A DNA stretch of 64,000 nt from the NCBI RefSeq assembly GCF_000504085.1, contig NC_022792.1, forward strand, positions 1,888,001 to 1,952,000, read 5' to 3'. Within the stretch, counting starts at the first letter, position 1, and each line of letters starts with the position of its first letter. A program made the translations under genes and the position numbers. The stretch comes from Pseudothermotoga elfii DSM 9442 = NBRC 107921 (lineage in GTDB: Bacteria > Thermotogota > Thermotogae > Thermotogales > DSM-5069). Below are positions 1-64,000 of the stretch, piece after piece. A model generated the notes under the pieces. The model saw only the letters and a program-made list of their open reading frames with translations. It was not told where the DNA came from and made no database searches.

Positions 1-1404
1 ATAACAGGCATCACCAATAAATCAACCGAGGTTCGTCCGGGATATTTGTTCATTTGTCACAAAGGAAGTCGATTTGATTCTCATGAAATAGCTTCTGAAA
101 TAATCAAGAAAGGTGCCTCATTTCTTGTTGTTGAGCATCCCATATCAGTGGATTTTCCTCACGTGGTTGTGAGTGACAGCAGACTTGCTGAATCTATCTT
201 ATCTGCTTTATATTACGGCGATCCATTCAACAAACTGCTTACTATAGGTATAACCGGGACAAATGGAAAAACAACGGCAGCTCATTTATTTCACCACGTC
301 CTGAAGACTCTCGGAAGTAATGGCAGCATGCTTGGAACAATTTATTATGACATACTTGGAGAGCAAAAATTTCACCATGACAATACAACACCAGATGCAA
401 TAGAAATTCTCAAAGCAATGAAAAACACAGTTGATAGAAGTGGCAAACATTTTGTGATGGAAGTTTCATCACATTCTTTGGCTATGAAAAGAGTGGAGTC
501 TGTAAAATTTGACATTGCTGCTTTGACAAATATTACGCGTGATCATCTTGATTTCCACCAAACTTTTGACGAATACATAAAGACCAAGCTCCACATATTT
601 GATCTATTAAAAGAATTCGGTATAGCGGTTGTCAGTGATGAATTCGAGCATATAGTGAACAAAAGAGTGAAAAAAGTAATCTACGGCATGTCTGAGAATA
701 GTGATTACAGAATTCTATCTGCAGAAATAGACAAATTCGGAACAAATTTCGTTTTGAAAAGCCGCTTCGGAGAACACAAATGCTCAATCAACATACCCGG
801 CATACACAACGCATACAACGCAACACTTGTAATTGCATCTCTTTGTGAACTTGGATACGATATTGAGTCTATTATAGAAGCCATTAAAAGCTTTGAGGGA
901 GTAGAAGGAAGGTTTCAGTTCATACGTGAAGGCGCTCTGGTGGGTATCGATATCGTTGTTGATTTTGCTCACAGCCCGGATGCACTGGAAAAAACCCTTA
1001 TCACTGCAAGAAAAATCGCAAGCGGAAGAATCATAACAGTTTTTGGAGCTGGTGGCCAGGCAGATAAAGGAAAAAGGCCAATGATGGCTGAAGTGGTCTG
1101 CAGATACTCTGATGTAAGCATAATAACAACCGATGATCCAAGAGGAGAAGATCCCGAGGAAATATTATTCGAAGTTGAGAAAGGTGTTCCATCAGGATCA
1201 CCATATCTCGTTATTCCAGACAGAAAGGAAGCAATAGAAACAGCTCTCACTTTGGCAAATCGCGGAGATATGGTCATAGTAGCAGGAAGGGGACATGAAG
1301 AATATCAAATTTTCAGCGACGAGAGGAAAATTCCATTCAAGGACGCTGAAGTAATTAGAAAAATCCTTTTGAAAGAATACGAAAAGGAGAAAAAACGTGT
1401 TTGA
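1..1404 (+). CDS. murE: UDP-N-acetylmuramoyl-peptide ligase MurE (5'-truncated by window edge)
   Basis: Cytoplasmic Mur ligase that adds the third stem-peptide residue to UDP-MurNAc-L-Ala-D-Glu with ATP. The frame is open from base 1, and the first residues (ITGITNKSTEVRPG) match the MurE N-terminal domain, so the real start is upstream. The TTG at 46 is internal. Visible motifs are the P-loop GTNGKTT (bases 256-276), the Mur-ligase EVSSHSL segment, and DDPRGEDP (about 1132-1155) in the amino-acid-binding domain. Diaminopimelate enzymes usually have DNPR; from memory, the DDPR form occurs in Thermotoga maritima MurE, which adds lysine, including D-lysine. The 3' end overlaps murF by 8 bases, which indicates translational coupling. 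Confidence 0.95.
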   Translation: MTGITNKSTEVRPGYLFICHKGSRFDSHEIASEIIKKGASFLVVEHPISVDFPHVVVSDSRLAESILSALYYGDPFNKLLTIGITGTNGKTTAAHLFHHVLKTLGSNGSMLGTIYYDILGEQKFHHDNTTPDAIEILKAMKNTVDRSGKHFVMEVSSHSLAMKRVESVKFDIAALTNITRDHLDFHQTFDEYIKTKLHIFDLLKEFGIAVVSDEFEHIVNKRVKKVIYGMSENSDYRILSAEIDKFGTNFVLKSRFGEHKCSINIPGIHNAYNATLVIASLCELGYDIESIIEAIKSFEGVEGRFQFIREGALVGIDIVVDFAHSPDALEKTLITARKIASGRIITVFGAGGQADKGKRPMMAEVVCRYSDVSIITTDDPRGEDPEEILFEVEKGVPSGSPYLVIPDRKEAIETALTLANRGDMVIVAGRGHEEYQIFSDERKIPFKDAEVIRKILLKEYEKEKKRV

Positions 1405-2665
1405 GAATTCTCGCTTTGTCGTTGATTCAAGGCAAGTTACCCCCGGATGTGTTTTCGTAGCCATTAAAGGTGAAAAAACTGATGGACACTTTTACGCCAA
1501 TGAAGCAATTAACAAAGGTGCTGCTTATGTCGTTGCCGAAAAAAAACTACAACATATTCCAGAAGAAAAATTGATAACTGTCAATGACACAATTGAGTTT
1601 TTGCTCAGCAATGCCAGAGAAAAATTAAAAAAACATAATCCAGTTGTGATAGGTATAACAGGTTCAAACGGAAAAACCACCACGAAAGAACTCCTCTATC
1701 AGCTCTTGGGAAAAGACAGGGCTTTTCGTAATCCAGGAAATTTGAACACGGAGATCGGTTTGCCACTATCGATTCTCAATGAATACAATGCGGAGAAATT
1801 CGCTATTTTAGAAATGGCTATGAATAAATTTGGAGATATTGCAAGATTATGCCAAATAGCCATGCCTCACGTGGCAATTTTGCTGAATGTTGGAACAGCA
1901 CATCGTGGAATAGCAGGAAATCAGGAAATGATATTGAGAGGAAAACTCCAATTAATCGAGAATATGCAAAAAAATGGAACAGCCATAGTTTTGTATGATA
2001 AAAAACTGCTGGATAGAATTTCATCGAAACCTATGGTAACTTTTGGCTATAAAAAAGGAGATTATCAACTTGTCGATTATTGTTATATTGATTTCTCAAC
2101 GAAAGCCTTCTACAAAACCCCAAGAGAGCAGCTAATCTTCAACCTCAAATCAATCTGGAATGCCGGTCAGCTAACAAATATATCAGCAGTTTTAGCCGCA
2201 CTGGATATTCTCGGAATAGACTGTAATAAAAACATTCTGGAAAACTTTATGCCTGTGGCTGGAAGATTCAGGGTAATGAATTGCAATGGAATTTATGTGG
2301 TGGATGACACTTATAATGCAAGCATAGAGTCGTTTGAAACAGCCGTTGAAACAATAAAGAAGCTTGGTAAAAGATCATTTGCTGTAGTTGGTTCAATTAA
2401 AGAACAGGGAAAATACTCAATTGAAACACACAGGAAACTTGGCGAGATTCTCGAAAAATTAGATGGTGTTGTGGTTTACAACGTCGATAATGAGATAGAA
2501 ATCATGAACTGTTCAAAAAAAATTTTTGCAAGCAACAGCGCAACAGAAATCTCTGATTTTTTGAAAAGAATCCTGATACCTGGCGATGTAGTTTTATTCA
2601 AAGCATCAAGGTCAGTTCAAATAGAGAAAGTTTTGCAAATATATACGGAGGAGATTAGATGTTGA
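1397..2665 (+). CDS. murF: UDP-N-acetylmuramoyl-tripeptide--D-alanyl-D-alanine ligase MurF
   Basis: Adds D-Ala-D-Ala to the UDP-MurNAc tripeptide, the last cytoplasmic peptide ligation of peptidoglycan precursor synthesis. It is 422 aa, near the usual length of the family. The N-terminal VDSRQVTPG segment is the UDP-sugar-binding domain. The central P-loop reads GITGSNGKTTTKE, followed by the EMAMNKFGDI and NVGTAH segments typical of MurF, and VVDDTYNAS lies in the C-terminal domain. It starts at GTG 1397, with AAGGAG eight bases upstream, inside the end of murE. Its stop overlaps the mraY start by 7 bases. Confidence 0.96.
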   Translation: MFENSRFVVDSRQVTPGCVFVAIKGEKTDGHFYANEAINKGAAYVVAEKKLQHIPEEKLITVNDTIEFLLSNAREKLKKHNPVVIGITGSNGKTTTKELLYQLLGKDRAFRNPGNLNTEIGLPLSILNEYNAEKFAILEMAMNKFGDIARLCQIAMPHVAILLNVGTAHRGIAGNQEMILRGKLQLIENMQKNGTAIVLYDKKLLDRISSKPMVTFGYKKGDYQLVDYCYIDFSTKAFYKTPREQLIFNLKSIWNAGQLTNISAVLAALDILGIDCNKNILENFMPVAGRFRVMNCNGIYVVDDTYNASIESFETAVETIKKLGKRSFAVVGSIKEQGKYSIETHRKLGEILEKLDGVVVYNVDNEIEIMNCSKKIFASNSATEISDFLKRILIPGDVVLFKASRSVQIEKVLQIYTEEIRC

Positions 2666-3561
2666 TCCCGTTTATAATTTTCGCAATCTGCACGATTCTG
2701 TACTCTCCACTCATAAAATTTTTGAGAAGATATAAACTCGGTCAGTATATAAGAGAGGAAGGGCCGGATTTACACAGTTATAAAGCAGGTACGCCCACAG
2801 CTGGGGGAATTTTGTTTGTTTTGGTACCATCTCTGTTTATCTTTTTTGTTAACACGGCCGATGCTCTCGCGCTTATCTTTTTCGGTTTCATCGGCTTTCT
2901 GGATGATTTTCTCAGCCTGAAAAGAAAAAAATCCATGGGCTTGAGAGCATGGCAGAAATTTCTACTTCAGGTAATTTTCTCAACAGTGATATACCTGATC
3001 GTAAATCCACAAAGAAATCATATTTTGATACCATTTACCCACTCAACTTTGAACCTTGGATATTTTTACCCAATATTTGCTATTTTGTTTATAGCTGGCT
3101 TCAGCAATGCGGTTAATCTTACGGATGGACTGGACGGACTGGCTGGGGGAGTTTTTCTAACCACCAGTTTGCCATACTGGGTATTTCTGAATCAGAGTGA
3201 AAAATCACTTCTGTACACATCAGTTGCCGTTATGGCTTTTTTAATCTATAACATCAAGCCAGCCAAAGTATTCATGGGAGATACTGGAGCTCTAGCCCTT
3301 GGAGGACTTCTTGCAACAGTCTCGTTAAGAACCTCGAACGAACTTTCATTGATATGTTTTACTCCTGTTTTTCTTGCCGAAACCTTTAGTGTGATATTGC
3401 AAGTGGTTAGCTTCAAGATCTTTAAAAGAAGGATATTTAAAATGGCGCCTTTACACCATCATTTCGAACTTCTTGGATGGAAAGAAGAAAGAATTGTCCA
3501 GATGTTCACCCTGGTAAATCTTGCAATTACAACCTTTTTCATGTTGGGAGCACCCCAATGA
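2659..3561 (+). CDS. mraY: Phospho-N-acetylmuramoyl-pentapeptide transferase MraY
   Basis: Integral membrane enzyme that transfers phospho-MurNAc-pentapeptide to undecaprenyl phosphate, forming lipid I. It is 300 aa and strongly hydrophobic, with many membrane segments. Diagnostic motifs are DDFLSLKRKKSMGL, NLTDGLDGLAGG with its catalytic Asp residues, MGDTGALALGG, and the C-terminal HHHFELLGWKEERIV carrying the HHH signature. GGAGGAG precedes the ATG. In many bacteria murD follows mraY; here an exported propeller-like protein follows instead, overlapping by 4 bases (ATGA). The remaining mur genes must therefore lie elsewhere. Confidence 0.97.
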   Translation: MLIPFIIFAICTILYSPLIKFLRRYKLGQYIREEGPDLHSYKAGTPTAGGILFVLVPSLFIFFVNTADALALIFFGFIGFLDDFLSLKRKKSMGLRAWQKFLLQVIFSTVIYLIVNPQRNHILIPFTHSTLNLGYFYPIFAILFIAGFSNAVNLTDGLDGLAGGVFLTTSLPYWVFLNQSEKSLLYTSVAVMAFLIYNIKPAKVFMGDTGALALGGLLATVSLRTSNELSLICFTPVFLAETFSVILQVVSFKIFKRRIFKMAPLHHHFELLGWKEERIVQMFTLVNLAITTFFMLGAPQ

Positions 3562-4574
3562 TGAGAAGATTTTTAGCAAAGCTTCTTCTGCTATCTTTTT
3601 TCACGTTTTCATCATTCAGTTACGCAAACAGCGTAAAAATAACTCATATAGAAGCAGGTTATACAAGAGCATCTTACAACGACGAGATAATATGCCTTGT
3701 AAGATCTCAATCACCATCAGTGCTTGTACTGAATAAAAACGGAAAGACGATAAGCAACATAACAGTTGGACTTTCATATCCTGTCAGTGCCATTTACAAA
3801 GCTGGTATGGTATTTATCTCTGATTATTACAAATCTTCTGTCATGGTTTACACAATGTTCGGCAGATTTGTAAAGAGAATAGACGTTGGCTCCCATCCAA
3901 CAACGATAAAATCCTTTGACGGCAAAATTTATGTCAGTTGTTCTAAAGACAGTTCTGTTTACGAAATTGATTATCAAACACTTCTGGTTAGAAAAAAATA
4001 TTCCTTTAAATCGGCCTCACCATACTTTGAAGTGTTAGACGACAAATTAGTTTATCTGTATTTTTTCGACAGCGACAAATCTTACGAAATCGTCAGCGAA
4101 AACAGAGTTGAAGTGAAAGTGGACAACCTGAAAAATCCTGTTAAATACATTGAAAAGAATGGAGTTTCTTTTCTGCTGGGCTATACAGATGGAATGCTGG
4201 TTTGCCTGAAGAATAACAGAGAGATGTGGAGAATTAATCTTCCAGATTTCGCAAGAGATATGGTACTCACAGAAAATTATATTGTCGTTACAAGTTTACT
4301 TGAACCAATTGCTTCACTGATTACATACACCGGTGAAATCGCACAAAAGATCATTTTGCCGAATGTTTCCCATAGAGTTCTGAATATGAAAGAAAAACTC
4401 GTCTTTCTGAATCATCTACCAGGAGAAGTGTATATAGTTGATCCTGAAGAAAACTCTATAGAAACAATAAATGTGGGAACTTACGCATTAGAGATGTTTA
4501 AAATTTCAGAATCTGAAGTAGTTGTTCTGTGTTCTGACTCTGGAGAGCTCTACTTTATAAACCTTGGGGAATAA
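3558..4574 (+). CDS. Exported beta-propeller-like protein of unknown function
   Basis: 338 aa, starting at the ATG that overlaps the mraY stop (ATGA). A signal peptide is clear: MMRRFLAKLLLLSFFTFSSF, with cleavage probably after SYA. The mature part is a run of short beta-strand blocks with motifs such as PSVLVLNKNGKTI, GMVFISDYYKSSVMVY, GKIYVSCSKDSSVYEID and EVYIVDPEENSIETI. These resemble YVTN/YncE-like propeller blades. No catalytic motif is visible. Coupling to mraY suggests co-expression with wall synthesis, but the function is unknown; a scaffold or binding role outside the membrane is a guess. Confidence 0.8.
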   Translation: MMRRFLAKLLLLSFFTFSSFSYANSVKITHIEAGYTRASYNDEIICLVRSQSPSVLVLNKNGKTISNITVGLSYPVSAIYKAGMVFISDYYKSSVMVYTMFGRFVKRIDVGSHPTTIKSFDGKIYVSCSKDSSVYEIDYQTLLVRKKYSFKSASPYFEVLDDKLVYLYFFDSDKSYEIVSENRVEVKVDNLKNPVKYIEKNGVSFLLGYTDGMLVCLKNNREMWRINLPDFARDMVLTENYIVVTSLLEPIASLITYTGEIAQKIILPNVSHRVLNMKEKLVFLNHLPGEVYIVDPEENSIETINVGTYALEMFKISESEVVVLCSDSGELYFINLGE

Positions 4575-4585
4575 TCCCCAAGGTT
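4560..4585. terminator. Shared hairpin between convergent genes
   Basis: A perfect 11-bp stem (AACCTTGGGGA and its complement) with an ATAA loop lies exactly where the propeller gene (+) and acpP (-) converge. The loop contains the stop codon of the first gene, and the right arm ends inside the acpP stop. U-tracts on either side are poor, so this may be a weak bidirectional terminator or a stabilising 3' stem. Confidence 0.65.
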
Positions 4586-4823
4586 AGGATTTTGAAATAA
4601 TATAATCTACAATATCCTTTACTGTCGAAATCTTTTCCAGATCCGAATCATCAATCTTTACATCAAATTCTTCCTCAAATGCCATTACCAGATCAACCAG
4701 ATCTAAAGAATCAGCATTCAGATCTTCTGTCAATTTGCTTGTTTCACTGATCTGACTCAATTCAACTCCAAGTTTCTCGGATATAATTTTCGCAACTTTT
4801 TCAACGATTGCATTTCTGTCCAT
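4584..4823 (-). CDS. acpP: Acyl carrier protein
   Basis: 79-aa acidic protein that carries growing acyl chains on a 4'-phosphopantetheine arm in fatty-acid synthesis. The attachment site is Ser39 in the canonical ADSLDLVDLV motif, followed by EEEFDVKI on recognition helix 2. The length is normal. The ATG is preceded by AAGGGGG, and a consensus promoter lies 35-60 bases upstream. It is monocistronic here, not next to fab genes, and ends in the hairpin shared with the convergent propeller gene. Confidence 0.97.
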   Translation of the reverse strand: MDRNAIVEKVAKIISEKLGVELSQISETSKLTEDLNADSLDLVDLVMAFEEEFDVKIDDSDLEKISTVKDIVDYIISKS

Positions 4824-4857
4824 GAAACAACCCCCTTACAAAAGTTATTCGCAAAAG

Positions 4858-4886
4858 ATTATAAAAAACAATCATGATTATGTCAA
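4858..4886 (-). promoter_or_regulatory. Consensus sigma70-type promoter of acpP
   Basis: On the minus strand, a perfect -35 TTGACA (4881-4886) and a perfect -10 TATAAT (4858-4863) are separated by exactly 17 bases. Transcription would begin about 25-30 bases before the acpP ATG. It is one of the strongest-looking promoters in the window, as expected for an abundant protein. Confidence 0.85.
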
Positions 4887-4980
4887 ATCAACTATTTTCT
4901 TTCTTTGTATTTATAAAGAATATTTAAAAAACCAGAAATGCTCTCTCAGGAAGCATATATTCAAGAATCCACAGCTGTCT

Positions 4981-5784
4981 TTATTGGAAGAAATAACCTC
5001 CAAAAAAGCTGTTATCTATCATGGAACGAAGCTTTATTGCATTTTTTACAGCCTTGCCACGATAACAATTATTGAAAAAAACGAACGTATCAAGCGACTT
5101 TCTAAGTAATTTTTCAATATCGATCTTGAAAAGCTCCAGTTCTTCTTCAGAATAATCGTAATTGTAACGCTCAGAAGAAGAAACAAACCATTTACTGTTC
5201 CTGCCATGAAATCTGAAATAAGAAATATCAGAAGTCTTTAAAGGTCTGTAAGGAAAAAGATTCCTGATCTGCGGTTCATCAACTATGACATAACACATTT
5301 CATTTTCTTCGAGAAACCTGTAAACATCGTCTGTGTTCCAGGATTTATGTCTGAATTCGATAGCTATGGGAATTGTAGAAGTATCTCTGATTTTCTTCAG
5401 GTAATCAACATTTTCCTTGGAGTAGGTAAAAGAGTAAGGAAATTGTGCGAGCAAAACTTTCAGTCTCTTCTCGAGAATCATCGGTTCTAAAGCATTTAGA
5501 AGAAATTTGATATCTTCGCGAGGAAAATGTGAATTTTTCCATCCTTCATGCGTAATCGAGCCTGGAACCTTTACACTAAAAACAAGTGAAGAAGGAGTTT
5601 TTCTCACCATGGAAACTATTGTCTTATAACCTGGAAGGCCATAATAAGTGAAGTTCAGTTCAACCGCATTGAATTTCCAGACAGCCGAGTAATATTTTAT
5701 CATCGCTGAGCGAGATATCTTTTCCGGGTAAACAGCTCCTATCCAGTCATCAAAATAGTACCCGCTTGTACCAATATACAACAA
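4981..5784 (-). CDS. DUF72 family protein (YecE-like TIM barrel)
   Basis: 267 aa. The N-terminus MLYIGTSGYYFDDW and the segments EKISRSAMIKYYSAVWKFNAVELNFTYYGLP (bases about 5640-5720) and FRFHGRNSKW are typical of the DUF72 family, whose biochemical role I do not know. The fold is a TIM barrel. It starts at TTG 5784 behind AGGGGGA; a second TTG follows immediately, so the start could be one codon later. It is divergent from nfo with only 44 bases between, so the two genes probably share a control region. Confidence 0.85.
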   Translation of the reverse strand: MLYIGTSGYYFDDWIGAVYPEKISRSAMIKYYSAVWKFNAVELNFTYYGLPGYKTIVSMVRKTPSSLVFSVKVPGSITHEGWKNSHFPREDIKFLLNALEPMILEKRLKVLLAQFPYSFTYSKENVDYLKKIRDTSTIPIAIEFRHKSWNTDDVYRFLEENEMCYVIVDEPQIRNLFPYRPLKTSDISYFRFHGRNSKWFVSSSERYNYDYSEEELELFKIDIEKLLRKSLDTFVFFNNCYRGKAVKNAIKLRSMIDNSFFGGYFFQ

Positions 5785-5828
5785 GATGATTCCCCCTAAT
5801 TATGTTATCATCAATTCTGGTGATGAAG

Positions 5829-6680
5829 ATGATAAAAATAGGTGCTCATATGCCAATTTCATATGGTTTCGAAAAAGTACCCGAGTTAACAGTAGAAATA
5901 GGGGGAAACGCATTCCAGATTTTTTCACACAGTCCAAGAACCTGGAGAGCCGGATTGCCTTCGAAAGAATCATGTGAAAAATTCAAAATTTTCATGAATA
6001 AATGTGCAATTCCGTTTCAGAATGCGTTTTGTCACACAGGATATTTAATCAACCTGGCAAGTCCGAAAGAAGATATATGGACCAAGTCTGTGCAATTGAT
6101 GATAATTGAGGGCAAAATCTGTGAAATGCTGGGTATCCCTTATCTAAATGTTCATCCGGGAAGTCATACCGGTTCTGGAGAAAGGGAAGGTATGCAGAGA
6201 ATTGTTAGGGCAATAGATGAGTTTATGAAAAACACTTCGAACATTACATTGCTGCTTGAAAATGTTTCTCCAAAAGGTGGAAATATTGGCTATAAAATGC
6301 ACCAACTTGGCCAGATTATAAAGTCTGTGTCTTATCCAGATCGAATCGGTGTTACTTACGACACATGCCATGGTTTTGATGCGGGCTATGACATAACCAC
6401 AAAAGAAGGGGTCACAAAATTGCTTGACGAAATGGAATCAGCATTTGGACTCTGGAGGCTGAAAATGATCCATTTGAACGATTCCAAAGCACCTTTTGGA
6501 AAACCTCTTGATAGGCATGAAAATATTGGTAAAGGTTATATAGGTGATGAAGGATTCCGAAACTTCCTGAGCTTTTCCCAGATACAGAGCGTACCATGGA
6601 TTCTGGAAACACCTGATAGCAAAGACCTATACAAAACAGAAATAAAACACGTGAAATCTCTTCTGGGGTTGATTGAATGA
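5829..6680 (+). CDS. nfo: Endonuclease IV (AP endonuclease)
   Basis: Zinc-dependent apurinic/apyrimidinic endonuclease that nicks 5' of abasic sites in base-excision repair. The best start is ATG 5829 (MIKIGAHMPISYGFEK), with GGTGA just upstream. ATG 5823 is possible, and ATG 5802 has no ribosome site. Zinc-ligand motifs are present: IGAH, NVHPGSH, LLLENVS, TYDTCHGFDAGYDI and MIHLNDSKAPFG followed by DRHENIGKG. The length (283 aa) is normal. Its stop overlaps the rqcH start (ATGA). Confidence 0.95.
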   Translation: MIKIGAHMPISYGFEKVPELTVEIGGNAFQIFSHSPRTWRAGLPSKESCEKFKIFMNKCAIPFQNAFCHTGYLINLASPKEDIWTKSVQLMIIEGKICEMLGIPYLNVHPGSHTGSGEREGMQRIVRAIDEFMKNTSNITLLLENVSPKGGNIGYKMHQLGQIIKSVSYPDRIGVTYDTCHGFDAGYDITTKEGVTKLLDEMESAFGLWRLKMIHLNDSKAPFGKPLDRHENIGKGYIGDEGFRNFLSFSQIQSVPWILETPDSKDLYKTEIKHVKSLLGLIE

Positions 6681-8356
6681 TTTCTGACGGATTTGTGCTT
6701 AAAAGAATCGTAGACGAATTAAGCAGTCTTGAAGGGGCAAAACTGAGACAAATATACCAATATGGTAAATCGGACATATACCTTTATTTTCAGAATGCCG
6801 TGGTAAGAATATGTCTTGAGCCATCCCTGGCACATATTTGTTATACAGAAAAAGAAGATTTCTCAGATCATCGTCCATCAAATTTTGTGCTGCTGTTGCG
6901 TACAAAGCTTAGAAATGCTCGTGTCAGGAAAGTCTGCCAGGTATCACTTGACAGGGTTATGTTCTTTGAATTTGATAAAATAGACGAGATTGGAAACAGA
7001 CATTTTTACAGACTGTATATCGAGTTTTTCGGAAGCCACTGCAATGTTATTTTTGTGGAAAATGACATCATAATTGATGCCTTGAGGTCTGTTCTGACAG
7101 TGTCTCGTCGAATTCAAAAAGGGGAAATCTATCGATCAAGCAATGAAAAATTGAATCCACTTGAGGTTACTTACAATGATTTTTCTTTCGATGAACGGGC
7201 AAAAATCTCTCAGGTACTCTCACAGGAATTCTTTGGGTTTTCAAAATATATAATAAGGGAACTTTTGAACAGAGCAAACCTCCAAGATAAACTTGCCTGC
7301 GATCTGCTCACAGAAGAGAGAGAATCTTTAAAACATTCTTTCTTTTCACTCATCAATGATTTCGAAAGAGGAAAAACATATGTTTATGAATTTGAAGAAA
7401 AATTCTTAATCACAACTATTCCTTTGAAAACACTGCCATTTAAAAACCTGTCTGAACATTCGAATATATCCAATGCTATAGATGATATTTATAAAATCGT
7501 TCTTTTGAAAAAAGAGGTCGATAACTTTAAAGCAAGATTGATAAAATGCGTGCAAGATAAAGTAAAAAAAAGCGAAAAGATCCTCAACACGCTTGAAGAA
7601 GAATTATTGGCATGCCGGAAAGCTGAGGAATATCACAAATACGGAGAGTTGCTAAAATATGCTCAGGAAAAAAAAGACCTGCATAAATCTGTAAATGTTA
7701 TGGACTACAATACAGGTCAAATGACCTTGGTACCACTGGTTGACGGAAAAGGTGTTAAAGAAAGCTCCCAGTATTATTTTGCTCTTTACAAAAAGTTAAA
7801 AGAAAAATCTGAAATACTGAAAGCACGAATAAAACGGGAAACTCTTTTTTTGAATTATGCCGAACAGTTGATGCACACCCTAGAGCTGGCCGAAGACCTT
7901 GAAACACTTCAGGAAATAGAACAGGAAATGGCTCAGCAGGGTTTAATCAAGGAAAAAACTGTTTTCAGAAAATCGAAAAGTAAGCCAGAGTTTAAAAAAA
8001 TTGTGTATGAAGGATTTACGATACTGGTTGGAAAAAACAATAAACAAAACGAGAAGCTTGTCAGAATCTCTAATAAAAATGATATCTGGCTTCATGTTCA
8101 TGAAATGCCAGGTGCTCATGTTGTGATAAAAACAAATGGTCAGACTGTGCCAAGAAAGATTTTAGAGTTTGCTGCAGCTATCGCCGCTTACCATTCTAAG
8201 GCACGTTTCTCTTCAAAAGTTCCTGTAGATTACACGCCCATAAAAAATGTTCATAAACCAAAAGGCTCCCCGCCTGGTATGGTACTTTATACAAACTATG
8301 AAACCATTTTTGCAAATCCCAACCTGCTTAAAACTTCTGGTTCATACCCTTTTTAA
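6677..8356 (+). CDS. rqcH: RqcH/Rqc2-type ribosome quality-control factor (NFACT family)
   Basis: 559 aa; homologues bind stalled 50S-peptidyl-tRNA complexes and add C-terminal alanine tails. An N-terminal NFACT-N domain (about 1-200) contains SLDRVMFF, with Asp92-Arg93 matching the Asp-Arg pair needed for tailing in the family. A long charged coiled-coil region (about 270-420) follows. A C-terminal NFACT-R domain carries ISNKNDIWLHVHEMPGAHVV and the KPKGSPPGMV segment. Older annotations call it fibronectin-binding protein FbpA. It is translationally coupled to nfo. Confidence 0.9.
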   Translation: MISDGFVLKRIVDELSSLEGAKLRQIYQYGKSDIYLYFQNAVVRICLEPSLAHICYTEKEDFSDHRPSNFVLLLRTKLRNARVRKVCQVSLDRVMFFEFDKIDEIGNRHFYRLYIEFFGSHCNVIFVENDIIIDALRSVLTVSRRIQKGEIYRSSNEKLNPLEVTYNDFSFDERAKISQVLSQEFFGFSKYIIRELLNRANLQDKLACDLLTEERESLKHSFFSLINDFERGKTYVYEFEEKFLITTIPLKTLPFKNLSEHSNISNAIDDIYKIVLLKKEVDNFKARLIKCVQDKVKKSEKILNTLEEELLACRKAEEYHKYGELLKYAQEKKDLHKSVNVMDYNTGQMTLVPLVDGKGVKESSQYYFALYKKLKEKSEILKARIKRETLFLNYAEQLMHTLELAEDLETLQEIEQEMAQQGLIKEKTVFRKSKSKPEFKKIVYEGFTILVGKNNKQNEKLVRISNKNDIWLHVHEMPGAHVVIKTNGQTVPRKILEFAAAIAAYHSKARFSSKVPVDYTPIKNVHKPKGSPPGMVLYTNYETIFANPNLLKTSGSYPF

Positions 8357-8374
8357 AATTATATAAAGCGATAC

Positions 8375-8404
8375 TTGACAAATTATAAAGTTTCCCCCTA
8401 AAAT
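8375..8404 (+). promoter_or_regulatory. Promoter of the ABC-2 exporter pair
   Basis: TTGACA at 8375-8380 and TAAAAT at 8399-8404, separated by 18 bases, lie about 30 bases before the permease ATG. The position and near-consensus boxes make this the likely start of a new transcription unit after rqcH. Confidence 0.75.
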
Positions 8405-8432
8405 ATTTTCATAAAGAAAGGGGGAACAAAAT

Positions 8433-9200
8433 ATGTTTAATGCTTTTATTGCAAATTTTCAAAAATCATGGATAGAATTTAAGCGTTATTATTTCAACAC
8501 GATCTCCAGCCTGGTAACTGTACTGATTTTCTTCTACCTAATATTTTTTGGAATAAAAGCAGTGGGAGGTTCAGCACCAACTTTTGGCGAAACAATTGAT
8601 GGGGTTATTGTGGGTTATTTTATGTGGTTGATGTTTATCTTTTCTTTCCAGGGTGTGGCATGGGGGATAATAGATGAGGCACAGAGAGGGACACTTGAAC
8701 AGGTATTTGTTGCTCCAATAGCTTTTGAATATCAGATGCTTTTCAGAATGATCAGTGATTTTGTTTTCAATATATTGTTCGCGATCCCGCTGATGTATTT
8801 TGCAGCTTTCACAACCGGAAGGCATTTGAATTTTGATCTTCCAACACTTCTGTATCTGTTAATTTCCGGGACGGCTTCTGCACTTGGCATAGGTATGATG
8901 TTAGGCGGAATAGCACTCGTTTTCAAAAGAATATCATCGTTCATTCAGATAGTTACTTTTGCATCCCTTGCATTTACGATGTTTGACTTCTCTAAGTTTT
9001 ATTATCGACTGCTTCCAATGTCACAGGCAGCTTTTCTTATGAGAAAACTTGCTATAGATGGTCTTAGATTCTATCAGTTTTCTGCCCAGGATCATTTGTT
9101 GTTGTGGGTTGTGGCTACGATATATCTTTCGACCGGTATATTAATTTTCAGATTATTCGAAAAACATGCAATGACTGCCGGTACTCTTGGGCAATATTGA
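8433..9200 (+). CDS. ABC-2 type transporter permease
   Basis: 255 aa with about six hydrophobic segments: the membrane subunit of an ABC-2 exporter. Typical features are the N-terminal amphipathic stretch before the first helix, the cytoplasmic turn IIDEAQRGTLEQVFVAPI between helices 2 and 3, and ISGTASALGIGMMLGGIALVFKR (about bases 8860-8930). AAGGGGGAA precedes the ATG. The ATPase gene follows after 15 bases. The cargo cannot be told from sequence; drug, lipid or antimicrobial-peptide export are all possible. Confidence 0.85.
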   Translation: MFNAFIANFQKSWIEFKRYYFNTISSLVTVLIFFYLIFFGIKAVGGSAPTFGETIDGVIVGYFMWLMFIFSFQGVAWGIIDEAQRGTLEQVFVAPIAFEYQMLFRMISDFVFNILFAIPLMYFAAFTTGRHLNFDLPTLLYLLISGTASALGIGMMLGGIALVFKRISSFIQIVTFASLAFTMFDFSKFYYRLLPMSQAAFLMRKLAIDGLRFYQFSAQDHLLLWVVATIYLSTGILIFRLFEKHAMTAGTLGQY

Positions 9201-9215
9201 TAAGGGGGTGTCGTA

Positions 9216-10157
9216 ATGATACAGATCAAAAATCTTGTTAAGACCTATCCAAAAAGAGGCTCAAAAGAACGCTTGAAAGCCGTTGATGATGTTTCTCTCG
9301 AATTGAAACCAGGCGAGATATTCGCATTGCTTGGACCCAATGGAGCAGGTAAAACAACAACCATAAAATGTGCGTGCGGCCTCATCGTACCTGATAGCGG
9401 GCAGATAAAAATCAAAGAACACGATGTTTTGAAAAATAGATCAAAAGCCCTTCAGCATATAAGCGTCGTTCTTGAAGGAAACAGAAACCTTTATTGGCGA
9501 ATGACTCCTGTTGAAAATATGAAGTATTTTGCGGGCATTCGAGGAAAACATTTAAAAAAAACTGAAGCTTTAGAAATCTTAAAAACACTTGGTATAGAAG
9601 AGAAAGCAAACGAAATTGTTCACAAACTCTCAAGGGGCATGCAACAGAAAACAGCAATAGCCGTTTGTCTTGCGGCTGGAACAGATATACTCTTGCTCGA
9701 TGAACCCACTCTTGGATTGGACGTGAATTCCGCTGTCGAATTCAGATCATTGCTCAAAAACCTCCAGGAACGTGGAAAAACCATCTTGCTTTCAACCCAC
9801 GACATGAATCTGGTTGAAGCTGTTGCAGATAGAGTTGCTATAATGAGCAAAGCAAGAATAGTTGTGTGCGAAGAAAAGAAAAAGCTCTTGAGTCTTTTCA
9901 GCGCAAGAGGATATAAAATCTGCCTGATTGAAAACGATTCGCTCCAGAAAAAATTGAGAAATCTCGGATTCACTGAGTGGCACAAAGATGGGAACATCAT
10001 AGAAATACACCTGAATCTCACCACTTCAAAACAACTCTACGAGATCATAGAAATGTTTAAGAATAACCAGATAGAAATAGAAAGCATAGAGAGAGAATTG
10101 GTTAATTTTGAAAAAATCTTCATTTCATATACCAACGATACACCCTCCCAATCGTGA
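9216..10157 (+). CDS. ABC transporter ATP-binding protein (ABC-2 exporter)
   Basis: 313 aa. The nucleotide-binding domain has a P-loop at residues 40-48 (GPNGAGKTT), a signature LSRGMQQK near 139, Walker B ILLLDEPTLGLD near 157 and the H-loop STHDMN. A C-terminal extension of about 90 aa is typical of DrrA/NatA-type exporter ATPases. It powers the adjacent permease. An AAGGGGGTG ribosome site precedes the ATG. Confidence 0.92.
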   Translation: MIQIKNLVKTYPKRGSKERLKAVDDVSLELKPGEIFALLGPNGAGKTTTIKCACGLIVPDSGQIKIKEHDVLKNRSKALQHISVVLEGNRNLYWRMTPVENMKYFAGIRGKHLKKTEALEILKTLGIEEKANEIVHKLSRGMQQKTAIAVCLAAGTDILLLDEPTLGLDVNSAVEFRSLLKNLQERGKTILLSTHDMNLVEAVADRVAIMSKARIVVCEEKKKLLSLFSARGYKICLIENDSLQKKLRNLGFTEWHKDGNIIEIHLNLTTSKQLYEIIEMFKNNQIEIESIERELVNFEKIFISYTNDTPSQS

Positions 10158-10259
10158 TATATACTATTTGTGGTGTAATCTGTGCCCAAATATGGCAGAT
10201 TTGCTCTTCTATAGTATAATCAACAAAGTGTGATGAAATCTAATCAGGGAGGGACTTGT

Positions 10260-10817
10260 ATGAGACATCCCCTTGTGAAAAACGCGGAAGATAGGATGAA
10301 TAAAGCTGTTGAGAAAATCAGCGAAGAGCTCCGAAAAATGCGCACAGGCAGACCTTCACCAGCAATTCTTGAAGAAATAAAGGTGGATTATTACGGTGCT
10401 CAGACCCCCATAAGTCAACTTGCAACAGTGAATATTACCGAGGATAGAGCCCTGATAATTAAACCATGGGACAGATCGGTACTCTCATCTATAGAAAAAG
10501 CCATCTTCGCATCTGACCTGGGACTAACTCCACAGAACGATGGAAATGTAATAAGATTGACTTTTCCCACCCCAACAACAGAACAAAGGCAAAAGTGGGC
10601 CAAAAAAGCCAAAGAGATTGCTGAACAGGGCAAGATAGCCATAAGGAACATCAGAAGGGATATTCTGAAGGAGTTAAAAGGTGATACAAAAGATGGCAAG
10701 ATTTCCGAAGACGACGAAAAGAGAATTGAAAAGGAAATACAGGATCTAACAGATAAGAAGATACTGGAAATAGATAAATTGCTTGAAAAGAAAGAAAAGG
10801 AGATAATGGAAGTTTGA
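10260..10817 (+). CDS. frr: Ribosome recycling factor
   Basis: Splits post-termination ribosomes together with EF-G. It is 185 aa from ATG 10260 ([13 protein letters not shown]), the family's standard length. AGGGAGGG lies 6 bases upstream, so the in-frame GTG at 10230 is not needed. Signatures are [34 protein letters not shown] and the C-terminal helix rich in Lys and Glu. A TATAAT box at 10215-10220 may be its -10; no convincing -35 is visible. It heads the frr-uppS-cdsA-alaS run, and its stop overlaps the uppS TTG start. Confidence 0.96.
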
Positions 10818-11488
10818 TCACACATTTAGCTTTCATAATGGATGGAAATGGAAGATGGGCTCAAAAGAAAGGACTACCGAGGGCTGAGGGCCACCGAAGA
10901 GGAGCCCAGAAAGCCGAAAAAGTCGTAGAATGGTGCGCCGAACTGGGCATAAAATATGTCACCCTGTACACCTTTTCGACAGAAAACTGGAAAAGACCAA
11001 AAGAAGAGATAAACTATCTTTTTCTCTTACTGGTAAATACAATAAAGAGAAAATTTAATCATATGATGAAACAGGGGGTTAGATTGAGATTTTGTGGTGT
11101 CATAGATGAGTTGCCAAAACAAATAGCAGACATATGCCGGGAATTCGAAGAAAAAACGAAGCACAACGACAAAATTCAGGTTATTCTGGCATTAAACTAT
11201 GGTGGACGCAGAGAATTGATTGATGCATTCAACAGAGCAATAAAAGCTGGTGTAAAGTCTCTTAGTGAAGATGACTTCAAGCAATTTCTTTACTTGCCCG
11301 ACGTTCCTGACCCCGATTTCGTGATAAGGACTTCGGGCGAAATAAGGATAAGTAATTTTTTGCTCTGGCAGACAGCTTATAGCGAGTTGTATTTTACAAA
11401 AACTCTGTGGCCAGATTTTGCAAGAAGCGATCTTTTGAGAGCTTTAGATGATTTCAACAAGCGTCACAGAAAATTTGGGGGATTATGA
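10814..11488 (+). CDS. uppS: Isoprenyl transferase (undecaprenyl diphosphate synthase type)
   Basis: cis-Prenyltransferase that builds the polyprenyl carrier for wall synthesis from farnesyl diphosphate and isopentenyl diphosphate. The start is TTG 10814, inside the frr stop (TTGA overlap), with AAGGAG upstream. The catalytic Asp is residue 10 in [20 protein letters not shown] and the C-terminal [19 protein letters not shown] are diagnostic. At 224 aa it is slightly short, consistent with the abrupt N-terminus at the catalytic loop. Confidence 0.94.
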
Positions 11489-12303
11489 TGGCTGAAACAA
11501 AAACAAGACTTATTACTGCTCTAATAGTTGCTCCTTTTGTGGTCGCATGTTTTATAAACTATAACAGTTTGATAGGATTGGTTGCCGCTGTAGTTTTACT
11601 CGCTTCTTACGAGCTCTTGAATATGGCAATACTCGACCAGCAACACAGGATTTTTCTGTATTTTGGCGTATCGATCAGTGTTGGCTTCACTATTGTTTAT
11701 GGGATATTTCAAGCAAGAAATGGCATGTTGTTGCTTTGCTTAGCATTCATTTTGAATGGCGCTCTATCTGTTTTGACGATCAAAAAAATCTCGATTGTAT
11801 GGAATACTGTACTCGCTTCGAGCCTCTCTTTACTCTATATAGCGGGATGTCTTTCATTTTTCTTCCCATTATATCTAAAATTTGGTGCGGCAAACGCACT
11901 TTTGAACTTAACGGCTGTCTGGCTGTATGACACCGGGGCGTATTTTGCTGGCTTGAGATGGGGAAAAACAAAGATAGCAAAGCATATAAGCCCATCCAAA
12001 AGCCTTGAAGGAATTTTTGGTGGTTTTCTCACTGCAATCGCATTCTCGGTTGTTTATAAAATCTGTTTTGAGCTGATTTTTCACAGCGAGGTTATGCCAT
12101 TCAAGTCGCTTGTAATTTTCTCTCTGACGATAGCCATATTTGATACATTTGGCGATATATTTGAATCTGCCCTGAAAAGGTACTTCAATCTTAAGGACTC
12201 TGGAAATGTTTTGCCAGGTCATGGAGGTATGTTAGATAGAATTGATGGATTGTTATTCGTTACGCCAGTAACCTATTTTTTATTTACGCTTGGCATCTTA
12301 TGA
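11485..12303 (+). CDS. cdsA: Phosphatidate cytidylyltransferase
   Basis: Membrane enzyme that makes CDP-diacylglycerol from phosphatidate and CTP. It is 272 aa with about eight hydrophobic segments. The C-terminal family signature is clear: FESALKRYFNLKDSGNVLPG followed by HGGMLDRIDGLLF. The preceding DTGAYFAGLRWGKTKIAKHISPSKS is also conserved (bases about 11930-12005). The ATG at 11485 overlaps the uppS stop (ATGA); a second start one codon later is possible. Confidence 0.94.
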   Translation: MMAETKTRLITALIVAPFVVACFINYNSLIGLVAAVVLLASYELLNMAILDQQHRIFLYFGVSISVGFTIVYGIFQARNGMLLLCLAFILNGALSVLTIKKISIVWNTVLASSLSLLYIAGCLSFFFPLYLKFGAANALLNLTAVWLYDTGAYFAGLRWGKTKIAKHISPSKSLEGIFGGFLTAIAFSVVYKICFELIFHSEVMPFKSLVIFSLTIAIFDTFGDIFESALKRYFNLKDSGNVLPGHGGMLDRIDGLLFVTPVTYFLFTLGIL

Positions 12304-12315
12304 GGAGGTTAAGAT

Positions 12316-14892
12316 ATGACAGGAGATGAGCTTAGAAGCGCATTTTTAAGATTTTTTGAAAAGAAAGGTCATAAAATCTTGCCAAGTGCTTCTTTGATAC
12401 CAGATGATCCACAACTTCTGTTCACAGTTGCTGGAATGGTTCCCTTCAAACCCATTTTCTGGGGAAAAGTAGAACCAGTTTATACGAGAGTAACAACCTG
12501 CCAAAAATGTTTGAGAACAAACGATATAGAAAACGTTGGACGAACACCAAGACATCAAACATTCTTTGAAATGCTCGGAAATTTTTCTTTTGGGGACTAT
12601 TTTAAAAAAGAGGCCATTATCTGGGCGTGGGAGTTCGTCACTGAGGTGTTGAAGCTTGAGAAAGACAGACTGTGGATCACTGTATATGAAGAAGACGAAG
12701 AATCTTTCAAAATATGGAAAGATATTGTTGGAGTATGTGAAAAGAAAATCATCAGGATGGGAAAAGACACAAATTTCTGGGGTCCAGCGGGACCAACGGG
12801 TCCGTGTGGACCATGTTCAGAGATTCATTATGACACAGGTTTAAATGAAGATTGTTCTGACGGAGAATGTACCCCTGCCAATTCAGATAAACGTTTCTTA
12901 GAAATATGGAATCTGGTTTTTACTGAGTTTTACCAAGATGAGAAAGGTGCCCTGTATCCACTTCCAAGAAAAAACATAGATACTGGTGCTGGCCTTGAGA
13001 GGGTTGCATCTGTTGTACAAAAGGTTGAAAGCAATTTCGAAACAGACATTTTTAAACCTATTATCTCGAAAATTGAGGATGTGCTTGGTGTCGAATATAA
13101 GAAAGACGAACAAAAAGATATATCTATCAGAGTAATCGCAGATCATTCAAGAGCTGTGAGTTTTTTGATAGCCGATGGCGTCTTTCCATCAAATGAAGAA
13201 AGGGGATACGTGCTTAGAAGAATTCTCAGAAGAGCTGTCAGGCACGGTGTTCTACTGGGAGCACAGAAACCATTTTTACACCTCATAAATGAAACTGTAA
13301 TAGAGCACATGGGTAACACCTATTCTGAATTGAAAAACAGAAAAGATCTGATTCTGGAAGTTACACGAGCCGAGGAAGAAAGGTTTTTCAAAACAATCTC
13401 TCAGGGAAATGAAATGCTCAGAGATATAATCTCCAGATCAAGCAAAGTGATTGACGGAGAAGACGTTTTCAAATTATATGACACTTACGGGTTCCCACCA
13501 GACATAGTTGTAGATGTTGCAAAAGATTATAACTTGAAGGTGGATCTGGAAGGATTTGAAAAACTCATGAAGATTCAGCGGGAACGAGCGAGATCTGCAA
13601 GAAATAACGTTGAATATGCAAAATCTCAGGAAATTTACGATGAACTTGCACAGAAATCAAAAACTGTATTTGTCGGCTATGATACACTCGAATGCGAAGC
13701 TAAAGTTATTTTTTTAAAAAAGTCTGGTACAAAATATGAAGCTGTCTTTGACAAAACTTCCTTTTATGCAGAAAGAGGTGGCCAAGTTAGCGATGTCGGA
13801 CAGATTGTCTGGGATGGCGGCTCTGCTTCAGTAGAACACGTTTTTATACCTGTTGAAGGAATTATCGTGCACATAATCAACGTGGAAAAAGGCGAACTAA
13901 AAGAAGGAACAAAAGTCAGACTGATCGTCGATAGGGAAAAAAGACTGTCCACGGCGAGAAATCATACCGCTACTCATTTACTTCACGCAGCGCTAAGAAA
14001 GGTGCTTGGAACGCATGTCAAACAAGCAGGTTCACTTGTAACACCGGAAAAATTGAGATTCGATTTTACTCATCATAAACCTCTAACAGATAATGAATTG
14101 ATGTCGATAGAAAACATGGTTAACGAAATAATACTCAGATCGATACCCGTAATCACAGAAGAAAAATCTTACAAAGAGGCTGTAGCAGAAGGTGCAATAG
14201 CACTATTTGGAGAAAAATACGGCGACGTGGTAAGAGTTGTCAAGGTGCATAGCTTCAGCGAAGAATTGTGCGGTGGAACTCATGTTAAAAATACCGGTAA
14301 CATAGGTTTGTTCAGAATAGTTTCTGAATCTGCAATTTCTTCTGGTACAAGGCGTATAGAAGCAATAACAGGTTTCAATACATTGAATTATTTAAGAGTA
14401 AAAGAACAGCTTGTAGGAAACATCTGTGAGAAACTCGGTACCTCACAAGATGAAATTCTCTCAAAAATCGAAAATCTCATCGAGAAAAATATCAATTTGC
14501 AGAAAGAATTGCAGCAATTCAAATCAAAATTGCTTGTTTCTCAGCTCAAGCAGACTCCTTTTGAACAGATCAAAAACATTAGATTTGTGCACTGCGTATT
14601 TAACGACATCGAATCGAACGAATTGCGGAATCTTTCAGACATAGCTGTGGCTGGCGAAAATTCTACAGTGGCACTTTTGTTTTCTACGAGCAAAGACAAA
14701 GTCAATTTGATAGTACGTGTCACCCAGGATCTTGCAAAAAAGATCAAAGCAGGAGATATAGCAAAATATGCCGCTCAAATCCTCGAAGGTGGCGGAGGAG
14801 GAAGGCCAGATTTTGCACAGGCTGGTGGTAAAGATCCTTCAAAAATAAACAGCGTCATAGAATACACAAGAAAATTACTTGAACAGAATTAA
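12316..14892 (+). CDS. alaS: Alanyl-tRNA synthetase
   Basis: 858-aa class II synthetase. The aminoacylation domain carries TTCQKCLRTNDIENVG and FFEMLGNFSFGDYF, with RRILRRAVRHG further on. The editing domain has the zinc/substrate motifs HTATHLLHAALRKVLG and CGGTHVKNTGNIG. The C-Ala domain ends in GGGGGRPDFAQAGGKDP. The length is normal. A strong AGGAGGT lies 8 bases before the ATG, and a terminator follows immediately. Confidence 0.98.
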   Translation: MTGDELRSAFLRFFEKKGHKILPSASLIPDDPQLLFTVAGMVPFKPIFWGKVEPVYTRVTTCQKCLRTNDIENVGRTPRHQTFFEMLGNFSFGDYFKKEAIIWAWEFVTEVLKLEKDRLWITVYEEDEESFKIWKDIVGVCEKKIIRMGKDTNFWGPAGPTGPCGPCSEIHYDTGLNEDCSDGECTPANSDKRFLEIWNLVFTEFYQDEKGALYPLPRKNIDTGAGLERVASVVQKVESNFETDIFKPIISKIEDVLGVEYKKDEQKDISIRVIADHSRAVSFLIADGVFPSNEERGYVLRRILRRAVRHGVLLGAQKPFLHLINETVIEHMGNTYSELKNRKDLILEVTRAEEERFFKTISQGNEMLRDIISRSSKVIDGEDVFKLYDTYGFPPDIVVDVAKDYNLKVDLEGFEKLMKIQRERARSARNNVEYAKSQEIYDELAQKSKTVFVGYDTLECEAKVIFLKKSGTKYEAVFDKTSFYAERGGQVSDVGQIVWDGGSASVEHVFIPVEGIIVHIINVEKGELKEGTKVRLIVDREKRLSTARNHTATHLLHAALRKVLGTHVKQAGSLVTPEKLRFDFTHHKPLTDNELMSIENMVNEIILRSIPVITEEKSYKEAVAEGAIALFGEKYGDVVRVVKVHSFSEELCGGTHVKNTGNIGLFRIVSESAISSGTRRIEAITGFNTLNYLRVKEQLVGNICEKLGTSQDEILSKIENLIEKNINLQKELQQFKSKLLVSQLKQTPFEQIKNIRFVHCVFNDIESNELRNLSDIAVAGENSTVALLFSTSKDKVNLIVRVTQDLAKKIKAGDIAKYAAQILEGGGGGRPDFAQAGGKDPSKINSVIEYTRKLLEQN

Positions 14893-14912
14893 AAGGAGGC
14901 TTTTGCCTCCTT
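14893..14912 (+). terminator. Rho-independent-type terminator after alaS
   Basis: An 8-bp stem AAGGAGGC / GCCTCCTT with a TTTT loop directly follows the alaS stop. The following sequence is only modestly T-rich (TTGTTT). It probably ends the frr-alaS transcript. Confidence 0.7.
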
Positions 14913-14934
14913 GTTTAAATAAGGGGGGAACGAT

Positions 14935-15663
14935 GTGGAATGGTTCATCGACGAGAGCTTCTGGAAGGATATGTACGACTGGCTTTTTCCACCAGAACGC
15001 TTCCAGGCGGCGAAAGAGCAGGTAGAAAAGATTATAAGCATAACAGGTATTCAGAGCGGCAATGTGCTTGATCTTTGCTGTGGGCCGGGAAGGCACACAT
15101 ATGAGCTTGCAAAACTCGGTTTTTCTGTCACGGCAGTTGATGCCTCAGAATTTCTTTTGAACAGAGCCAAAGAACTGTGTTCGGAGTTTGCCAATGTGCA
15201 TTTTGTTCATGCCAACATGAAAGATTTTGTCAAACCAGATCATTTTGATCTTATCATCAATATGTTCACTTCATTTGGTTATTTTAAAGATCATGAAGAT
15301 AACCTAAAAGTTCTGAGAAACATCAGAAAAAGTCTGAAAAGTGGCGGCAAACTGCTGATGGAAATGGCTTCAAAAGAAATTGTTCTAAAAAATTACAAGG
15401 ATTCCATTGTTAGTGAGCGTGATCAAAAGATGCTTATAGAAAAACACAGCTTCGAGCCTGGTATGGCAAGAATGATAAATGATTGGATTGTTCTTGAAAA
15501 TGGGAGGTACAAAATTCATAGATTGGAACACTATTTGTATTCTGCACATGAACTCAAAATGATGCTTCAAATATGTGGTTTTAATAATATCATTTTATAT
15601 GGGTCACTCGACAAAGATCCTTATGATTTGAATGCTAAGAGGCTCGTTGTTTTAGCTTACTGA
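14935..15663 (+). CDS. Class I SAM-dependent methyltransferase, substrate unknown
   Basis: 242 aa from GTG 14935 behind AAGGGGGGAA. The SAM-binding motif I is VLDLCCGPGRHTYELAKLG (about residues 44-62), followed by the acidic TAVDASE strand and FDLIINMFTSFGYF, the post-motif region. This is the Methyltransf_25/11-type Rossmann fold; the substrate is not evident. It stands alone between the alaS terminator and the convergent MFS gene. A decayed copy of its C-terminal coding region lies at about 30625-30755. Confidence 0.88.
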   Translation: MEWFIDESFWKDMYDWLFPPERFQAAKEQVEKIISITGIQSGNVLDLCCGPGRHTYELAKLGFSVTAVDASEFLLNRAKELCSEFANVHFVHANMKDFVKPDHFDLIINMFTSFGYFKDHEDNLKVLRNIRKSLKSGGKLLMEMASKEIVLKNYKDSIVSERDQKMLIEKHSFEPGMARMINDWIVLENGRYKIHRLEHYLYSAHELKMMLQICGFNNIILYGSLDKDPYDLNAKRLVVLAY

Positions 15664-15687
15664 CTGAATATAAATTTGAATCAACTT

Positions 15688-16881
15688 CTATGATTCATTC
15701 TTGTTTTCTTTCTTAACTATTAATTGTGAATTGAAAAGAATACTACTGAGCAAGAGCACCATTAGGAAGCATAGAAATGCTATTAGAAACATTGGTTGAT
15801 AATTACCTTTTGCAATGAGGCGCCCTATGAGTCCAACAGAAAGAGATTGCGAACACATGTTAACAACATTGCCAATCCCAAAGATCTTTCCTTGATCATG
15901 TTTCTGTGCAAGAGATGAAAGAAGCGAGTTTACCATAGAACACAAAAAACCAGAAGTTATTCCAAACCCAAGAAACCAGATGAACCAAAATAGGGTGAAA
16001 ATACTTTTGGTTGTTACCAAGCTATAGGAGAATACCATGAAACCACAAACAAGAGCCGCCAAGAATGAGCTTAGAAGGAATAATTTTTTCTGGCTAAAAT
16101 ACTCAACAAACTTGCCTGTAAAAATGCCGGACACACCACTAAGAAGTGTGAGTCCTCCCACCCATATTGGTGACATAGTTTCACTAATCACGGCATTGTC
16201 GGTAAGAAAAGATGTTAGATAAGGTATTATGCCTCCATATGCAGCCCAGAAGAAAAAATGAATACAAAGGTATAATCCTAACGCAAAATAGTTTATGGTC
16301 ACCTTTGTCTTTGTTCTATAACGAAGTTGCCTTTCACACATCGAATGGACAATGTTCTTTTTGCGATGAGTAAATATAGTCAAAGCCAGTATTGACAGAA
16401 CTACAATAAACAATTTTAGGGTTACGTTCAAGTTATATTTCTCCGAAAGGGATACCAATACAGATGCTCCAAATAATGAGATATTGACTACGCCTGTTGA
16501 AATCCCGAAATTCTTAGTCCTGTTATAATCCTCACTTTGATCACTTACCAAGACTGAGTAAGGTATCAAGAAACTGAAAGTACACAAGACAATCAAAAAG
16601 CCAGAAAAGATTACCATTGGTTTTGTTAGAGTCATTATTCCAAACAAAGCAAGAATAATCACAAGAACTAATATAAATATAAATAGCATCTTCTTTCCGA
16701 AGAAATCAACAAGAGATCCGATCAACGGGCCCACAAAAGCTGTACATAATATACCAGCCGAGAAAACTAAACTGGCAGCTTGCATATCTCCCAGTTTTTG
16801 TATCAAATATGGTATCAAAACCAAGTTCGAGATCGCATAAAGAATTCCCAGTGTGCTACCAACGCATATTATTGCAAACAC
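15688..16881 (-). CDS. MFS transporter, last gene of the catabolic operon
   Basis: 397 aa with about 12 hydrophobic segments and the usual two-half MFS layout. The loop after helix 2 reads GPLIGSLVDFFGKK (MFS motif A position), and the second half repeats it as GIFTGKFVEYFSQKK. The start overlaps the hydrolase gene upstream by 13 bases. In E. coli, YegT (a nucleoside-type MFS carrier) holds the analogous place beside a YegU-like hydrolase; I cannot show that this protein is orthologous. Uptake of the same substrate, or export of a product, are both possible. Confidence 0.85.
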   Translation of the reverse strand: MFAIICVGSTLGILYAISNLVLIPYLIQKLGDMQAASLVFSAGILCTAFVGPLIGSLVDFFGKKMLFIFILVLVIILALFGIMTLTKPMVIFSGFLIVLCTFSFLIPYSVLVSDQSEDYNRTKNFGISTGVVNISLFGASVLVSLSEKYNLNVTLKLFIVVLSILALTIFTHRKKNIVHSMCERQLRYRTKTKVTINYFALGLYLCIHFFFWAAYGGIIPYLTSFLTDNAVISETMSPIWVGGLTLLSGVSGIFTGKFVEYFSQKKLFLLSSFLAALVCGFMVFSYSLVTTKSIFTLFWFIWFLGFGITSGFLCSMVNSLLSSLAQKHDQGKIFGIGNVVNMCSQSLSVGLIGRLIAKGNYQPMFLIAFLCFLMVLLLSSILFNSQLIVKKENKNES

Positions 16882-17861
16882 GATATATCACCTAAAAACA
16901 TAATTTCAAGCATTTGGGCATATTTACATAGATCGAGTTTATTTATTCTTAACACTTCATGCACGATATCGTTTGGTATATTGTGATTTTTGGCATATAG
17001 AGTTGAAAGTGCACCAGCAATCGCAGCAATTGTATCTGTATCACCTCCAATCGATGCTCCCATTTTTATGGAGAGCCACACATCCTCTTTTGCATACGAA
17101 AAAATAGCTACAGATGCTGGGACAACCTCATTAGCTTCCATTGTTGTTCCAATGGCTTCGTATATGAAGTCCATAACTTCATTCATCGAAGACATATTTT
17201 TGATAGTATCAATTGCAAACCCAATTCGTCGACCCGTATATGCTCCAACAAAATTACCGGGTCCCATTTTTCTTCCTTGAAAAGCTCCCTGTAATATATG
17301 ATTTATAATCTCATCATAGGTCGCCCCCAAGGCAGCATAATGATATCCAAACCCAAGGGCCATTGCAGCTTCTACAGCTATATCCGAGTAATGCGTACAT
17401 AAACAACTTTCCCAAATGGCTTTTTGCAAGGTTTCAATATCACCTTTCTTAACAGATAGGGAAACAGCAAGTATTCTCATTGCGGCACCACAGGTGGTAC
17501 CTTGACCCTCGCCTGATTTCCCGGATAAAACCCTCAGTGTACTAGGTCCCAGAAATCCTTTTGCTGCGGCATTTGTTTCTTCACACCAGGATCTCAGAGT
17601 GTTCAACGTTATATCTTTATCTATCTTTCTCGCATTATAATAAGCTTCTATCAACTCAAGTACCTGCTCGGTATCATCAGTCACCTGACCTTTTTTGAGA
17701 TTCTTGTGTATTGATGATATGCAGGTTGGATCTAAGAGCTTATCGATTAATCCATAATTCTTTCTTATTGTTTCTCGAGTCATGAATTCAGTTGGCATAC
17801 CCATTGCATCACCAACTGCAAATGCCTCCAAGGTTTTCTCAAATATCTTGGCCACGTTCAT
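16869..17861 (-). CDS. ADP-ribosylglycohydrolase-family protein (YegU/DraG-like)
   Basis: 330 aa from ATG 17861 (MNVAKIFEKTLEAF), preceded by GGAGGAAAGG; an in-frame TTG at 17888 lies in the upstream gene. The family removes ADP-ribose or cleaves related glycosidic bonds with a dinuclear metal site. Metal ligands are seen in TDDTEQVLELIEA and IGGDTDTIAAIAGAL, with AVGDAMGMPTEF near the N-terminus. No ADP-ribosyltransferase is nearby. With a sugar kinase, aldolase and importers in the same operon, a role as a small-molecule glycosidase (YegU-like) is more likely than protein de-ADP-ribosylation. That last step is inference. Confidence 0.85.
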   Translation of the reverse strand: MNVAKIFEKTLEAFAVGDAMGMPTEFMTRETIRKNYGLIDKLLDPTCISSIHKNLKKGQVTDDTEQVLELIEAYYNARKIDKDITLNTLRSWCEETNAAAKGFLGPSTLRVLSGKSGEGQGTTCGAAMRILAVSLSVKKGDIETLQKAIWESCLCTHYSDIAVEAAMALGFGYHYAALGATYDEIINHILQGAFQGRKMGPGNFVGAYTGRRIGFAIDTIKNMSSMNEVMDFIYEAIGTTMEANEVVPASVAIFSYAKEDVWLSIKMGASIGGDTDTIAAIAGALSTLYAKNHNIPNDIVHEVLRINKLDLCKYAQMLEIMFLGDISCLQ

Positions 17862-18837
17862 TGGACCTTTCCTCCAATCCAAAAGCACAAGTAATTGCTG
17901 CCTTATCGTTGAATTTCAGAGTACACTTATCTGTGCTTCTCATGTCTAATCTCGGATTTCCATCTACGATAACAAAGCCTTTTGTTTTTCCAACTTCAAC
18001 GGTATCACTATTCTTGAATATGAACTGTGATAGCAAAAATGGCGATATGGCATCCAATTCTGTTGCCACAATCTTGATAATTGGTTGTTCACTGACAATC
18101 ATTCCTCCCACCATGTTAAGATATGGTGCCCAACACAATTTGCCGGACAAAGCCTTCCCTTTGTGAACATCAACTTTGTGCAAAGGAGAGATTATTATTT
18201 GACCTATCTCAAACGGAATTTTCACGAGTTCTCCATTGATTCTTATTTCAGTTTTTGAAGTTCCAATCTTTGTAGGCGTGGTAGCAATTTTCTGTCCTTT
18301 CAGAAATGCTTTAGCGTCAACTGTGCAAACCTGTCCTCCAACTGTTGAAACTGTGCAATTACTAAATACCACATCATTGAAGGCAACCCCGATTAAATTT
18401 CTATCATCGTATACCTCTACTCCAGCTACTGGCCTTGTAGAGAACTTTCCTAAGTTGAACTTCAACAAATCATCTACACTTTTGAAAGTAACTAAAGGCC
18501 CAGCATTAATAGTTCCTAAAGCCACACCAGCTATCGGTACAAGTTTTCCTGCCAAGTATTGGCCATAAACAACGTCACTCAATGTCCCATCCCCACCAAA
18601 AACTATTACAAAATCAACATTTTGTAAGATACTTCCTGCTATGATAGAGTCTTTTTCAGTACCATATGCGTGCTCTTCACCAACAACACTGTGTGCTATA
18701 CCTTTTGGTAGTAATCTTGAAGTTGCATAAGTGCAGAATAAGTTGTGATGGACAAGTTCCCTTGCTAAAAGATGCCATATTTCATCGAATCCAGCGTATT
18801 TTCCAGATGATGGGTTACATACTATCCCAATCCTCAT
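17839..18837 (-). CDS. ATP-NAD kinase / diacylglycerol-kinase-fold protein
   Basis: 332 aa. The N-terminal strand GIVCNPSSGKYAG and the FVIVFGGDGTLSDVV motif with its GGDGT signature mark the NAD-kinase/lipid-kinase superfamily, closest by eye to the poorly characterised COG3199/AcoX-type group. ALGTINAGPLVTF replaces the usual substrate loop. The substrate is unknown; the company of a PfkB kinase and a glycohydrolase suggests phosphorylation of a sugar- or nucleotide-related intermediate. It overlaps the sorC-type gene by 4 bases and the hydrolase start by 23. Confidence 0.8.
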   Translation of the reverse strand: MRIGIVCNPSSGKYAGFDEIWHLLARELVHHNLFCTYATSRLLPKGIAHSVVGEEHAYGTEKDSIIAGSILQNVDFVIVFGGDGTLSDVVYGQYLAGKLVPIAGVALGTINAGPLVTFKSVDDLLKFNLGKFSTRPVAGVEVYDDRNLIGVAFNDVVFSNCTVSTVGGQVCTVDAKAFLKGQKIATTPTKIGTSKTEIRINGELVKIPFEIGQIIISPLHKVDVHKGKALSGKLCWAPYLNMVGGMIVSEQPIIKIVATELDAISPFLLSQFIFKNSDTVEVGKTKGFVIVDGNPRLDMRSTDKCTLKFNDKAAITCAFGLEERSNERGQDI

Positions 18838-19790
18838 TGTTCCATCACCCGAACTATTTCTCGAGCAGTTCTAATGTCGGTAATTAATATGTTTATAAAC
18901 CTTCCTTTCATGGCAGCACATATTGCTTTTACCTTCTCTTCTCCTCCGGCGATACCGATGACTCGTGGTGTATTTCTTAACTGCTCCAGAGAAATACCCA
19001 AAACATGATCTTGATAGCCTTTGAGTTCACAAGCATTACCATTTTGATCAAAGAATCTTGCTGCTATATCACCGACAGCTGCTTGGCTTACAAGCTTTGT
19101 GACAAAATTTTGTGGGAGTACAGATCTAAAAGCATTCGACAGTGAAATGGGTTCGCCAATTCCTACGACCGCCAGATCGAGTCTGTCCCATAGATCAACA
19201 ATGGTTCGCACACTTTCATTGCTAAGCATATATCTTAAGCTTTCATTATCTTCAAAGAATGCAGGAGCGTGAAGATAGTATCTGTTTGAATGAAATGCGT
19301 CAGCTATCTTTTCAACAAGTGCATTTACTTGATACTCGTATCTGTGTTGCCCTACACCTCCAAGTAGTGGTACAAACACGGTGTTGCTTAACTTCTTTGA
19401 GGTTATCATATGTTCAACTACTTGTGCGAGAGTTCTACCCCAGGAAATACCCACGATCATACCATCTTCAATTACTTTTCCTAAGTAACTTGCACCAGCT
19501 TTGGCTATACTTTCAAGGCGATCTCTGTCTCCTGTGTCAGCGATCACCGTTTCTCGTAAACCAAAAAGTTCCACTATTCTGTTCCCAAGATTTGTACTAT
19601 CGATCTTGTCCTCATGAATCTTTATTTCAACCAACCCGCGCTTACGAGCTTCATTGAGGAGCCTTGAAACCTGGGATCTTGAAACACCGAAGGTTCTTGC
19701 AATTTGTTCTTGTGTGCAGTTTTCTATGTAATACATTTTGCAAATTCTGATCAACTCAGAATCATTTTTCTTTGAATCAGAAGATTTCAT
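18834..19790 (-). CDS. SorC/DeoR-family transcriptional regulator
   Basis: 318 aa. The N-terminal helix-turn-helix is CTQEQIARTFGVSRSQVSRL followed by LNEARKRGLVEI (about residues 25-57). A C-terminal sugar-phosphate-binding domain follows, with the family segments GISWGRTLAQVVEHM, VFVPLLGGVGQ and VVGIGEP. Members usually repress a sugar operon and are released by a phosphorylated sugar. Its place inside the operon implies autoregulation, and the perfect palindrome at 27611-27635 is the obvious candidate operator. It overlaps both neighbours by 4 bases. Confidence 0.92.
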   Translation of the reverse strand: MKSSDSKKNDSELIRICKMYYIENCTQEQIARTFGVSRSQVSRLLNEARKRGLVEIKIHEDKIDSTNLGNRIVELFGLRETVIADTGDRDRLESIAKAGASYLGKVIEDGMIVGISWGRTLAQVVEHMITSKKLSNTVFVPLLGGVGQHRYEYQVNALVEKIADAFHSNRYYLHAPAFFEDNESLRYMLSNESVRTIVDLWDRLDLAVVGIGEPISLSNAFRSVLPQNFVTKLVSQAAVGDIAARFFDQNGNACELKGYQDHVLGISLEQLRNTPRVIGIAGGEEKVKAICAAMKGRFINILITDIRTAREIVRVMEQ

Positions 19791-20620
19791 TGAGTCACCT
19801 CCACGAAGTCATAGGACAGATTTGCCCCATATTTCTGGATAACTTTTGCTGCCCAATTATGAGCAATTTCAATTGCAGTAAAAATGTCTCCTGTACGACT
19901 CAATGAAAATACCAATCCACTTACAAATGCATCCCCTGCACCAGTTGTATCAACAATATTATCAACACTATGGACAGCAAATTCTCTTACGAGTGTACCT
20001 TGATAGTACAACTTCGTTGGATTTTCACCACTTGTAACGATAACCCACTGGCTGATTTCATTGCATTTTCTGATTTTTGACGCTTCGTTCGCTGAAAGTA
20101 CAGTGATTGATGAAAAATTAGCCACTTTTCTTATTTCATTTTCTCCAAAATATAAACCACAACCGCCTGGCACATATATTTTCAACCTTGCACTGCTCTG
20201 TAAAGCTCTGAGGGCTTCTGAAGGAATCGAATCTGCAACACATACAACGTCATATTCATCATATCTTGTGTCACCATCCGAATGGAAAAGTGCATTTCCA
20301 CCAAGAGAGATAATTCTTCTACGTCCCTCTTTGTCAAGTAGAATAATGGTTGAGGCAGTTTTTCCTTCTGATAAACAATGAACCTGAATACCCATCTTGT
20401 TTAAAGAATGCATTATAAAAGTTGCTACGTCATCTTTTCCGATTCCACAGAAGAGATGAGTTTCGCAACCGTTCAAGGCGAGGTTGATAGCAATGTTGGC
20501 GCCGCAACCACCAATTGTATGAAACTCTTTTAATGCAAAAACCATTGAATCGTCCTCAGGAAAAGATTCAACAAGTATATAGTGATCCAAAGCAACGGCA
20601 CCAAGCACTGCTATTCTCAT
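19787..20620 (-). CDS. PfkB-family carbohydrate/nucleoside kinase
   Basis: 277 aa from ATG 20620 (MRIAVLGAVALDHYI), which overlaps the upstream permease stop by one base (TAATG); AAAGGAG lies 8 bases before. The N-terminal signature GGCGANIAINLALNG and the C-terminal catalytic motif DTTGAGDAFVSGLVF, with its Asp base, are intact. The PfkB family phosphorylates sugars such as ribose, fructose and tagatose-6-P, and nucleosides. The substrate cannot be read from sequence. In E. coli, YegV is the PfkB kinase beside YegU, which parallels this arrangement. Confidence 0.92.
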   Translation of the reverse strand: MRIAVLGAVALDHYILVESFPEDDSMVFALKEFHTIGGCGANIAINLALNGCETHLFCGIGKDDVATFIMHSLNKMGIQVHCLSEGKTASTIILLDKEGRRRIISLGGNALFHSDGDTRYDEYDVVCVADSIPSEALRALQSSARLKIYVPGGCGLYFGENEIRKVANFSSITVLSANEASKIRKCNEISQWVIVTSGENPTKLYYQGTLVREFAVHSVDNIVDTTGAGDAFVSGLVFSLSRTGDIFTAIEIAHNWAAKVIQKYGANLSYDFVEVTQ

Positions 20621-21447
20621 TACTTGATGGCTCCTTTCGTTAATCCGCTGACAAGGTATTTCTGAAAGGCCAAGAAGATGCAAATTGGTGGCAATGTGCA
20701 AAGAAGGGACGCTGCACAGAGATAACCCCATTCAACCGCTCCACCCGTACCAAGGAATCTTGCAAGAAGGAGAGGCAATGTATAACGCGATCTGTCTTGA
20801 AGTAGCACTAATGCAAAGAAGAATTCATTCCAAGCGAGCATGAAAGCGAATGTCCCAACAGCAATTAATCCTGGGACAGCCATTGGTATTACAATAGTCA
20901 ACAACGCTCGACTCCTCGTGCAACCATCTATCATAGCGGCTTCTTCAATAGATACTGGGATCTGATCAAAGTATCCCTTTAGCAACCAAGAACAAAAGGG
21001 TATTGTAAACGAAAGGTAGAGTATAACAAGACCCGAGAGAGAATTCATCAAATTCAAGTTTTTCAAAAGACTTGTAAATCCAACTGCCATCAGAACACCA
21101 GGAAATGCTTGTGAAGCGAGTAACCATATTACCAGCTGACGTTTCCCAACAAAGGAAAACCTTGATATAGCATAGCCAGCAGGAACCGTTGTACAAAGGC
21201 AAAGAACAACTGTACATGCCGTGGTCATCAAACTATTTCGGAAATTGGTTCCAAAGTCCATTTTTCTGAATATATAAGAGAAGTTCCCCGTATAGAAGGT
21301 TTTCGGTAATCCCATAGGTTCTCTGAGGATTTCTGCAGTGCTTCTGAATGAGTTACTGAAAAGTAAGAAAAGTGGAGATAGGATTATTAGAACCACCAAG
21401 AGAGCCATTATGTTTGCTACGATTACATAGGATTTCTTCCGTTTCAT
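20620..21447 (-). CDS. Carbohydrate ABC transporter permease (MalG-type)
   Basis: 275 aa, six membrane segments. The ATPase-contacting EAA loop reads EEAAMIDGCTRSRALLTIVI, and the last residues GLTKGAIK match the MalG-type C-terminus (GLTxGAVK). It pairs with the MalF-type protein encoded just upstream, overlapping by 4 bases. No ATPase gene is in the operon, so a shared MsmK/MalK-like ATPase elsewhere is expected. Confidence 0.93.
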   Translation of the reverse strand: MKRKKSYVIVANIMALLVVLIILSPLFLLFSNSFRSTAEILREPMGLPKTFYTGNFSYIFRKMDFGTNFRNSLMTTACTVVLCLCTTVPAGYAISRFSFVGKRQLVIWLLASQAFPGVLMAVGFTSLLKNLNLMNSLSGLVILYLSFTIPFCSWLLKGYFDQIPVSIEEAAMIDGCTRSRALLTIVIPMAVPGLIAVGTFAFMLAWNEFFFALVLLQDRSRYTLPLLLARFLGTGGAVEWGYLCAASLLCTLPPICIFLAFQKYLVSGLTKGAIK

Positions 21448-22325
21448 TCCCTTTCCACCTCTTTGAGCAACATTTTTACATAAACAGAAACTGGTATAAG
21501 CAAGATCACTAAAGAGATAACACCTATCGCTGCTCCATAACCCTTTTGATAATACGCAAATGCATTCTGATATCCGTAGAGAGAGAGTATCAATGATGAG
21601 TTTCCAGGACCACCATTTGTCAAAACAAATACCACATCGAACATATTAAAGGTCCATATGCACATGAGTGTTAATATGACCGAAATAACACTCTTCATCA
21701 TTGGTAGTGTTATGTGAAAAAAACTCTGAACAGAATCAGCACCATCTATCTGAGCCGCTTCATAGATATCAGATGGAATGGCTTGGAGCCCAGCCAGGAG
21801 CATAATTGTCATGAAAGGTAGGCCAAGCCAAATGTTAACAGCAATGCACGCCATCAGAGAATACCCTGGTGTTATTAACCATGAAGGAGGATTCGACATC
21901 AATCCAGTAGCTTTCAGAAACGCGTTCAATGGGCCTTCTGTGGACAGAATATATCTCCAGATTAAACCTGCAACGACAGGTGGGGTCGCCCAAGGTAAGA
22001 GTATAAGACCACGATAGAGATTCCTCATCTTTACACATTTCATGTTCATGAGTAGAGCTATTGCCATACCAATAATAAACTCTGAGCCAACACAACTCAC
22101 AACCCATATAATATTATTTTTCAAACTTGACCAGAAAAGGTCATCCTCAAAAAGTGTGACAAAATTATCTATACCAACAAATCTCTCTTTACCAGCAAAA
22201 ATACTCCCGCCATAAAGACTAGACATCATACCCTGCACGAAGGGATAGACACTCACAATCGATATGATCAATATAAGTGGAAATAAGTATTGAAGAGCTT
22301 TTTTCGTGTCTCCCAAAGAATTCAT
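21444..22325 (-). CDS. Carbohydrate ABC transporter permease (MalF-type)
   Basis: 293 aa with six membrane segments. The EAA loop is YEAAQIDGADSVQSFFHITL, and the pre-EAA segment GLQAIPSDI is typical of the CUT1 sugar-importer family. It lies 19 bases after the binding-protein gene and overlaps the second permease by 4 bases. CUT1 systems generally import di- or oligosaccharides, glycosides or glycerol phosphates. Confidence 0.93.
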   Translation of the reverse strand: MNSLGDTKKALQYLFPLILIISIVSVYPFVQGMMSSLYGGSIFAGKERFVGIDNFVTLFEDDLFWSSLKNNIIWVVSCVGSEFIIGMAIALLMNMKCVKMRNLYRGLILLPWATPPVVAGLIWRYILSTEGPLNAFLKATGLMSNPPSWLITPGYSLMACIAVNIWLGLPFMTIMLLAGLQAIPSDIYEAAQIDGADSVQSFFHITLPMMKSVISVILTLMCIWTFNMFDVVFVLTNGGPGNSSLILSLYGYQNAFAYYQKGYGAAIGVISLVILLIPVSVYVKMLLKEVERE

Positions 22326-22344
22326 TTTTTATACTCCTTCCCGA

Positions 22345-23598
22345 CTATCTCAGGCCAAGTTGTTTCAACAAAGCATTTCCCTTTACTTCGATCTCTTTGT
22401 ACGCATCTTGCGTACTTAATTTGCCAAGAATGACTTTTTCAAGTGTTGGTGCCAATATTTTCCATTCAAAGGTGTAAAAACCAGGCATAGGTGGTTTCAC
22501 ATTCTTAGCATATTTCAAGAGTTCGTAAGCATAATTCCAGTCATATTTGGGTTCCGAGAATCTTGAATCTTGCAAAGCACTATTTCTCATCGGGAATAAC
22601 CAGTCTTTGTAACTTATATCCGCAGAATTCTTTGTGTTTGTGAAAAATCGAATGAATTCAAAAGCTTCCTTTTTGTATTTACTTGCTTTTGATATACCTA
22701 TTCCTTGTGGATCGGCAGCGTTAGTCATATTTTCTCCCTTTTTGATCCACATCAATCCCCACTCGAAGTTCTTACTGGCTGATTCTGAAAGCAATCGACG
22801 ATTCCAACAACCAAAGACAACCATTGCGTATGTTTCATTTAAGAAGCCTTGCATCAAGGAAGTATAATCAATGCTAATTACATCACTAGGCATGACTTTG
22901 TGTTTTGTTATCAGTGAAAGATAATAATCTATAGCTTCCCTGGCTTTATCATCGATCTCAACTTTCCAATGTCCCTTTTCATCTGTCTGAAGTACTTTTC
23001 CCCCGTTTTGCTCTATCAAAGTCCAGTGAAATCTTTCCATAAGTGGTGCAAGTAATCCCCAAGTCTTTCCATTTGTTTTTTGCACTATTTGTGTAGCTAT
23101 TTCTACTAATTGATCCCAGGTCACTATTCTATCACTTGGTAGATCAATACCAAGTTCTCTGAAAAGCTTCCTATTGTAGAAAATTACTTGACTTTCTCTA
23201 CACCAAGGTATTCCAAAGATATTGCCTTTCTCATCCATACAATCACGCCAGGCATCATTAGGTATATCTTTCAGTATCTCATTATCTATAAATTTGTTTA
23301 ATGGTTCGACAAACCCCATCAATCCAAATTCCCTAAATTTCTCAGCATCGGTATGGAAAATGTCAGGAGCCGTTCCTGCACCAAAGTTAGTTAACAAGTA
23401 CTGATCAGATGTTTCCCATGTTCCCCAAACTATTTCTACTTGTACATCAGGATTAGACTCGTTCCACTCATCAACAATGTCAAATACTTGATCAACTGCA
23501 CCAGGTTGCCATGCCAAGCAGTAGAATTTAAGCTTGACTGAGGCAAGGAGAGTTATAGAAATTGTTATCATTAACAAGATTGCAGACACTTTTCTCAT
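22345..23598 (-). CDS. Extracellular sugar-type solute-binding protein (CUT1)
   Basis: 417 aa. Signal peptide MRKVSAILLMITISITLLAS, then a mature protein beginning KLKFYCLAWQPGAVDQVFDI. Family 1 solute-binding features include the NFGAGTAPDIFHTDAEKF segment and the C-terminal KILAPTLEKVILGKLSTQDA. AAAAGGGGGAA precedes the ATG. It delivers the ligand to the two permeases that follow; the ligand is unknown. Confidence 0.92.
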   Translation of the reverse strand: MRKVSAILLMITISITLLASVKLKFYCLAWQPGAVDQVFDIVDEWNESNPDVQVEIVWGTWETSDQYLLTNFGAGTAPDIFHTDAEKFREFGLMGFVEPLNKFIDNEILKDIPNDAWRDCMDEKGNIFGIPWCRESQVIFYNRKLFRELGIDLPSDRIVTWDQLVEIATQIVQKTNGKTWGLLAPLMERFHWTLIEQNGGKVLQTDEKGHWKVEIDDKAREAIDYYLSLITKHKVMPSDVISIDYTSLMQGFLNETYAMVVFGCWNRRLLSESASKNFEWGLMWIKKGENMTNAADPQGIGISKASKYKKEAFEFIRFFTNTKNSADISYKDWLFPMRNSALQDSRFSEPKYDWNYAYELLKYAKNVKPPMPGFYTFEWKILAPTLEKVILGKLSTQDAYKEIEVKGNALLKQLGLR

Positions 23599-23638
23599 AA
23601 TTATTCCCCCTTTTCAGTAAAAATTCCAAAATCATCGA

Positions 23639-24646
23639 TCAAGATATTCTCACAACTATCTTCAGGTTACTGGGATTTGCTGCTGCTTGAAATGCCTTCT
23701 CTATCTCATTCAGATTGAATTCACCCGTGATCAGCTTTACATACATATTCTGGTGTATTTTCAATTCTTGGAATGCATTTCTGAAATCCTGATCAGAAAA
23801 ACCAAAACTTCCTATGAGATCGATTTCATCGTAATGTATATAATATGGATCAATAGAGAGTCGTGAAGACCTTGACATTCCTCCAAATAATTCAATCTTG
23901 CCGCCAGGTTTAACACAGTTGAAAGCTTCTATTACTGCATCTGTTGAATCATTAGCAACTATGATGTGGTCAAATTTACCCATTTTGGATGAGAAATCTG
24001 TAAGTGAAACCATGTTCACGTTAATAGTCTCAAATTTCATGGTTTGCGCTAGTGCTAGTCTGTTTTCATTTATTTCAGACAGAAAGACTTGGTTATTCCT
24101 GTTTCTGAGAAGAATGCTTGCAAGTATTCCCATTGGTCCGGCACCAATTACGAGGATTCTTTCTTGTTCTCTGGGTTTGATTCTTTCAATTCCATGAATT
24201 ACACATGCAAGAGGTTCTGTAAGTGTTGCTATTGCATCATTGATCTCCATGTCAACTTCAGCCATAGTTCTTCTGATTAGTCCAGTTGGCACAACCAAGT
24301 ATTCAACAAATGCCCCATTGATCCAGATTTTGTTTCTGCAGAGTTCAGAGAATCCTTTTTTACAGAATTCACATTCGCCACATCCTAAATAAGGTGGGAT
24401 CGCAAATTTCCTTCCAAGCAATTCATTATCAGCCACTGTATTTACCTTTACTACAGTGCCCACTACTTCGTGTCCAAGAATACAAGGTGGTCGAAAAAGA
24501 GGATGTCCACGTTTATAAGTTTTAATATCTGTACCACAAATTCCAACAACTTCGACTCTTAGAAGGACTTCGTCATCAGTCAAAACTGGATTACTAACTT
24601 CTTCTATCTCTATTTTTCCAATCTCTTTGTAAATAGCTGCTTTCAC
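23639..24646 (-). CDS. Zinc-dependent medium-chain dehydrogenase (sorbitol/threonine dehydrogenase-like)
   Basis: 335 aa. Catalytic-zinc residues appear in GICGTDIKTYKRGHP and GHEVVG, and structural-zinc cysteines in GCGECEFCKKGFSELC. The cofactor fold is marked by LVIGAGPMGILASILL followed by the acidic FLSEINENR, which favours NAD(H). It likely oxidises a polyol or sugar alcohol, or reduces a keto-sugar, in the operon's pathway. GGAAGG lies before the ATG. A hairpin precedes the gene at 24690-24709. Confidence 0.9.
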   Translation of the reverse strand: MKAAIYKEIGKIEIEEVSNPVLTDDEVLLRVEVVGICGTDIKTYKRGHPLFRPPCILGHEVVGTVVKVNTVADNELLGRKFAIPPYLGCGECEFCKKGFSELCRNKIWINGAFVEYLVVPTGLIRRTMAEVDMEINDAIATLTEPLACVIHGIERIKPREQERILVIGAGPMGILASILLRNRNNQVFLSEINENRLALAQTMKFETINVNMVSLTDFSSKMGKFDHIIVANDSTDAVIEAFNCVKPGGKIELFGGMSRSSRLSIDPYYIHYDEIDLIGSFGFSDQDFRNAFQELKIHQNMYVKLITGEFNLNEIEKAFQAAANPSNLKIVVRIS

Positions 24647-24689
24647 TTTCCTTCCACCCTTCCATGAAACACGTATTAGTTAATAGATA

Positions 24690-24709
24690 CGGGGGCATGG
24701 ATACCCCCG
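24690..24709 (-). other. Intercistronic hairpin in the catabolic operon
   Basis: A 6-bp GC stem CGGGGG / CCCCCG with an 8-base loop lies in the 73-base gap between the SUOX-like gene and the dehydrogenase gene, the widest gap in the operon. No U-tract follows on the minus strand, so a full terminator is unlikely. A partial terminator or an mRNA-stabilising stem that lowers or sets the ratio of distal genes fits better. Confidence 0.5.
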
Positions 24710-24719
24710 CATCTTCTTA

Positions 24720-25202
24720 CTACATCTCAACTCTTATTTCTATTACCCACCACGCCCAGTTTTCCTTAGGATAGATTTTTTCAATCTCTGGGTAAGTGGT
24801 CACAGGGAATACCAATTTCAGTGGTCCACCTTGATTTTGAGGCAAATCTTTTCCTTTGTTGGCATATGCTAATATTATTGGATACAACTTAGCGTCGTTG
24901 ACGGTAACTGTAAATTCTTTTTTGTCAGAACAGACGAGAATGATTTTCTTTGCATTTGTCGGATAGCCCACATAATTGAGCAAATCAATTAGACTTATCC
25001 CTTGGTAGAAGCATTCTCCCATCCAAGGATCCTGAACGACATAAGTTGTTCCAGCCATTTTTTTAAGCTCCTCAAGTGTGAAGGCATAGCCATCTTCAGT
25101 GTTTTTTAGAGCTATAATACCTTTGGCTGTGAGTACTGTGTCTGCAAAGAGAACCCCAGTACAGAGTGCGATAAGAACAATCAAGAAGACCTGTTTTTTC
25201 AT
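24720..25202 (-). CDS. Exported SUOX-fold (oxidoreductase molybdopterin-binding-like) protein
   Basis: 160 aa from ATG 25202 (MKKQVFLIVLIALCTGVLFA, a signal peptide) behind GGAGGGAAGG; an in-frame TTG 45 bases upstream would spoil the signal. The mature part resembles the small SUOX-like domain: TLEELKKM, YQGISLIDLLNYVG, the run GPLKLVFPV and the final WWVIEIRVEM. The part of sulfite oxidases holding the Moco-binding Cys is absent, so Moco binding is doubtful; a ligand- or partner-binding role is possible. It follows the exported phosphoesterase after 22 bases. Confidence 0.7.
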   Translation of the reverse strand: MKKQVFLIVLIALCTGVLFADTVLTAKGIIALKNTEDGYAFTLEELKKMAGTTYVVQDPWMGECFYQGISLIDLLNYVGYPTNAKKIILVCSDKKEFTVTVNDAKLYPIILAYANKGKDLPQNQGGPLKLVFPVTTYPEIEKIYPKENWAWWVIEIRVEM

Positions 25203-25224
25203 TTTCCTTCCCTCCCATCTGTAT

Positions 25225-26841
25225 TTATCTCTGGATGATCCCTTCATCCAGATGAATTCTTAGTGGATCAGCGACAACCCAAGGATCTCTTACTACACCC
25301 GTGAGGCTGTACATTGCTGAATCGGAAATCGTATTCGATATATTGGGATTACTAAATTTGACCATCATGCCATCCGTTCCATCATAGAAAGAAACTACAG
25401 AACCGGATTTAGCTACAAACTTAGCATTGTCAACCGTAACCAGTTTTCCAAGAAAGCACTCGGGGTAATCTTTGAGAATCTTAAATGTTATACTTCTATT
25501 ACTAACCCAGAAGCTCTTCCGTTTCTCTACTTGAGTTTCGGTATCTTTAAAGACAAATTCGTGCATTCCTTGAGCCAGATTAGTTAGATTCAAACGATAA
25601 AGATACTCCACCCAGTTGTCTTTGTTCACAATAATTGGTTTAAAGGAAAGCTCTTTGCCATCAATGGAAATTGCTACATTTGAAATAAATTTCGAAGTGA
25701 CAACTCTGATGGGTACAAGCCCTGATAATACACCTTCGAAAGGAAATTCCAACCAGATTGAGAGATCTTCATTGATGTTGATATAAGCATAGTTCAAAAC
25801 ATTTCTACAAGTTTCAAACAGCACGTAGCCAAATTCGTCTCCGGATGGGGAAGGTCCTTCCCACCAAGCACCACATACTGCTCCACAAGTAAGCTCCAAA
25901 TAGGGATAGTCAGATAGTTTTATCATTGTATGCCAATGACCCGAGATATGAGCGGTTATCTGATAATCAATGAACAGTTTTTTGAGTTCTCTGTTGTTTT
26001 CGGAGTCAGTCAGGTCATAAAGTGGTTCATGAGAGAAAACTACTATTGGTTGATTGTTTGGTACCAAAGTTAAGTCCTTTTCCAACCATTTGAGTTGAAC
26101 GGAATCAATTTCATATTTAAGTGAGCCACGGTCTGATAGATGTATGTCGAGAACGATAAAGTGAATACCAGATCTGTTAAAAGAATAATATCTTGGACCA
26201 AAAGTTGCTTCGAAAATCCCAGTTGGTCTTTCAGCCTTACTTTTGAATTCATGGTTCCCAATCGCATAGAAGACATCGGCCTTTATTCTATTCATATAGG
26301 AAGCGACTCGTCCAAGCTGATCTTTAGCTGATTGATCATCGATGTCTCTGATACTTGCTCCAATGTCTCCAAGTACTAATACGAAGGAGAGTTCCTGTTT
26401 GTTCAGACTCTGTATCAATTTTTCCAAGTACTTGTCTGCATTATATTTCATCGAGCGATCTGTCAAAGCCTTTGAGAATGCTTCGGGATTCTCCGCATAA
26501 TGAATATCACTTACCACGGCAAAAGTTCTACTGAAATGAGATTTGGTGAGTGCAAATAAAATTTGTCTCTCATTAGTTGAAGAGTACCACTTTCTGCAAG
26601 CATATTCATCAGGTAATATTATGAAAATAAAAGGTTCGTTAGTATCTAAAAAGAAATCTCCATCTTCATTTGTTGCAACTATTTCTCGTCCATCGGATAC
26701 ATAACAATTTGGCAATCCTATCTCGTCTTCATCAAAGATGCCATTGGCATTTGAGTCCAGAAACACTTTTCCACTGATTGCATGAACTGTAGTAAACGTT
26801 AAGACAGCAATTAACCAAAAAATCGTAAGACATTTCTTCAT
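25225..26841 (-). CDS. Exported calcineurin-like metallophosphoesterase
   Basis: 538 aa from ATG 26841, preceded by AGGGGGGAA. Signal peptide MKKCLTIFWLIAVLTFTTVHA. An N-terminal Metallophos_N/SdrD-like domain (GKVFLDSNANGIFDEDEIG) is followed by a phosphoesterase domain with all metal motifs: SDIH (112-114), GDI (158-160), GNHE (195-198), FSHEP and SGHWH. The C-terminal about 100 aa (GKLVTVDNAKF, FYDGTDGMMVKF, LTGVVRD) look like an OB fold of the type seen in extracellular nucleases and nucleotidases. It is likely to dephosphorylate a nucleotide or phosphodiester outside the cytoplasm; the substrate is inferred, not shown. Confidence 0.85.
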   Translation of the reverse strand: MKKCLTIFWLIAVLTFTTVHAISGKVFLDSNANGIFDEDEIGLPNCYVSDGREIVATNEDGDFFLDTNEPFIFIILPDEYACRKWYSSTNERQILFALTKSHFSRTFAVVSDIHYAENPEAFSKALTDRSMKYNADKYLEKLIQSLNKQELSFVLVLGDIGASIRDIDDQSAKDQLGRVASYMNRIKADVFYAIGNHEFKSKAERPTGIFEATFGPRYYSFNRSGIHFIVLDIHLSDRGSLKYEIDSVQLKWLEKDLTLVPNNQPIVVFSHEPLYDLTDSENNRELKKLFIDYQITAHISGHWHTMIKLSDYPYLELTCGAVCGAWWEGPSPSGDEFGYVLFETCRNVLNYAYININEDLSIWLEFPFEGVLSGLVPIRVVTSKFISNVAISIDGKELSFKPIIVNKDNWVEYLYRLNLTNLAQGMHEFVFKDTETQVEKRKSFWVSNRSITFKILKDYPECFLGKLVTVDNAKFVAKSGSVVSFYDGTDGMMVKFSNPNISNTISDSAMYSLTGVVRDPWVVADPLRIHLDEGIIQR

Positions 26842-26852
26842 TTTGTTCCCCC

Positions 26853-27596
26853 CTATTTTGCATGGTGATGCACACATGAAACAAGTTTTCGTACATATTC
26901 GGTTACATCATCGGCTTGGAATACATTTCTTCCAAAGGCAACTCCTTTTGCTCCATGATCAATGGCTTCACGAACCATAGAAAACGCATCCAGATCCTTC
27001 GGACCACCGGCTATCAGAATAGGTATTGGAACAGCAGAAGTTATCGTACTGAAAGTATCTCCCCCTGTGTAGTAGACTTTCAATGCATCTGCGCCAAGTT
27101 CGAAGGCAGCTCTGACACCGGTAGCAATACAGGTAACGTCATTACTCTTTGAGTTTTGCGAGAGTACTTCAACAAAAAGTGGTATACCTTCTTTATCGCA
27201 TTGTTCCGCAATTTTTGCAACAATTTCAAGCGATGGTATCTCACCATCACCAGCCACAAAGCACATGACAATGACTGCATCTGCACCCAATCTTAGTGCA
27301 TGATCAACAGATGTTGTAAGTCTGTGAAAATCAAATTTGGGGCTATAGTTTGTTGATGCACCTGTTATTCTGAGTATTATTCCGACATCGCCAGAAATAC
27401 AGTCGTGACATTTGTTCAGAACGCCGGGGTTTAAGATCAAAGCGTCCGGTTTTCCCATAATCACTTTCTGAATCGTGTCACGTATATCTACAAGACCTGG
27501 TATGGGGCCTTGGAATTGACCGTGATCGAGGGCAATTACAGCAGAATAACCATCAGGTTTGAATATTCTCTTCAGTCTTAATGATTTACCATACAC
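26853..27596 (-). CDS. DeoC/FbaB (DhnA)-family class I aldolase
   Basis: 247 aa, first gene of the operon, starting at GTG 27596 behind AAGGAG. ALDHGQFQGPIPGLVDI is the phosphate/substrate loop of the DhnA-type class I fructose-bisphosphate aldolase and LsrF group. The Schiff-base lysine is expected in GADALKVYYTGG, and ILIAGGPK plus GVAFGRNVFQ form the phosphate-binding C-terminal strands. It probably cleaves a phosphorylated keto-sugar to dihydroxyacetone phosphate and an aldehyde, or performs an LsrF-like thiolytic step. FbaB lies beside yegTUV in E. coli, the same protein company as here. Confidence 0.88.
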   Translation of the reverse strand: MYGKSLRLKRIFKPDGYSAVIALDHGQFQGPIPGLVDIRDTIQKVIMGKPDALILNPGVLNKCHDCISGDVGIILRITGASTNYSPKFDFHRLTTSVDHALRLGADAVIVMCFVAGDGEIPSLEIVAKIAEQCDKEGIPLFVEVLSQNSKSNDVTCIATGVRAAFELGADALKVYYTGGDTFSTITSAVPIPILIAGGPKDLDAFSMVREAIDHGAKGVAFGRNVFQADDVTEYVRKLVSCVHHHAK

Positions 27597-27610
27597 GCAA
27601 CGTCACTCCT

Positions 27611-27635
27611 TCACAAATGTGCTGCACATTTGTGA
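27611..27635. promoter_or_regulatory. Perfect palindromic operator candidate at the operon head
   Basis: The arm TCACAAATGTG (11 bp) is repeated as an exact inverted copy after a 3-base spacer, 15-39 bases before the aldolase start. It lies just downstream of a -10-like TAAAAT, where a repressor would block initiation or elongation. The operon encodes a SorC-family regulator, making that protein the natural candidate ligand. I saw no second copy in the window. Confidence 0.65.
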
Positions 27636-27648
27636 GCATACGAAATTT

Positions 27649-27676
27649 ATTTTACCTATAGATTAACAAACGGTAA
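27649..27676 (-). promoter_or_regulatory. Tentative promoter of the catabolic operon
   Basis: On the minus strand TAAAAT (27649-27654) matches the -10 consensus at 5 of 6 positions. The -35 position, 16 bases upstream, holds only TTACCG. A weak -35 would suit a regulated promoter. The proposed start point falls next to the palindrome at 27611-27635. Confidence 0.35.
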
Positions 27677-27783
27677 CATAGAAGTGACGATGAGCAGTAT
27701 TTTGACTTGAACGTAGTTGTTATTCGTGTGTTTTTGAAAGAACAAGAAGATACAAAAATAGAAGAAATCCACAAAAGATGATT

Positions 27784-27816
27784 TTTTGTAAACCTGCTGC
27801 GTTATAATTTACAAAA
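27784..27816. promoter_or_regulatory. Inverted repeat flanking the -10 box of the esterase operon
   Basis: TTTTGTAAA (27784-27792) and its exact complement TTTACAAAA (27808-27816) enclose a TATAAT box at 27803-27808, 25 bases before the esterase ATG. Nine-bp arms around the -10 box suggest a repressor-binding site. No adjacent regulator is obvious, and no good -35 box is seen. Confidence 0.5.
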
Positions 27817-27832
27817 GAGGTGAATTTAGTTT

Positions 27833-28600
27833 ATGAAACTTAATATATATGACCAGGATATTCGCTTGATTGATCCTATATGTTTTCCGATCTTCAAAAC
27901 AAATGGCAAAAAAGGTGTACTTTTAATTCATGGTTTCACAGGAAGTCCACACGATATGATTTACGTTGCACAAAGACTTTTCGATGAAGGCTTTACTGTA
28001 TCTGTACCTCGACTTCCAGGTCATGGTACTAACCACAAGGATTTTTTGAATTCAACATGGGAAGACTGGGTCAGGAGATCGATAGATGCTTATCTCGATC
28101 TAACTAATTTTTGTGACCAAATAAGTGTTGTTGGGCTTTCAATGGGGGCACTTCTCGCTGCCGTTGTGGCGTCAAGGTTCAAGGCCAAAAAACTTGTTTT
28201 GGCAGCCCCGGCTTTTAAGGTGACAGATTGGAGACTCAGATTCACCCCCTTGATGAGTTTGTTTGTACGATATAAAGAGAAGGAACCACCAGTTTTTGAT
28301 GACCCTTCACTCAACAAATTAGCCCAAGAATATTGGAATAAAGTATTTATAAAACCTGCTGCGCATTTGTATAAGCTACAAAAGGTTGCCATAAAAAGTC
28401 TCGAGATGGTTGAATCTCCTACATTAGTCATAGTAACCCAAAAAGACAACTCTGTACCGTTATCTGTTTTAGATGTTATAAAAGATCATTTGAAAGCTGA
28501 ATTCAAGACTGTTGTTCTTGAAAAAAGCGCTCATCCTGTGACAAACGACATAGAAAAAGAACTTGTTGCTGAAAAGATAGCAGAATTTCTTTCTAACTAA
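27833..28600 (+). CDS. Carboxylesterase / alpha-beta hydrolase
   Basis: 255 aa, similar in layout to thermostable carboxylesterases of the Est30 type. The oxyanion-region motif is LLIHGFTGSPHDM; the nucleophile is the Ser of GLSMGALLAAV. Asp and His of the triad are likely in TQKDNSVPLSVLD and KSAHPVTNDIEK. AGAGGTGA precedes the ATG. It is cytoplasmic, hydrolysing short-chain esters. The next gene follows after 13 bases, so the four genes to 30567 look like one unit. Confidence 0.88.
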   Translation: MKLNIYDQDIRLIDPICFPIFKTNGKKGVLLIHGFTGSPHDMIYVAQRLFDEGFTVSVPRLPGHGTNHKDFLNSTWEDWVRRSIDAYLDLTNFCDQISVVGLSMGALLAAVVASRFKAKKLVLAAPAFKVTDWRLRFTPLMSLFVRYKEKEPPVFDDPSLNKLAQEYWNKVFIKPAAHLYKLQKVAIKSLEMVESPTLVIVTQKDNSVPLSVLDVIKDHLKAEFKTVVLEKSAHPVTNDIEKELVAEKIAEFLSN

Positions 28601-28613
28601 GGAGGAATCAAGG

Positions 28614-29582
28614 TTGATAACACTTCAAGATGTGAGAGATGCAAAAAGAAGAATTTCACAGTTGGCCCACACCACGCCTGTTTTTTCATCCCAAACTTTG
28701 AACATACTTTCAGAGAGTTCTGTTTTTCTAAAAGCGGAAAATCTTCAAAAGAGTGGTTCTTTCAAATTCAGAGGTGCGATGAATTTTCTGCTTTCACTGA
28801 GCAGGGAAAATCTGAGAAACGGTGTTGTGACAGGTTCGTCTGGCAATCACGGGCAAGCTCTTGCTTGTGCGGGCAAGATTTTGAATACCAATGTAACTGT
28901 AGTTGTACCAGAGGATGTTTCGGCGGCTAAACTTTCAGCAATAAAAGGGTATGGTGCAAGGATAGAACGATGTGGTAGAACGTCGACAGAAAGGCTAAAC
29001 AGGGCTTATGAGATATCGCAACAAACTGGGGCAATCTTTGTTCCCCCGTTCGACCATCCATGGATAATGGCCGGACAAGGCACGATAGGGCTCGAGTTGA
29101 TCGAACAACTTTGTGATTTTGACGCTGTCTTAGTTCCTTGTGGCGGTTGTGGGTTGATTTCAGGTATTTCTAAGGCGATCAAAGAAATTCTCAAAAATGC
29201 CAGAGTTTACGGGGTTGAACCAGAGCAGAGCAACAGCACATATCTTTCTTTCAAGGCAGGTCATCTTGTTGAATTAAAGAATATAAATACAATCGCTGAT
29301 GGATTAAGGACTGCTGTGCCAGGTACGCTTACCTTTCCTGTTGTTCAAAAGTACGTAGATGACATTCTTCTTGTATCAGAACAAGAGATAAAAAGAGCTG
29401 TTGTCTTTCTACTTGAGAGGATGAAATTACTTGTAGAGCCTTCAGGCGCAGTTACAGTAGCAGCACTCATCTCTGGCAGATTCCCATTAAAAGGTAAGAA
29501 AGTCGTTGCCGTACTTTCTGGTGGAAATGTTGATCTTTTTGCACTCTCTGAATGGATCAAGGAAATTAAGCAAGGAGGGTAA
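28614..29582 (+). CDS. PLP-dependent threonine/serine dehydratase-like enzyme
   Basis: 322 aa from TTG 28614 behind GGAGGAATCAAGG. The PLP lysine lies in NLQKSGSFKFRGAMNFL; the phosphate-binding glycine loop is VPCGGCGLISG, and SSGNHGQALACAG is the substrate Asn loop. The length matches catabolic threonine dehydratase (TdcB) and serine racemase-type enzymes, and there is no C-terminal ACT regulatory domain. The likely reaction is deamination of L-threonine or serine to a 2-oxo acid; racemase activity cannot be excluded. Confidence 0.87.
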   Translation: MITLQDVRDAKRRISQLAHTTPVFSSQTLNILSESSVFLKAENLQKSGSFKFRGAMNFLLSLSRENLRNGVVTGSSGNHGQALACAGKILNTNVTVVVPEDVSAAKLSAIKGYGARIERCGRTSTERLNRAYEISQQTGAIFVPPFDHPWIMAGQGTIGLELIEQLCDFDAVLVPCGGCGLISGISKAIKEILKNARVYGVEPEQSNSTYLSFKAGHLVELKNINTIADGLRTAVPGTLTFPVVQKYVDDILLVSEQEIKRAVVFLLERMKLLVEPSGAVTVAALISGRFPLKGKKVVAVLSGGNVDLFALSEWIKEIKQGG

Positions 29583-29584
29583 AA

Positions 29585-30001
29585 ATGAATCAAAGAGCTC
29601 TTGATCTATTTGAAAAAGGTTTAAGTTGTTCCCAATCTGTTTTTGCAGCTTATGCACCGATGTTTGGTATAAACGAAAAGACAGCCTTAAAAATCTCATC
29701 TGCATTTGGTGGAGGAATGTCAAGGCTTGCACATGTTTGTGGCGCTGTCTCTGGTGCTTTCATGATAATAGGTTTAAAAACCGGTGGAGAAGACAAAGAG
29801 CAAACATATCTTCTTGCAAGAGAATTTGTTGAACAATTCAAGTTATTGGACGGATCAATAATGTGTAAAGATCTTCTTGGCTGTGATATAAGTACCAGCG
29901 AAGGTCTGCAGAAGGCAAGGGCAGAGAATGTTTTCAAAACAATCTGTCCAAAGTATGTGAAAGATTCATGCAATATCCTGGAAAAAATACTCTGTCTGTG
30001 A
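29585..30001 (+). CDS. C_GCAxxG_C_C-family putative redox protein
   Basis: 138 aa. The family pattern is visible: GLSCSQSVFAAYAP, SAFGGGMSRLAHVCGAVSGAFM, then C-terminal Cys residues in MCKDLLGCDIS, ICPKYVKDSC and LCL. Such proteins are thought to bind metal or work in redox chemistry; no activity is established that I know of. It begins 2 bases after the dehydratase stop with AGGAGGG overlapping that gene's end. Confidence 0.8.
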   Translation: MNQRALDLFEKGLSCSQSVFAAYAPMFGINEKTALKISSAFGGGMSRLAHVCGAVSGAFMIIGLKTGGEDKEQTYLLAREFVEQFKLLDGSIMCKDLLGCDISTSEGLQKARAENVFKTICPKYVKDSCNILEKILCL

Positions 30002-30018
30002 GTTGAAGGAGCCCGAAC

Positions 30019-30567
30019 ATGGAAGTTTTTGAACTTGATAAAAACCGCTGGAAGGATTTCAAACTTCATTTCAAGTGGTCGAGTGATAGATATTACAAAG
30101 TGGATATCAGAAGAACACAAACAGGATGGATGATAGAATTGAAACTTCAAACGACCGATAAACCCATCGTTAAAGATTACGAAGAGCCGCTCTGGCAAAA
30201 ATGGATGGATGAAGAAAGCGGCGATGGAGCTCGGATATTTGGTGTGAAAATTGACGGTGAAATTGTCGGCTGGATGACCGTTGGCATTGAGAGTTGGAAC
30301 AACAGACTTAGAGTATATGAATTACTTGTTCTTGAACAGTATCGTAAAAGAGGTATAGGAAAAATACTCTTAGACAAAGCCAAGCAAATAGCAAAACAAA
30401 AACACTGTCGCGCAATAGTTCTTGAGACACAGACCAATAATGCCAATGCCATTGAATTTTACAGAAAACAAGGTTTTGAGTTTGATGGTCTTGATATCAC
30501 AGCCTATCACAATGATGATGTTGAAAGAAATGAAGTCAGAATAGAAATGGTTTTCAAGAACTTTTAA
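30019..30567 (+). CDS. GNAT-family N-acetyltransferase
   Basis: 182 aa. The acetyl-CoA-binding motif is EQYRKRGIGKILLDKAKQIA (R-x-x-G-x-G type), followed by IVLETQTNNANAIEFYRKQG and FEFDG, the usual C-terminal beta-alpha unit. The substrate could be a small molecule or a protein; sequence alone does not tell. GAAGGAG lies before the ATG; it is the last gene of the esterase unit. Confidence 0.87.
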   Translation: MEVFELDKNRWKDFKLHFKWSSDRYYKVDIRRTQTGWMIELKLQTTDKPIVKDYEEPLWQKWMDEESGDGARIFGVKIDGEIVGWMTVGIESWNNRLRVYELLVLEQYRKRGIGKILLDKAKQIAKQKHCRAIVLETQTNNANAIEFYRKQGFEFDGLDITAYHNDDVERNEVRIEMVFKNF

Positions 30568-30624
30568 ATAGAGTCAGATTTTACGAAAATCCAAAGGAGT
30601 TAAACACAATTGCCATACAAAAAA

Positions 30625-30755
30625 TGGAGTTCAATTTCCAGTTTACTGTATTCTGCACAAGAATTGAAAATGATGCTTCAAATGTGAAATTTCAACAATA
30701 CCATCGCCTAAGGTTCATACCGTATGTAAAAAACTCGATTGTTGTGGTTGAATAG
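30625..30755 (+). pseudogene. Decayed C-terminal remnant of a methyltransferase gene
   Basis: The sequence here reads LYSAQELKMMLQM then a stop, closely matching LYSAHELKMMLQICGFNN near the end of the methyltransferase at 14935-15663; the DNA match over about 15535-15590 is evident by eye. After a frame change, YVKNSIVVVE with a stop fits the paralogue's last residues NAKRLVVLAY. Stops and frameshifts make it non-functional. It suggests an old duplication or recombination near the tRNA pair. Confidence 0.7.
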
Positions 30756-30785
30756 AAATTTTCAGAGAATTATTTGGAAAAAAGC

Positions 30786-30813
30786 TTGAATTTTGAGCGA
30801 GTTGTATTATAAT
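30786..30813 (+). promoter_or_regulatory. Promoter of the tRNA-Ser/tRNA-Arg unit
   Basis: TTGAAT (30786-30791) and TATAAT (30808-30813) are separated by 16 bases; the tRNA-Ser begins 13 bases after the -10 box. This is close to consensus, as expected for stable RNA genes. Confidence 0.75.
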
Positions 30814-30825
30814 GAAAATTAGTCT

Positions 30826-30916
<91 letters not shown>

Positions 30917-30920
30917 GGTT

Positions 30921-30997
30921 GTGCCCGTAGCTCAGCTGGATAGAGCGCCAGACTGCGGATCTGGAGGCCGGGAGTTCAAATCTCCCCGGGCACGCCA
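30921..30997 (+). tRNA. tRNA-Arg (anticodon GCG), CCA encoded
   Basis: 77-nt type I tRNA. Acceptor GTGCCCG pairs with CGGGCAC, followed by discriminator G and CCA. The anticodon stem CCAGA/TCTGG encloses CTGCGGA, giving anticodon GCG for CGC and CGU codons. The T-loop is GAGTTCAAATCTC. Its 3' 22 bases are also the antisense end of the Ppx/GppA-like gene. Confidence 0.96.
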
Positions 30998-31809
30998 GAA
31001 GCAGGCCATTTTCCTTCCTCTATCATCCTTGCCAAGGTATATCTGAAGCCCTTCGTTGAAACTTTTATATTGCCCTTTGTCGCTATTGCGGTTGCCACCG
31101 CGCAACCTGCGATAATGGTTTTTTCTCTTCCGGGTGGTATTATCTTCATATCTAATATTTGCTGAAGATTCATCTTCCTGAGCTTTTCTGAAATTTTATA
31201 AATATCTTCAGGCGTGAGTATAAAACCATCGAGTGATTTTAGATCCCATTTTTGAACCTTTAACGCGGCGATTGCAACAAAGGATCCTCCAATGCCAACA
31301 GGGTTTTCAAAACCAGGAAGCTGTTTTAAAACATAATCAACGGTCTTGTCAAAATCCTTTGCCCTGGGTAAAGAGAGATCAAAGATAGAATTCAAAACAT
31401 GTGTGCCTATCTCAAGGCTCACAAACCAATCTTTTTTAACAACCTCCAGACTGCCTCCTCCCAGATCAAAGACTGTGACATCCATACTTTGTTTTGGATC
31501 GATACACAAATATGTCAAATAAGCTTCTTCTTTTTCTGAAAGAATTTTTCCTTTTATTTCAAAATGCTTTAACAGCCTGTGGAAAAGTTCTGGTCTCTGG
31601 CGAAAAACCGCAGTACCAAAAGCGTATGTTTCTATACCGCTGATTTCACTTTGAATCTTCTCAACTGATTGCTTTGCAACACAAAAAGCCTGCTCATCGT
31701 CTTTAATTGACTTGAGGCCAACTTCATAGACCTTCTCCAAGAGTATCTTGCCTCTATCGTAAACAAGAGCAATAAAAGAATTCGAGCCAAGATCTAAGAC
31801 GGCTATCAT
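30976..31809 (-). CDS. Ppx/GppA phosphatase-family protein
   Basis: 277 aa, actin-like ATPase fold of exopolyphosphatase / (p)ppGpp 5'-phosphatase. The N-terminal phosphate-1 motif is AVLDLGSNSFIALVYD, the phosphate-2 motif VFDLGGGSLEVV, and GIGGSFVAIAAL follows. It is one of the short, two-domain forms (about 300 aa) rather than the 500-aa E. coli type. The reading frame runs 22 bases into tRNA-Arg on the opposite strand, so the last seven codons and stop come from tRNA sequence. Activity on polyphosphate or pppGpp is not decided by sequence. Confidence 0.88.
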   Translation of the reverse strand: MIAVLDLGSNSFIALVYDRGKILLEKVYEVGLKSIKDDEQAFCVAKQSVEKIQSEISGIETYAFGTAVFRQRPELFHRLLKHFEIKGKILSEKEEAYLTYLCIDPKQSMDVTVFDLGGGSLEVVKKDWFVSLEIGTHVLNSIFDLSLPRAKDFDKTVDYVLKQLPGFENPVGIGGSFVAIAALKVQKWDLKSLDGFILTPEDIYKISEKLRKMNLQQILDMKIIPPGREKTIIAGCAVATAIATKGNIKVSTKGFRYTLARMIEEGKWPASGVPGEI

Positions 31810-32239
31810 CCCACCACCCTTTCAGGCAACTTCTCCAGTATTCGAATGACACAATCTTTGCTCTTACCCAACTCAGACAGTCTGTTGAAAAAAACTTCGA
31901 TGCAACAACCTTCTGATCACCTCATACCACAATTTTGACACATTATCATGACAAAAAACATTGTGGATTTATTATTCGGCTTTCGCTGCAAGATTTCCAT
32001 CATATGCCGAAAGTAGCATACAGCTTCTATATTTGTTTTTGACAGGTGTTTTTAGAATATAAATCTCAAAAATATAGTGTATAATCTTTTCAACTTGGCA
32101 AGGGGGTGAGAGAAATTACACTCATAGAATTGGGCGGTCGCTGACTGCGGAATATTTTCCTTCCTCTTTCAGATTTTCCTCCGTTCAATTTCTACCTGTT
32201 TCTTAAATTCCCCAAAGCCTTTACAGAGAAGGTCATTTT
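31810..32239. other. 430-base intergenic region before the GLUG protein
   Basis: No gene of normal size is seen. It holds a TTGACA at 32039-32044 without a well-placed -10, and a TATAAT at 32080-32085 without a good -35. A strong AGGGGGTGA at 32101-32109 opens a 12-codon frame (GTG 32106 to TGA 32142-32144) whose stop lies inside a small stem (GCGGTC 32134-32139 with GACTGC 32143-32148). This may be a translated leader of the following gene. The first 200 bases show nothing I can name. Confidence 0.45.
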
Positions 32240-34105
32240 ATGAGAAAATGGCTTTTTGCCTTGGTTTTGTCGACGACTCTTTTACTGTTCAACTGTGCCG
32301 CACCAATTGTCCCAACAACGTATGACATTCAAGGTACGGTAAAACTGTGGAACGACACAGCTTTGTCTGGAGTTACTGTCACAGCAGGTACAAAGCAGGC
32401 AACGACAGATTTAAACGGGAACTGGTCTATCAAAGGTTTGAGTGGTAATGTAACAGTATCTGCCCAACTAAGCGGTTATTACATAGTGATTTCGGGTATG
32501 GTCTCTCCAACAAAGCAGGTGTCAGGTGCTTCGACAGTAGATTTCACAGCCTATTCTGAAACTGAAGATTTTGGAGGAGGGACTGGAACACAGAACGATC
32601 CATACATCATTGTGACAGCCCAACAATTGAACAATATCAGAAATAACCTTGACAAACATTTCAAGCAGATCAAAAACATCGATTTGAATGATCTTAAAAG
32701 CAAATTAGACCCAATTGTTGCAAACTGGGAACCAGTCGGTCATGATTTTCCAGTCAGCCCTGGTCCATTTACAGGTAGTTACGATGGTATGGGATTTGAG
32801 ATTCAAAATATGGTCGTATTGAGTGAAGTAGATAACTATTCAGGCTTTTTCGGTGTTATATCCCAAGCAACTATAACAAATATTGTCTTTAAAAATGCAA
32901 CAGTTGACTGGAATGCATCTTGTTCAGGCATATTCGCAGGGAGCATAAATGATAGCTTGATTGACAAAATAGTTATTCAAGATTCGTCTATATCAAAATC
33001 TACTAATATTGGAGGTTTTGCTGGTTACACCAGTGGTTCAACGATTACAAATTGTGAGATACAAAATATAACAGTAGAATCTCCTGAGGGTGGTTATTAT
33101 TTGGGTGGATTTGTCGCAGATGCTAATGCTACGTGGTTTGAAAATTGTTCGGCGGACAATATTGAACTTAAAGATCTAAACAATTCTAATACACTCGCAG
33201 CGGGTGGCTTTGCAGGTTATTCATCCATAAATGGTTTTAAGAACTGTTCTTTTAACGGTACGATCAACGCAACAAGTACATACACAGGTGGTTTTGCAGG
33301 TTATATCGAATGGCATGAAGAAGGACCGGGAAGTTTCGATTCTTTCGAAAACTGTTCAGTATCTGGTCAAATGTATGCAAGAAGAAACCCATCACAAATG
33401 TCTGGTTATGCGGGAGGTTTTGCTGGTTTTATAAAAGGTTCTTCACAAAGCTACTCGTTTACAAACTGTACTGTCAAAATGGATATTGAAGTGAATTATC
33501 AGGTTACAACAGTTGGAGGATTTGCCGCGGAGATTTCAGGACGTGGAGAAAGTTTTCTGAGATGCTCTTTTGAAGGTTCTATCAGCGCAACTGATAAATT
33601 TATCGAAGTTGCTGGTTTTGGTCATACTGGTTTGGAATCGTCGTTTGAAGAATGTTTTGCAAAATTTGAGATCAATACAAAAGATGATGCCTCTGGCTTT
33701 ATCAGTATTATCGGTGATGCTAACAATGTTTCTGTCAAAAACAGCTATGCAAAAGGTACCATTTATTCTGAATCAGGTTCAGCGAGTGGGTTTATCGTAA
33801 TGGACTCTGCTATTCATCCAACTGTCCAGAATTGTTATTCAGCAGTTTCGCTTGAAAATTCAACTTCTCGCTATGCCTTTGTCTATAACGTTTATTTTTC
33901 AACCGAATCTATCCAGGTCAATACACCAGGCTGTTTTTACGATTCAGATATTTCTAACGCTGAAGATGATCATTCAACTGCTCAATACAAAAGTACAGCC
34001 CAAATGAAAACTCAGTCCACATACACAGGCTGGGACTTCGATGAGATCTGGGCTATCAATTCTACAATCAACGATGGTTATCCATATCTACAATGGGAAA
34101 ATTGA
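32240..34105 (+). CDS. Surface lipoprotein-like protein with GLUG repeats
   Basis: 621 aa. Signal sequence MRKWLFALVLSTTLLLFNCA with Cys19 as likely lipidation site, though the lipobox (LFNC) is atypical. Residues about 27-95 form a carboxypeptidase-regulatory-like/Ig beta domain. From about 115 onward there are some nine GLUG-type repeats with GGFAGY- and F-x-NCS-like cores, predicting a beta-helix, ending in the usual GWDFDEIWAINSTINDGYPY. Most repeats carry a Cys at the same place. GLUG repeats occur in adhesins and IgA1-protease-like surface proteins; no peptidase motif is seen here. A surface binding or adhesion role is inferred. Confidence 0.82.
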   Translation: MRKWLFALVLSTTLLLFNCAAPIVPTTYDIQGTVKLWNDTALSGVTVTAGTKQATTDLNGNWSIKGLSGNVTVSAQLSGYYIVISGMVSPTKQVSGASTVDFTAYSETEDFGGGTGTQNDPYIIVTAQQLNNIRNNLDKHFKQIKNIDLNDLKSKLDPIVANWEPVGHDFPVSPGPFTGSYDGMGFEIQNMVVLSEVDNYSGFFGVISQATITNIVFKNATVDWNASCSGIFAGSINDSLIDKIVIQDSSISKSTNIGGFAGYTSGSTITNCEIQNITVESPEGGYYLGGFVADANATWFENCSADNIELKDLNNSNTLAAGGFAGYSSINGFKNCSFNGTINATSTYTGGFAGYIEWHEEGPGSFDSFENCSVSGQMYARRNPSQMSGYAGGFAGFIKGSSQSYSFTNCTVKMDIEVNYQVTTVGGFAAEISGRGESFLRCSFEGSISATDKFIEVAGFGHTGLESSFEECFAKFEINTKDDASGFISIIGDANNVSVKNSYAKGTIYSESGSASGFIVMDSAIHPTVQNCYSAVSLENSTSRYAFVYNVYFSTESIQVNTPGCFYDSDISNAEDDHSTAQYKSTAQMKTQSTYTGWDFDEIWAINSTINDGYPYLQWEN

Positions 34106-34108
34106 GAT

Positions 34109-34132
34109 AGGGCAGCACATCTGTGCTGCCCT
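34109..34132. terminator. Bidirectional terminator hairpin
   Basis: An 11-bp perfect inverted repeat, AGGGCAGCACA and its complement with a 2-base centre, lies between the stop of the GLUG gene (+) and the stop of the AAA ATPase (-). It is probably shared; the U-tracts are weak on both sides. Confidence 0.75.
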
Positions 34133-34133
34133 G

Positions 34134-35231
34134 TTAATCTGAAATTGCCCTGTGAATCATCGGATCACTTATGCTGTAGATCTTTTTTCCGTTTTTGTAA
34201 TTAACCTCCAGAAAACCCATTTTCTGAAGCAAATTGAGATTGTTGCTTAATGTCTGATCTGTTATAGAACCAAAACGTGCTTCAACAAAATTTTTCACCT
34301 GACTGAAGGTTTCAGCTCCAAAACCAACTGCCTTCAGAACAGATATGTAATTTTCAGACCTCAGCCTGAGCAGCTCAAGCTCTTTTTTGACTATTTTTAT
34401 GGCAGATTTTTCTGTTTCCTGCAGGGCGTTTCCCCAGTCTTTGGTCGTGGAGACTATATAACCGTATATGGAAAGGTAGCCAATGATACCATCCAGTAAA
34501 TCAACTGCCTTTTCAATCTCTCCAATAGATGGTTCTATACCAATTTGCTTGAACCCTTCAACGAGAAATTCAACCGATTCAGCCCTCTGGAATCTCTCAA
34601 GCAACAATTCATGGACGTATCTTCCGAAAAGTGGTGAATTCGCATCTTCCAAATTCAAAAAATCATGCAATACACCAATTTCAGAACCTGTTAATACAAT
34701 GACTATGTTTTCAAGATTATCGTATATGTACGCCATGAGGTTCAACAGCTCTTTTCCGCCTCTGCCGTAGAACCTCAACACCTGGGCTTCGTCGAAAGCA
34801 ATGAGCAATCTTGAATTTTTCTTTTTCATAACCTTGTTGATCAATTCAAGATAACCTGTTAGATTACGATCTTTTTGGAGTTTTTCAAAATTCAGCTCAA
34901 CACCACCCACATTTATCTTTGTGATCACTTTGAAGATCGATCTATTCTTCTGGATAATATCCTCAAATTCGGATATGATTTTCCTTTCAAAGGAAATTCT
35001 GTCAAATCTGTTGATTTTTTCATATACTCTGCAATCTATAAACACTGTCGAATGCCCCTGATCTTTCATTTGCTCAAGGAATACTTTCAACACAGATGTT
35101 TTACCTATTCTCCTTATACCAGTTATGAGAATAATTCTTCCTGTTTTCGAATATTCACTGAGTTTGGACAACTCTTCTTCACGATCATACAGATTTTCCT
35201 TAGAGCTTTTTGGCGTTAGCGAAAAATACAT
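34134..35231 (-). CDS. Archaeal-type AAA ATPase (ATPase_2 family) with C-terminal winged helix
   Basis: 365 aa. The P-loop GIRRIGKTS is at residues 38-46, Walker B LLIAFDEAQVL near 155, and a sensor-like IVLTGSEIGVL follows. This arrangement (YDREEELSKL before the P-loop, short DEAQ Walker B) is typical of the STAND-like ATPase_2 group common in archaea and Thermotogales. The C-terminus (SITDQTLSNNLNLLQKMGFL) looks like a winged-helix DNA-binding domain. The function of these proteins is mostly unknown. Ribosome site AAAGGGGG lies within a tandem palindrome directly before the ATG. Confidence 0.82.
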   Translation of the reverse strand: MYFSLTPKSSKENLYDREEELSKLSEYSKTGRIILITGIRRIGKTSVLKVFLEQMKDQGHSTVFIDCRVYEKINRFDRISFERKIISEFEDIIQKNRSIFKVITKINVGGVELNFEKLQKDRNLTGYLELINKVMKKKNSRLLIAFDEAQVLRFYGRGGKELLNLMAYIYDNLENIVIVLTGSEIGVLHDFLNLEDANSPLFGRYVHELLLERFQRAESVEFLVEGFKQIGIEPSIGEIEKAVDLLDGIIGYLSIYGYIVSTTKDWGNALQETEKSAIKIVKKELELLRLRSENYISVLKAVGFGAETFSQVKNFVEARFGSITDQTLSNNLNLLQKMGFLEVNYKNGKKIYSISDPMIHRAISD

Positions 35232-35270
35232 AACTCAACCCCCTTTGAGTAACTCAACCCCATTTGAGTA
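35231..35270. repeat. Two tandem palindromic units before the AAA ATPase gene
   Basis: Two 20-base units in direct repeat (period 20 bases), each with arms ACTCAA / TTGAGT around a C-rich centre (CCCCC-T and CCCCA-T). On the minus strand the unit nearest the gene contains the AAAGGGGG ribosome site and ends at the ATG. Two adjacent identical dyads of this size look like operator sites for a dimeric protein, possibly the winged-helix ATPase itself. Confidence 0.7.
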
Positions 35271-35337
35271 AATATATTATACATTTTTTTAGGAGTACTC
35301 GCTCATCATGCAGAAAAATTCTTCAGGAGGGTAATAA

Positions 35338-36291
35338 TTGGCAGAAAAACAAAAAAAGAAAGGCAGACTGAAAGCCTTTCTTAAAATCATTATCGTAGCT
35401 CTTTTTGTGAGCCTTACGATACTTATATATGGGTATTTCGTCTTTGAGTACAGCAGAATAAAAGGGCTTTCTGCTAATCCTGTTGAGGACTGGAAAAGTT
35501 ATATATCGTTTCTCTTATCAAAAATACCGTACGTGGACAGGTATGTTAAATACGAGCCACTTCAGATACTCTCTCCGTCAGAATATTTTGAAGAAATATC
35601 AAGAGCTGCTTCCACAAGAGCTCAACAAATACTTGAAGAGGCAAAAAGCGCAAAATCCCAGGCAGAAGAACAGCTGAAACTTGTTGAAGCAGAAAGAAAA
35701 ATAGTTCTACAGATGAGAAAAGAATGGGAAGAAAAAATGCTTCAACTTGAAGCTAACACAGGAAAATTGCAAAGCACAGAAGATATTAAAAAAATAACCG
35801 AGACTATTTCCAGTGCCGATCCAACTGGAATAGCACCTGTCCTTGCGAGCAACGCGTATACAGTTGATTCAATAGCCGCAGCCCTTTCAAATCTTTCACC
35901 TGACCTGAGAGCAGACGTTTTAACCGAACTTGGAAAAATAAACCCAGAGAAAGCTGCTCAGGTGATGAATAAAATCGCGTCTGTAGAAGAAATAATCAGC
36001 TCCTTGAATGAGAGAGAAAGACAGATTGAGGAAAAGCAAAAGCAACTTGTAAATGAACTGTCTCTCATGATAGACGCAAAAATAATCAAGGACCTTTCAT
36101 TTGACTTCATAAAGCAATTTACTGATGAACAAATTCTTCAGATGATCGATTCATTATCTCTGGACGAAAACTCTGTGATGATAATACTCACTTCCCTGGA
36201 AAGCGAAAGATCGAAAGAAATTCTGAAAAGATTAAAAGATGAGAAACCCGGATTGTTTCAAAAGCTTGTACTCAAGGGGGTGAGTTTATAA
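35338..36291 (+). CDS. MotE-like flagellar protein (YlxF position, MgtE-N-type domain)
   Basis: 317 aa from TTG 35338 behind AGGAGGG. One membrane segment (about residues 14-36) is followed by a periplasmic coiled coil rich in Glu, Lys and Gln (about 90-150). A C-terminal MgtE_N-like alpha domain has repeats such as LSPDLRADVLTELGKINPEKAAQVM. It precedes fliK-flgD-flgE, as ylxF does in Bacillus. In other bacteria MotE is a chaperone that positions MotC/stator parts; a similar role here is inferred. Confidence 0.78.
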   Translation: MAEKQKKKGRLKAFLKIIIVALFVSLTILIYGYFVFEYSRIKGLSANPVEDWKSYISFLLSKIPYVDRYVKYEPLQILSPSEYFEEISRAASTRAQQILEEAKSAKSQAEEQLKLVEAERKIVLQMRKEWEEKMLQLEANTGKLQSTEDIKKITETISSADPTGIAPVLASNAYTVDSIAAALSNLSPDLRADVLTELGKINPEKAAQVMNKIASVEEIISSLNERERQIEEKQKQLVNELSLMIDAKIIKDLSFDFIKQFTDEQILQMIDSLSLDENSVMIILTSLESERSKEILKRLKDEKPGLFQKLVLKGVSL

Positions 36292-36335
36292 CCACACAAC
36301 CTGTCTCGAGTGGCGAGTTTTCAGAACAAAAATCT

Positions 36336-38336
36336 GTGAAGACTAAATCTTCGAATTCAAGCTCATTCGCAATGATATTAGAACTTGTTAAAACAAAAGT
36401 GCAACAATTATCTGCAATGCAGGGATTTGTCAAAATATCCCATCAGACAAATACCGCGGTCAAAACAAAGCAGGAAACTCAGAACGATGAAAAGCTAATA
36501 AAAAATCCTGTAACCGAAAAAAACGGAATAGTAAAACTTTCACAGATAAAAACTGACCTGAATTCTAAAATTGATATAGATAGTACTACGAAAAACAAAC
36601 AGAGCACCAATCAGAAAACCATCACTGAAAAGCAAAGCAATGATGTAAAACAAAACCAGAATGCATTATCCAGCAAACAGATAAGCCCTGAACCAAGCCC
36701 AAAAATTTCTGTTGAAAAACAAAACGAGGAACTTTCTTCAAAAAATCTCACCGAGCAGGTTCAAAGTAAGGTTCAAAACATTCCAAAAAGATCGATTTTC
36801 AAAGAAGGCGTAGAAAACAAATCACATCAGGAAAATCAGCAATTAAAACAAATTGTTCATAACAATGGGCAAAAAAATACAGCTAATCAAAAGGTAAATT
36901 CTCATAAAATAAGTAATTTACAGATTCAGACCCAAAGCAAAAACACATCTTCAAACACTCAACAGAATAATTCTCAAAAAACCGTTCATGCAAATATAAA
37001 TATCCCTCAAACAGAGAGTCTTGGAGTGAAAAATAGCCATCAGAAACCCATTGCAACATCAGAGAAATCGGAAAATGACCTTACCATTACGATCAAAACC
37101 AATCTTCAAAGCAACACAAACAAACAAAATGTACAAGCGGAAAAAACGCAGAGCAAGGACATCTTCCAATTTCAAAAGCCCAGCCAGACATCTCAATCAT
37201 CAAATCATCAAAGGGCAAATGTTGGGTCTGACTCACAGAATATCATTGTGTCAAAGCAACCAGTGGTAAGCACCAGAAAAGCTGAGAAACTTGTTTCTCA
37301 AACTAATGAACCAGAAGCCGAAACAGTTCAAAAATTGAAAACCGATCCAGACGTTCTTTCTATAAGCAAAACTACTAAAAAAACTGTACAAATACCCCGT
37401 TCAGAGGAACAGCAAAAAACAGTAGATTCGAGAAATTTAATTGAACAGCTTATTTTGCAGGGAAAGACAGAAATTTCAACACAATTGAAGAAAACAGAAG
37501 ATCTTCCGGAACAAAAAATTTCTCAGCAAAGTGGGATAATAGCTGAAAATCTGATATCAGAAAAAAGTGTCCTTAAATCAAGTCAATCCCAACCTGCCAT
37601 GACTTTCAAACAAATACAACTGATCATTAAAAACGCGGTTGTTCAGATCCAAAACAGCACAAGTGAATTCACCCAATTTAGACAGATTAAAAGAGAAATT
37701 CCGAGTCAGCTGAAAACATCTCAACCAATAAAAATAGAAAACTTCAAGCTCGAGATAGCAAAAAATTTAAAAAACGATACGCCAGTTATATCTGAACAAC
37801 CTCAAATCGAGAAATTCAAACAGGTCGAACAAGTTAAAGAACTTTTGAATGAAAAGCTTGCACGTAAAACGTACGAAAGTGAGCAAATAACGCAAACACA
37901 TAATGAAATTCAGAAGACAGCTGATTCAGTCGTGACAAGAATCGAACAACAAGAAAGAAGTTCTAACATTCAAACAATTGTTGAGACAGTTAAAGAAATG
38001 CAGAACAACATTGTGGAAAAGGCAACAGTTGATCTATCACCACCAAATCTCGGAAAAGTCGAAATCGAGCTAATAAAGCAACAGGATAGATTGATCATAA
38101 CCTTGAAAGTCCAGACAAACGAGGCAAAAGAATTACTCGAAAAAAATTCCAAAGAACTCGCCTCACGATTGAGCACTCTCGGTTTTAAAGTCGAGCAGAT
38201 AGATATCAAAACTCCTCATAAGACAGAAGAAGATCAACTAAGTAATCATCAGGAACAAAAAGAAAATCAAAATCATGAACGCAGACAAAAAAGACAACAG
38301 GAACAGGAGGTGAAAGAAGATGATCAACTCAATTGA
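36336..38336 (+). CDS. fliK: Flagellar hook-length control protein FliK
   Basis: At least 666 aa. A long low-complexity Gln/Asn/Lys/Ser-rich region (about 40-560) acts as the molecular ruler. The conserved C-terminal Flg_hook domain reads ATVDLSPPNLGKVEIELIKQ with RLIITLKVQTNEAKELL, and switches export specificity through FlhB. The first standard start codon is GTG 36336, but it lacks a ribosome site. A near-perfect AGGGGGTGA (36275-36283) sits 4 bases before an in-frame ATA at 36288, so the true start may be ATA, adding 16 residues. The end overlaps flgD by 17 bases. Confidence 0.85.
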   Translation: MKTKSSNSSSFAMILELVKTKVQQLSAMQGFVKISHQTNTAVKTKQETQNDEKLIKNPVTEKNGIVKLSQIKTDLNSKIDIDSTTKNKQSTNQKTITEKQSNDVKQNQNALSSKQISPEPSPKISVEKQNEELSSKNLTEQVQSKVQNIPKRSIFKEGVENKSHQENQQLKQIVHNNGQKNTANQKVNSHKISNLQIQTQSKNTSSNTQQNNSQKTVHANINIPQTESLGVKNSHQKPIATSEKSENDLTITIKTNLQSNTNKQNVQAEKTQSKDIFQFQKPSQTSQSSNHQRANVGSDSQNIIVSKQPVVSTRKAEKLVSQTNEPEAETVQKLKTDPDVLSISKTTKKTVQIPRSEEQQKTVDSRNLIEQLILQGKTEISTQLKKTEDLPEQKISQQSGIIAENLISEKSVLKSSQSQPAMTFKQIQLIIKNAVVQIQNSTSEFTQFRQIKREIPSQLKTSQPIKIENFKLEIAKNLKNDTPVISEQPQIEKFKQVEQVKELLNEKLARKTYESEQITQTHNEIQKTADSVVTRIEQQERSSNIQTIVETVKEMQNNIVEKATVDLSPPNLGKVEIELIKQQDRLIITLKVQTNEAKELLEKNSKELASRLSTLGFKVEQIDIKTPHKTEEDQLSNHQEQKENQNHERRQKRQQEQEVKEDDQLN

Positions 38337-38979
38337 TTATTCTTACTCAACTTACACGAGTTCTGAAAGAACACCAAGCAATACTCTTGACAAAGATGCT
38401 TTCCTGTTACTTTTGATAACACAGCTGAAAAATCAAGACCCTCTTGAACCAATGGACAACAAAGACTTTATAGCCCAGCTCACACAATTTTCGACTCTCG
38501 AACAGATAACAAACATGACTAACTCAATTCAAGAATTCCTTACGCTGCAAGAAGGTGCACTTCAAGCTCAATCTGCCTCGCTAATAGGAAAATACGCTAC
38601 TGTTCAAGCAAATCAGATCACTGTCAGTGACGGTGTTTCCGAAAGCATAGTTTTTGAACTTGATGAAGCAGCGCCGGTTATAGTGAGAATTTATGATTCA
38701 GACGGAAATTTAATAAGAGAAGCTACCTCAAGTACTCTTGACGCAGGAGCCCATGCGTACGTATGGGACGCAAGGGATAGCAGTGGTCTACAGGTAGAAG
38801 ATGGTACTTATACCTACGTTGTTTCAAAGCTCAATTCAGACGGGAGTGAAACAGAAATTGGCGGAATCGAAGGCGGAAAGATCGAATCAGTAAAGTTCAA
38901 GGGCAATGAAATTTATGTCTACATCTCAGGTAAAGAGTATCCACTTGCTTCAATAATCGAGATATCAGAGGAGGGATAA
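38320..38979 (+). CDS. flgD: Flagellar hook assembly (cap) protein FlgD
   Basis: 219 aa. The N-terminal FlgD motif is LDKDAFLLLLITQLKNQDPL followed by DNKDFIAQLTQFSTLEQ. The C-terminal FlgD Ig-like/Tudor part has VRIYDSDGNLIRE and YVWDARDSSG. It forms the cap under which hook subunits assemble. AGGAGGTGA lies 6 bases before the ATG, inside the fliK end. Confidence 0.95.
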   Translation: MINSIDYSYSTYTSSERTPSNTLDKDAFLLLLITQLKNQDPLEPMDNKDFIAQLTQFSTLEQITNMTNSIQEFLTLQEGALQAQSASLIGKYATVQANQITVSDGVSESIVFELDEAAPVIVRIYDSDGNLIREATSSTLDAGAHAYVWDARDSSGLQVEDGTYTYVVSKLNSDGSETEIGGIEGGKIESVKFKGNEIYVYISGKEYPLASIIEISEEG

Positions 38980-38982
38980 ATC

Positions 38983-40878
38983 ATGATGCGCTCTATGTTC
39001 AGCGGTGTCGCTGGCATGAGAAATTTTCAATACGCTATCGACGTAGTTGGCAACAACATAGCCAATGTGAACACCGTGGGATTTAAAGGTTCAAGGGTAA
39101 CTTTCCAAACGGCGCTCCTCCAAACCATGAAAGCAGCCCGGAGTCCACAAAACAACATTGGCGGCACAAACCCAATACAAATCGGTCTCGGTTCACAGCT
39201 CGCGACTATTGATAAAATAATGACCCAAGGTTCATTCGAAAACACCGGTAACAAAACAGATCTCGCAATTCAGGGAGACGGATTCTTCGTACTCAGTGAT
39301 GGTAGCCAGTACTATTACACGCGAGCTGGCGCACTCTCTGTTGATACGAATGGAACGCTGATTCAGAGCTCAACAGGCTACAAAGTGCAGGGTTGGAGAG
39401 CTATACAGGATCCAGCTACCGGTACGAGATATGTTGACACAAACCAACCAATAGGTGACATAGTAATAAGTGCAGGAATGACCATGCCCGCAAACGCAAC
39501 AACCAGTGCGACAATGGAAGGAAATCTCAATTCTTCTGTTGGGCCAACACCGTTTTCGATGACAGTTACTGATGAAGATGGAAACGAACATTCTGTGAGG
39601 TTTGTCTTTTCAAAAACCGACGATGATTTTGTAAGGCAGACTGATCCATTTTCAACCAAGCAAAGTTATACATGGACGGCTTACGACGAAAATAACGCTG
39701 TCGTATCCGTGGGCTATATAGTTATGAATCAATATGGCAATGTTGATGAAGCTGGAGTATATCAAAACCTGAGTGCTACAGCTACCACAGATGGTCAGCT
39801 AACACAGACAGATGTATCAGGCACTATCCCAGCTGATGGAGATTATCACGCAGTTGTTCTCGATAGCAATGGCAATGTGATTTTCAGTGATGCTGTACCG
39901 ATAAGTGGCGGAAATTTCACAATAAGCGATTCCGATATTGTCAACGGTCAAAATTATACTGTTATTTTCTATGATGAAACAACAGCCAGCGATGAATTCA
40001 CTGTTGCTACCGGTGCAAATATTTCAATCCCAACGGCTGGAGAAGCAAGGTTTTATGAGTCAGATAATCCATCAAATTACAACGTGCTTTCCTATGAAAG
40101 CCCGAAATATGTAACAGCGGTTCAAATGTATGATTCACTTGGAAATGCCTATTCAGTTTATGTGGAATTCACAAGAATAGGTGAATTTGGTAATATGAAA
40201 AACGCATGGATATGGAAAGCTTATACAGCAAGTGGTGAACCAATAACATATATTGATGCAAACGGCCAGAGTAGTGACGGAACAAACAACTATGTTGGCG
40301 GAATTATCAACTTCAATGAATCTGGAAGGATCAGCGGCATGTACGGAGTTACATGGGACGGAAGCCAACTTACAGTCGGTAACACTGAACTTCGAACGAT
40401 CAGCTTTTCTGCATCTCATCGTGGTGATAGTAATGTTACTGCGGCAATTGACTTTTCGTCCATGACACAATTTTCTGGAAGTAATTCTGCCGCCTTTACC
40501 TATCAAAATGGAAATGCACTTGGAACATTGCAGTCTTTTGCAATAAATGAAAATGGTGAAATCATAGGCACCTTCAGCAACGGTTTGACAGATATTCTTG
40601 GCCAGGTGGCTCTGGCAGTTTTCAATAACCCGGCGGGTCTAACAGAGATCGGCGATTCGTTATACATAACCAGTTCAAATAGCGGGCTTGCACAGATTGG
40701 GACCGCGGGCAGCGGTGGAAGAGGCACACTTATACCAGGAGCTCTTGAAATGTCAAACGTTGATCTTGCAGAAGAATTTACGAGAATGATCATAGCCCAA
40801 CGTGGTTTTCAGGCCAACGCGAGGGTTATAACAACAGCTGATACCATTCTTGGTGAGCTTGTTGCATTGAGAAGATAA
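38983..40878 (+). CDS. flgE: Flagellar hook protein FlgE
   Basis: 631 aa, longer than the about 400-aa enteric FlgE because of a large variable middle (about residues 190-480) exposed on the hook surface. The N-terminal MRSMFSGVAGMRNFQYAIDV and VVGNNIANVNTVGFKGSR and the C-terminal LEMSNVDLAEEFTRMIIAQR and NARVITTADTILGELVALRR form the conserved D0 coiled-coil ends. GAGGAGGG precedes the ATG pair. Confidence 0.96.
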   Translation: MMRSMFSGVAGMRNFQYAIDVVGNNIANVNTVGFKGSRVTFQTALLQTMKAARSPQNNIGGTNPIQIGLGSQLATIDKIMTQGSFENTGNKTDLAIQGDGFFVLSDGSQYYYTRAGALSVDTNGTLIQSSTGYKVQGWRAIQDPATGTRYVDTNQPIGDIVISAGMTMPANATTSATMEGNLNSSVGPTPFSMTVTDEDGNEHSVRFVFSKTDDDFVRQTDPFSTKQSYTWTAYDENNAVVSVGYIVMNQYGNVDEAGVYQNLSATATTDGQLTQTDVSGTIPADGDYHAVVLDSNGNVIFSDAVPISGGNFTISDSDIVNGQNYTVIFYDETTASDEFTVATGANISIPTAGEARFYESDNPSNYNVLSYESPKYVTAVQMYDSLGNAYSVYVEFTRIGEFGNMKNAWIWKAYTASGEPITYIDANGQSSDGTNNYVGGIINFNESGRISGMYGVTWDGSQLTVGNTELRTISFSASHRGDSNVTAAIDFSSMTQFSGSNSAAFTYQNGNALGTLQSFAINENGEIIGTFSNGLTDILGQVALAVFNNPAGLTEIGDSLYITSSNSGLAQIGTAGSGGRGTLIPGALEMSNVDLAEEFTRMIIAQRGFQANARVITTADTILGELVALRR

Positions 40879-40889
40879 GGTGATATTAA

Positions 40890-41105
40890 ATGATCTGGCT
40901 CACACATCTGCGAGGAAAACAATTTGTTTTGAATGCTGAAATGATTGAATCAATAGAAGCGCTTCCAGACACAACAATTACTCTGTTCAACGGGAGAAAA
41001 TATATCGTTTTGGAAAAGATCGAAGAGGTTGTCGAAAAGGTGATAGAATACAAAAGAAAAGCGTATCCTATGCCCGATGTTTTAAAATATTTACCCAAGC
41101 AATAG
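40890..41105 (+). CDS. flbD: FlbD family flagellar protein
   Basis: 71 aa, starting MIWLTHLRGKQFVLNAEMIE, a recognised small FlbD-family sequence found between flgE and motA in Gram-positive-type operons. IEALPDTTITLFNGRKYIVLE completes the core beta sheet. The role is unclear; the name is shared with, but the protein is unrelated to, the Caulobacter FlbD regulator. Confidence 0.9.
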   Translation: MIWLTHLRGKQFVLNAEMIESIEALPDTTITLFNGRKYIVLEKIEEVVEKVIEYKRKAYPMPDVLKYLPKQ

Positions 41106-41117
41106 GCAGGTGGTTTA

Positions 41118-41906
41118 ATGGATATTTCAACAATTCTTGGCATATTTATGGCTTTTGGTATGATTGTGTTTGGTATAATCGCAAACAAATCTTCACTTGG
41201 AGTTTATTATAACCTGCCATCACTTTTCATAACCATAGGAGGCGCAATAGCTTCCACAATCGCTTCTCACCCAAAGGAAAAGAGTTTCAAAATAATCCAG
41301 GTGATGATGTCCACTTTCAAAGAACCAAAGATTGACAATGTTGGATTGGTCAGGACCCTTGTATCTTTCTCTGAAAAGGCAAGACGCGAAGGATTGCTTT
41401 CCCTGGAAGAAAATCTGAACGAAATAGAAGACCCATTCATGAAAAAGGCGCTCCAACTTGTCATAGATGGAACAGATCCTGATTTGCTCAAAAATATGAT
41501 GGAGACAGAAATGGATTTGATAGAAGAAGATCTGGCTGGCGAGAAAGCTCTGATGGATTCAGCGGGGGCCTATGCTCCTGCATATGGTATGATAGGAACT
41601 CTTATAGGTTTAATAGCAATGTTGAAGACCCTGAACAATCCTGAGACACTTGGGCCTGGTATGTCTGTGGCGCTCATAACTACTTTTTATGGTTCTATAC
41701 TGTCAAACGCTGTTTTCTTACCCATGGGTGAAAAAATAGGTAAAAGGGCAGCAAAAATTCTCAGGCAAAAACAAATGATACTGGAAGGGGTCCTTTCAAT
41801 TCAAGCAGGAGAAAACCCAAGAGTTCTGGAAGAAAAGCTCAAATCATTCCTTACAAATCAGGAAAAAGTTGTTTACGAAGCAGCCATACAGGAGGCAACT
41901 GCGTAA
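41118..41906 (+). CDS. motA: Flagellar motor stator protein MotA
   Basis: 262 aa with four membrane segments. Conserved features are the cytoplasmic loop with charged residues that contacts FliG (SEKARREGLLSLEENLNEIE), SAGAYAPAYGMIGTLIGLI for helix 3, and GPGMSVALITTFYGSILSNA for helix 4. Together with MotB it forms the ion channel that powers rotation. It overlaps motB by one base (TAATG). Confidence 0.95.
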   Translation: MDISTILGIFMAFGMIVFGIIANKSSLGVYYNLPSLFITIGGAIASTIASHPKEKSFKIIQVMMSTFKEPKIDNVGLVRTLVSFSEKARREGLLSLEENLNEIEDPFMKKALQLVIDGTDPDLLKNMMETEMDLIEEDLAGEKALMDSAGAYAPAYGMIGTLIGLIAMLKTLNNPETLGPGMSVALITTFYGSILSNAVFLPMGEKIGKRAAKILRQKQMILEGVLSIQAGENPRVLEEKLKSFLTNQEKVVYEAAIQEATA

Positions 41907-42775
41907 TGCCAAGAAGAAAAAAGCAACCGGAAGTACCCAAGGGCAGCTGGCTTACAACATATGGGGACATGGTGACATTGCTTTTGACTTTTTTCGTCCT
42001 GCTATTTTCAATGTCAACCATAAGCCCTGGCAAATTCCAGCAAGTGGTTGTGGGAATAAGATCCGCTCTGACAGGAATGCCTCCAAGTGTTTTAACTGGT
42101 GGAAAGAGTCTTTCAGAAGAACCTTTGATAACTTCGCAAAGAGGGGTGTATCAAGAATTAATAAGAATTGCCGAAGAGTATAAAGGAAAAATAACGATTC
42201 AGGAAAAAGATGAGGGTACTGTTATAATTATGCAGGACATGGCGTTTTTTTATCCTGCAAGTGCTAAATTAACACCAGAGGCGAAAGAATTACTTGGAAA
42301 AATAGGATCTATTGTGATAGAACATACAACAAATGTGCTTCAGATATATGGATACGCAGACGATCAACCGCTATCTCAAGATTCAATATATGTTTCAAAC
42401 TGGCATTTGAGCTCCGCAAGAGCCTCAAGCGTTGTACAGTTCTTTACAGAGGAGCTAAAAAAAAGAAGATCTGTGGAAAGGCTTGCAGATATCAGGGCTG
42501 GTAGATTTGATCCGGAATATTTTTACGATTCCCAAAGATTTTACCCGATAGGGATGGGAGATTGGCCAATAAAAAGAGAAATACAGGCGTTGCGAACATA
42601 CATAGACAGTGAAAAACAACTTGCAACTGACAAGCTTCAGCAGGGGCAGATAAATCAAAATCTTTACAATCAAACCATAGAAAGACTTGATAGCGAATAT
42701 CTGGCACGCCTGGTACAGCTCAGGAATCAGTACAGAAGGATTGATATACTTATAAAGAGGGAAAAAGCAAAGTAG
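41906..42775 (+). CDS. motB: Flagellar motor stator protein MotB, with an inserted segment
   Basis: 289 aa. The single membrane helix carries the ion-binding Asp in SWLTTYGDMVTLLLTFFVLL. The OmpA-like peptidoglycan-binding domain begins near 120, with IYGYADDQPL and NWHLSSARASSVVQFF. Between the conserved G-x-G (YPIGMGDWPI) and the final NQYRRIDILIKREK there are about 55 residues where most MotB proteins have about 15. The extra part looks helical and charged. This may adapt wall binding to the Thermotogales envelope. Confidence 0.93.
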   Translation: MPRRKKQPEVPKGSWLTTYGDMVTLLLTFFVLLFSMSTISPGKFQQVVVGIRSALTGMPPSVLTGGKSLSEEPLITSQRGVYQELIRIAEEYKGKITIQEKDEGTVIIMQDMAFFYPASAKLTPEAKELLGKIGSIVIEHTTNVLQIYGYADDQPLSQDSIYVSNWHLSSARASSVVQFFTEELKKRRSVERLADIRAGRFDPEYFYDSQRFYPIGMGDWPIKREIQALRTYIDSEKQLATDKLQQGQINQNLYNQTIERLDSEYLARLVQLRNQYRRIDILIKREKAK

Positions 42776-42783
42776 GTGATACA

Positions 42784-43278
42784 ATGGCTGACGAAGAAAA
42801 AAAGAAAAAAGGCTTTGGTGGCTTGTTAATGATGATACTTATCCCTGCCGTGGTGGCTGCTGGTGTGACTATTGTCACCATAATGATGCTTGGTACAAAT
42901 TTGACCAACCAGCGTCAGGAAACAACTGTCACAACTCCTGTGGAAATTAAGGCGGTTCTGATACAATCCGGGACTTACCAAACATTCATGCTGAAAGGCG
43001 GAAAAGAGGTTGCAGTGATCGATTCTCTGAGTTTCACTGTTGCGAGTGATGCCTGCAGAGCTGCCATAGGAAGCAAAAATGATGAAATAATGGATGGTTT
43101 GATGCTAATTTTTCTAAGCAAAGACAAATCTGAATTGAATACAGCTGCTGGTATCGAACTTTTGAAGAAACAAATAAGGGCCATGGTGAATGAAATTACA
43201 GGTTTTACGGGAGATAGAGAAAGGCTCGGCGTGATAGGAGTATATTTATATATAAAGGCCATCAGCTCCGTTGAATGA
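42784..43278 (+). CDS. fliL: Flagellar basal body-associated protein FliL
   Basis: 164 aa. A short charged N-terminus (ADEEKKKKGFGG) and a single membrane helix (about 13-37) are followed by a periplasmic stomatin-like domain. FMLKGGKEVAVIDSLSFTVA and the C-terminal LKKQIRAMVNEITGF fit the FliL family. It surrounds stator units and supports torque. It overlaps the fliM 5' region. Confidence 0.9.
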   Translation: MADEEKKKKGFGGLLMMILIPAVVAAGVTIVTIMMLGTNLTNQRQETTVTTPVEIKAVLIQSGTYQTFMLKGGKEVAVIDSLSFTVASDACRAAIGSKNDEIMDGLMLIFLSKDKSELNTAAGIELLKKQIRAMVNEITGFTGDRERLGVIGVYLYIKAISSVE

Positions 43279-43289
43279 GGGGTGATGAT

Positions 43290-44282
43290 GTGTCCGATGT
43301 TCTCAGTCAGGATGAAATAGATAAATTATTACAGGCAATAAGCTCTGGAGAAGTCACAGTAGATGAAATCAAAAAAGAAGAAACCAAGAAAGTCAAACTG
43401 TATGATTTCCGAAGGCCGAGTAAATTTTCAAAAGAGCATATAAGGGTCTTCGATATGATTCATGAAAATTTCGCAAGATCCATTTCTACATACCTTTCAG
43501 GAAGGGTTAGAACGTTCACAAACATAAATCTTGCTAGCATAGATCAGATATCATATGAGGAGTTTATAAGATCTCTTCCTGCTCCATCATTCATTACTGT
43601 TTTCAGTGCGCCTGAATTTGTTGGGAGCGCTATTTTAGAAATGAATCTGGAGATCTTCTACACGATTTTAGACTTGATTCTCGGTGGGCCTGGCATACCC
43701 AATGTGAAACGTACACCTTCAGACATAGAACTTTCTATAATGAGAAAAGAAGTTATGAATATTCTCACAAATCTATCTCAAGCCTGGAGTGAAGTTTATC
43801 AATTTGTTCCAACTATCGAAAGCGTGGAAAACAATCCACAATTTGTCCAGATTGCACCTCCAAATGAAATGATTTTGCTGGTGTCATTGTACGTTACAAT
43901 TGCAAAAACGGAAGGATTTTTAAATATATGCTGGCCATCTTCTTTAACAGAGCCTTTTATGGACAAACTCTCTTCGCGAACATGGTTCACAGCAAAAAGA
44001 GAGCAATTGTCCGAAAAAATGCTTGAAGATTTAAAGCAAAATGTAAAAACCATGAAAATGAAGATATCGGCGATTTTGGGAGAAGCGATTCTCAGCGTGA
44101 AAGAAATTCTGGACCTTGAAGTTGGAGATGTCATAAGGCTGCAGACTCATAAAGATGATGATGTAATGGTTGAAGTCCAGAGCAAACCGAAATTTATGGC
44201 TCGACCAGGTGTCTTTAAAGGCTATAGAGCTGTTAAAGTTACCCGGATTCTGAAGCCGGAGGTGGAAGAAAATGAACAGTGA
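43290..44282 (+). CDS. fliM: Flagellar motor switch protein FliM
   Basis: 330 aa from GTG 43290 (read as MSDVLSQDEIDKLL, the canonical FliM start and CheY-P-binding helix). AGGGGTGA lies 4 bases before; the ATG at 43275 is in frame but badly placed. The middle CheC-like domain includes RTFTNINLASIDQISYEEFI, and the C-terminal SpoA domain includes ILDLEVGDVIRLQTHKDDDV. It is part of the C-ring that switches rotation direction. Confidence 0.95.
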   Translation: MSDVLSQDEIDKLLQAISSGEVTVDEIKKEETKKVKLYDFRRPSKFSKEHIRVFDMIHENFARSISTYLSGRVRTFTNINLASIDQISYEEFIRSLPAPSFITVFSAPEFVGSAILEMNLEIFYTILDLILGGPGIPNVKRTPSDIELSIMRKEVMNILTNLSQAWSEVYQFVPTIESVENNPQFVQIAPPNEMILLVSLYVTIAKTEGFLNICWPSSLTEPFMDKLSSRTWFTAKREQLSEKMLEDLKQNVKTMKMKISAILGEAILSVKEILDLEVGDVIRLQTHKDDDVMVEVQSKPKFMARPGVFKGYRAVKVTRILKPEVEENEQ

Positions 44283-45303
44283 TTTTCTGACACAGGATGA
44301 ATTAAATGAACTTTTAAAAGGATTAAGTGACACCCTGAGCGAACATGACCAGGAAGCAATCAAAGAAATATCGAATTTGATAATTGACTCTTCAACAGCA
44401 GCCCTCGGCATTGTGATCGGCAGAGAGGTAAAAGTGACTTTGGTAGAAATCTCTCAAAAAACCCTGAAGGATTTGTTATCATCTTTCGATGAAACGATCG
44501 TCGCCGTTCAGATAGAGTTCTCAGATGGCCTGAAAGGGGAATTTTTGATATTGTTCCCACAATCACTCGGTGCTCGTATTGCAGACATGATGATGGGCGG
44601 GTCTGGTGAACCTGAAAGTTTCGAGCTGGATGAAGTAAGGTTGAGTGCAATAACTGAAACAATGAACCAGATGATGGGATCTTCTACCACTTCTCTTTCA
44701 GAACAAACTAAGAAAAAGGTCTCTATCTCCAAACTGAAAGTTGATCTTGTGAAAAAAGATGAGGAACCCGTTCTTAATTTTAATCTTGCCCAGGTACTGG
44801 CGTATGTTGCTTATGAAATTGACCTGGAAAACTCTCACAAATCCAAAATCCTGTTGATTGCACCTGCCCTGTTTTTCAAAGACATATACAAAATCATTCA
44901 TCCTGCTCAGGAACCAGAGAAGGAAAAAGAACAGAAGAGAGAGGAAGAAAAAGTAAAAGTTCAGCCGGTTCAATTTCAAGAATTTGATCAATCTCAGAGA
45001 GCCGCAGTTTCTACACCATCGGAATTTTCCGATAAATTAGAACTGCTTTTAGATGTCCCTCTGAAGGTAGTTGTGGAGCTCGGCCGCGCAAAAATGACAC
45101 TTAAGCAGGTTTTGGAAATGAATATAGGATCTCTGATAGAGCTGGATAAATTAACGGGCGAGCCAGTTGATATTCTCGTAAACGGAAGACTTATAGCAAA
45201 AGGCGAAGTCGTGGTAGTTGATGAAAATTTCGGTGTTCGAATAACAGAGATAGTTACACCAAAACAAAGAATCTATTCTATAAGGGAGACGAACGGACTT
45301 TGA
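44272..45303 (+). CDS. fliY: Flagellar switch protein FliY (CheC domain plus FliN/SpoA domain)
   Basis: 343 aa. It begins with a FliM-like peptide (FLTQDELNELLKGL). A CheC-type phosphatase domain follows, with both E-x-x-N sites visible (IKEISNLIIDSSTAALG and ITETMNQMMGSSTTSL), so CheY-P dephosphorylation is plausible. An acidic/Gln linker (about 220-245) precedes a FliN-like SpoA domain with LLLDVPLKVVVELGRAKM. It overlaps fliM by 11 bases. Confidence 0.94.
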   Translation: MNSDFLTQDELNELLKGLSDTLSEHDQEAIKEISNLIIDSSTAALGIVIGREVKVTLVEISQKTLKDLLSSFDETIVAVQIEFSDGLKGEFLILFPQSLGARIADMMMGGSGEPESFELDEVRLSAITETMNQMMGSSTTSLSEQTKKKVSISKLKVDLVKKDEEPVLNFNLAQVLAYVAYEIDLENSHKSKILLIAPALFFKDIYKIIHPAQEPEKEKEQKREEEKVKVQPVQFQEFDQSQRAAVSTPSEFSDKLELLLDVPLKVVVELGRAKMTLKQVLEMNIGSLIELDKLTGEPVDILVNGRLIAKGEVVVVDENFGVRITEIVTPKQRIYSIRETNGL

Positions 45304-45902
45304 TGAAAAGACAGATAATCTTTTTTGTGACATTGATCACAGTATCGTATCTTGCTAATCCAATATTTGATTTTGTTCAGAGCATAGCAGGTTGTCGCGA
45401 TTTTTACGCACAATTTCAAATTTTAGCCAGAGTGAAAAGTGGCGAAGATTACCAGAATTTGTCGATGTCTGCTGAAGCGGCTATTAGAAATCTGGAAGAT
45501 TTTTATTTGCTCATAAAAGAACCTGTGGTGCTTTCAGATCTGTCTTTTGTATACATTGCAAGAACAAAGCGGCTTTACTCTTCTTTTCCCGGGTATATTG
45601 ATATGGAAAATATAGAGATTCCCGTTGAAAATATTCTGACGATTTTTGAAAGCATATTCAAAATACTGCAAACTCCCTTGGTGATAACCAAATTTGATGA
45701 TAACAGCATAACTATAAGTCCCACATCATTTGTTCTCAATCAGGCATCTGAACCGGTTGTCTTCAAACTAAAAATTGAAGAAGGAAATTTAAAAGAATTC
45801 ACCATGACTACATCCAAAAGCAATGACGAGTACATAAAGATACAGATAAACAAATTAATTCTTTTTGCAAATATCGATCAATATTTTCATCTTGCACGTT
45901 GA
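45300..45902 (+). CDS. Exported protein of unknown function downstream of fliY
   Basis: 200 aa from TTG 45300, or ATG one codon later, coupled to the fliY stop. A signal sequence (MMKRQIIFFVTLITVSYLA) is followed by a mixed alpha/beta protein with no motif I recognise. A distant LolA/outer-membrane sorting-like fold is conceivable from the alternating strands (VVFKLKIEEGNLKEFTMTTS), but this is a guess. Its last 16 bases overlap the convergent MBL-fold gene. Co-transcription with the flagellar genes is likely from spacing. Confidence 0.65.
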   Translation: MMKRQIIFFVTLITVSYLANPIFDFVQSIAGCRDFYAQFQILARVKSGEDYQNLSMSAEAAIRNLEDFYLLIKEPVVLSDLSFVYIARTKRLYSSFPGYIDMENIEIPVENILTIFESIFKILQTPLVITKFDDNSITISPTSFVLNQASEPVVFKLKIEEGNLKEFTMTTSKSNDEYIKIQINKLILFANIDQYFHLAR

Positions 45903-46636
45903 ACGGAAAGAAGATTTTCGATCCCCCACGAAAACAGCTCTGGAAACTCCCTTCTGGAAAAATTATCATCGGAGAGTATCTCAGCATAAGTCACGGTTCC
46001 GGCAAGCAATCTTTTTATCTTTGAAAGATACCTGACCATTAGATCTATACTGACCATTCCCATTGGCTCTCCATGACCCGGAATAACCCAGTTAAAATGT
46101 CTTCTTCTCAGATCTTCCAGAATTGTTATCCATTGTTCTAAATTACTATCAGAAACTATTTCCGGATGAAATCCATTGAAAACAAGGTCACCAGCAACAA
46201 GAATTTTTTCATCTCTCACTATTACAATAGAGGAATCTGGTGTATGTCCCCCGAGTTTTGCTATTTGAAGATACTCATCACACCAATCTTCTTCAAAAGT
46301 AATAGAAGGAAGCACAGGTTTTTTAATCATAGGAAGATCTTTCAGATAATCTGCATCCATCAGAGACATTTTTTTCTTGGTCAAAGATGAAGAGAGTATT
46401 TGAACATCATCAAAAACAATATTCCCAAAACAATGATCTGGATGATAGTGGGTATTGATAATCAAATAGATTCTTTTTTTCAAAACACCTTCTATAAATT
46501 CTCTTATTTTACGAGCTTTTTCTTCAAAAAGAGAGGTGTCAACTACGATTGCCCCCTTTGAGTCGACGATAATCACAACATTTGCAGAACCATCTCCCCC
46601 TACCACATAAACTTTGTTACTAAGTTTTTGAATCAT
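45887..46636 (-). CDS. MBL-fold (metallo-beta-lactamase-like) hydrolase
   Basis: 249 aa. The metal-binding motif is INTHYHPDHCFGN (H-x-H-x-D-H), with further ligands in KLGGHTPDSSIV, LVAGDLVF and VIPGHGEPM. The SANVVIIVDSKGAIVVDTS start is typical of the glyoxalase II-like subgroup. The substrate is unknown; a thioester, quorum-sensing lactone or flavoprotein-type role cannot be separated. The ATG is preceded by a GGAGGG ribosome site. Confidence 0.87.
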   Translation of the reverse strand: MIQKLSNKVYVVGGDGSANVVIIVDSKGAIVVDTSLFEEKARKIREFIEGVLKKRIYLIINTHYHPDHCFGNIVFDDVQILSSSLTKKKMSLMDADYLKDLPMIKKPVLPSITFEEDWCDEYLQIAKLGGHTPDSSIVIVRDEKILVAGDLVFNGFHPEIVSDSNLEQWITILEDLRRRHFNWVIPGHGEPMGMVSIDLMVRYLSKIKRLLAGTVTYAEILSDDNFSRREFPELFSWGIENLLSVQRAR

Positions 46637-46699
46637 ATATACCCTCCTGACTCTGATATAATCTTCTTGTTATAATTCTTTAAGAGAGGATGCTTTTCC

Positions 46700-47689
46700 T
46701 TGAGAAGTGCTCTATTATTTGGCTATTATGGATATGGAAACCTTGGCGATGAGCTTCTGTGCGAATCAGCGCTTGATATCCTGGGCAGGACATTCGATAA
46801 AATCTACATTCTTGTCCCAAAACACAAAATTGAGGATTACACAAAAAAAGGTGTTGAACCAGTCAATAGATTTGATTTTATCTCTATTTTCACCGCGATT
46901 TTGCACAGTAAAGTTGTTGTGTGTGGAGGAGGAGGTATATTTCAGGACCAGACGAGTCTGAGAAGTTTTTTATACTATGCTTCTATTGTGATAGTTTCCA
47001 CACTTTTTAGAAAACCTGTCGTATTGCTTGCTAACAGCTTGGGACCCGTAAAAAGAAAATTTTCCAGAAAGATTTTGAGATACATACTATCACGAAAGAA
47101 CGTATACTTTATCGCGCGGGATCCTGTAAGTGCCCGGTATGGAAAATTGATGAGCCAAAATATTTTTGAAGGAACAGATCTCGCCATAAAAAGCCTTTCG
47201 AAACTACCCTTAGAGGTAAAAAAATCTTCTCAGGTGAGTTTTTGTCTCAAAGAAGAAATCAATCTATCGAATATTCTGAGCTTTCTCAAAAATATTGGTC
47301 TAAAAAGATTTTTACTGGTTCCCATGAGCCCTCAGGATGAAAAGGTCTGCGTTAAATTAATGGAGAAATATCCAGAACTCGAGTTTTCAAAAAAACCGTT
47401 AGAAGCCATAACCTGTTCTTCTCTTGTTATATCTCAGAGGATGCATGGCTCTCTTATAGCAGCTTACTATGGTATTCCATTCGTTAGTGTAGATAATTCC
47501 AAGGCGAGCAGATTCATGAAAAAATATCTTCCTGATTATCCGGGATATACCAGCAAAGCTGATACTAATATTATCACCGCAATTTCAAAAGTAATAAATA
47601 TGCCTGTGTCAGTGGATAAAAAAATGCTCGAAGACGCTAAAGAGATGGAAGAAAAATTGATCAAATTGATTAGAAATCTTCAGAGATGA
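46700..47689 (+). CDS. csaB: Polysaccharide pyruvyl transferase, CsaB type
   Basis: 329 aa from TTG 46700. CsaB transfers a pyruvyl group from phosphoenolpyruvate to a cell-wall polysaccharide, creating anchor points for S-layer-homology domains. Typical elements are LFGYYGYGNLGDELLCESAL, VVCGGGGIFQDQTSLRSF, LVPMSPQDE and SLVISQRMHGSLIAAYYGIP. In Thermotogales the sheath (toga) is tethered partly through SLH-domain proteins, which fits. It is monocistronic here. Confidence 0.9.
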   Translation: MRSALLFGYYGYGNLGDELLCESALDILGRTFDKIYILVPKHKIEDYTKKGVEPVNRFDFISIFTAILHSKVVVCGGGGIFQDQTSLRSFLYYASIVIVSTLFRKPVVLLANSLGPVKRKFSRKILRYILSRKNVYFIARDPVSARYGKLMSQNIFEGTDLAIKSLSKLPLEVKKSSQVSFCLKEEINLSNILSFLKNIGLKRFLLVPMSPQDEKVCVKLMEKYPELEFSKKPLEAITCSSLVISQRMHGSLIAAYYGIPFVSVDNSKASRFMKKYLPDYPGYTSKADTNIITAISKVINMPVSVDKKMLEDAKEMEEKLIKLIRNLQR

Positions 47690-47707
47690 TAAAATAAATC
47701 CCTTGTT

Positions 47708-48871
47708 TTATGGATTAATCAGGCGCCCCATGAACAAAATCAAATCGTAAGTGCTGTCGTATATAAAAAAAATAAACGGTCTATCCGCCCTAAATTCCAC
47801 CGGTTTTTTTGGAGCCATCTTGATATTAACTATAGTAGCAGTTGCCGCAGCCGCCTGTGTTCCCTCTTCATATACCTCTATAAACGATTGATGAATCACA
47901 TCTTTGATTTTCAGCATTTTTGTACCGTCCATTTTCGAAAAATCGGCTTCATCTGTAAAAGCATCAACAATACCCATGCTCATAAGTGTTCGTTTCAGAT
48001 TGAATCTGCACTCTGTTTTGAATTTCGGAATATGAACATTCACTTCCGTCGGTTTTAAATTACTCCTCCATTTTTTAAAGAGATCTAATGAAATATTTTT
48101 CTCTATCTGGCTCAAATCTTTATCTTCTTTTGGAAGCACGATTATCATCGAGATCTTATTTTTCGCATAAGGTAACTCAAGAACCTGAACTAATGAATCT
48201 TCTGTATAGTTAGCTGTGATATTTTTAAACATCATATCTACTTCTTTTTCTTCGTTCTTAGAGATATGAAATAATTCCTTTCTGGTTGAAGAAGGATCAA
48301 ACGGATTCAGCCATAATCCTTTAAAATATATAGCGTTTGTCAAAACAAGCCTTGTTAGTGAATCTATATCGTCCGGCTTTATCAAATCTCTAATCTTGTT
48401 ATTCGTTTTTGCCTCTATCCATTCATTTATCTTTTCTCTTGCTTCATCTTTGTGGTTCGCAAAGTCGACATAGTTGATCCATGACTGGTAATACTTTTGT
48501 ATCTGTTCGACAAACTCTTTTAGAAAAGGATATCCTTCCTGAAGCCACATAGAATTCGCAACAGATAGTTGATAATTTTCATTTGATTGATTTAAAGATG
48601 TAGTTAACTGTGAGAAATTGCTGAGCAACGTCTCGTCATCGAGATCGAAGTGAAGAACATTTTTCATCTGCTGTGCTGTATCAGAATCTGCACCAATATA
48701 AGTCATTGCAAGAGCTGAACTGATACTGAATGGAGAAAAAAATATGTTTCCCGGCTTTTCTGACAGAACTTTGTACAAATCAACTCCAAAAAGATTGCTT
48801 GAATCCTGGACTATGCCGAAACCTATAAAGATTAAACTGGTTAGAAAAGCCGTTAAGAAAACTTTTTTCAT
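47708..48871 (-). CDS. Exported serpin (serine/cysteine protease inhibitor)
   Basis: 387 aa from ATG 48871 (MKKVFLTAFLTSLIFIGFGI, a signal peptide) behind AAGGGAGGG. The serpin core is clear: NIFFSPFSISSALAMTYIGA, NAIYFKGLWLNPF, and the C-terminal DRPFIFFIYD with LFMGRLINP. The reactive loop has an inhibitory-type hinge (EEGTQAAAATATIV), with small residues at P12-P9. Counting from P15 Gly, P1 is Lys followed by Met, which suggests a trypsin-like target, but the loop is slightly longer than in alpha1-antitrypsin. It probably guards the periplasm or toga against proteases. Confidence 0.93.
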   Translation of the reverse strand: MKKVFLTAFLTSLIFIGFGIVQDSSNLFGVDLYKVLSEKPGNIFFSPFSISSALAMTYIGADSDTAQQMKNVLHFDLDDETLLSNFSQLTTSLNQSNENYQLSVANSMWLQEGYPFLKEFVEQIQKYYQSWINYVDFANHKDEAREKINEWIEAKTNNKIRDLIKPDDIDSLTRLVLTNAIYFKGLWLNPFDPSSTRKELFHISKNEEKEVDMMFKNITANYTEDSLVQVLELPYAKNKISMIIVLPKEDKDLSQIEKNISLDLFKKWRSNLKPTEVNVHIPKFKTECRFNLKRTLMSMGIVDAFTDEADFSKMDGTKMLKIKDVIHQSFIEVYEEGTQAAAATATIVNIKMAPKKPVEFRADRPFIFFIYDSTYDLILFMGRLINP

Positions 48872-49333
48872 CTCTATCCCTCCCTTGATTCTACAAATAA
48901 GACTTAGTTCTTTCAAAAAAGTTTCAATCATTTTTTAGAGATATGCACGTAAAGATCAGATCTATACCAATATTATGAAGACAGATCCGTCTGGATAAGC
49001 TTGTCCAACAATAATATTACTGATTTTGGAAATTTCGCCTTCTATAAAGACTTAATGTTATTTCTCAAAATAGCCTCTTACAAAGCTCTTTCTGGAACTT
49101 ACTCGAGATTAACTTCGTCATGGACAATTTTTTAAACTGTATCTGCAGCAGACTAATAATCTAATCAAATTCATGAATTTCATTGAGTTCTGCTATGTAG
49201 ATTATCACACCTGTGGGTAAAATATTATAATCGTGATACATTTCACAAAAAAATGTTTTACAGCGCCCTTCTTTCAAAAAAACAAGGTATTATCTATTAC
49301 GGGAAAAAAATCACGATATAAGAAGGTGACACA
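48872..49333. other. About 460-base intergenic region between divergent serpin and acyl-CoA dehydrogenase genes
   Basis: No supported gene. It must hold the serpin and acyl-CoA dehydrogenase promoters. A TATAAT at 49226-49231 points toward the dehydrogenase, without a convincing -35, leaving a leader of about 95 bases. An 8-bp inverted pair ATCGTGAT (49230-49237) / ATCACGAT (49310-49317) spans that leader. The rest is AT-rich with nothing I can name. Confidence 0.4.
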
Positions 49334-50473
49334 GTGGATTTTTTATTCAGTAATGAGCAATTACTTGCAAAACAGCTTTTCGAAGAATTTACAGAAAAAG
49401 AGGTTAAACCTCTTGCTGCAAAAATAGATGAAGAGGAAATTTTTCCACTTGAAACTATCAAAAAAATGGCAAAACTTGGCATGCTTGGTATCCCATTCCC
49501 AAAAGAATCTGGTGGATCAGGAGGAGATTACATAACATATATTTTACTTGTAGAAGAACTTGCCAAGGCCTGCGCTTCTACCTCGATAATAGTTTCTGCC
49601 CATACGTCTCTCTGTTGCTGGCCCATATTCACTTATGGGAATCAAAAGCAAAAGGAAAAATATCTCAGGCCATTGTTGCAGGGTACGAAAATAGGTGCTT
49701 TTGCCCTTACTGAGCCAAATGCAGGTACAGATGCTGCAAGCCAGCAAACAACAGCAAGACTTCAGGATAACCACTATGTGCTGAATGGCAGTAAAGTGTT
49801 TATAACAAACGCTGCTCACGCCGATGTATTTATAGTTTTTGCAATGACAGATCGTTCGAAAGCTACCAAAGGAATAAGCGCTTTCATTGTTGAAAGAGGT
49901 TTTGATGGTTTCAGAATAGGGAAAATAGAACATAAAATGGGAATCAGAGGATCTTCTACAGCCGAACTTGTTTTCGATAACTGTAAAGTTCCCAGGGACA
50001 ATTTGCTTGGTGAAGAAGGTATGGGATTCAAAATAGCTATGTCAACTCTGGATGGTGGAAGAATAGGAGTTGCTGCGCAGGCTCTGGGAATAGCCGAAGG
50101 AGCTTTTAATGAATGTGTTAAATATATGAAAGATCGTAAACAGTTTGGGAAAACACTTTCCAGTTTTCAGGGATTGCAATGGTATATAGCAGAAATGGCT
50201 ACACAAATAGAAGCAGCAAGAAATCTCGTCTACAAAGCTGCATGGAAAAAGCAAAACAATCTTCCTCACACCGTTGATGCTGCAATGGCAAAGCTGTTTG
50301 CATCAGAGATTTCCATGAAAGTAACCACGACAGTTGTCCAAATTTTTGGAGGGTATGGCTACACAAAAGATTATCCCGTAGAAAGAATGATGAGAGATGC
50401 AAAAATCACACAAATATATGAAGGTACATCAGAAGTCCAGAAAATGATCATAGCATCACATGTTTTGAAATGA
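49334..50473 (+). CDS. Acyl-CoA dehydrogenase (short-chain, Bcd-like)
   Basis: 379 aa from GTG 49334 behind AGAAGGTGA. FAD-dependent oxidation of acyl-CoA or reduction of enoyl-CoA. Signatures are FALTEPNAGTDAASQQTTA (flavin/substrate loop), FGGYGYTKDYPVERMMRDAK and the catalytic Glu in QIYEGTSEVQKMII. It sits just upstream of etfB and etfA with 9- and 15-base gaps, the arrangement of the clostridial butyryl-CoA dehydrogenase/EtfAB complex. No crotonase or thiolase genes are adjacent. Confidence 0.93.
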   Translation: MDFLFSNEQLLAKQLFEEFTEKEVKPLAAKIDEEEIFPLETIKKMAKLGMLGIPFPKESGGSGGDYITYILLVEELAKACASTSIIVSAHTSLCCWPIFTYGNQKQKEKYLRPLLQGTKIGAFALTEPNAGTDAASQQTTARLQDNHYVLNGSKVFITNAAHADVFIVFAMTDRSKATKGISAFIVERGFDGFRIGKIEHKMGIRGSSTAELVFDNCKVPRDNLLGEEGMGFKIAMSTLDGGRIGVAAQALGIAEGAFNECVKYMKDRKQFGKTLSSFQGLQWYIAEMATQIEAARNLVYKAAWKKQNNLPHTVDAAMAKLFASEISMKVTTTVVQIFGGYGYTKDYPVERMMRDAKITQIYEGTSEVQKMIIASHVLK

Positions 50474-50482
50474 GGTGAAATA

Positions 50483-51262
50483 ATGAAAATTCTGGTTTTC
50501 ATAAAACAGGTACCGAACACACATGAAGTAAGAGTTGACCCTAAAACAGGAACATTGATACGTGAAGGTGTGCCCTCAATCATAAATCCGGAAGACAAAA
50601 ACGCTTTAGAATTGGCATTACAATTGAAAGAACAAATAAAGGCTCACACAATAGTTGCAACAATGGGGCCTTCTCAAGCAGAATGGTCACTTCGAGAATC
50701 ACTCGCTATGGGTATAGACGAAGCATATTTGATAAGTGATACAGCCTTCGCTGGCTCCGATACACTGGCAACAAGCCTTGTGCTTGCCGCTTTTGCAAAA
50801 AAAATTGGTTTTGATTTAATTCTGACCGGCAGGCAGGCAATAGACGGAGATACAGCTCAGGTTGGGCCAGAAATTGCGGAACATCTACAAATTCCACATG
50901 TTACATATGTTGAAAAAGCTGAATTTTCAGGAGATTTTGTGAAAGTTCAAAGAGCATTGGAAGATGGTTATGAAATAGTGAAAACCAAACTACCGTGTCT
51001 TTTAGCTTGCAGTAAAGACTTAAATATTCCAAGATATATGAATATGAACGATTTGTTCGGTTGTTTTAAAAAAACTATTCAAACCCTGAAACTTTCAGAT
51101 CTTTTCTTAAAGAGAGAAGACGTCGGTTTAACGGGTTCTCCAACGAAAGTGAGAAAAACTTTTACAAAAGGACCCAGAAAAGAGGGAAGGAAGATCGAAC
51201 TCAACCCGTACGAATCAGCCGAACAGATTTTCATAGAATTGCAGAACAGGCAACTCGTATAA
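50483..51262 (+). CDS. etfB: Electron transfer flavoprotein beta subunit EtfB
   Basis: 259 aa. The N-terminus MKILVFIKQVPNTHEVRVDP continues with TGTLIREGVPSIINPEDKNA, the form seen in clostridial-type EtfB of electron-bifurcating complexes. GRQAIDGDTAQVGPEIAEHL is the nucleotide-binding signature. With EtfA it shuttles electrons to or from the adjacent dehydrogenase. Bifurcation with ferredoxin is inferred from similarity by eye. Confidence 0.94.
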   Translation: MKILVFIKQVPNTHEVRVDPKTGTLIREGVPSIINPEDKNALELALQLKEQIKAHTIVATMGPSQAEWSLRESLAMGIDEAYLISDTAFAGSDTLATSLVLAAFAKKIGFDLILTGRQAIDGDTAQVGPEIAEHLQIPHVTYVEKAEFSGDFVKVQRALEDGYEIVKTKLPCLLACSKDLNIPRYMNMNDLFGCFKKTIQTLKLSDLFLKREDVGLTGSPTKVRKTFTKGPRKEGRKIELNPYESAEQIFIELQNRQLV

Positions 51263-51277
51263 CGGAGGAGATATCAT

Positions 51278-52282
51278 ATGGGCGTATGGGTTATATCAGA
51301 ATACAGAGAAACTTTGCAAAGAGTCAGTATGGAGCTTATAGGAAAAGCAAGGGAACTTTCAGATGAATTGAATGAAGAGCTTACGGCAGTGGTTCTCGGA
51401 TGGAAAATTTCCGATTGCGCAGATTTTTTAATTCAACACGGAGCAGATCACGTCATTTTTATAGAGCACGAGCTACTTCAACATTATACCGCAGGTGGAT
51501 ATACAAAAGTTTTGAGCAAACTCATCAACGAGAGAAAACCATCGATAGTTTTAATAGGTGCAACTCATATTGGTAGAGATCTTGCCCCAAGGCTCGCCGC
51601 AAGATTAAAGACAGGCCTGACAGCAGACTGCACCCATCTTGAAATCGACCCAAATACGAAAAATCTTCTCATGACCCGTCCTGCTTTTTCCGGAAACCTG
51701 ATGGCTACTATTGAATGCCCCGTGCACAGGCCACAGATGGCGACTGTGCGTCCCGGCGTCTTCCCGATGCCTTGCGCAAATTCTTCAAGAAAAGGAACTG
51801 TGGAGTCCATTGAACCAGATTTGAACGATGAAGATTTGCTTGTCATTGTTGAGAAAGTCATGAAAATTGAGAAATCATCGATTGACATCTCTGAAGCAAA
51901 AATAGTTGTTTCTGGCGGTAGAGGCGTTGGCGGTAAAAAAGGATTTGATATACTCCACGAACTTGCCGAAGCACTCGGTGGCACAGTAGCCGGATCAAGG
52001 GGTGCTGTTGAAGCAGGATGGATTGAGAAAGAAAAACAGGTGGGGCAGACAGGAAAGATTATTAAACCAGAGCTGTACATAGCATGCGGTATATCAGGTG
52101 CTATTCAGCATATAGCTGGAATGCATGAAAGCGAATATATTATTGCTATAAACAAAGATCCTGAAGCACCAATTATGTCTATAGCCGATCTTGCTGTTGT
52201 TGGAGATTTGCACAAAATAGTACCTCAACTTACCAAACTTATCCGAGAACATAAACTTTCCTGTAAAGCTTTAATTGCATGA
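51278..52282 (+). CDS. etfA: Electron transfer flavoprotein alpha subunit EtfA
   Basis: 334 aa. The C-terminal FAD-binding domain is canonical: VVSGGRGVGGKKGFDILHEL, GSRGAVEAGWI, VGQTGKIIKPELYIACGISG and AINKDPEAPIM. The N-terminal half has the Rossmann-like GATHIGRDLAPRLAARLKTG. GGAGGAGA precedes the ATG. No N-terminal ferredoxin domain is present, unlike some clostridial forms. A terminator follows. Confidence 0.95.
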   Translation: MGVWVISEYRETLQRVSMELIGKARELSDELNEELTAVVLGWKISDCADFLIQHGADHVIFIEHELLQHYTAGGYTKVLSKLINERKPSIVLIGATHIGRDLAPRLAARLKTGLTADCTHLEIDPNTKNLLMTRPAFSGNLMATIECPVHRPQMATVRPGVFPMPCANSSRKGTVESIEPDLNDEDLLVIVEKVMKIEKSSIDISEAKIVVSGGRGVGGKKGFDILHELAEALGGTVAGSRGAVEAGWIEKEKQVGQTGKIIKPELYIACGISGAIQHIAGMHESEYIIAINKDPEAPIMSIADLAVVGDLHKIVPQLTKLIREHKLSCKALIA

Positions 52283-52319
52283 GCAACCTCTACCACATAA
52301 ACACACCTTCTCGCGACAG

Positions 52320-52346
52320 TCGGGGCTCTGTGAGCCCCGATTTTTT
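52320..52346 (+). terminator. Rho-independent terminator after etfA
   Basis: A GC-rich 8-bp stem CGGGGCTC / GAGCCCCG, extended by one T-A pair, with a 3-base loop and then six T residues. It is a textbook intrinsic terminator for the dehydrogenase-etfBA transcript. Its T-run overlaps the stop codon of the convergent permease gene. Confidence 0.92.
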
Positions 52347-53592
52347 AAAGTAAACGTGCTCGTCTTTTTTTTCTGAAATCAATACCAACAATCAACCGAT
52401 CTGTATTGAAAATCCTTGTGATTAAAATAACTAAGAAAGCAGCGAGAATACCATTATAAACACATCCATAGAAAACAAAAGAGCGGTTTTCAAACAAAAG
52501 GTTTCTTATAGACAGCATTGGATGAGTAAAAGGTATAGCAAAAACAGCTATCTTCAACGGAAGTGACAGAGTCGAAAAGTCTTTAAACATAGTTATGAGT
52601 CCACTGAAAACAGCAAGCGCCGTCAGTGGAAAAGTCATCGTCTGAGCACTTTTGAAATCCTTCGAGAGAATACCTAAAAACATTGCCAAGCTAATTCCAC
52701 AAAGCAAAGCCGTGAAAAGTGACAACCCAACCAGTACGTAATCAACCATAGAAAGTGTCAAGTCAAGGTTGCCTGTGGAACTTGCCGTTAAAGGTTTCAT
52801 ATAAAAACTAAAACCAACCATATAAATAGATGCCATAACTAAACCTGCTATAGCAGCAGCCAGTATTTTTGAAAAAACTATATAGCTTCTTTTCACTGGC
52901 ATGGTCAAAAGAGTTTCTAATGTCTTGTTTTCTTTTTCCAAACCCATTGAAGATATCACAGTGCTTCCAGCCATGATTATCAACATCATTATCACAACAG
53001 AAGTCATTGTTGATTGAGAACTGGTTAAATTTAGCAACTGGGAAGGCGACGCACCATCAAAGACTCTCCCCTGAAAAATTGTTGCATCTACTTTTTCAAC
53101 AGGATCAAGTACGAGCTGTGGATTTTTAACATTATACTGGTTCATAAGGATAATCGTTATTTGCTTCTCAACGTTACTGGCAAAATTCTCAAGAACACTC
53201 GAAGAAATCGTGTCCATAATACCGAGTCCCTTGAGCAACCAAAAAATCTTTATTCTCGCTTTCTCACCTGACTTGATGCTATCTGTAAAATTCTCCTCAA
53301 CAAGAAGAAGAGCTGAACCGCTCTGGTTTCTCAAAACGTCGAGTCCGCTTTGCAAATCTTTTCCTGTGTAAACAACTTCTGCAAAGCTTTCTATGCTGCT
53401 TTGAACAACTCTTCCATATTCTCCTCTGTCCATGTTCACTATTGCCACAACAGGTTTTTTCGCCACTTCTTTTTCTATATTTCCTATACTTCCACCTATA
53501 GAAGCGTACACGAAAGCAAGAACAATTACCACTATAAGATTTCCTATGGTGAGAACCTCTCGAAGTTCTTTTTTCAACAAGTTTGCGAACAT
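52345..53592 (-). CDS. ABC-2 type permease (NatB-like)
   Basis: 415 aa. One N-terminal membrane segment, a large extracytoplasmic domain (about 45-180), then about five membrane helices. The NatB/ABC-2 pattern includes MFANLLKKELREVLTIGNLI and GLEKENKTLETLLTMPVKRS. It pairs with the ATPase upstream, which overlaps by 19 bases. Sodium or other small-molecule export is typical of NatAB; the substrate here is unproven. Confidence 0.87.
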   Translation of the reverse strand: MFANLLKKELREVLTIGNLIVVIVLAFVYASIGGSIGNIEKEVAKKPVVAIVNMDRGEYGRVVQSSIESFAEVVYTGKDLQSGLDVLRNQSGSALLLVEENFTDSIKSGEKARIKIFWLLKGLGIMDTISSSVLENFASNVEKQITIILMNQYNVKNPQLVLDPVEKVDATIFQGRVFDGASPSQLLNLTSSQSTMTSVVIMMLIIMAGSTVISSMGLEKENKTLETLLTMPVKRSYIVFSKILAAAIAGLVMASIYMVGFSFYMKPLTASSTGNLDLTLSMVDYVLVGLSLFTALLCGISLAMFLGILSKDFKSAQTMTFPLTALAVFSGLITMFKDFSTLSLPLKIAVFAIPFTHPMLSIRNLLFENRSFVFYGCVYNGILAAFLVILITRIFNTDRLIVGIDFRKKRRARLL

Positions 53593-54308
53593 CTTATCAC
53601 CTCTGTGAAAACTTCTTCTATATTAACAGCGTTAAATTCTTGCTTGAGTTGTACTGGAGAGCCTATTCTGGCTATCTGTCCTTCATTTATAAGAGCAATT
53701 CGATCACAGAGAAATTCCACTTCAAGCATGTTATGAGAAGATAAAAGTACCGTTCCACCATTTTTCGTATAATCCTTTATTACTTTTCTAACTTCATGAG
53801 CATTCAGGACATCCAAACCAGAGGTTGGTTCATCCAGAATCGCAAGTTTCGGATTTACCATAAGTGCTCTGGCAATCAACAATCTTCTGATCATACCTTT
53901 ACTGTATGTGCTTACTTTCGAAGTGATTCTGTCTTTCAATTTTGCTATCTGAACACCTTTTTCAACCATATCTTTGAGCTCAGCCTCATCTCTGGCAAAA
54001 AATCTGGCAATGAATCTCAGATACTCCAGGCCAGTTAACTCTTTATAAGCACCAGCATCTTCAGGAAGATAACTTATAAATTTTCTAACATCATCAGGAG
54101 ATGAGGTTACATCATATCCAAAAACCTTCACGCTACCAGAGTCCGGTTTCAACAAAGTTGAGATTATTCTCAAAGTCGTGGTTTTACCAGCACCGTTCGG
54201 GCCTATTAAACCAAAAATCTCTCCTCCGTCTATCTCAAATTTCACGCCTTTCAAAGCTTGAAAAGTTCCGTAGCTCTTTTTCAGATCAATTACTTCAACC
54301 ACTTTCAC
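53574..54308 (-). CDS. ABC transporter ATP-binding protein (NatA-like)
   Basis: 244 aa from GTG 54308 (read MKVVEVIDLKKSYG); GGAGGTGG lies 4 bases upstream, so the in-frame start at 54326 is unlikely. P-loop GPNGAGKTT, signature YSKGMIRRLLIARAL, Walker B LAILDEPTSGLD and H-loop SSHNM are all present. It drives the NatB-like permease. Confidence 0.92.
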   Translation of the reverse strand: MKVVEVIDLKKSYGTFQALKGVKFEIDGGEIFGLIGPNGAGKTTTLRIISTLLKPDSGSVKVFGYDVTSSPDDVRKFISYLPEDAGAYKELTGLEYLRFIARFFARDEAELKDMVEKGVQIAKLKDRITSKVSTYSKGMIRRLLIARALMVNPKLAILDEPTSGLDVLNAHEVRKVIKDYTKNGGTVLLSSHNMLEVEFLCDRIALINEGQIARIGSPVQLKQEFNAVNIEEVFTEVIRCSQTC

Positions 54309-54337
54309 AAAACCACCTCCATTCAAGTGTGTTGATC

Positions 54338-56029
54338 CTAATCTCTTTTCTTAGATACTTTTTGCCTGTACATACTTATATCTGCGCTTTTCAGGATCTC
54401 TTCAAAAGTTGCCTGAGACTCTACCGATCCTTCGGCCAGGCCATAACTGATGGAAATTTTAAGCCCGGAGACGTCATCTATTTTCGTATCTGAAAGAGCC
54501 GATTCAATACGCCTCATAACATTCTCGGCTTCATTTAAATCCGCATCATCAAATATAATTGCAAATTCATCTCCTCCTATCCTCAGAGCAACATCTTTTT
54601 TTCTGATAACAGCTCTGAGTTTTTCCGCAATTATTTTGAGAACTGTATCCCCAACACTATGACCGTAATTATCATTTATATCTTTCAACCCGTCAACATC
54701 TATAAAACAAATCACAAACCTCTTTTGAGAATCTTCAAGATTTGCTCTATACCTAAGTAAAAATCTGTAATTATAAAGACCTGTTAAGGAATCTATAAGA
54801 GCTTCTGATTTATATTTTTCAAGATCTTGCTCCAAAAGCTCGTTAGCGAGTTTTTGGGAAATCATCTGGCTAACGACACTCTTTTGCATTTCCTGGAAAG
54901 ATCGTTCCAGCTCATAAACTTCTTTTATTCGCGACTCAGGTTTGCCAGGTGCTTCTTTGGCGAGCGGATTGTTCCTGAATTTTTCGATTCTATCCAGTAA
55001 TTTTGCTATTGGCAACAGAATTCTTCTAAATTGCCTCAGGTTTATGAAAACACTTATCAGAACGGCTGAAACTATCGCACAACTGAAGATAAAAATTAGT
55101 TGAGTCTTAAACAGAGCAAGTTCTTTAAAATTGAGCAAAATTAGAGCTCTAACAGTAAAGTGAACACTATAGCTGCTCCAATCTATTTTTCCTTCTTCTG
55201 TTAATGGAATCCAATTTTTGTACAGCTTGAACATGGAATCTCCTATAGATTCAACAAAATAATCTCTTTCAGACTGAACCTTAGAAAAATTTTCCATTTC
55301 ATGTTCATCAAGTTTTACAGAATGACCAAATGGAAGAAAAGAAACACTGTAAAGCCTGATTTCTTCAATATATTTGCTGCTCTCAATAATATTGTTTAGA
55401 TTCTTCCACATTTTTTCTACTAAAACAGGTTTTATACTGAATCCTATTTCTAAAATCCAGTCATTCGACAATTTTTTGTATACAAAAATTCGTGGTCTGT
55501 TTGTTCTAACCTCAAAACTGAGATTTTCCAGAAGAACCTGACCTTTTTCCATAGAACTCAGCTGACTCTGCCAATATCTGGGAACAGCCTTTGAAAGATC
55601 AAGAAAAAGATCTGTAGCATAATTGGTTCTCTGAATTATTCCATCTGGATCGATCAAGTACCAGTTTGCTTTTTCAAGGTACAGGGATCGTTCGATGTCA
55701 GTCTGGCTGTTTATAAAATCTGTCAGATATTCATCCGAAACATTGAAATCTTCTTCAAGCTCTTTTCCAACAGATTCAAGTAATTGTGCTGCAAACAATT
55801 TATAAGAAACATCAAAAGTCTGAACTGTTCTCTGCCATTCATCTATATAAGCGGAAACATAATTAACTGTACTTTCAAAAACCGGCTCAAAGACATATTT
55901 ATTATAAAATTTTTCCAGAAGCAAATTAATGGCAAAAAAAGTTCCAATAATAACTGTACAGGCAAAAATTACCTGATTTTTCAGCAACAATGAAAAAAAC
56001 GAAGATTTCTCATTTTCATGTTTTTTCAT
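54338..56029 (-). CDS. Membrane diguanylate cyclase with extracytoplasmic sensor
   Basis: 563 aa from ATG 56029 (MKKHENEKSSFF) behind GGAGG. An N-terminal membrane helix (about 13-38), a roughly 260-residue extracytoplasmic sensor region of Cache-like length, a second helix (about 300-325), a HAMP-like linker and coiled coil, then a C-terminal GGDEF domain. The active site is RIGGDEFAIIFDD. RKKD five residues before GGDEF fits the RxxD inhibitory I-site. It likely makes c-di-GMP in response to an external signal. Confidence 0.92.
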   Translation of the reverse strand: MKKHENEKSSFFSLLLKNQVIFACTVIIGTFFAINLLLEKFYNKYVFEPVFESTVNYVSAYIDEWQRTVQTFDVSYKLFAAQLLESVGKELEEDFNVSDEYLTDFINSQTDIERSLYLEKANWYLIDPDGIIQRTNYATDLFLDLSKAVPRYWQSQLSSMEKGQVLLENLSFEVRTNRPRIFVYKKLSNDWILEIGFSIKPVLVEKMWKNLNNIIESSKYIEEIRLYSVSFLPFGHSVKLDEHEMENFSKVQSERDYFVESIGDSMFKLYKNWIPLTEEGKIDWSSYSVHFTVRALILLNFKELALFKTQLIFIFSCAIVSAVLISVFINLRQFRRILLPIAKLLDRIEKFRNNPLAKEAPGKPESRIKEVYELERSFQEMQKSVVSQMISQKLANELLEQDLEKYKSEALIDSLTGLYNYRFLLRYRANLEDSQKRFVICFIDVDGLKDINDNYGHSVGDTVLKIIAEKLRAVIRKKDVALRIGGDEFAIIFDDADLNEAENVMRRIESALSDTKIDDVSGLKISISYGLAEGSVESQATFEEILKSADISMYRQKVSKKRD

Positions 56030-56153
56030 GTTCAAACCTCCAGCCAGCAACCAATTGTTTTAAAATCAGGAAGAATGCATGGCAAATTAATTATACCCGT
56101 CTTCCGAATTCTATCATAAGCTATTATCAGATTAGACAACGGGGTGAAAGGTA

Positions 56154-56678
56154 ATGAATGTCTTGCTGAAAGTTTTCTTGACGTTTCTAAAAATCTCATC
56201 TTTAACCCTCGGCGGTGGATATGCAATGATTCCAGTGATGCAATGGGAAGCAAAAAAGATGGGGTGGAGCAATGAGGATGAATTCTACGAAGACCTATCG
56301 ATTGCTCAAACTATACCAGGTCCTATAGCTTTTAACACAGCTATCATGGTAGGAAAAAGAGTGGCTGGCATCCCTGGGGCTCTACTCGCTGGTATTGCTG
56401 TAGTCTTACCACCATTCTTCGCCATCGTTGCTGTGGCAAGTGTAATTAAGCCACTATCGAATAATATCTATGTTCGAGGATTTCTCAAGGGCTGCTATGC
56501 GGCGGTAATTGGCCTCGTGTTTAATGTTTTTTACGGATTGATAAAAAAACAGAAGTGGACTATTTTCAAAGTAGTAATTGTAGCTGCTGGTGTGATTTTA
56601 TTGATATTGAACAATGATCTTCTCATACCTGTTTTCGCAGGGGTGTTATTTTTTCTTTATTTCAAGGGAGTTGAGTAA
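56154..56678 (+). CDS. Chromate transporter family protein, first half (ChrA N-type)
   Basis: 174 aa. The CHR domain signature is seen: TLGGGYAMIPVMQWEAKKMG and LSIAQTIPGPIAFNTAIMVG. In many bacteria one long ChrA contains two such domains; here they are encoded by two adjacent genes. The stop is directly followed by the second start. Chromate efflux is the named activity, but anion export more broadly is possible. Confidence 0.9.
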   Translation: MNVLLKVFLTFLKISSLTLGGGYAMIPVMQWEAKKMGWSNEDEFYEDLSIAQTIPGPIAFNTAIMVGKRVAGIPGALLAGIAVVLPPFFAIVAVASVIKPLSNNIYVRGFLKGCYAAVIGLVFNVFYGLIKKQKWTIFKVVIVAAGVILLILNNDLLIPVFAGVLFFLYFKGVE

Positions 56679-57194
56679 ATGATTTTGAAATTAATATTGA
56701 CTTTCTTGAAGATTGGTTTCTTTGCCTTCGGTGGTGGATGGGCTGTTGTTGGTATTCTCAAATACGAAATGATCGAAAAAGGTATTCTCTCTGCTGAGGA
56801 ATTTTCTCAAGCCATATCAATTGCACAGATGACACCAGGACCAGTTGCTATCAATCTTGCAACCTATACCGGTTACAGATATTATGGATTCACAGGAGCT
56901 CTTCTGAACACCATAGCTTTTTTACTGGCACCTATTGTGATAATCGCTGTAATATTCTATTTATCAGGCAGAATAAAAATAAACAAAAATAAATGGTCTT
57001 CTTCTCTTATGGGAGTTACGACTGTAATGGTTCTGGTAACTGTTTACTCTTTAATCTCACCAAACATAAAAGATTTATGGACATTACTTATAGCCTCATT
57101 TACTTTTTTTTGCATTAATAAACTCAAAATACACCCTCTTATTTTGATTTTTGCGTGCGGATTGATTGGCTCATTTGTTTATGGAGTGTTATAA
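56679..57194 (+). CDS. Chromate transporter family protein, second half (ChrA C-type)
   Basis: 171 aa, starting on the base after the previous stop. FFAFGGGWAVVGILKYEMIE and ISIAQMTPGPVAINLATYTG repeat the CHR motif of the partner gene, showing an internal-duplication pair rather than a frameshifted single gene. Both halves have their own start and ribosome-site-like AAGGGAG. Together they probably form a heterodimeric transporter. Confidence 0.9.
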   Translation: MILKLILTFLKIGFFAFGGGWAVVGILKYEMIEKGILSAEEFSQAISIAQMTPGPVAINLATYTGYRYYGFTGALLNTIAFLLAPIVIIAVIFYLSGRIKINKNKWSSSLMGVTTVMVLVTVYSLISPNIKDLWTLLIASFTFFCINKLKIHPLILIFACGLIGSFVYGVL

Positions 57195-57225
57195 TTAAAC
57201 AAATCTGTCCACAGGGGGGATTTCC

Positions 57226-57744
57226 ATGAAAAAAGCCATTTTGATTTTATTAGTTCTGCTGTCCATAACATTATTAGGCTACGAAGCAGAAATGAATTTT
57301 TTGAACTACAGGTCGATTATTTACAGAATCGTGAGCGGAGAAGAAATGATACTTACTGGTTTTGAGACAAAGAGAATTAATGGCAAATATGAAGTTACTC
57401 AGTGGACAAAATTTGCAGTAGATGAAGGTCAAGATGTCACCTTCGAGCAAGTAGCTGCATCGTATCTTGCAATAGCCTTCGGATATATATACAATCCTGC
57501 CTTTCAGCCTTTTTTCCAGATGATAGATCTGGACAATCCAACTACACTGAATATGTACAACATAAAAATCGTTTACGAAGGTGATGAAAAAGTTGCTGGC
57601 TATGTGGGTAGGAAATTTTCGTATTATGTGGATGACGAACTGCAGATGACATGGGTTGTAAGTAAGCAAATCGAACTTGTACTTAAAGTAATTATACCCA
57701 CAGAAAATTACACAGTAGAACTCGTCAGTTTTGAAAAATGGTGA
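57226..57744 (+). CDS. Exported protein of unknown function
   Basis: 172 aa. Signal peptide MKKAILILLVLLSITLLGYE with AGGGGGG before the ATG. The mature chain has alternating strands (RIVSGEEMILTGFETKRI, KIVYEGDEKVAGYVGRKFSY, TWVVSKQIELVLKVIIPTE) reminiscent of LolA/LppX-like lipid-binding sheets, but no motif supports a firm assignment. It may be co-transcribed with the ChrA pair, 31 bases upstream. Confidence 0.7.
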   Translation: MKKAILILLVLLSITLLGYEAEMNFLNYRSIIYRIVSGEEMILTGFETKRINGKYEVTQWTKFAVDEGQDVTFEQVAASYLAIAFGYIYNPAFQPFFQMIDLDNPTTLNMYNIKIVYEGDEKVAGYVGRKFSYYVDDELQMTWVVSKQIELVLKVIIPTENYTVELVSFEKW

Positions 57745-57768
57745 CACAGCTCATAAGCTACAAATAGT

Positions 57769-58893
57769 TTACTTGATTATATCTGCTATAAACTTGTGCA
57801 CTACAGCAGAAGCAACTCCATGTTCCCAGTCTGCTTTTCCAAGTGTGAAAGTAGCATTGTTGATAAATTCTTTATTAAAATTTTGTATCACGTAATCTTC
57901 AATTATATCAATCATTTTTCTGTTAACCATGCCTTCACCCAGAAAAACAACACGGGCAGGTTTTAGAACCATCATAAGATTTCCAACAACAGTGGCAAGT
58001 TTTCTGAGTGGATCATTGTAAAAAGCTTTTACCGACATGAAATCTCGTGAGGCAATTGTTCTGATTTGCTCTATTTGAGATCTGTATTTTTCTTCTTCGT
58101 TTCTCGCAAAATCTTCAAAATTTATTTTCTCACCACAAAATCTTTTCAGAACAGCGTACTCTGAGGCATGGTACTCAAGACACCCGGTCTGACCACAGTA
58201 GCATTTCCCCTCTGAAGAAATAATTGTATGGCCAATTTCAAAATGTCTTGTTTGGCCTTTCGCCCATGCACTTGCACCTATACCCGTTCCATAAGTTACA
58301 ACGAGAAAATCTTCTTTTACCGCTTTAGAAACCGAGTAACATAAAGCATCAACATCGTTCATAAGAATAAATCTCTTTATACCAAGTTTCTTCATCAAAA
58401 GTTCCTTGATATCCAGATTCCGCACGTTCATTAAATGAGACACAACTATCCTGCTATCCTCGACTATACCCGATGAACATACGCCTATTCCAAGTAATTG
58501 ATTACATCTAAGTTTCTCAACCACTTCTTTTATAGCTTCTGTGTAACCATCGTTATTTCTTATTTCCGAAAGAATTTTAATACTGTGATTTCTGATGGGG
58601 ATCATCCGTGCATCAAAAAGTGTCCCTCTAACTTCTTCTCTTCCAACTTTTATACCAGCCGTAAACCAGCTACCTGGATTGATTTTCAATACTCTTGCTG
58701 GTCTTCCTCTACCTTGAAGCAATTCCTCACTTTCGAGAAAACCTTCTTCTTCGAGCTCTCGAATTATATAACTGAGCGTACTCAAAGCAAGATTTGTGAT
58801 TTTTGCAACGCTGGCACGTGAAATTCCATCATGTTCAAAAATAGATAGAAGAACATCTTTCTTGTTTTTCTTTCTCACAGCAGGTGCTGGCAC
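57769..58893 (-). CDS. ROK-family transcriptional regulator (XylR/NagC-like)
   Basis: 374 aa from GTG 58893 behind GAGGTGA. An N-terminal winged helix-turn-helix (ISRASVAKITNLALSTLSYI, about residues 24-43) is followed by a ROK sugar-kinase-like domain. The zinc motif is CYCGQTGCLEYHAS, preceded by FEIGHTII. The ATP-binding DxGxT-like motif is not well kept, as in regulators. It lies 5 bases after treT and probably represses the transport operon in response to the imported sugar. Confidence 0.92.
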   Translation of the reverse strand: MPAPAVRKKNKKDVLLSIFEHDGISRASVAKITNLALSTLSYIIRELEEEGFLESEELLQGRGRPARVLKINPGSWFTAGIKVGREEVRGTLFDARMIPIRNHSIKILSEIRNNDGYTEAIKEVVEKLRCNQLLGIGVCSSGIVEDSRIVVSHLMNVRNLDIKELLMKKLGIKRFILMNDVDALCYSVSKAVKEDFLVVTYGTGIGASAWAKGQTRHFEIGHTIISSEGKCYCGQTGCLEYHASEYAVLKRFCGEKINFEDFARNEEEKYRSQIEQIRTIASRDFMSVKAFYNDPLRKLATVVGNLMMVLKPARVVFLGEGMVNRKMIDIIEDYVIQNFNKEFINNATFTLGKADWEHGVASAVVHKFIADIIK

Positions 58894-58898
58894 TCAAT

Positions 58899-60119
58899 TC
58901 ACCTCAAGACTTCATTGAAAAGTTTTATATAATTAGCCAGATTAACAGTTATTATGAATTTCTCTATAACAGTTTTTCTCCCGTTTTCTCCCATTGTTTT
59001 TCTGAGCTCTTCATCCTCTATCAATTTTCTCACAAATTCTGCCAGATCTTCAACGTTCCATGCAAGATATCCATTTTTGCCATGAGATATCTGTATTTTT
59101 ATGCCACCAACAGGCCTCGCAACAACAGGAACCATTTTGTAAAGAGCTTCACTTATAACAAGCCCGAATCCCTCTCTTGTTGCGGTATGCAGGGCAACAG
59201 TGCTCATTCTTTGTATTGCGTTAACCTCTCTATTACCAACACCATTCAGATTAGTGCAGAAAAATATATCTTTATCTGTGCCAGCATATCTTGCAACTTT
59301 TTCAAAAAAGATCCATCCTTCCGGATCGTCACTTGCCATGGCTGACACTATTGCAAGCTGAACCTCAGGAATAGATTTCTTGACCAGTCTATAAACGTCA
59401 ATTGCTGAAAATAAATCTTTCCAGGGATCAAATCGGGCAACAACAGTTATCAGAGGTTTGTTTACATCTATGCCCAGTGTTTTTAAAAGTTTTCTTGAAA
59501 ATTCATCATCCAGATGAATATTTTTTTCACTCAGCGGATCTATGCTTGGAGGAAAAGCAACACACCTGCCAGCCATTTCCTTAGGAAAATATTCTTTTAA
59601 ATGGAAAACAAGTTTATCGTAATTTTCCACATATCTACTGAATTTGTTCCACACAGCCTCATTCGGTGTCGATAAATCGATATGACATCTCCAGATCCAT
59701 TTTGCTCTTGCTTTTGAAAAAATCTTTATAGCAGCCGGCTGTGGGTCATGTATGACTACAATATCAGCTTTTTCGTCCACAATATTTTTGTTCTTCTCAC
59801 ACACGCTCTGGTAAAATTCCCACTCTTCATCAGTTATCTCAATGGATGCTCCCTGAAGGGTATTGTGAAATTTTTTCGTTATATTGAAAAAATCATTGGA
59901 AGCTTCTATAGCATGCCATTCTGCATCTATACCCACAGATCTCATAAGCGGCACAAGGTTCTGTAATATTTCAGCCACACCGCCACCAAATGCCGTGGCA
60001 TTGACATTCACAACTTTCAGACCGGTCAAATTCTTAGCGGATTCTTTAATTTCATCTACTTTATCACCTATAATTTTTCTGTATTCTTCTACACTTTTCT
60101 CACACAACTGAACCTTCAT
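58899..60119 (-). CDS. treT: Trehalose glycosyltransferring synthase (TreT-type GT4)
   Basis: 406 aa. TreT reversibly forms trehalose from an NDP-glucose and glucose. The N-terminal VNVNATAFGGGVAEILQNLV and VVIHDPQPAAI are typical of TreT/trehalose-synthase GT4 enzymes. Donor-site elements are VARFDPWKDLFSAIDVYRLV and the E-x7-E motif in TREGFGLVISEALYKMVPVV. GGGAGGAG precedes the ATG. Its place with a CUT1 importer resembles the Thermococcus trehalose/maltose locus, suggesting use of imported trehalose. Confidence 0.9.
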   Translation of the reverse strand: MKVQLCEKSVEEYRKIIGDKVDEIKESAKNLTGLKVVNVNATAFGGGVAEILQNLVPLMRSVGIDAEWHAIEASNDFFNITKKFHNTLQGASIEITDEEWEFYQSVCEKNKNIVDEKADIVVIHDPQPAAIKIFSKARAKWIWRCHIDLSTPNEAVWNKFSRYVENYDKLVFHLKEYFPKEMAGRCVAFPPSIDPLSEKNIHLDDEFSRKLLKTLGIDVNKPLITVVARFDPWKDLFSAIDVYRLVKKSIPEVQLAIVSAMASDDPEGWIFFEKVARYAGTDKDIFFCTNLNGVGNREVNAIQRMSTVALHTATREGFGLVISEALYKMVPVVARPVGGIKIQISHGKNGYLAWNVEDLAEFVRKLIEDEELRKTMGENGRKTVIEKFIITVNLANYIKLFNEVLR

Positions 60120-60134
60120 TCAATCTCCTCCCGT

Positions 60135-60956
60135 TTATTTCAGTGACCAGCCAACCATTCCTTTTATATAGTATCTCTGTAACAACAGATAGATAAGTAT
60201 TGGAACTACCATAACTATTATCGCCGCGGAAGATAAAAGCCCCCAGTCTACATGGTAAACCCCTCTCATAAGAGGTATTCTCTGCGTCGCTAACAATTTA
60301 TCAGGAGAATATATGAGTATCAACGCCAGAAAGAAATCGCTCCAGACCCATGAAAATTGTAATGCAAAAGCTGAGCCCACAGCAGGAAGTGCCATCGGAA
60401 GAACTACTCTGAAAAATATGGTTATATCGTTCGCGCCATCTATACGTGCAGCTTCTTCCATGGCTCTTGGTATGGTGACAAAAAAGTTTCTCATAAAAAA
60501 TGTGATCCATGGTATACCCCAGGCAGTGTGTACTATTATTAGCCCTGAGTAACTGTCTATCAAATTTAACCAGTTCATAAGCTGAAAAATTGGAACAGCT
60601 ATCGTTTGCTGAGGAAGAGCAAGTGTTATAACAACGAGCGCAAACAAAGATTTTCTAAATCGAAATCTGTAGCGTGAAAATCCGTATCCAGCCATAGTTG
60701 CAAGTATCAGAGGAATAAAAGTTGCCGGAATGGCAACAATGAGAGAATTCATCATGCCCTGTTTCAGTGAAGCAGTTGGATGATTCCAGGCGCCCACAAA
60801 GTTATTCAACGTTGGATGAAATGAATCAAAATTCCACCAGCCATTAAGCAATTCATCAAGCGGGCGTGTAGCTGTCATCAGAACACCTATGAAGGGAATT
60901 ATCCAGATCAAACCTATTATCCATCCAACTACTGTCCAGAGAACTTTTTTATTCAT
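60135..60956 (-). CDS. Sugar ABC transporter permease (MalG-type), TreT locus
   Basis: 273 aa, six membrane segments. The EAA loop is MEEAARIDGANDITIFFRVV and the C-terminus GMVGWSLK is a variant of the MalG tail. It overlaps the MalF-type gene by 4 bases and is followed 15 bases later by treT. No ATPase gene is present in the locus. Confidence 0.93.
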   Translation of the reverse strand: MNKKVLWTVVGWIIGLIWIIPFIGVLMTATRPLDELLNGWWNFDSFHPTLNNFVGAWNHPTASLKQGMMNSLIVAIPATFIPLILATMAGYGFSRYRFRFRKSLFALVVITLALPQQTIAVPIFQLMNWLNLIDSYSGLIIVHTAWGIPWITFFMRNFFVTIPRAMEEAARIDGANDITIFFRVVLPMALPAVGSAFALQFSWVWSDFFLALILIYSPDKLLATQRIPLMRGVYHVDWGLLSSAAIIVMVVPILIYLLLQRYYIKGMVGWSLK

Positions 60957-61831
60957 GATTGATCATCCCTCACAGATTTAAGCAAAGACAAACTAACTGC
61001 AAGCGTTGAAAGAGTCAATATCACGGCGACAACAGCAGATCTGTTGAAATCAAGTGCTCTAAAAGCATATGTGTACATTTGCAATGCCAAAACATTTGAA
61101 GCCCCTCCTGGACCTCCCATAGTAGCAACATAGACGATATCGAACACTTTCAGTTCCCACAATAAGGTCATTGTAGTTACAACCACAGTAATTGGTTTAA
61201 GTAAAGGTACTGTTATATTCGTGAATACTTTCCAAGCAGAAGCACCATCGAGTTGAGCGGCTTCATAATAATCTTTTGGAATTGTTTCTAAACCAGCCGA
61301 ATAAAGCACAACTGAAAAACCTGTCCACAACCACACTGATCCAAATATAAGAGATAAAAGAGCTGTGTTTGGATATGCAGTCCACGTCTTACCCTGAATT
61401 TTGAACAACCCAAGAACACCGTTCACTATACCAAGATTTCTATCGAAAATAAAATTTATCATCACACCACCAACAATCATTGGCATAACCATTCCAAGAA
61501 AAATAATCGATTTTATAATAAATCCACCTCTGACATTTCTCAAAAGCACTGCAAGTACCAGACCGAGAATCAAAACAAGAGGCAGATGAATTGCTATCCA
61601 TAGTAAATTGTGAATAAGGGCTCCCAGGGGAAATCCCCGGGAAAAACCCTCTAAATCAACTATTTCACGACTTGAAAGAACCTGAAAATAATTTTTCAAT
61701 CCAACAAAATCTCCGTCCGAATTAAAAAAACTCAGGACCACAGTTCTTACAACCGGATATACTACAAAAACAAGCAGCATCAAAATAGCAGGCATCACAA
61801 AAAACAAAACATATCTTTTTTTCGCCTTCAT
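60953..61831 (-). CDS. Sugar ABC transporter permease (MalF-type), TreT locus
   Basis: 292 aa with six membrane segments. EAA loop YEAAQLDGASAWKVFTNITV, preceded by GLETIPKDY. The first helix and following loop (VVRTVVLSFFNSDGDFVGLK) are standard for CUT1 MalF-like subunits. It begins 4 bases after the binding-protein stop and overlaps the MalG-type gene. Confidence 0.93.
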   Translation of the reverse strand: MKAKKRYVLFFVMPAILMLLVFVVYPVVRTVVLSFFNSDGDFVGLKNYFQVLSSREIVDLEGFSRGFPLGALIHNLLWIAIHLPLVLILGLVLAVLLRNVRGGFIIKSIIFLGMVMPMIVGGVMINFIFDRNLGIVNGVLGLFKIQGKTWTAYPNTALLSLIFGSVWLWTGFSVVLYSAGLETIPKDYYEAAQLDGASAWKVFTNITVPLLKPITVVVTTMTLLWELKVFDIVYVATMGGPGGASNVLALQMYTYAFRALDFNRSAVVAVILTLSTLAVSLSLLKSVRDDQS

Positions 61832-61835
61832 ATTC

Positions 61836-63008
61836 TCACTTTTTCGGTGCTTTATCCTGCAAAGTTCTTATTACATCGTTTATCCTGCCCGGTTGTACCC
61901 ATAGCAATTTCAACTGATCCCAGAATGCAGGTTGGAATTCTCCACCAATCGAATCATCCAGGTCTGGTAAAGCAGTTATGCCTTCTATTATCTTAGCCAC
62001 TTCTCTATCAACAGGAGGATAGTTGGACAAATCTATACCTTTTGCTGTCGCGATATGTCCACCCTGTTTTACCTGGAAAGCCTGACCTTCTGGGCCGCAT
62101 AGCCATGCAATGAGTTTCTTGGCTTCTTCTGAATGCTGGGTGTACTTGGGTACGAATGCATAATCTGCACCAAATACAACTCCCTTTGCACCGGGCAGCG
62201 AAAAAACTCCGAGATCGTTGGGATCATCTACCATACCGGTTATCCAGCTACCCATAAAGTACAGCGCATAATCTCCTGCCCACCACTGTTTCAGTACAAG
62301 TGTCCATTCTGTCGGTTCACCAAAGTATTTTTTATCGAGTAAATACGTCAATTTGTTCATTGCATTCATAACTATATTGCTATCCCATCGTATGTTTCCC
62401 TCGATCAAATCATATTGAAGCTCAGGACCTCCAAAAGTTACAAGGAAATGCTCTGTTACATCAGACAGTGGCCACCCAACACCGTCACCACTTGCTATCG
62501 GAGCCTTTATTCCAGGTATTTTTTTGATCTTTTCGAGCAAGCTGATGAATTCGTCCCATGTTCTCGGCGGTTGCAAGCCATTTTTCTCGAAGAACGATTT
62601 TCTATACCAGAATCCTGGTTTGACCTTTCCGGTGTAGGCTGCCCCATAGAGTTCTTTTCCAACTTTCACAGCATCAAGTGAGCCAGGTAAATAATTTGCT
62701 TCGTTCAGGACATCTGTCAATGGCATTATATGACCTTTCTGTCCATATTCTCTTATAAAGCTTGCCCACATGAAAATAACATCTCCAGGAGCCCTTTTTG
62801 CAGCAAACTGTGCCGGCAACAAATTTGCAAGATCTTCCGCTCGATAGATTTTGTACTCCACATCAATACCGGTTTGTTTCTCAAATTCCTGAAGCACAGA
62901 CACAAATGCATCCATCTCGGCGCCTGACCAAGGGCCAATTACGGTAAGCGTTGCAGCGCCCAAGATTACCACATATAGCAAAGCAGAAAAAACTATCCAC
63001 TTTTTCAT
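61836..63008 (-). CDS. Extracellular sugar-binding protein (CUT1), TreT locus
   Basis: 390 aa from ATG 63008; GGGGAGGGAAGG lies just upstream, so the longer frame from 63056 is not used. Signal peptide MKKWIVFSALLYVVILGAAT. The mature protein begins TVIGPWSGAEMDAFVSVLQE, typical of family 1 binding proteins, with PRTWDEFISLLEKIKKIPG and WWAGDYALYFMGSWITGMV. The ligand is probably trehalose, maltose or another alpha-glucoside, judged from treT downstream. Confidence 0.92.
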   Translation of the reverse strand: MKKWIVFSALLYVVILGAATLTVIGPWSGAEMDAFVSVLQEFEKQTGIDVEYKIYRAEDLANLLPAQFAAKRAPGDVIFMWASFIREYGQKGHIMPLTDVLNEANYLPGSLDAVKVGKELYGAAYTGKVKPGFWYRKSFFEKNGLQPPRTWDEFISLLEKIKKIPGIKAPIASGDGVGWPLSDVTEHFLVTFGGPELQYDLIEGNIRWDSNIVMNAMNKLTYLLDKKYFGEPTEWTLVLKQWWAGDYALYFMGSWITGMVDDPNDLGVFSLPGAKGVVFGADYAFVPKYTQHSEEAKKLIAWLCGPEGQAFQVKQGGHIATAKGIDLSNYPPVDREVAKIIEGITALPDLDDSIGGEFQPAFWDQLKLLWVQPGRINDVIRTLQDKAPKK

Positions 63009-63073
63009 AAACCTTCCCTCCCCGCCTGGCTGCACGCCAGAATTTTGTCGTAACATGAATTAACCCCATAGAA

Positions 63074-63102
63074 ATAATATCACCTTTATTGTTACATGTC
63101 AA
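63074..63102 (-). promoter_or_regulatory. Near-consensus promoter of the TreT transport operon
   Basis: Minus strand: TTGACA (63097-63102) and TATTAT (63074-63079) with a 17-base spacer. The start would lie about 60 bases before the binding-protein ATG. A small stem, CTGGC / GCCAG (63026-63040), sits in the leader just before the ribosome site. Confidence 0.82.
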
Positions 63103-63159
63103 GTCGGCGCAAAACAAATTATCAGATCAGGAAGGTCAAAATAAAGCTTCTGCGCTCAG

Positions 63160-63498
63160 TCATTGTTCGCCATAATTTGGTACGACACATATAAACGATG
63201 ATGGTCTGTCATCTATGTTGACAAACTGATGTTCTTCATCAGGTTCTACAAAAACAAAACTTCCACTTTCTATTACTTCTTCTCCATCCTTGGATCTAAT
63301 CTTCAATTTTCCCTCTAAAACAAAAACTTCATGTTCCCAACTGTGATTATGATAAGGTGTAGACGCACCGGGCTGAAGTGTGAACAATCTCATTGTGAAA
63401 CCGGGCGCACCATCCTTTTCCCCAATCAAAATTCTTTTAACAACTTTCCCCTCAAAAAATTTTTGTGGACTAACATTTTCACGATTACCTATTTTCAA
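63160..63498 (-). CDS. Small cupin-domain protein
   Basis: 112 aa from TTG 63498 (read MKIGNRENVSPQKFFEG); GGGAGG lies 9 bases upstream, and the longer upstream frame would cross the promoter. Cupin motif 1 is STPYHNHSWEHEVFVLEGKL with two His and one Glu metal ligands; motif 2 is PDEEHQFVN. A metal-binding beta barrel, possibly an isomerase or ligand sensor. A -10-like TATAAT is at 63539-63544. Confidence 0.9.
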   Translation of the reverse strand: MKIGNRENVSPQKFFEGKVVKRILIGEKDGAPGFTMRLFTLQPGASTPYHNHSWEHEVFVLEGKLKIRSKDGEEVIESGSFVFVEPDEEHQFVNIDDRPSSFICVVPNYGEQ

Positions 63499-63549
63499 GA
63501 AAATCGCCTCCCTGTAAATAATAATAAGCCTAAGGATTATTATACAGGT

Positions 63550-63578
63550 AAAATAAAGGGCGATCTTCAAGATCGCCC
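63550..63578 (-). terminator. Terminator of the upstream minus-strand receptor gene
   Basis: Perfect 10-bp stem GGGCGATCTT / AAGATCGCCC (63558-63578). On the minus strand it is followed by TTTATTTT, giving an intrinsic terminator for transcription coming from the chemotaxis-receptor gene and separating it from the cupin gene. Confidence 0.82.
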
Positions 63579-63724
63579 TGAGTGAATCTTTATAAAGTTT
63601 CTCTATGTGTCAAAAGGAGGGTGGGGGGTCCTATTCATCTTCCAACACTTTAGACACAGACATTCCTATCAAAGTTCAAAATATTTTTGTGAAATGATTG
63701 TTAACATAATATATGTTACAAAAC

Positions 63725-64000
63725 TTACATTTCAAACCTGCTAACAAGCTCTTTCAATTCATTTGAGACATCGAATAACTTAGAACTCACATTACCAACC
63801 TTTTGATTTATCTCAATTTGTTGTTTCAATATTTTTATCGTCTCTTCCGTGCTTTTTATTATTTCATCAATAGAATCTCTTACCGTTGCGATAGCATTAT
63901 TCATTTCCTCAGATGAAGCACTCTGTTGTTGCGCATTTGCAGCGAGGCCATCAATCATAGCTGCTAATTGTCCTATTCGCTCAAGTATACTTATCAAAAA
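63725..64000 (-). CDS. Methyl-accepting chemotaxis protein, C-terminal part (truncated by window edge)
   Basis: The frame is open to the end of the window, so the start lies beyond 64000. The visible 91 residues end a receptor signalling domain: AANAQQQSASSEEMNNAIAT is the methylation-region pattern (AxxQQQSASSEEM), followed by a heptad-rich tail (DEIIKSTEETIKILKQQIEI). No CheR-docking pentapeptide ends the protein (it ends SRFEM). It would signal through CheA/CheW to the flagellar motor encoded in this window. Confidence 0.85.
   Translation of the reverse strand, partial: FLISILERIGQLAAMIDGLAANAQQQSASSEEMNNAIATVRDSIDEIIKSTEETIKILKQQIEINQKVGNVSSKLFDVSNELKELVSRFEM

Follow-up and report, generated by a model that had tools for sequence, protein, structure and literature searches.

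A conserved operon with a possible role in cofactor scavenging

Sequence comparison supports the view that twelve tightly packed genes of Pseudothermotoga elfii, located in the 64,000-nucleotide stretch analyzed here (the window), form one conserved catabolic operon. It is possible, and we tentatively propose, that this operon serves the self-regulated scavenging of an exogenous, phosphate-bearing alpha-riboside that contains a pterin, with compounds of the methanopterin class as the most likely substrates. All twelve ORFs were confirmed on the minus strand between positions 27596 and 15688, with intergenic gaps that range from -25 to +73 bases when two over-long ORF starts are disregarded. 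Six other Thermotogota genomes (G064, G036, G024, G028, G029 and G030) share this gene order, although in some of these loci the aldolase gene is clipped by the edge of the fetched stretch. The flanking genes differ among the genomes. Since an identical order recurs with different flanks, the unit goes beyond chance. A preliminary description of the window had already proposed a 12-gene minus-strand catabolic operon; this unit is real, and the Pfam and NCBIfam classes match the earlier gene list except for two labels that are corrected below.

Aldolase, dehydrogenase, hydrolase and kinases

The first gene (26853–27596) encodes a class I aldolase of the DhnA/LsrF class (DeoC/LacD Pfam family), with the ADH-synthase family as best NCBIfam match (212 bits). 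Its catalytic Asp24 and Schiff-base Lys173 are invariant in 20 sequences, which include LsrF and FbaB. The protein had been labeled FbaB-like, but it shares 31% identity with E. coli LsrF (E 5e-34) and only 21% with FbaB (E 0.003). NCBIfam FbaB models score it at 28 bits at most, and its best solved relative is MJ0400 (E 9e-45). Judged by its sequence, the aldolase is LsrF/MJ0400-like and not FbaB-like. The zinc-dependent medium-chain dehydrogenase (23639–24646; ADH_N 3e-22) is of the polyol type; its best NCBIfam matches are threonine, idonate and scyllo-inosose dehydrogenases, every score being far under the cut-off. All 37 of the hydrolase loci that bear an aldolase gene have it, so this enzyme is not optional.

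The hydrolase (16869–17888, likely start ATG 17861; PF03747 8e-48) belongs to the ADP-ribosylglycohydrolase family, and MJ1187 is its closest solved relative. The residues of the dinuclear metal site and the glutamate (E34, D71, D72, D283, D285, T286) are invariant in 18 sequences, which suggests an intact superfamily member with a predicted alpha-ribosyl cleavage activity. The PfkB/ribokinase-family sugar kinase (19787–20620) most likely starts at ATG 20620, giving 277 rather than 314 aa; this start and the stop codon of the permease overlap in TAATG. Hydrolase and PfkB genes occur together in 94 of 143 hydrolase loci; these comparison loci were first collected via the hydrolase, which in part predetermines how constant it is among them. 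A second kinase (17839–18837) has the NAD-kinase/diacylglycerol-kinase fold. Its GGDG motif is intact (G81, G82, D83 and G84 are invariant in 18 sequences), and its model (pLDDT 85) matches NAD kinases with Z 17 (17.4) and DgkB, SphK1 and YegS with Z 15–17 (YegS 15).

Transport genes make up a further part of the operon. The carbohydrate-type ABC solute-binding protein (22345–23598; SBP_bac_1 3e-36) has oligosaccharide binders as closest solved relatives. Permease 1 (21444–22325; placed also by its position and its conservation, 76% in G064 and about 60% in f9 genomes) and permease 2 (20620–21447) were assigned to the CUT1 type by their match to CUT1 permeases of related loci, not by a Pfam or NCBIfam scan. 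The last gene (15688–16881; MFS_1 7e-25) encodes an MFS carrier, either an importer or a product exporter, in which sequence similarity to YegT was undetectable.

The exported proteins include a relative of PruR

Two genes encode exported proteins. One is a calcineurin-like metallophosphoesterase (25225–26877; 550 aa; PF00149 3e-16) with a partial MetallophosN match N-terminal to the catalytic domain; its export was judged from a signal-like N-terminal stretch in the sequence. The other (24720–25247; 175 aa) had been labeled SUOX-like and credited with an optional oxidation step. Its AlphaFold model (pLDDT 75) finds PruR structures 7rkb and 7kos as top PDB matches (TM 0.83–0.85 on the target), and a profile search gives E 3.5e-23 to PruR versus 1e-4 to sulfite oxidases. 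The model and the sequence thus relate it to PruR, which binds pterins in the periplasm and itself lacks the Mo-ligating cysteine (PMC13259868). No cysteine is conserved in an alignment of 11 sequences, and the motif contains a Trp, as in PruR. The missing Mo ligand speaks against a molybdoenzyme of the sulfite oxidase family, and an oxidation step by this protein is not supported.

The protein resembles PruR proteins in fold, size (about 170 aa), secretion signal and the absent Mo cysteine. PruR Trp160 corresponds to the invariant W166, and Asn102 to the invariant D108, an exchange that also occurs in PruR groups C and D (PMC13259868). It differs at the position of the pocket residue Tyr104, which is Lys or Met in the operon's proteins, so the ligand could differ from that of PruR. 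The genomic setting is different as well: the gene lies in a catabolic operon and not beside a DcpA/DTB signaling protein, and no DcpA/DTB regulator gene was found in the window operon or the PruR-bearing operons examined.

Full-length PruR-like genes are restricted to this operon in both phyla sampled. They occur in 7 of 103 Thermotogota genomes, exactly the seven with the 12-gene operon. In the Bacillota sample they occur in 16 of 398 genomes, all within the 34 that are hydrolase-positive, and adjoin FGGY, MFS or phosphodiesterase genes wherever the contig allows.

Chloroflexota yielded five weaker PruR-like homologues. Two of these were inspected, and both lie beside an uncharacterized 379-aa protein and not within an operon of this kind.

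A parallel operon in Bacillota

At least 12 Bacillota genomes carry a fully parallel operon in which three parts are exchanged. The carbohydrate ABC importer gives way to an ECF system with an S component that matches riboflavin/ECF families; a xylulokinase-like FGGY kinase replaces the NAD-kinase-fold protein; and a type I phosphodiesterase replaces the calcineurin-like exported enzyme. The hydrolase, PfkB, aldolase, zinc dehydrogenase and PruR-like protein are constant in both phyla. Related operons of a version B lack the PruR-like protein, the exported phosphoesterase and PfkB, so the core pathway may serve another substrate. Some of them also encode an Ldh_2 enzyme, for which the L-sulfolactate (ComC) type of methanogens is the best family match; MJ1425 presumably has hydroxyglutarate activity.

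Comparison with known systems

In the window operon, as in E. coli yegTUV-yegW, a hydrolase of this family is encoded next to a PfkB kinase and an MFS carrier, and the unit has a regulator of its own. However, the yeg regulator is of the GntR type and that of the window of the SorC type, and yeg has no zinc dehydrogenase, second kinase, ABC importer or exported proteins. In the hydrolase tree, the window protein falls in a branch of 31 rows (98/93) and YegU in a sister branch of 32 rows (98/87); the window PfkB joins the kinases of aldolase-bearing operons (95/94) and is excluded from the YegV branch (100/100). The two systems had been described as versions of one pathway, with fbaB as a member of the yeg operon. 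Yet E. coli fbaB is transcribed divergently from yegTUV, and YegW/GgaR, which represses yegTUV, has no effect on it (PMC10819704). In addition, neither aldolase nor zinc dehydrogenase genes are present in yeg-type loci among the 143 hydrolase loci compared. What the systems do share is the hydrolase–PfkB pair, which co-occurs across phyla, yegU-yegV included. Set against the refuting findings named in the preliminary description, the gene order is conserved, while hydrolase and kinase belong to branches related to, yet distinct from, those of YegU and YegV.

The E. coli lsr (autoinducer-2) operon also has a SorC-type regulator and a DhnA-class aldolase, but lacks the hydrolase, PfkB, dehydrogenase and exported proteins, and no LsrK (FGGY kinase), LsrG or LsrB-type genes are found among the window's twelve. 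The psuKG-psuT pseudouridine operon likewise pairs a PfkB kinase with a glycosidase and a transporter for an unusual riboside; it has no aldolase, dehydrogenase or exported proteins, and PsuG lies outside the ADP-ribosylglycohydrolase family. The fin neighborhood of Clostridium scindens, induced during anaerobic riboflavin degradation, similarly unites a class I aldolase, an alcohol dehydrogenase and a kinase-type enzyme, in an anaerobe and tied to removal of a ribityl side chain. It differs in having RibF-like and aldehyde dehydrogenase genes, and the passages compared mention no ADP-ribosylglycohydrolase or PruR-like gene (PMC12934955).

Proposed pathway and alternatives

A series that leads from phosphate removal outside the cell through import, cleavage of a glycosidic bond and phosphorylation to aldol cleavage had been put forward for this operon before, and the gene parts do suggest it. 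Computation shows which genes the operon holds and in what order, the folds and conserved catalytic residues of their products, the homology to PruR, the co-occurrence and the palindrome; every substrate, the order of the steps and methanopterin itself are inferred. The metallophosphoesterase would remove a phosphate or open a phosphodiester outside the cell, where the PruR-like protein would capture the pterin end. After import of the glycoside by the CUT1 ABC system, the hydrolase may cut the alpha-ribosyl-O bond and release ribose for phosphorylation by PfkB. The leftover ribityl-type chain would be oxidized to a ketone by the zinc dehydrogenase, phosphorylated at its end by the NAD-kinase-fold kinase (in Bacillota by the FGGY pentulose-type kinase) and split by the aldolase into dihydroxyacetone phosphate and an aryl-acetaldehyde. 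The MFS carrier could export the unusable aromatic product.

The ribose in methanopterin is alpha-linked, and the molecule has all the parts on which the pathway would act. We favor a pterin because the exported protein falls with PruR, not with sulfite oxidases, in fold and profile searches and because its genes are exclusive to the operon. The riboflavin-type S component of the ECF system that Bacillota use instead points to an aromatic, vitamin-like substrate. An alpha-riboside is suggested by the intact hydrolase residues and by ARH3 of the same family, which cleaves O-linked ribosyl acetals to alcohols as well as alpha-NAD (PMC8319183). The inseparable dehydrogenase and aldolase, together with the analogous riboflavin-induced fin genes (PMC12934955), argue for a ribityl chain. 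H4MPT contains a phosphate with an alpha-hydroxyglutarate moiety, plus an aminophenyl-deoxyribitol (PMC8141765), and this composition is consistent, along with the ComC-type Ldh_2 of version B, with phosphate and hydroxyglutarate parts. Habitat, with anaerobes and some ruminant metagenomes, gives no more than a hint of methanopterin. The exchanged Tyr104, the similarity of the binding protein to oligosaccharide binders and the version-B operons without PruR-like protein speak against the pterin-riboside reading.

The resemblance to oligosaccharide binders supports general riboside or glycoside catabolism as originally proposed, in which a nucleoside-like compound or sugar glycoside would be dephosphorylated, imported, hydrolyzed, phosphorylated and cleaved, and the PruR-like protein would bind a non-pterin ligand. 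Elsewhere, the hydrolase and PfkB indeed accompany nucleoside-type transporters (NHS, NCS1, RbsABC), and in locus L217 the hydrolase gene adjoins ribokinase-like, ABC and two nucleoside-hydrolase-like genes. A plain nucleoside, however, needs no dehydrogenase, second kinase or aldolase, yet these are fixed in the branch and absent from yeg-type loci; the exclusive PruR-like gene and the ECF/riboflavin-type importer are also left unexplained, and we regard this explanation as somewhat unlikely. The same two features are unexplained if the substrate is a phosphate-linked polymer of the ribosyl-ribitol phosphate type, and we consider such a polymer improbable. Textbook steps would otherwise cover the phosphoesterase, CUT1 importer, hydrolase, PfkB, dehydrogenase, kinase (FGGY, xylulokinase-like) and aldolase: a phosphodiesterase acts outside, the imported ribosyl-polyol is hydrolyzed to ribose and polyol, and the polyol is converted via ketose and ketose phosphate to DHAP and an aldehyde.

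Catabolism of a flavin-type cofactor (FAD, riboflavin or F420) would involve an exported phosphodiesterase, import, and ribityl removal by dehydrogenase, kinase and aldolase. It would account for the riboflavin-type S components and the exported phosphodiesterase, and the chemistry is that of the fin neighborhood (PMC12934955). But PruR binds pterins, a RibF-like kinase is absent from the window operon, and a flavin gives no job to the alpha-riboside-type hydrolase and ribokinase-like PfkB, which all PruR-bearing operons have wherever the neighborhood is intact; we consider it quite unlikely. Salvage or breakdown of alpha-ribazoles, the lower-ligand nucleosides of cobamides, by cleavage of the alpha-N-riboside is more improbable still, indeed hardly to be expected. 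Alpha-ribosides suit the hydrolase family, and other hydrolase loci with ECF importers and an AIR-synthase-like protein recall the CblT/CblS alpha-ribazole system, but the AIR-synthase-like gene is absent from the window operon, and the aldolase, dehydrogenase and PruR-like protein would be left unexplained.

The conserved operon provides a concrete cross-phylum gene set for a hydrolase family in which no function is known for the bacterial "Yeg-like" proteins. Should the substrate indeed be a pterin riboside, methanogen cofactors are food for neighboring bacteria, PruR pterin-binding proteins are catabolic as well as signaling, and the ADP-ribosylglycohydrolase fold has a whole small-molecule branch. 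No methanopterin catabolic pathway was found in the literature searched, and with methanopterin as substrate the operon would represent an undescribed feeding on another microbe's cofactor. In its widest form, which we consider rather doubtful, the route would allow Thermotogota, Bacillota and other bacteria to capture methanopterin-type cofactors released by methanogens and to remove phosphate, ribose and the ribityl chain from them for use as carbon sources. It would do so via a repurposed PruR protein and an ADP-ribosylglycohydrolase turned alpha-ribosidase, with importer, second kinase and exported phosphoesterase each replaced by an unrelated protein across lineages. Even with another substrate, the one-for-one swap of these three parts delimits the individual steps of the pathway clearly enough for them to be tested.

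Regulation

The operon encodes a SorC/DeoR-type transcriptional regulator (18834–19790; Sugar-bind 1e-70) whose best NCBIfam match is Bacillus DeoR and which is 27% identical to E. coli LsrR (E 3e-29). Directly ahead of the start codon of the aldolase gene lies a perfect palindrome of 25 bases, TCACAAATGTGCAGCACATTTGTGA (27611–27635), with 12-base arms and a 1-base center. It is probably the operator of the SorC-type regulator, which would sense a sugar phosphate and repress its own operon from this site. No other site in the genome matches the 23-base core of the palindrome with three or fewer mismatches (control 0). At the equivalent position, two other version-A loci (L043 and L044) carry CATATGTTCTGAACAAATG.

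Conservation and layouts of the operon

We found all twelve minus-strand ORFs of the preliminary description, running from 27596 to 15688. Pfam and NCBIfam class their products as a DeoC/LacD-type aldolase, a calcineurin-like phosphoesterase, an Oxidored_molyb-like protein, a zinc alcohol dehydrogenase, an SBP_bac_1 protein, a PfkB kinase, a SorC/DeoR regulator, an NAD-kinase/DAGK-type protein, an ADP-ribosylglycohydrolase (16869-17888, here called the hydrolase) and an MFS carrier. Two starts are better set elsewhere, that of PfkB at 20620 (a TAATG overlap) and that of the hydrolase at 17861; with both corrections, the intergenic gaps range from -25 to +73. A perfect 25-base palindrome (27611-27635), whose core is the sole match of its kind genome-wide, lies ahead of the first start codon. 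The flanking genes are unrelated and lie on the opposite strand.

Hydrolase matches occur in 25 of 103 Thermotogota genomes (E 0.001), a few being remote paralogues, and the fetched neighbourhoods sort into three layouts. Version A has the same twelve genes in the same order in the window and six further genomes (G064, G036, G024, G028, G029 and G030), so the gene order is indeed conserved; where a stretch had a cut end, a separate search located the aldolase in place. Version B combines aldolase, SorC, dehydrogenase, ABC permeases and binding protein, a xylose-isomerase-like TIM barrel, the NAD-kinase-fold protein and the hydrolase, sometimes with an Ldh_2 enzyme and usually with an MFS carrier (Pfam names). 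Its aldolase/dehydrogenase/kinase core can thus stand without the PruR-like protein, the exported phosphoesterase or PfkB, and the upstream regions of version-B loci share no motif with the window palindrome. Version C consists of GntR, PfkB, an RbsABC-type transporter and the hydrolase. Flanks vary from genome to genome, and the distribution is patchy (hydrolase in two of four genomes of the window's own genus). Four genomes (G023, G024, G027, G030) carry a second pair of aldolase paralogues about 3 kb apart, 31-37% identical to the window aldolase (e.g. G023:C1:1466520-1469916), possibly another pathway using this aldolase class.

A genome-wide scan and a search of 398 Bacillota genomes yielded further loci. 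At least 12 Bacillota genomes contain a parallel operon with SorC, ECF S, ECF A, ECF T, PfkB, hydrolase, aldolase, dehydrogenase, FGGY kinase, MFS, a SUOX/PruR-like protein and a type I phosphodiesterase (Pfam names from locus L065; contig breaks cut the ends in some genomes). The phosphodiesterases start with signal or lipoprotein sequences. Version A and the Bacillota operon have seven functions in common (SorC, PfkB, hydrolase, aldolase, dehydrogenase, MFS-type carrier, PruR-like protein), whereas unrelated proteins serve as importer, second kinase and exported phosphoesterase. Three mixed loci (L216, L218, L219) encode the NAD-kinase-fold protein instead of FGGY, two of them with an ECF importer; the parts were therefore swapped independently.

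The aldolase is present in 37 of 143 hydrolase loci, all 37 with the dehydrogenase and nearly all with a second kinase (NAD-kinase-fold or FGGY). The other 106 mostly hold PfkB and NCS1, NHS, ECF or RbsABC-type importers. The constancy of the hydrolase is partly built in, since it was the search seed; PruR-like and aldolase searches were run to offset this bias. By record title, hydrolase relatives come, for example, from two rumen-coded and one goat-omasum metagenome, with no aldolase in their examined sequence.

Several further hydrolase loci have layouts of their own. Eight in Bacillota and Bacteroidota (L071, L196, L200, L215, L220, L228, L230, L237) share a second conserved cluster of GntR, ECF S, AIR-synthase-like, ECF A, ECF T and hydrolase genes that lacks the aldolase, an arrangement reminiscent, by analogy, of alpha-ribazole uptake (CblT/CblS); NCBIfam leaves both the AIR-synthase-like and the ECF S proteins unnamed. 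In the Bacillota locus L217, the hydrolase adjoins a PfkB kinase, a sugar ABC transporter, two nucleoside-hydrolase-like genes and an AIR-synthase-like gene. Clusters of GntR, hydrolase, NCS1 permease and PfkB (L072-L130) are widespread in Pseudomonas, Aeromonas, Klebsiella and Lactobacillaceae; they probably act in riboside salvage and represent the true yegTUV relatives.

The exported PruR-like protein

The exported protein at 24720-25247 had been described as SUOX-like. A role as catalytic oxidase is excluded by the missing cysteine (none is conserved in an alignment of 11 homologues) and by a profile search in which PruR matched best (E 3.5e-23, versus 1e-4 for sulfite oxidases). Its AlphaFold model (pLDDT 75, with low confidence in the N-terminal signal region, residues 1-34) likewise retrieved PruR first (TM 0.83-0.85 on target, E 6e-11), with all sulfite oxidases behind. 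PruR has no Mo cysteine and binds pterins, in a pocket that includes Trp160, Tyr104 and position 102 (2026 review, PMC13259868). With numbering that fits an offset of 19, Trp160 corresponds to the invariant W166 and Asn102 to the invariant D108; Asp at position 102 is also found in PruR groups C and D. The Tyr104 position is Lys or Met in window-type proteins, and a pterin is therefore no more than a candidate ligand.

Among the 103 Thermotogota, full-length PruR-like copies are found in all seven version-A genomes and in no others; among 398 Bacillota genomes 16 have one, and each of these is hydrolase-positive (hypergeometric 5e-11 and 1.6e-19, kinship of genomes being ignored). In five cases the gene is on a separate contig and still adjoins FGGY, MFS or phosphodiesterase genes of the operon, as assembly breakage of one operon would give. 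Weaker PruR-like proteins in two Chloroflexota loci (L305, L306) adjoin an uncharacterised 379-aa protein and no catabolic genes; they are possibly PruR-regulator pairs outside Proteobacteria.

Relationship to the yeg genes

The operon and E. coli fbaB-yegT-yegU-yegV-yegW had been taken as versions of one pathway. In E. coli, fbaB and yegTUV are transcribed divergently. The single target of GgaR/YegW is yegTUV, fbaB not being affected (PMC10819704). The window aldolase shows 31% identity to LsrF and hardly any relationship to FbaB, and the family search together with this comparison rules out the FbaB class claimed for it. The hydrolase tree puts the window and YegU in two sister branches, both well apart from the DraG-like paralogues of Thermotogota. 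The window PfkB groups with those of other aldolase-bearing operons (95/94) and YegV in a separate 100/100 branch; the PfkB trees settle no order among the ribokinase, YegV and window branches. The NAD-kinase-fold protein resembles YegS in fold (Z 15), and NAD kinases and sphingosine kinase just as much. The earlier interpretation is thus partly supported: a hydrolase/PfkB gene pair and a superfamily are common to both, with no demonstrated common pathway. The operon is real and widespread, and is not a version of yeg.

Predicted pathway and substrate

LsrF- and LsrR-like proteins raised the possibility of an autoinducer-2 operon, which we dropped as the window has no LsrG, LsrB or FGGY. Inositol catabolism, raised by weak IolM/IolO-type matches (dehydrogenase, TIM barrel), was dropped because no other iol genes are present. 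The literature offered nothing direct on the operon, on ADP-ribosylglycohydrolase catabolic clusters or on methanopterin breakdown.

The residues that mark active dinuclear-metal ADP-ribosylhydrolases, in ARH3 numbering, are intact in the hydrolase. Its family includes ARH3, which cleaves O-glycosidic acetals linking a ribosyl group to serine or to ribose, and also alpha-NAD (PMC8319183). Because ARH3 cleaves such bonds, an alpha-ribosyl-O-alcohol would be a reasonable substrate class. The PfkB is ribokinase-like. Together, the dehydrogenase, the kinase and the class I aldolase, whose catalytic Asp and Lys are both present, suggest that a polyol chain would be oxidised, end-phosphorylated and split by retro-aldol cleavage into DHAP and an aldehyde. 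Some loci continue with an iron alcohol dehydrogenase or aldehyde ferredoxin oxidoreductase, as would be expected on aldehyde release. Three Calditrichota loci (L195, L199, L059) have aldehyde ferredoxin oxidoreductase and ferredoxin genes beside aldolase, dehydrogenase and hydrolase, which suggests that the aldehyde product is oxidised there. A Clostridium scindens study describes an aldolase/alcohol dehydrogenase/kinase neighbourhood (fin) induced during degradation of riboflavin, a ribityl compound (PMC12934955); it resembles the window operon in this enzyme set.

A pterin binder, an exported phosphoesterase, an alpha-riboside-type hydrolase, a ribokinase and polyol-chain enzymes together point to methanopterin, a methanogen cofactor whose pterin, arylamine-deoxyribitol, ribofuranose, phosphate and hydroxyglutarate parts would fit the operon. 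Its ribofuranosyl link is alpha. The Ldh_2 enzyme that some version-B loci carry comes nearest to the methanogen sulfolactate (ComC) family, though it scores below the family cut-off; a member of that family, MJ1425, also acts as a 2-hydroxyglutarate dehydrogenase used for methanopterin. For methanopterin itself, PMC8141765 confirms the deoxyribitol, phosphate and hydroxyglutarate parts. Most likely, the operon serves to scavenge a pterin-linked alpha-riboside; methanopterin is the leading candidate, though unproven.

Other features of the window

The second of two adjacent tRNA genes at 30826-30997 (Ser-GCT, Arg-GCG) shares its end with a minus-strand ORF (30976-31809). Within a flagellar gene run, in a FliK-like position, we noticed a 666-aa Gln/Lys/Asn-rich ORF (36336-38336) that causes a strong local AT skew of 0.28.
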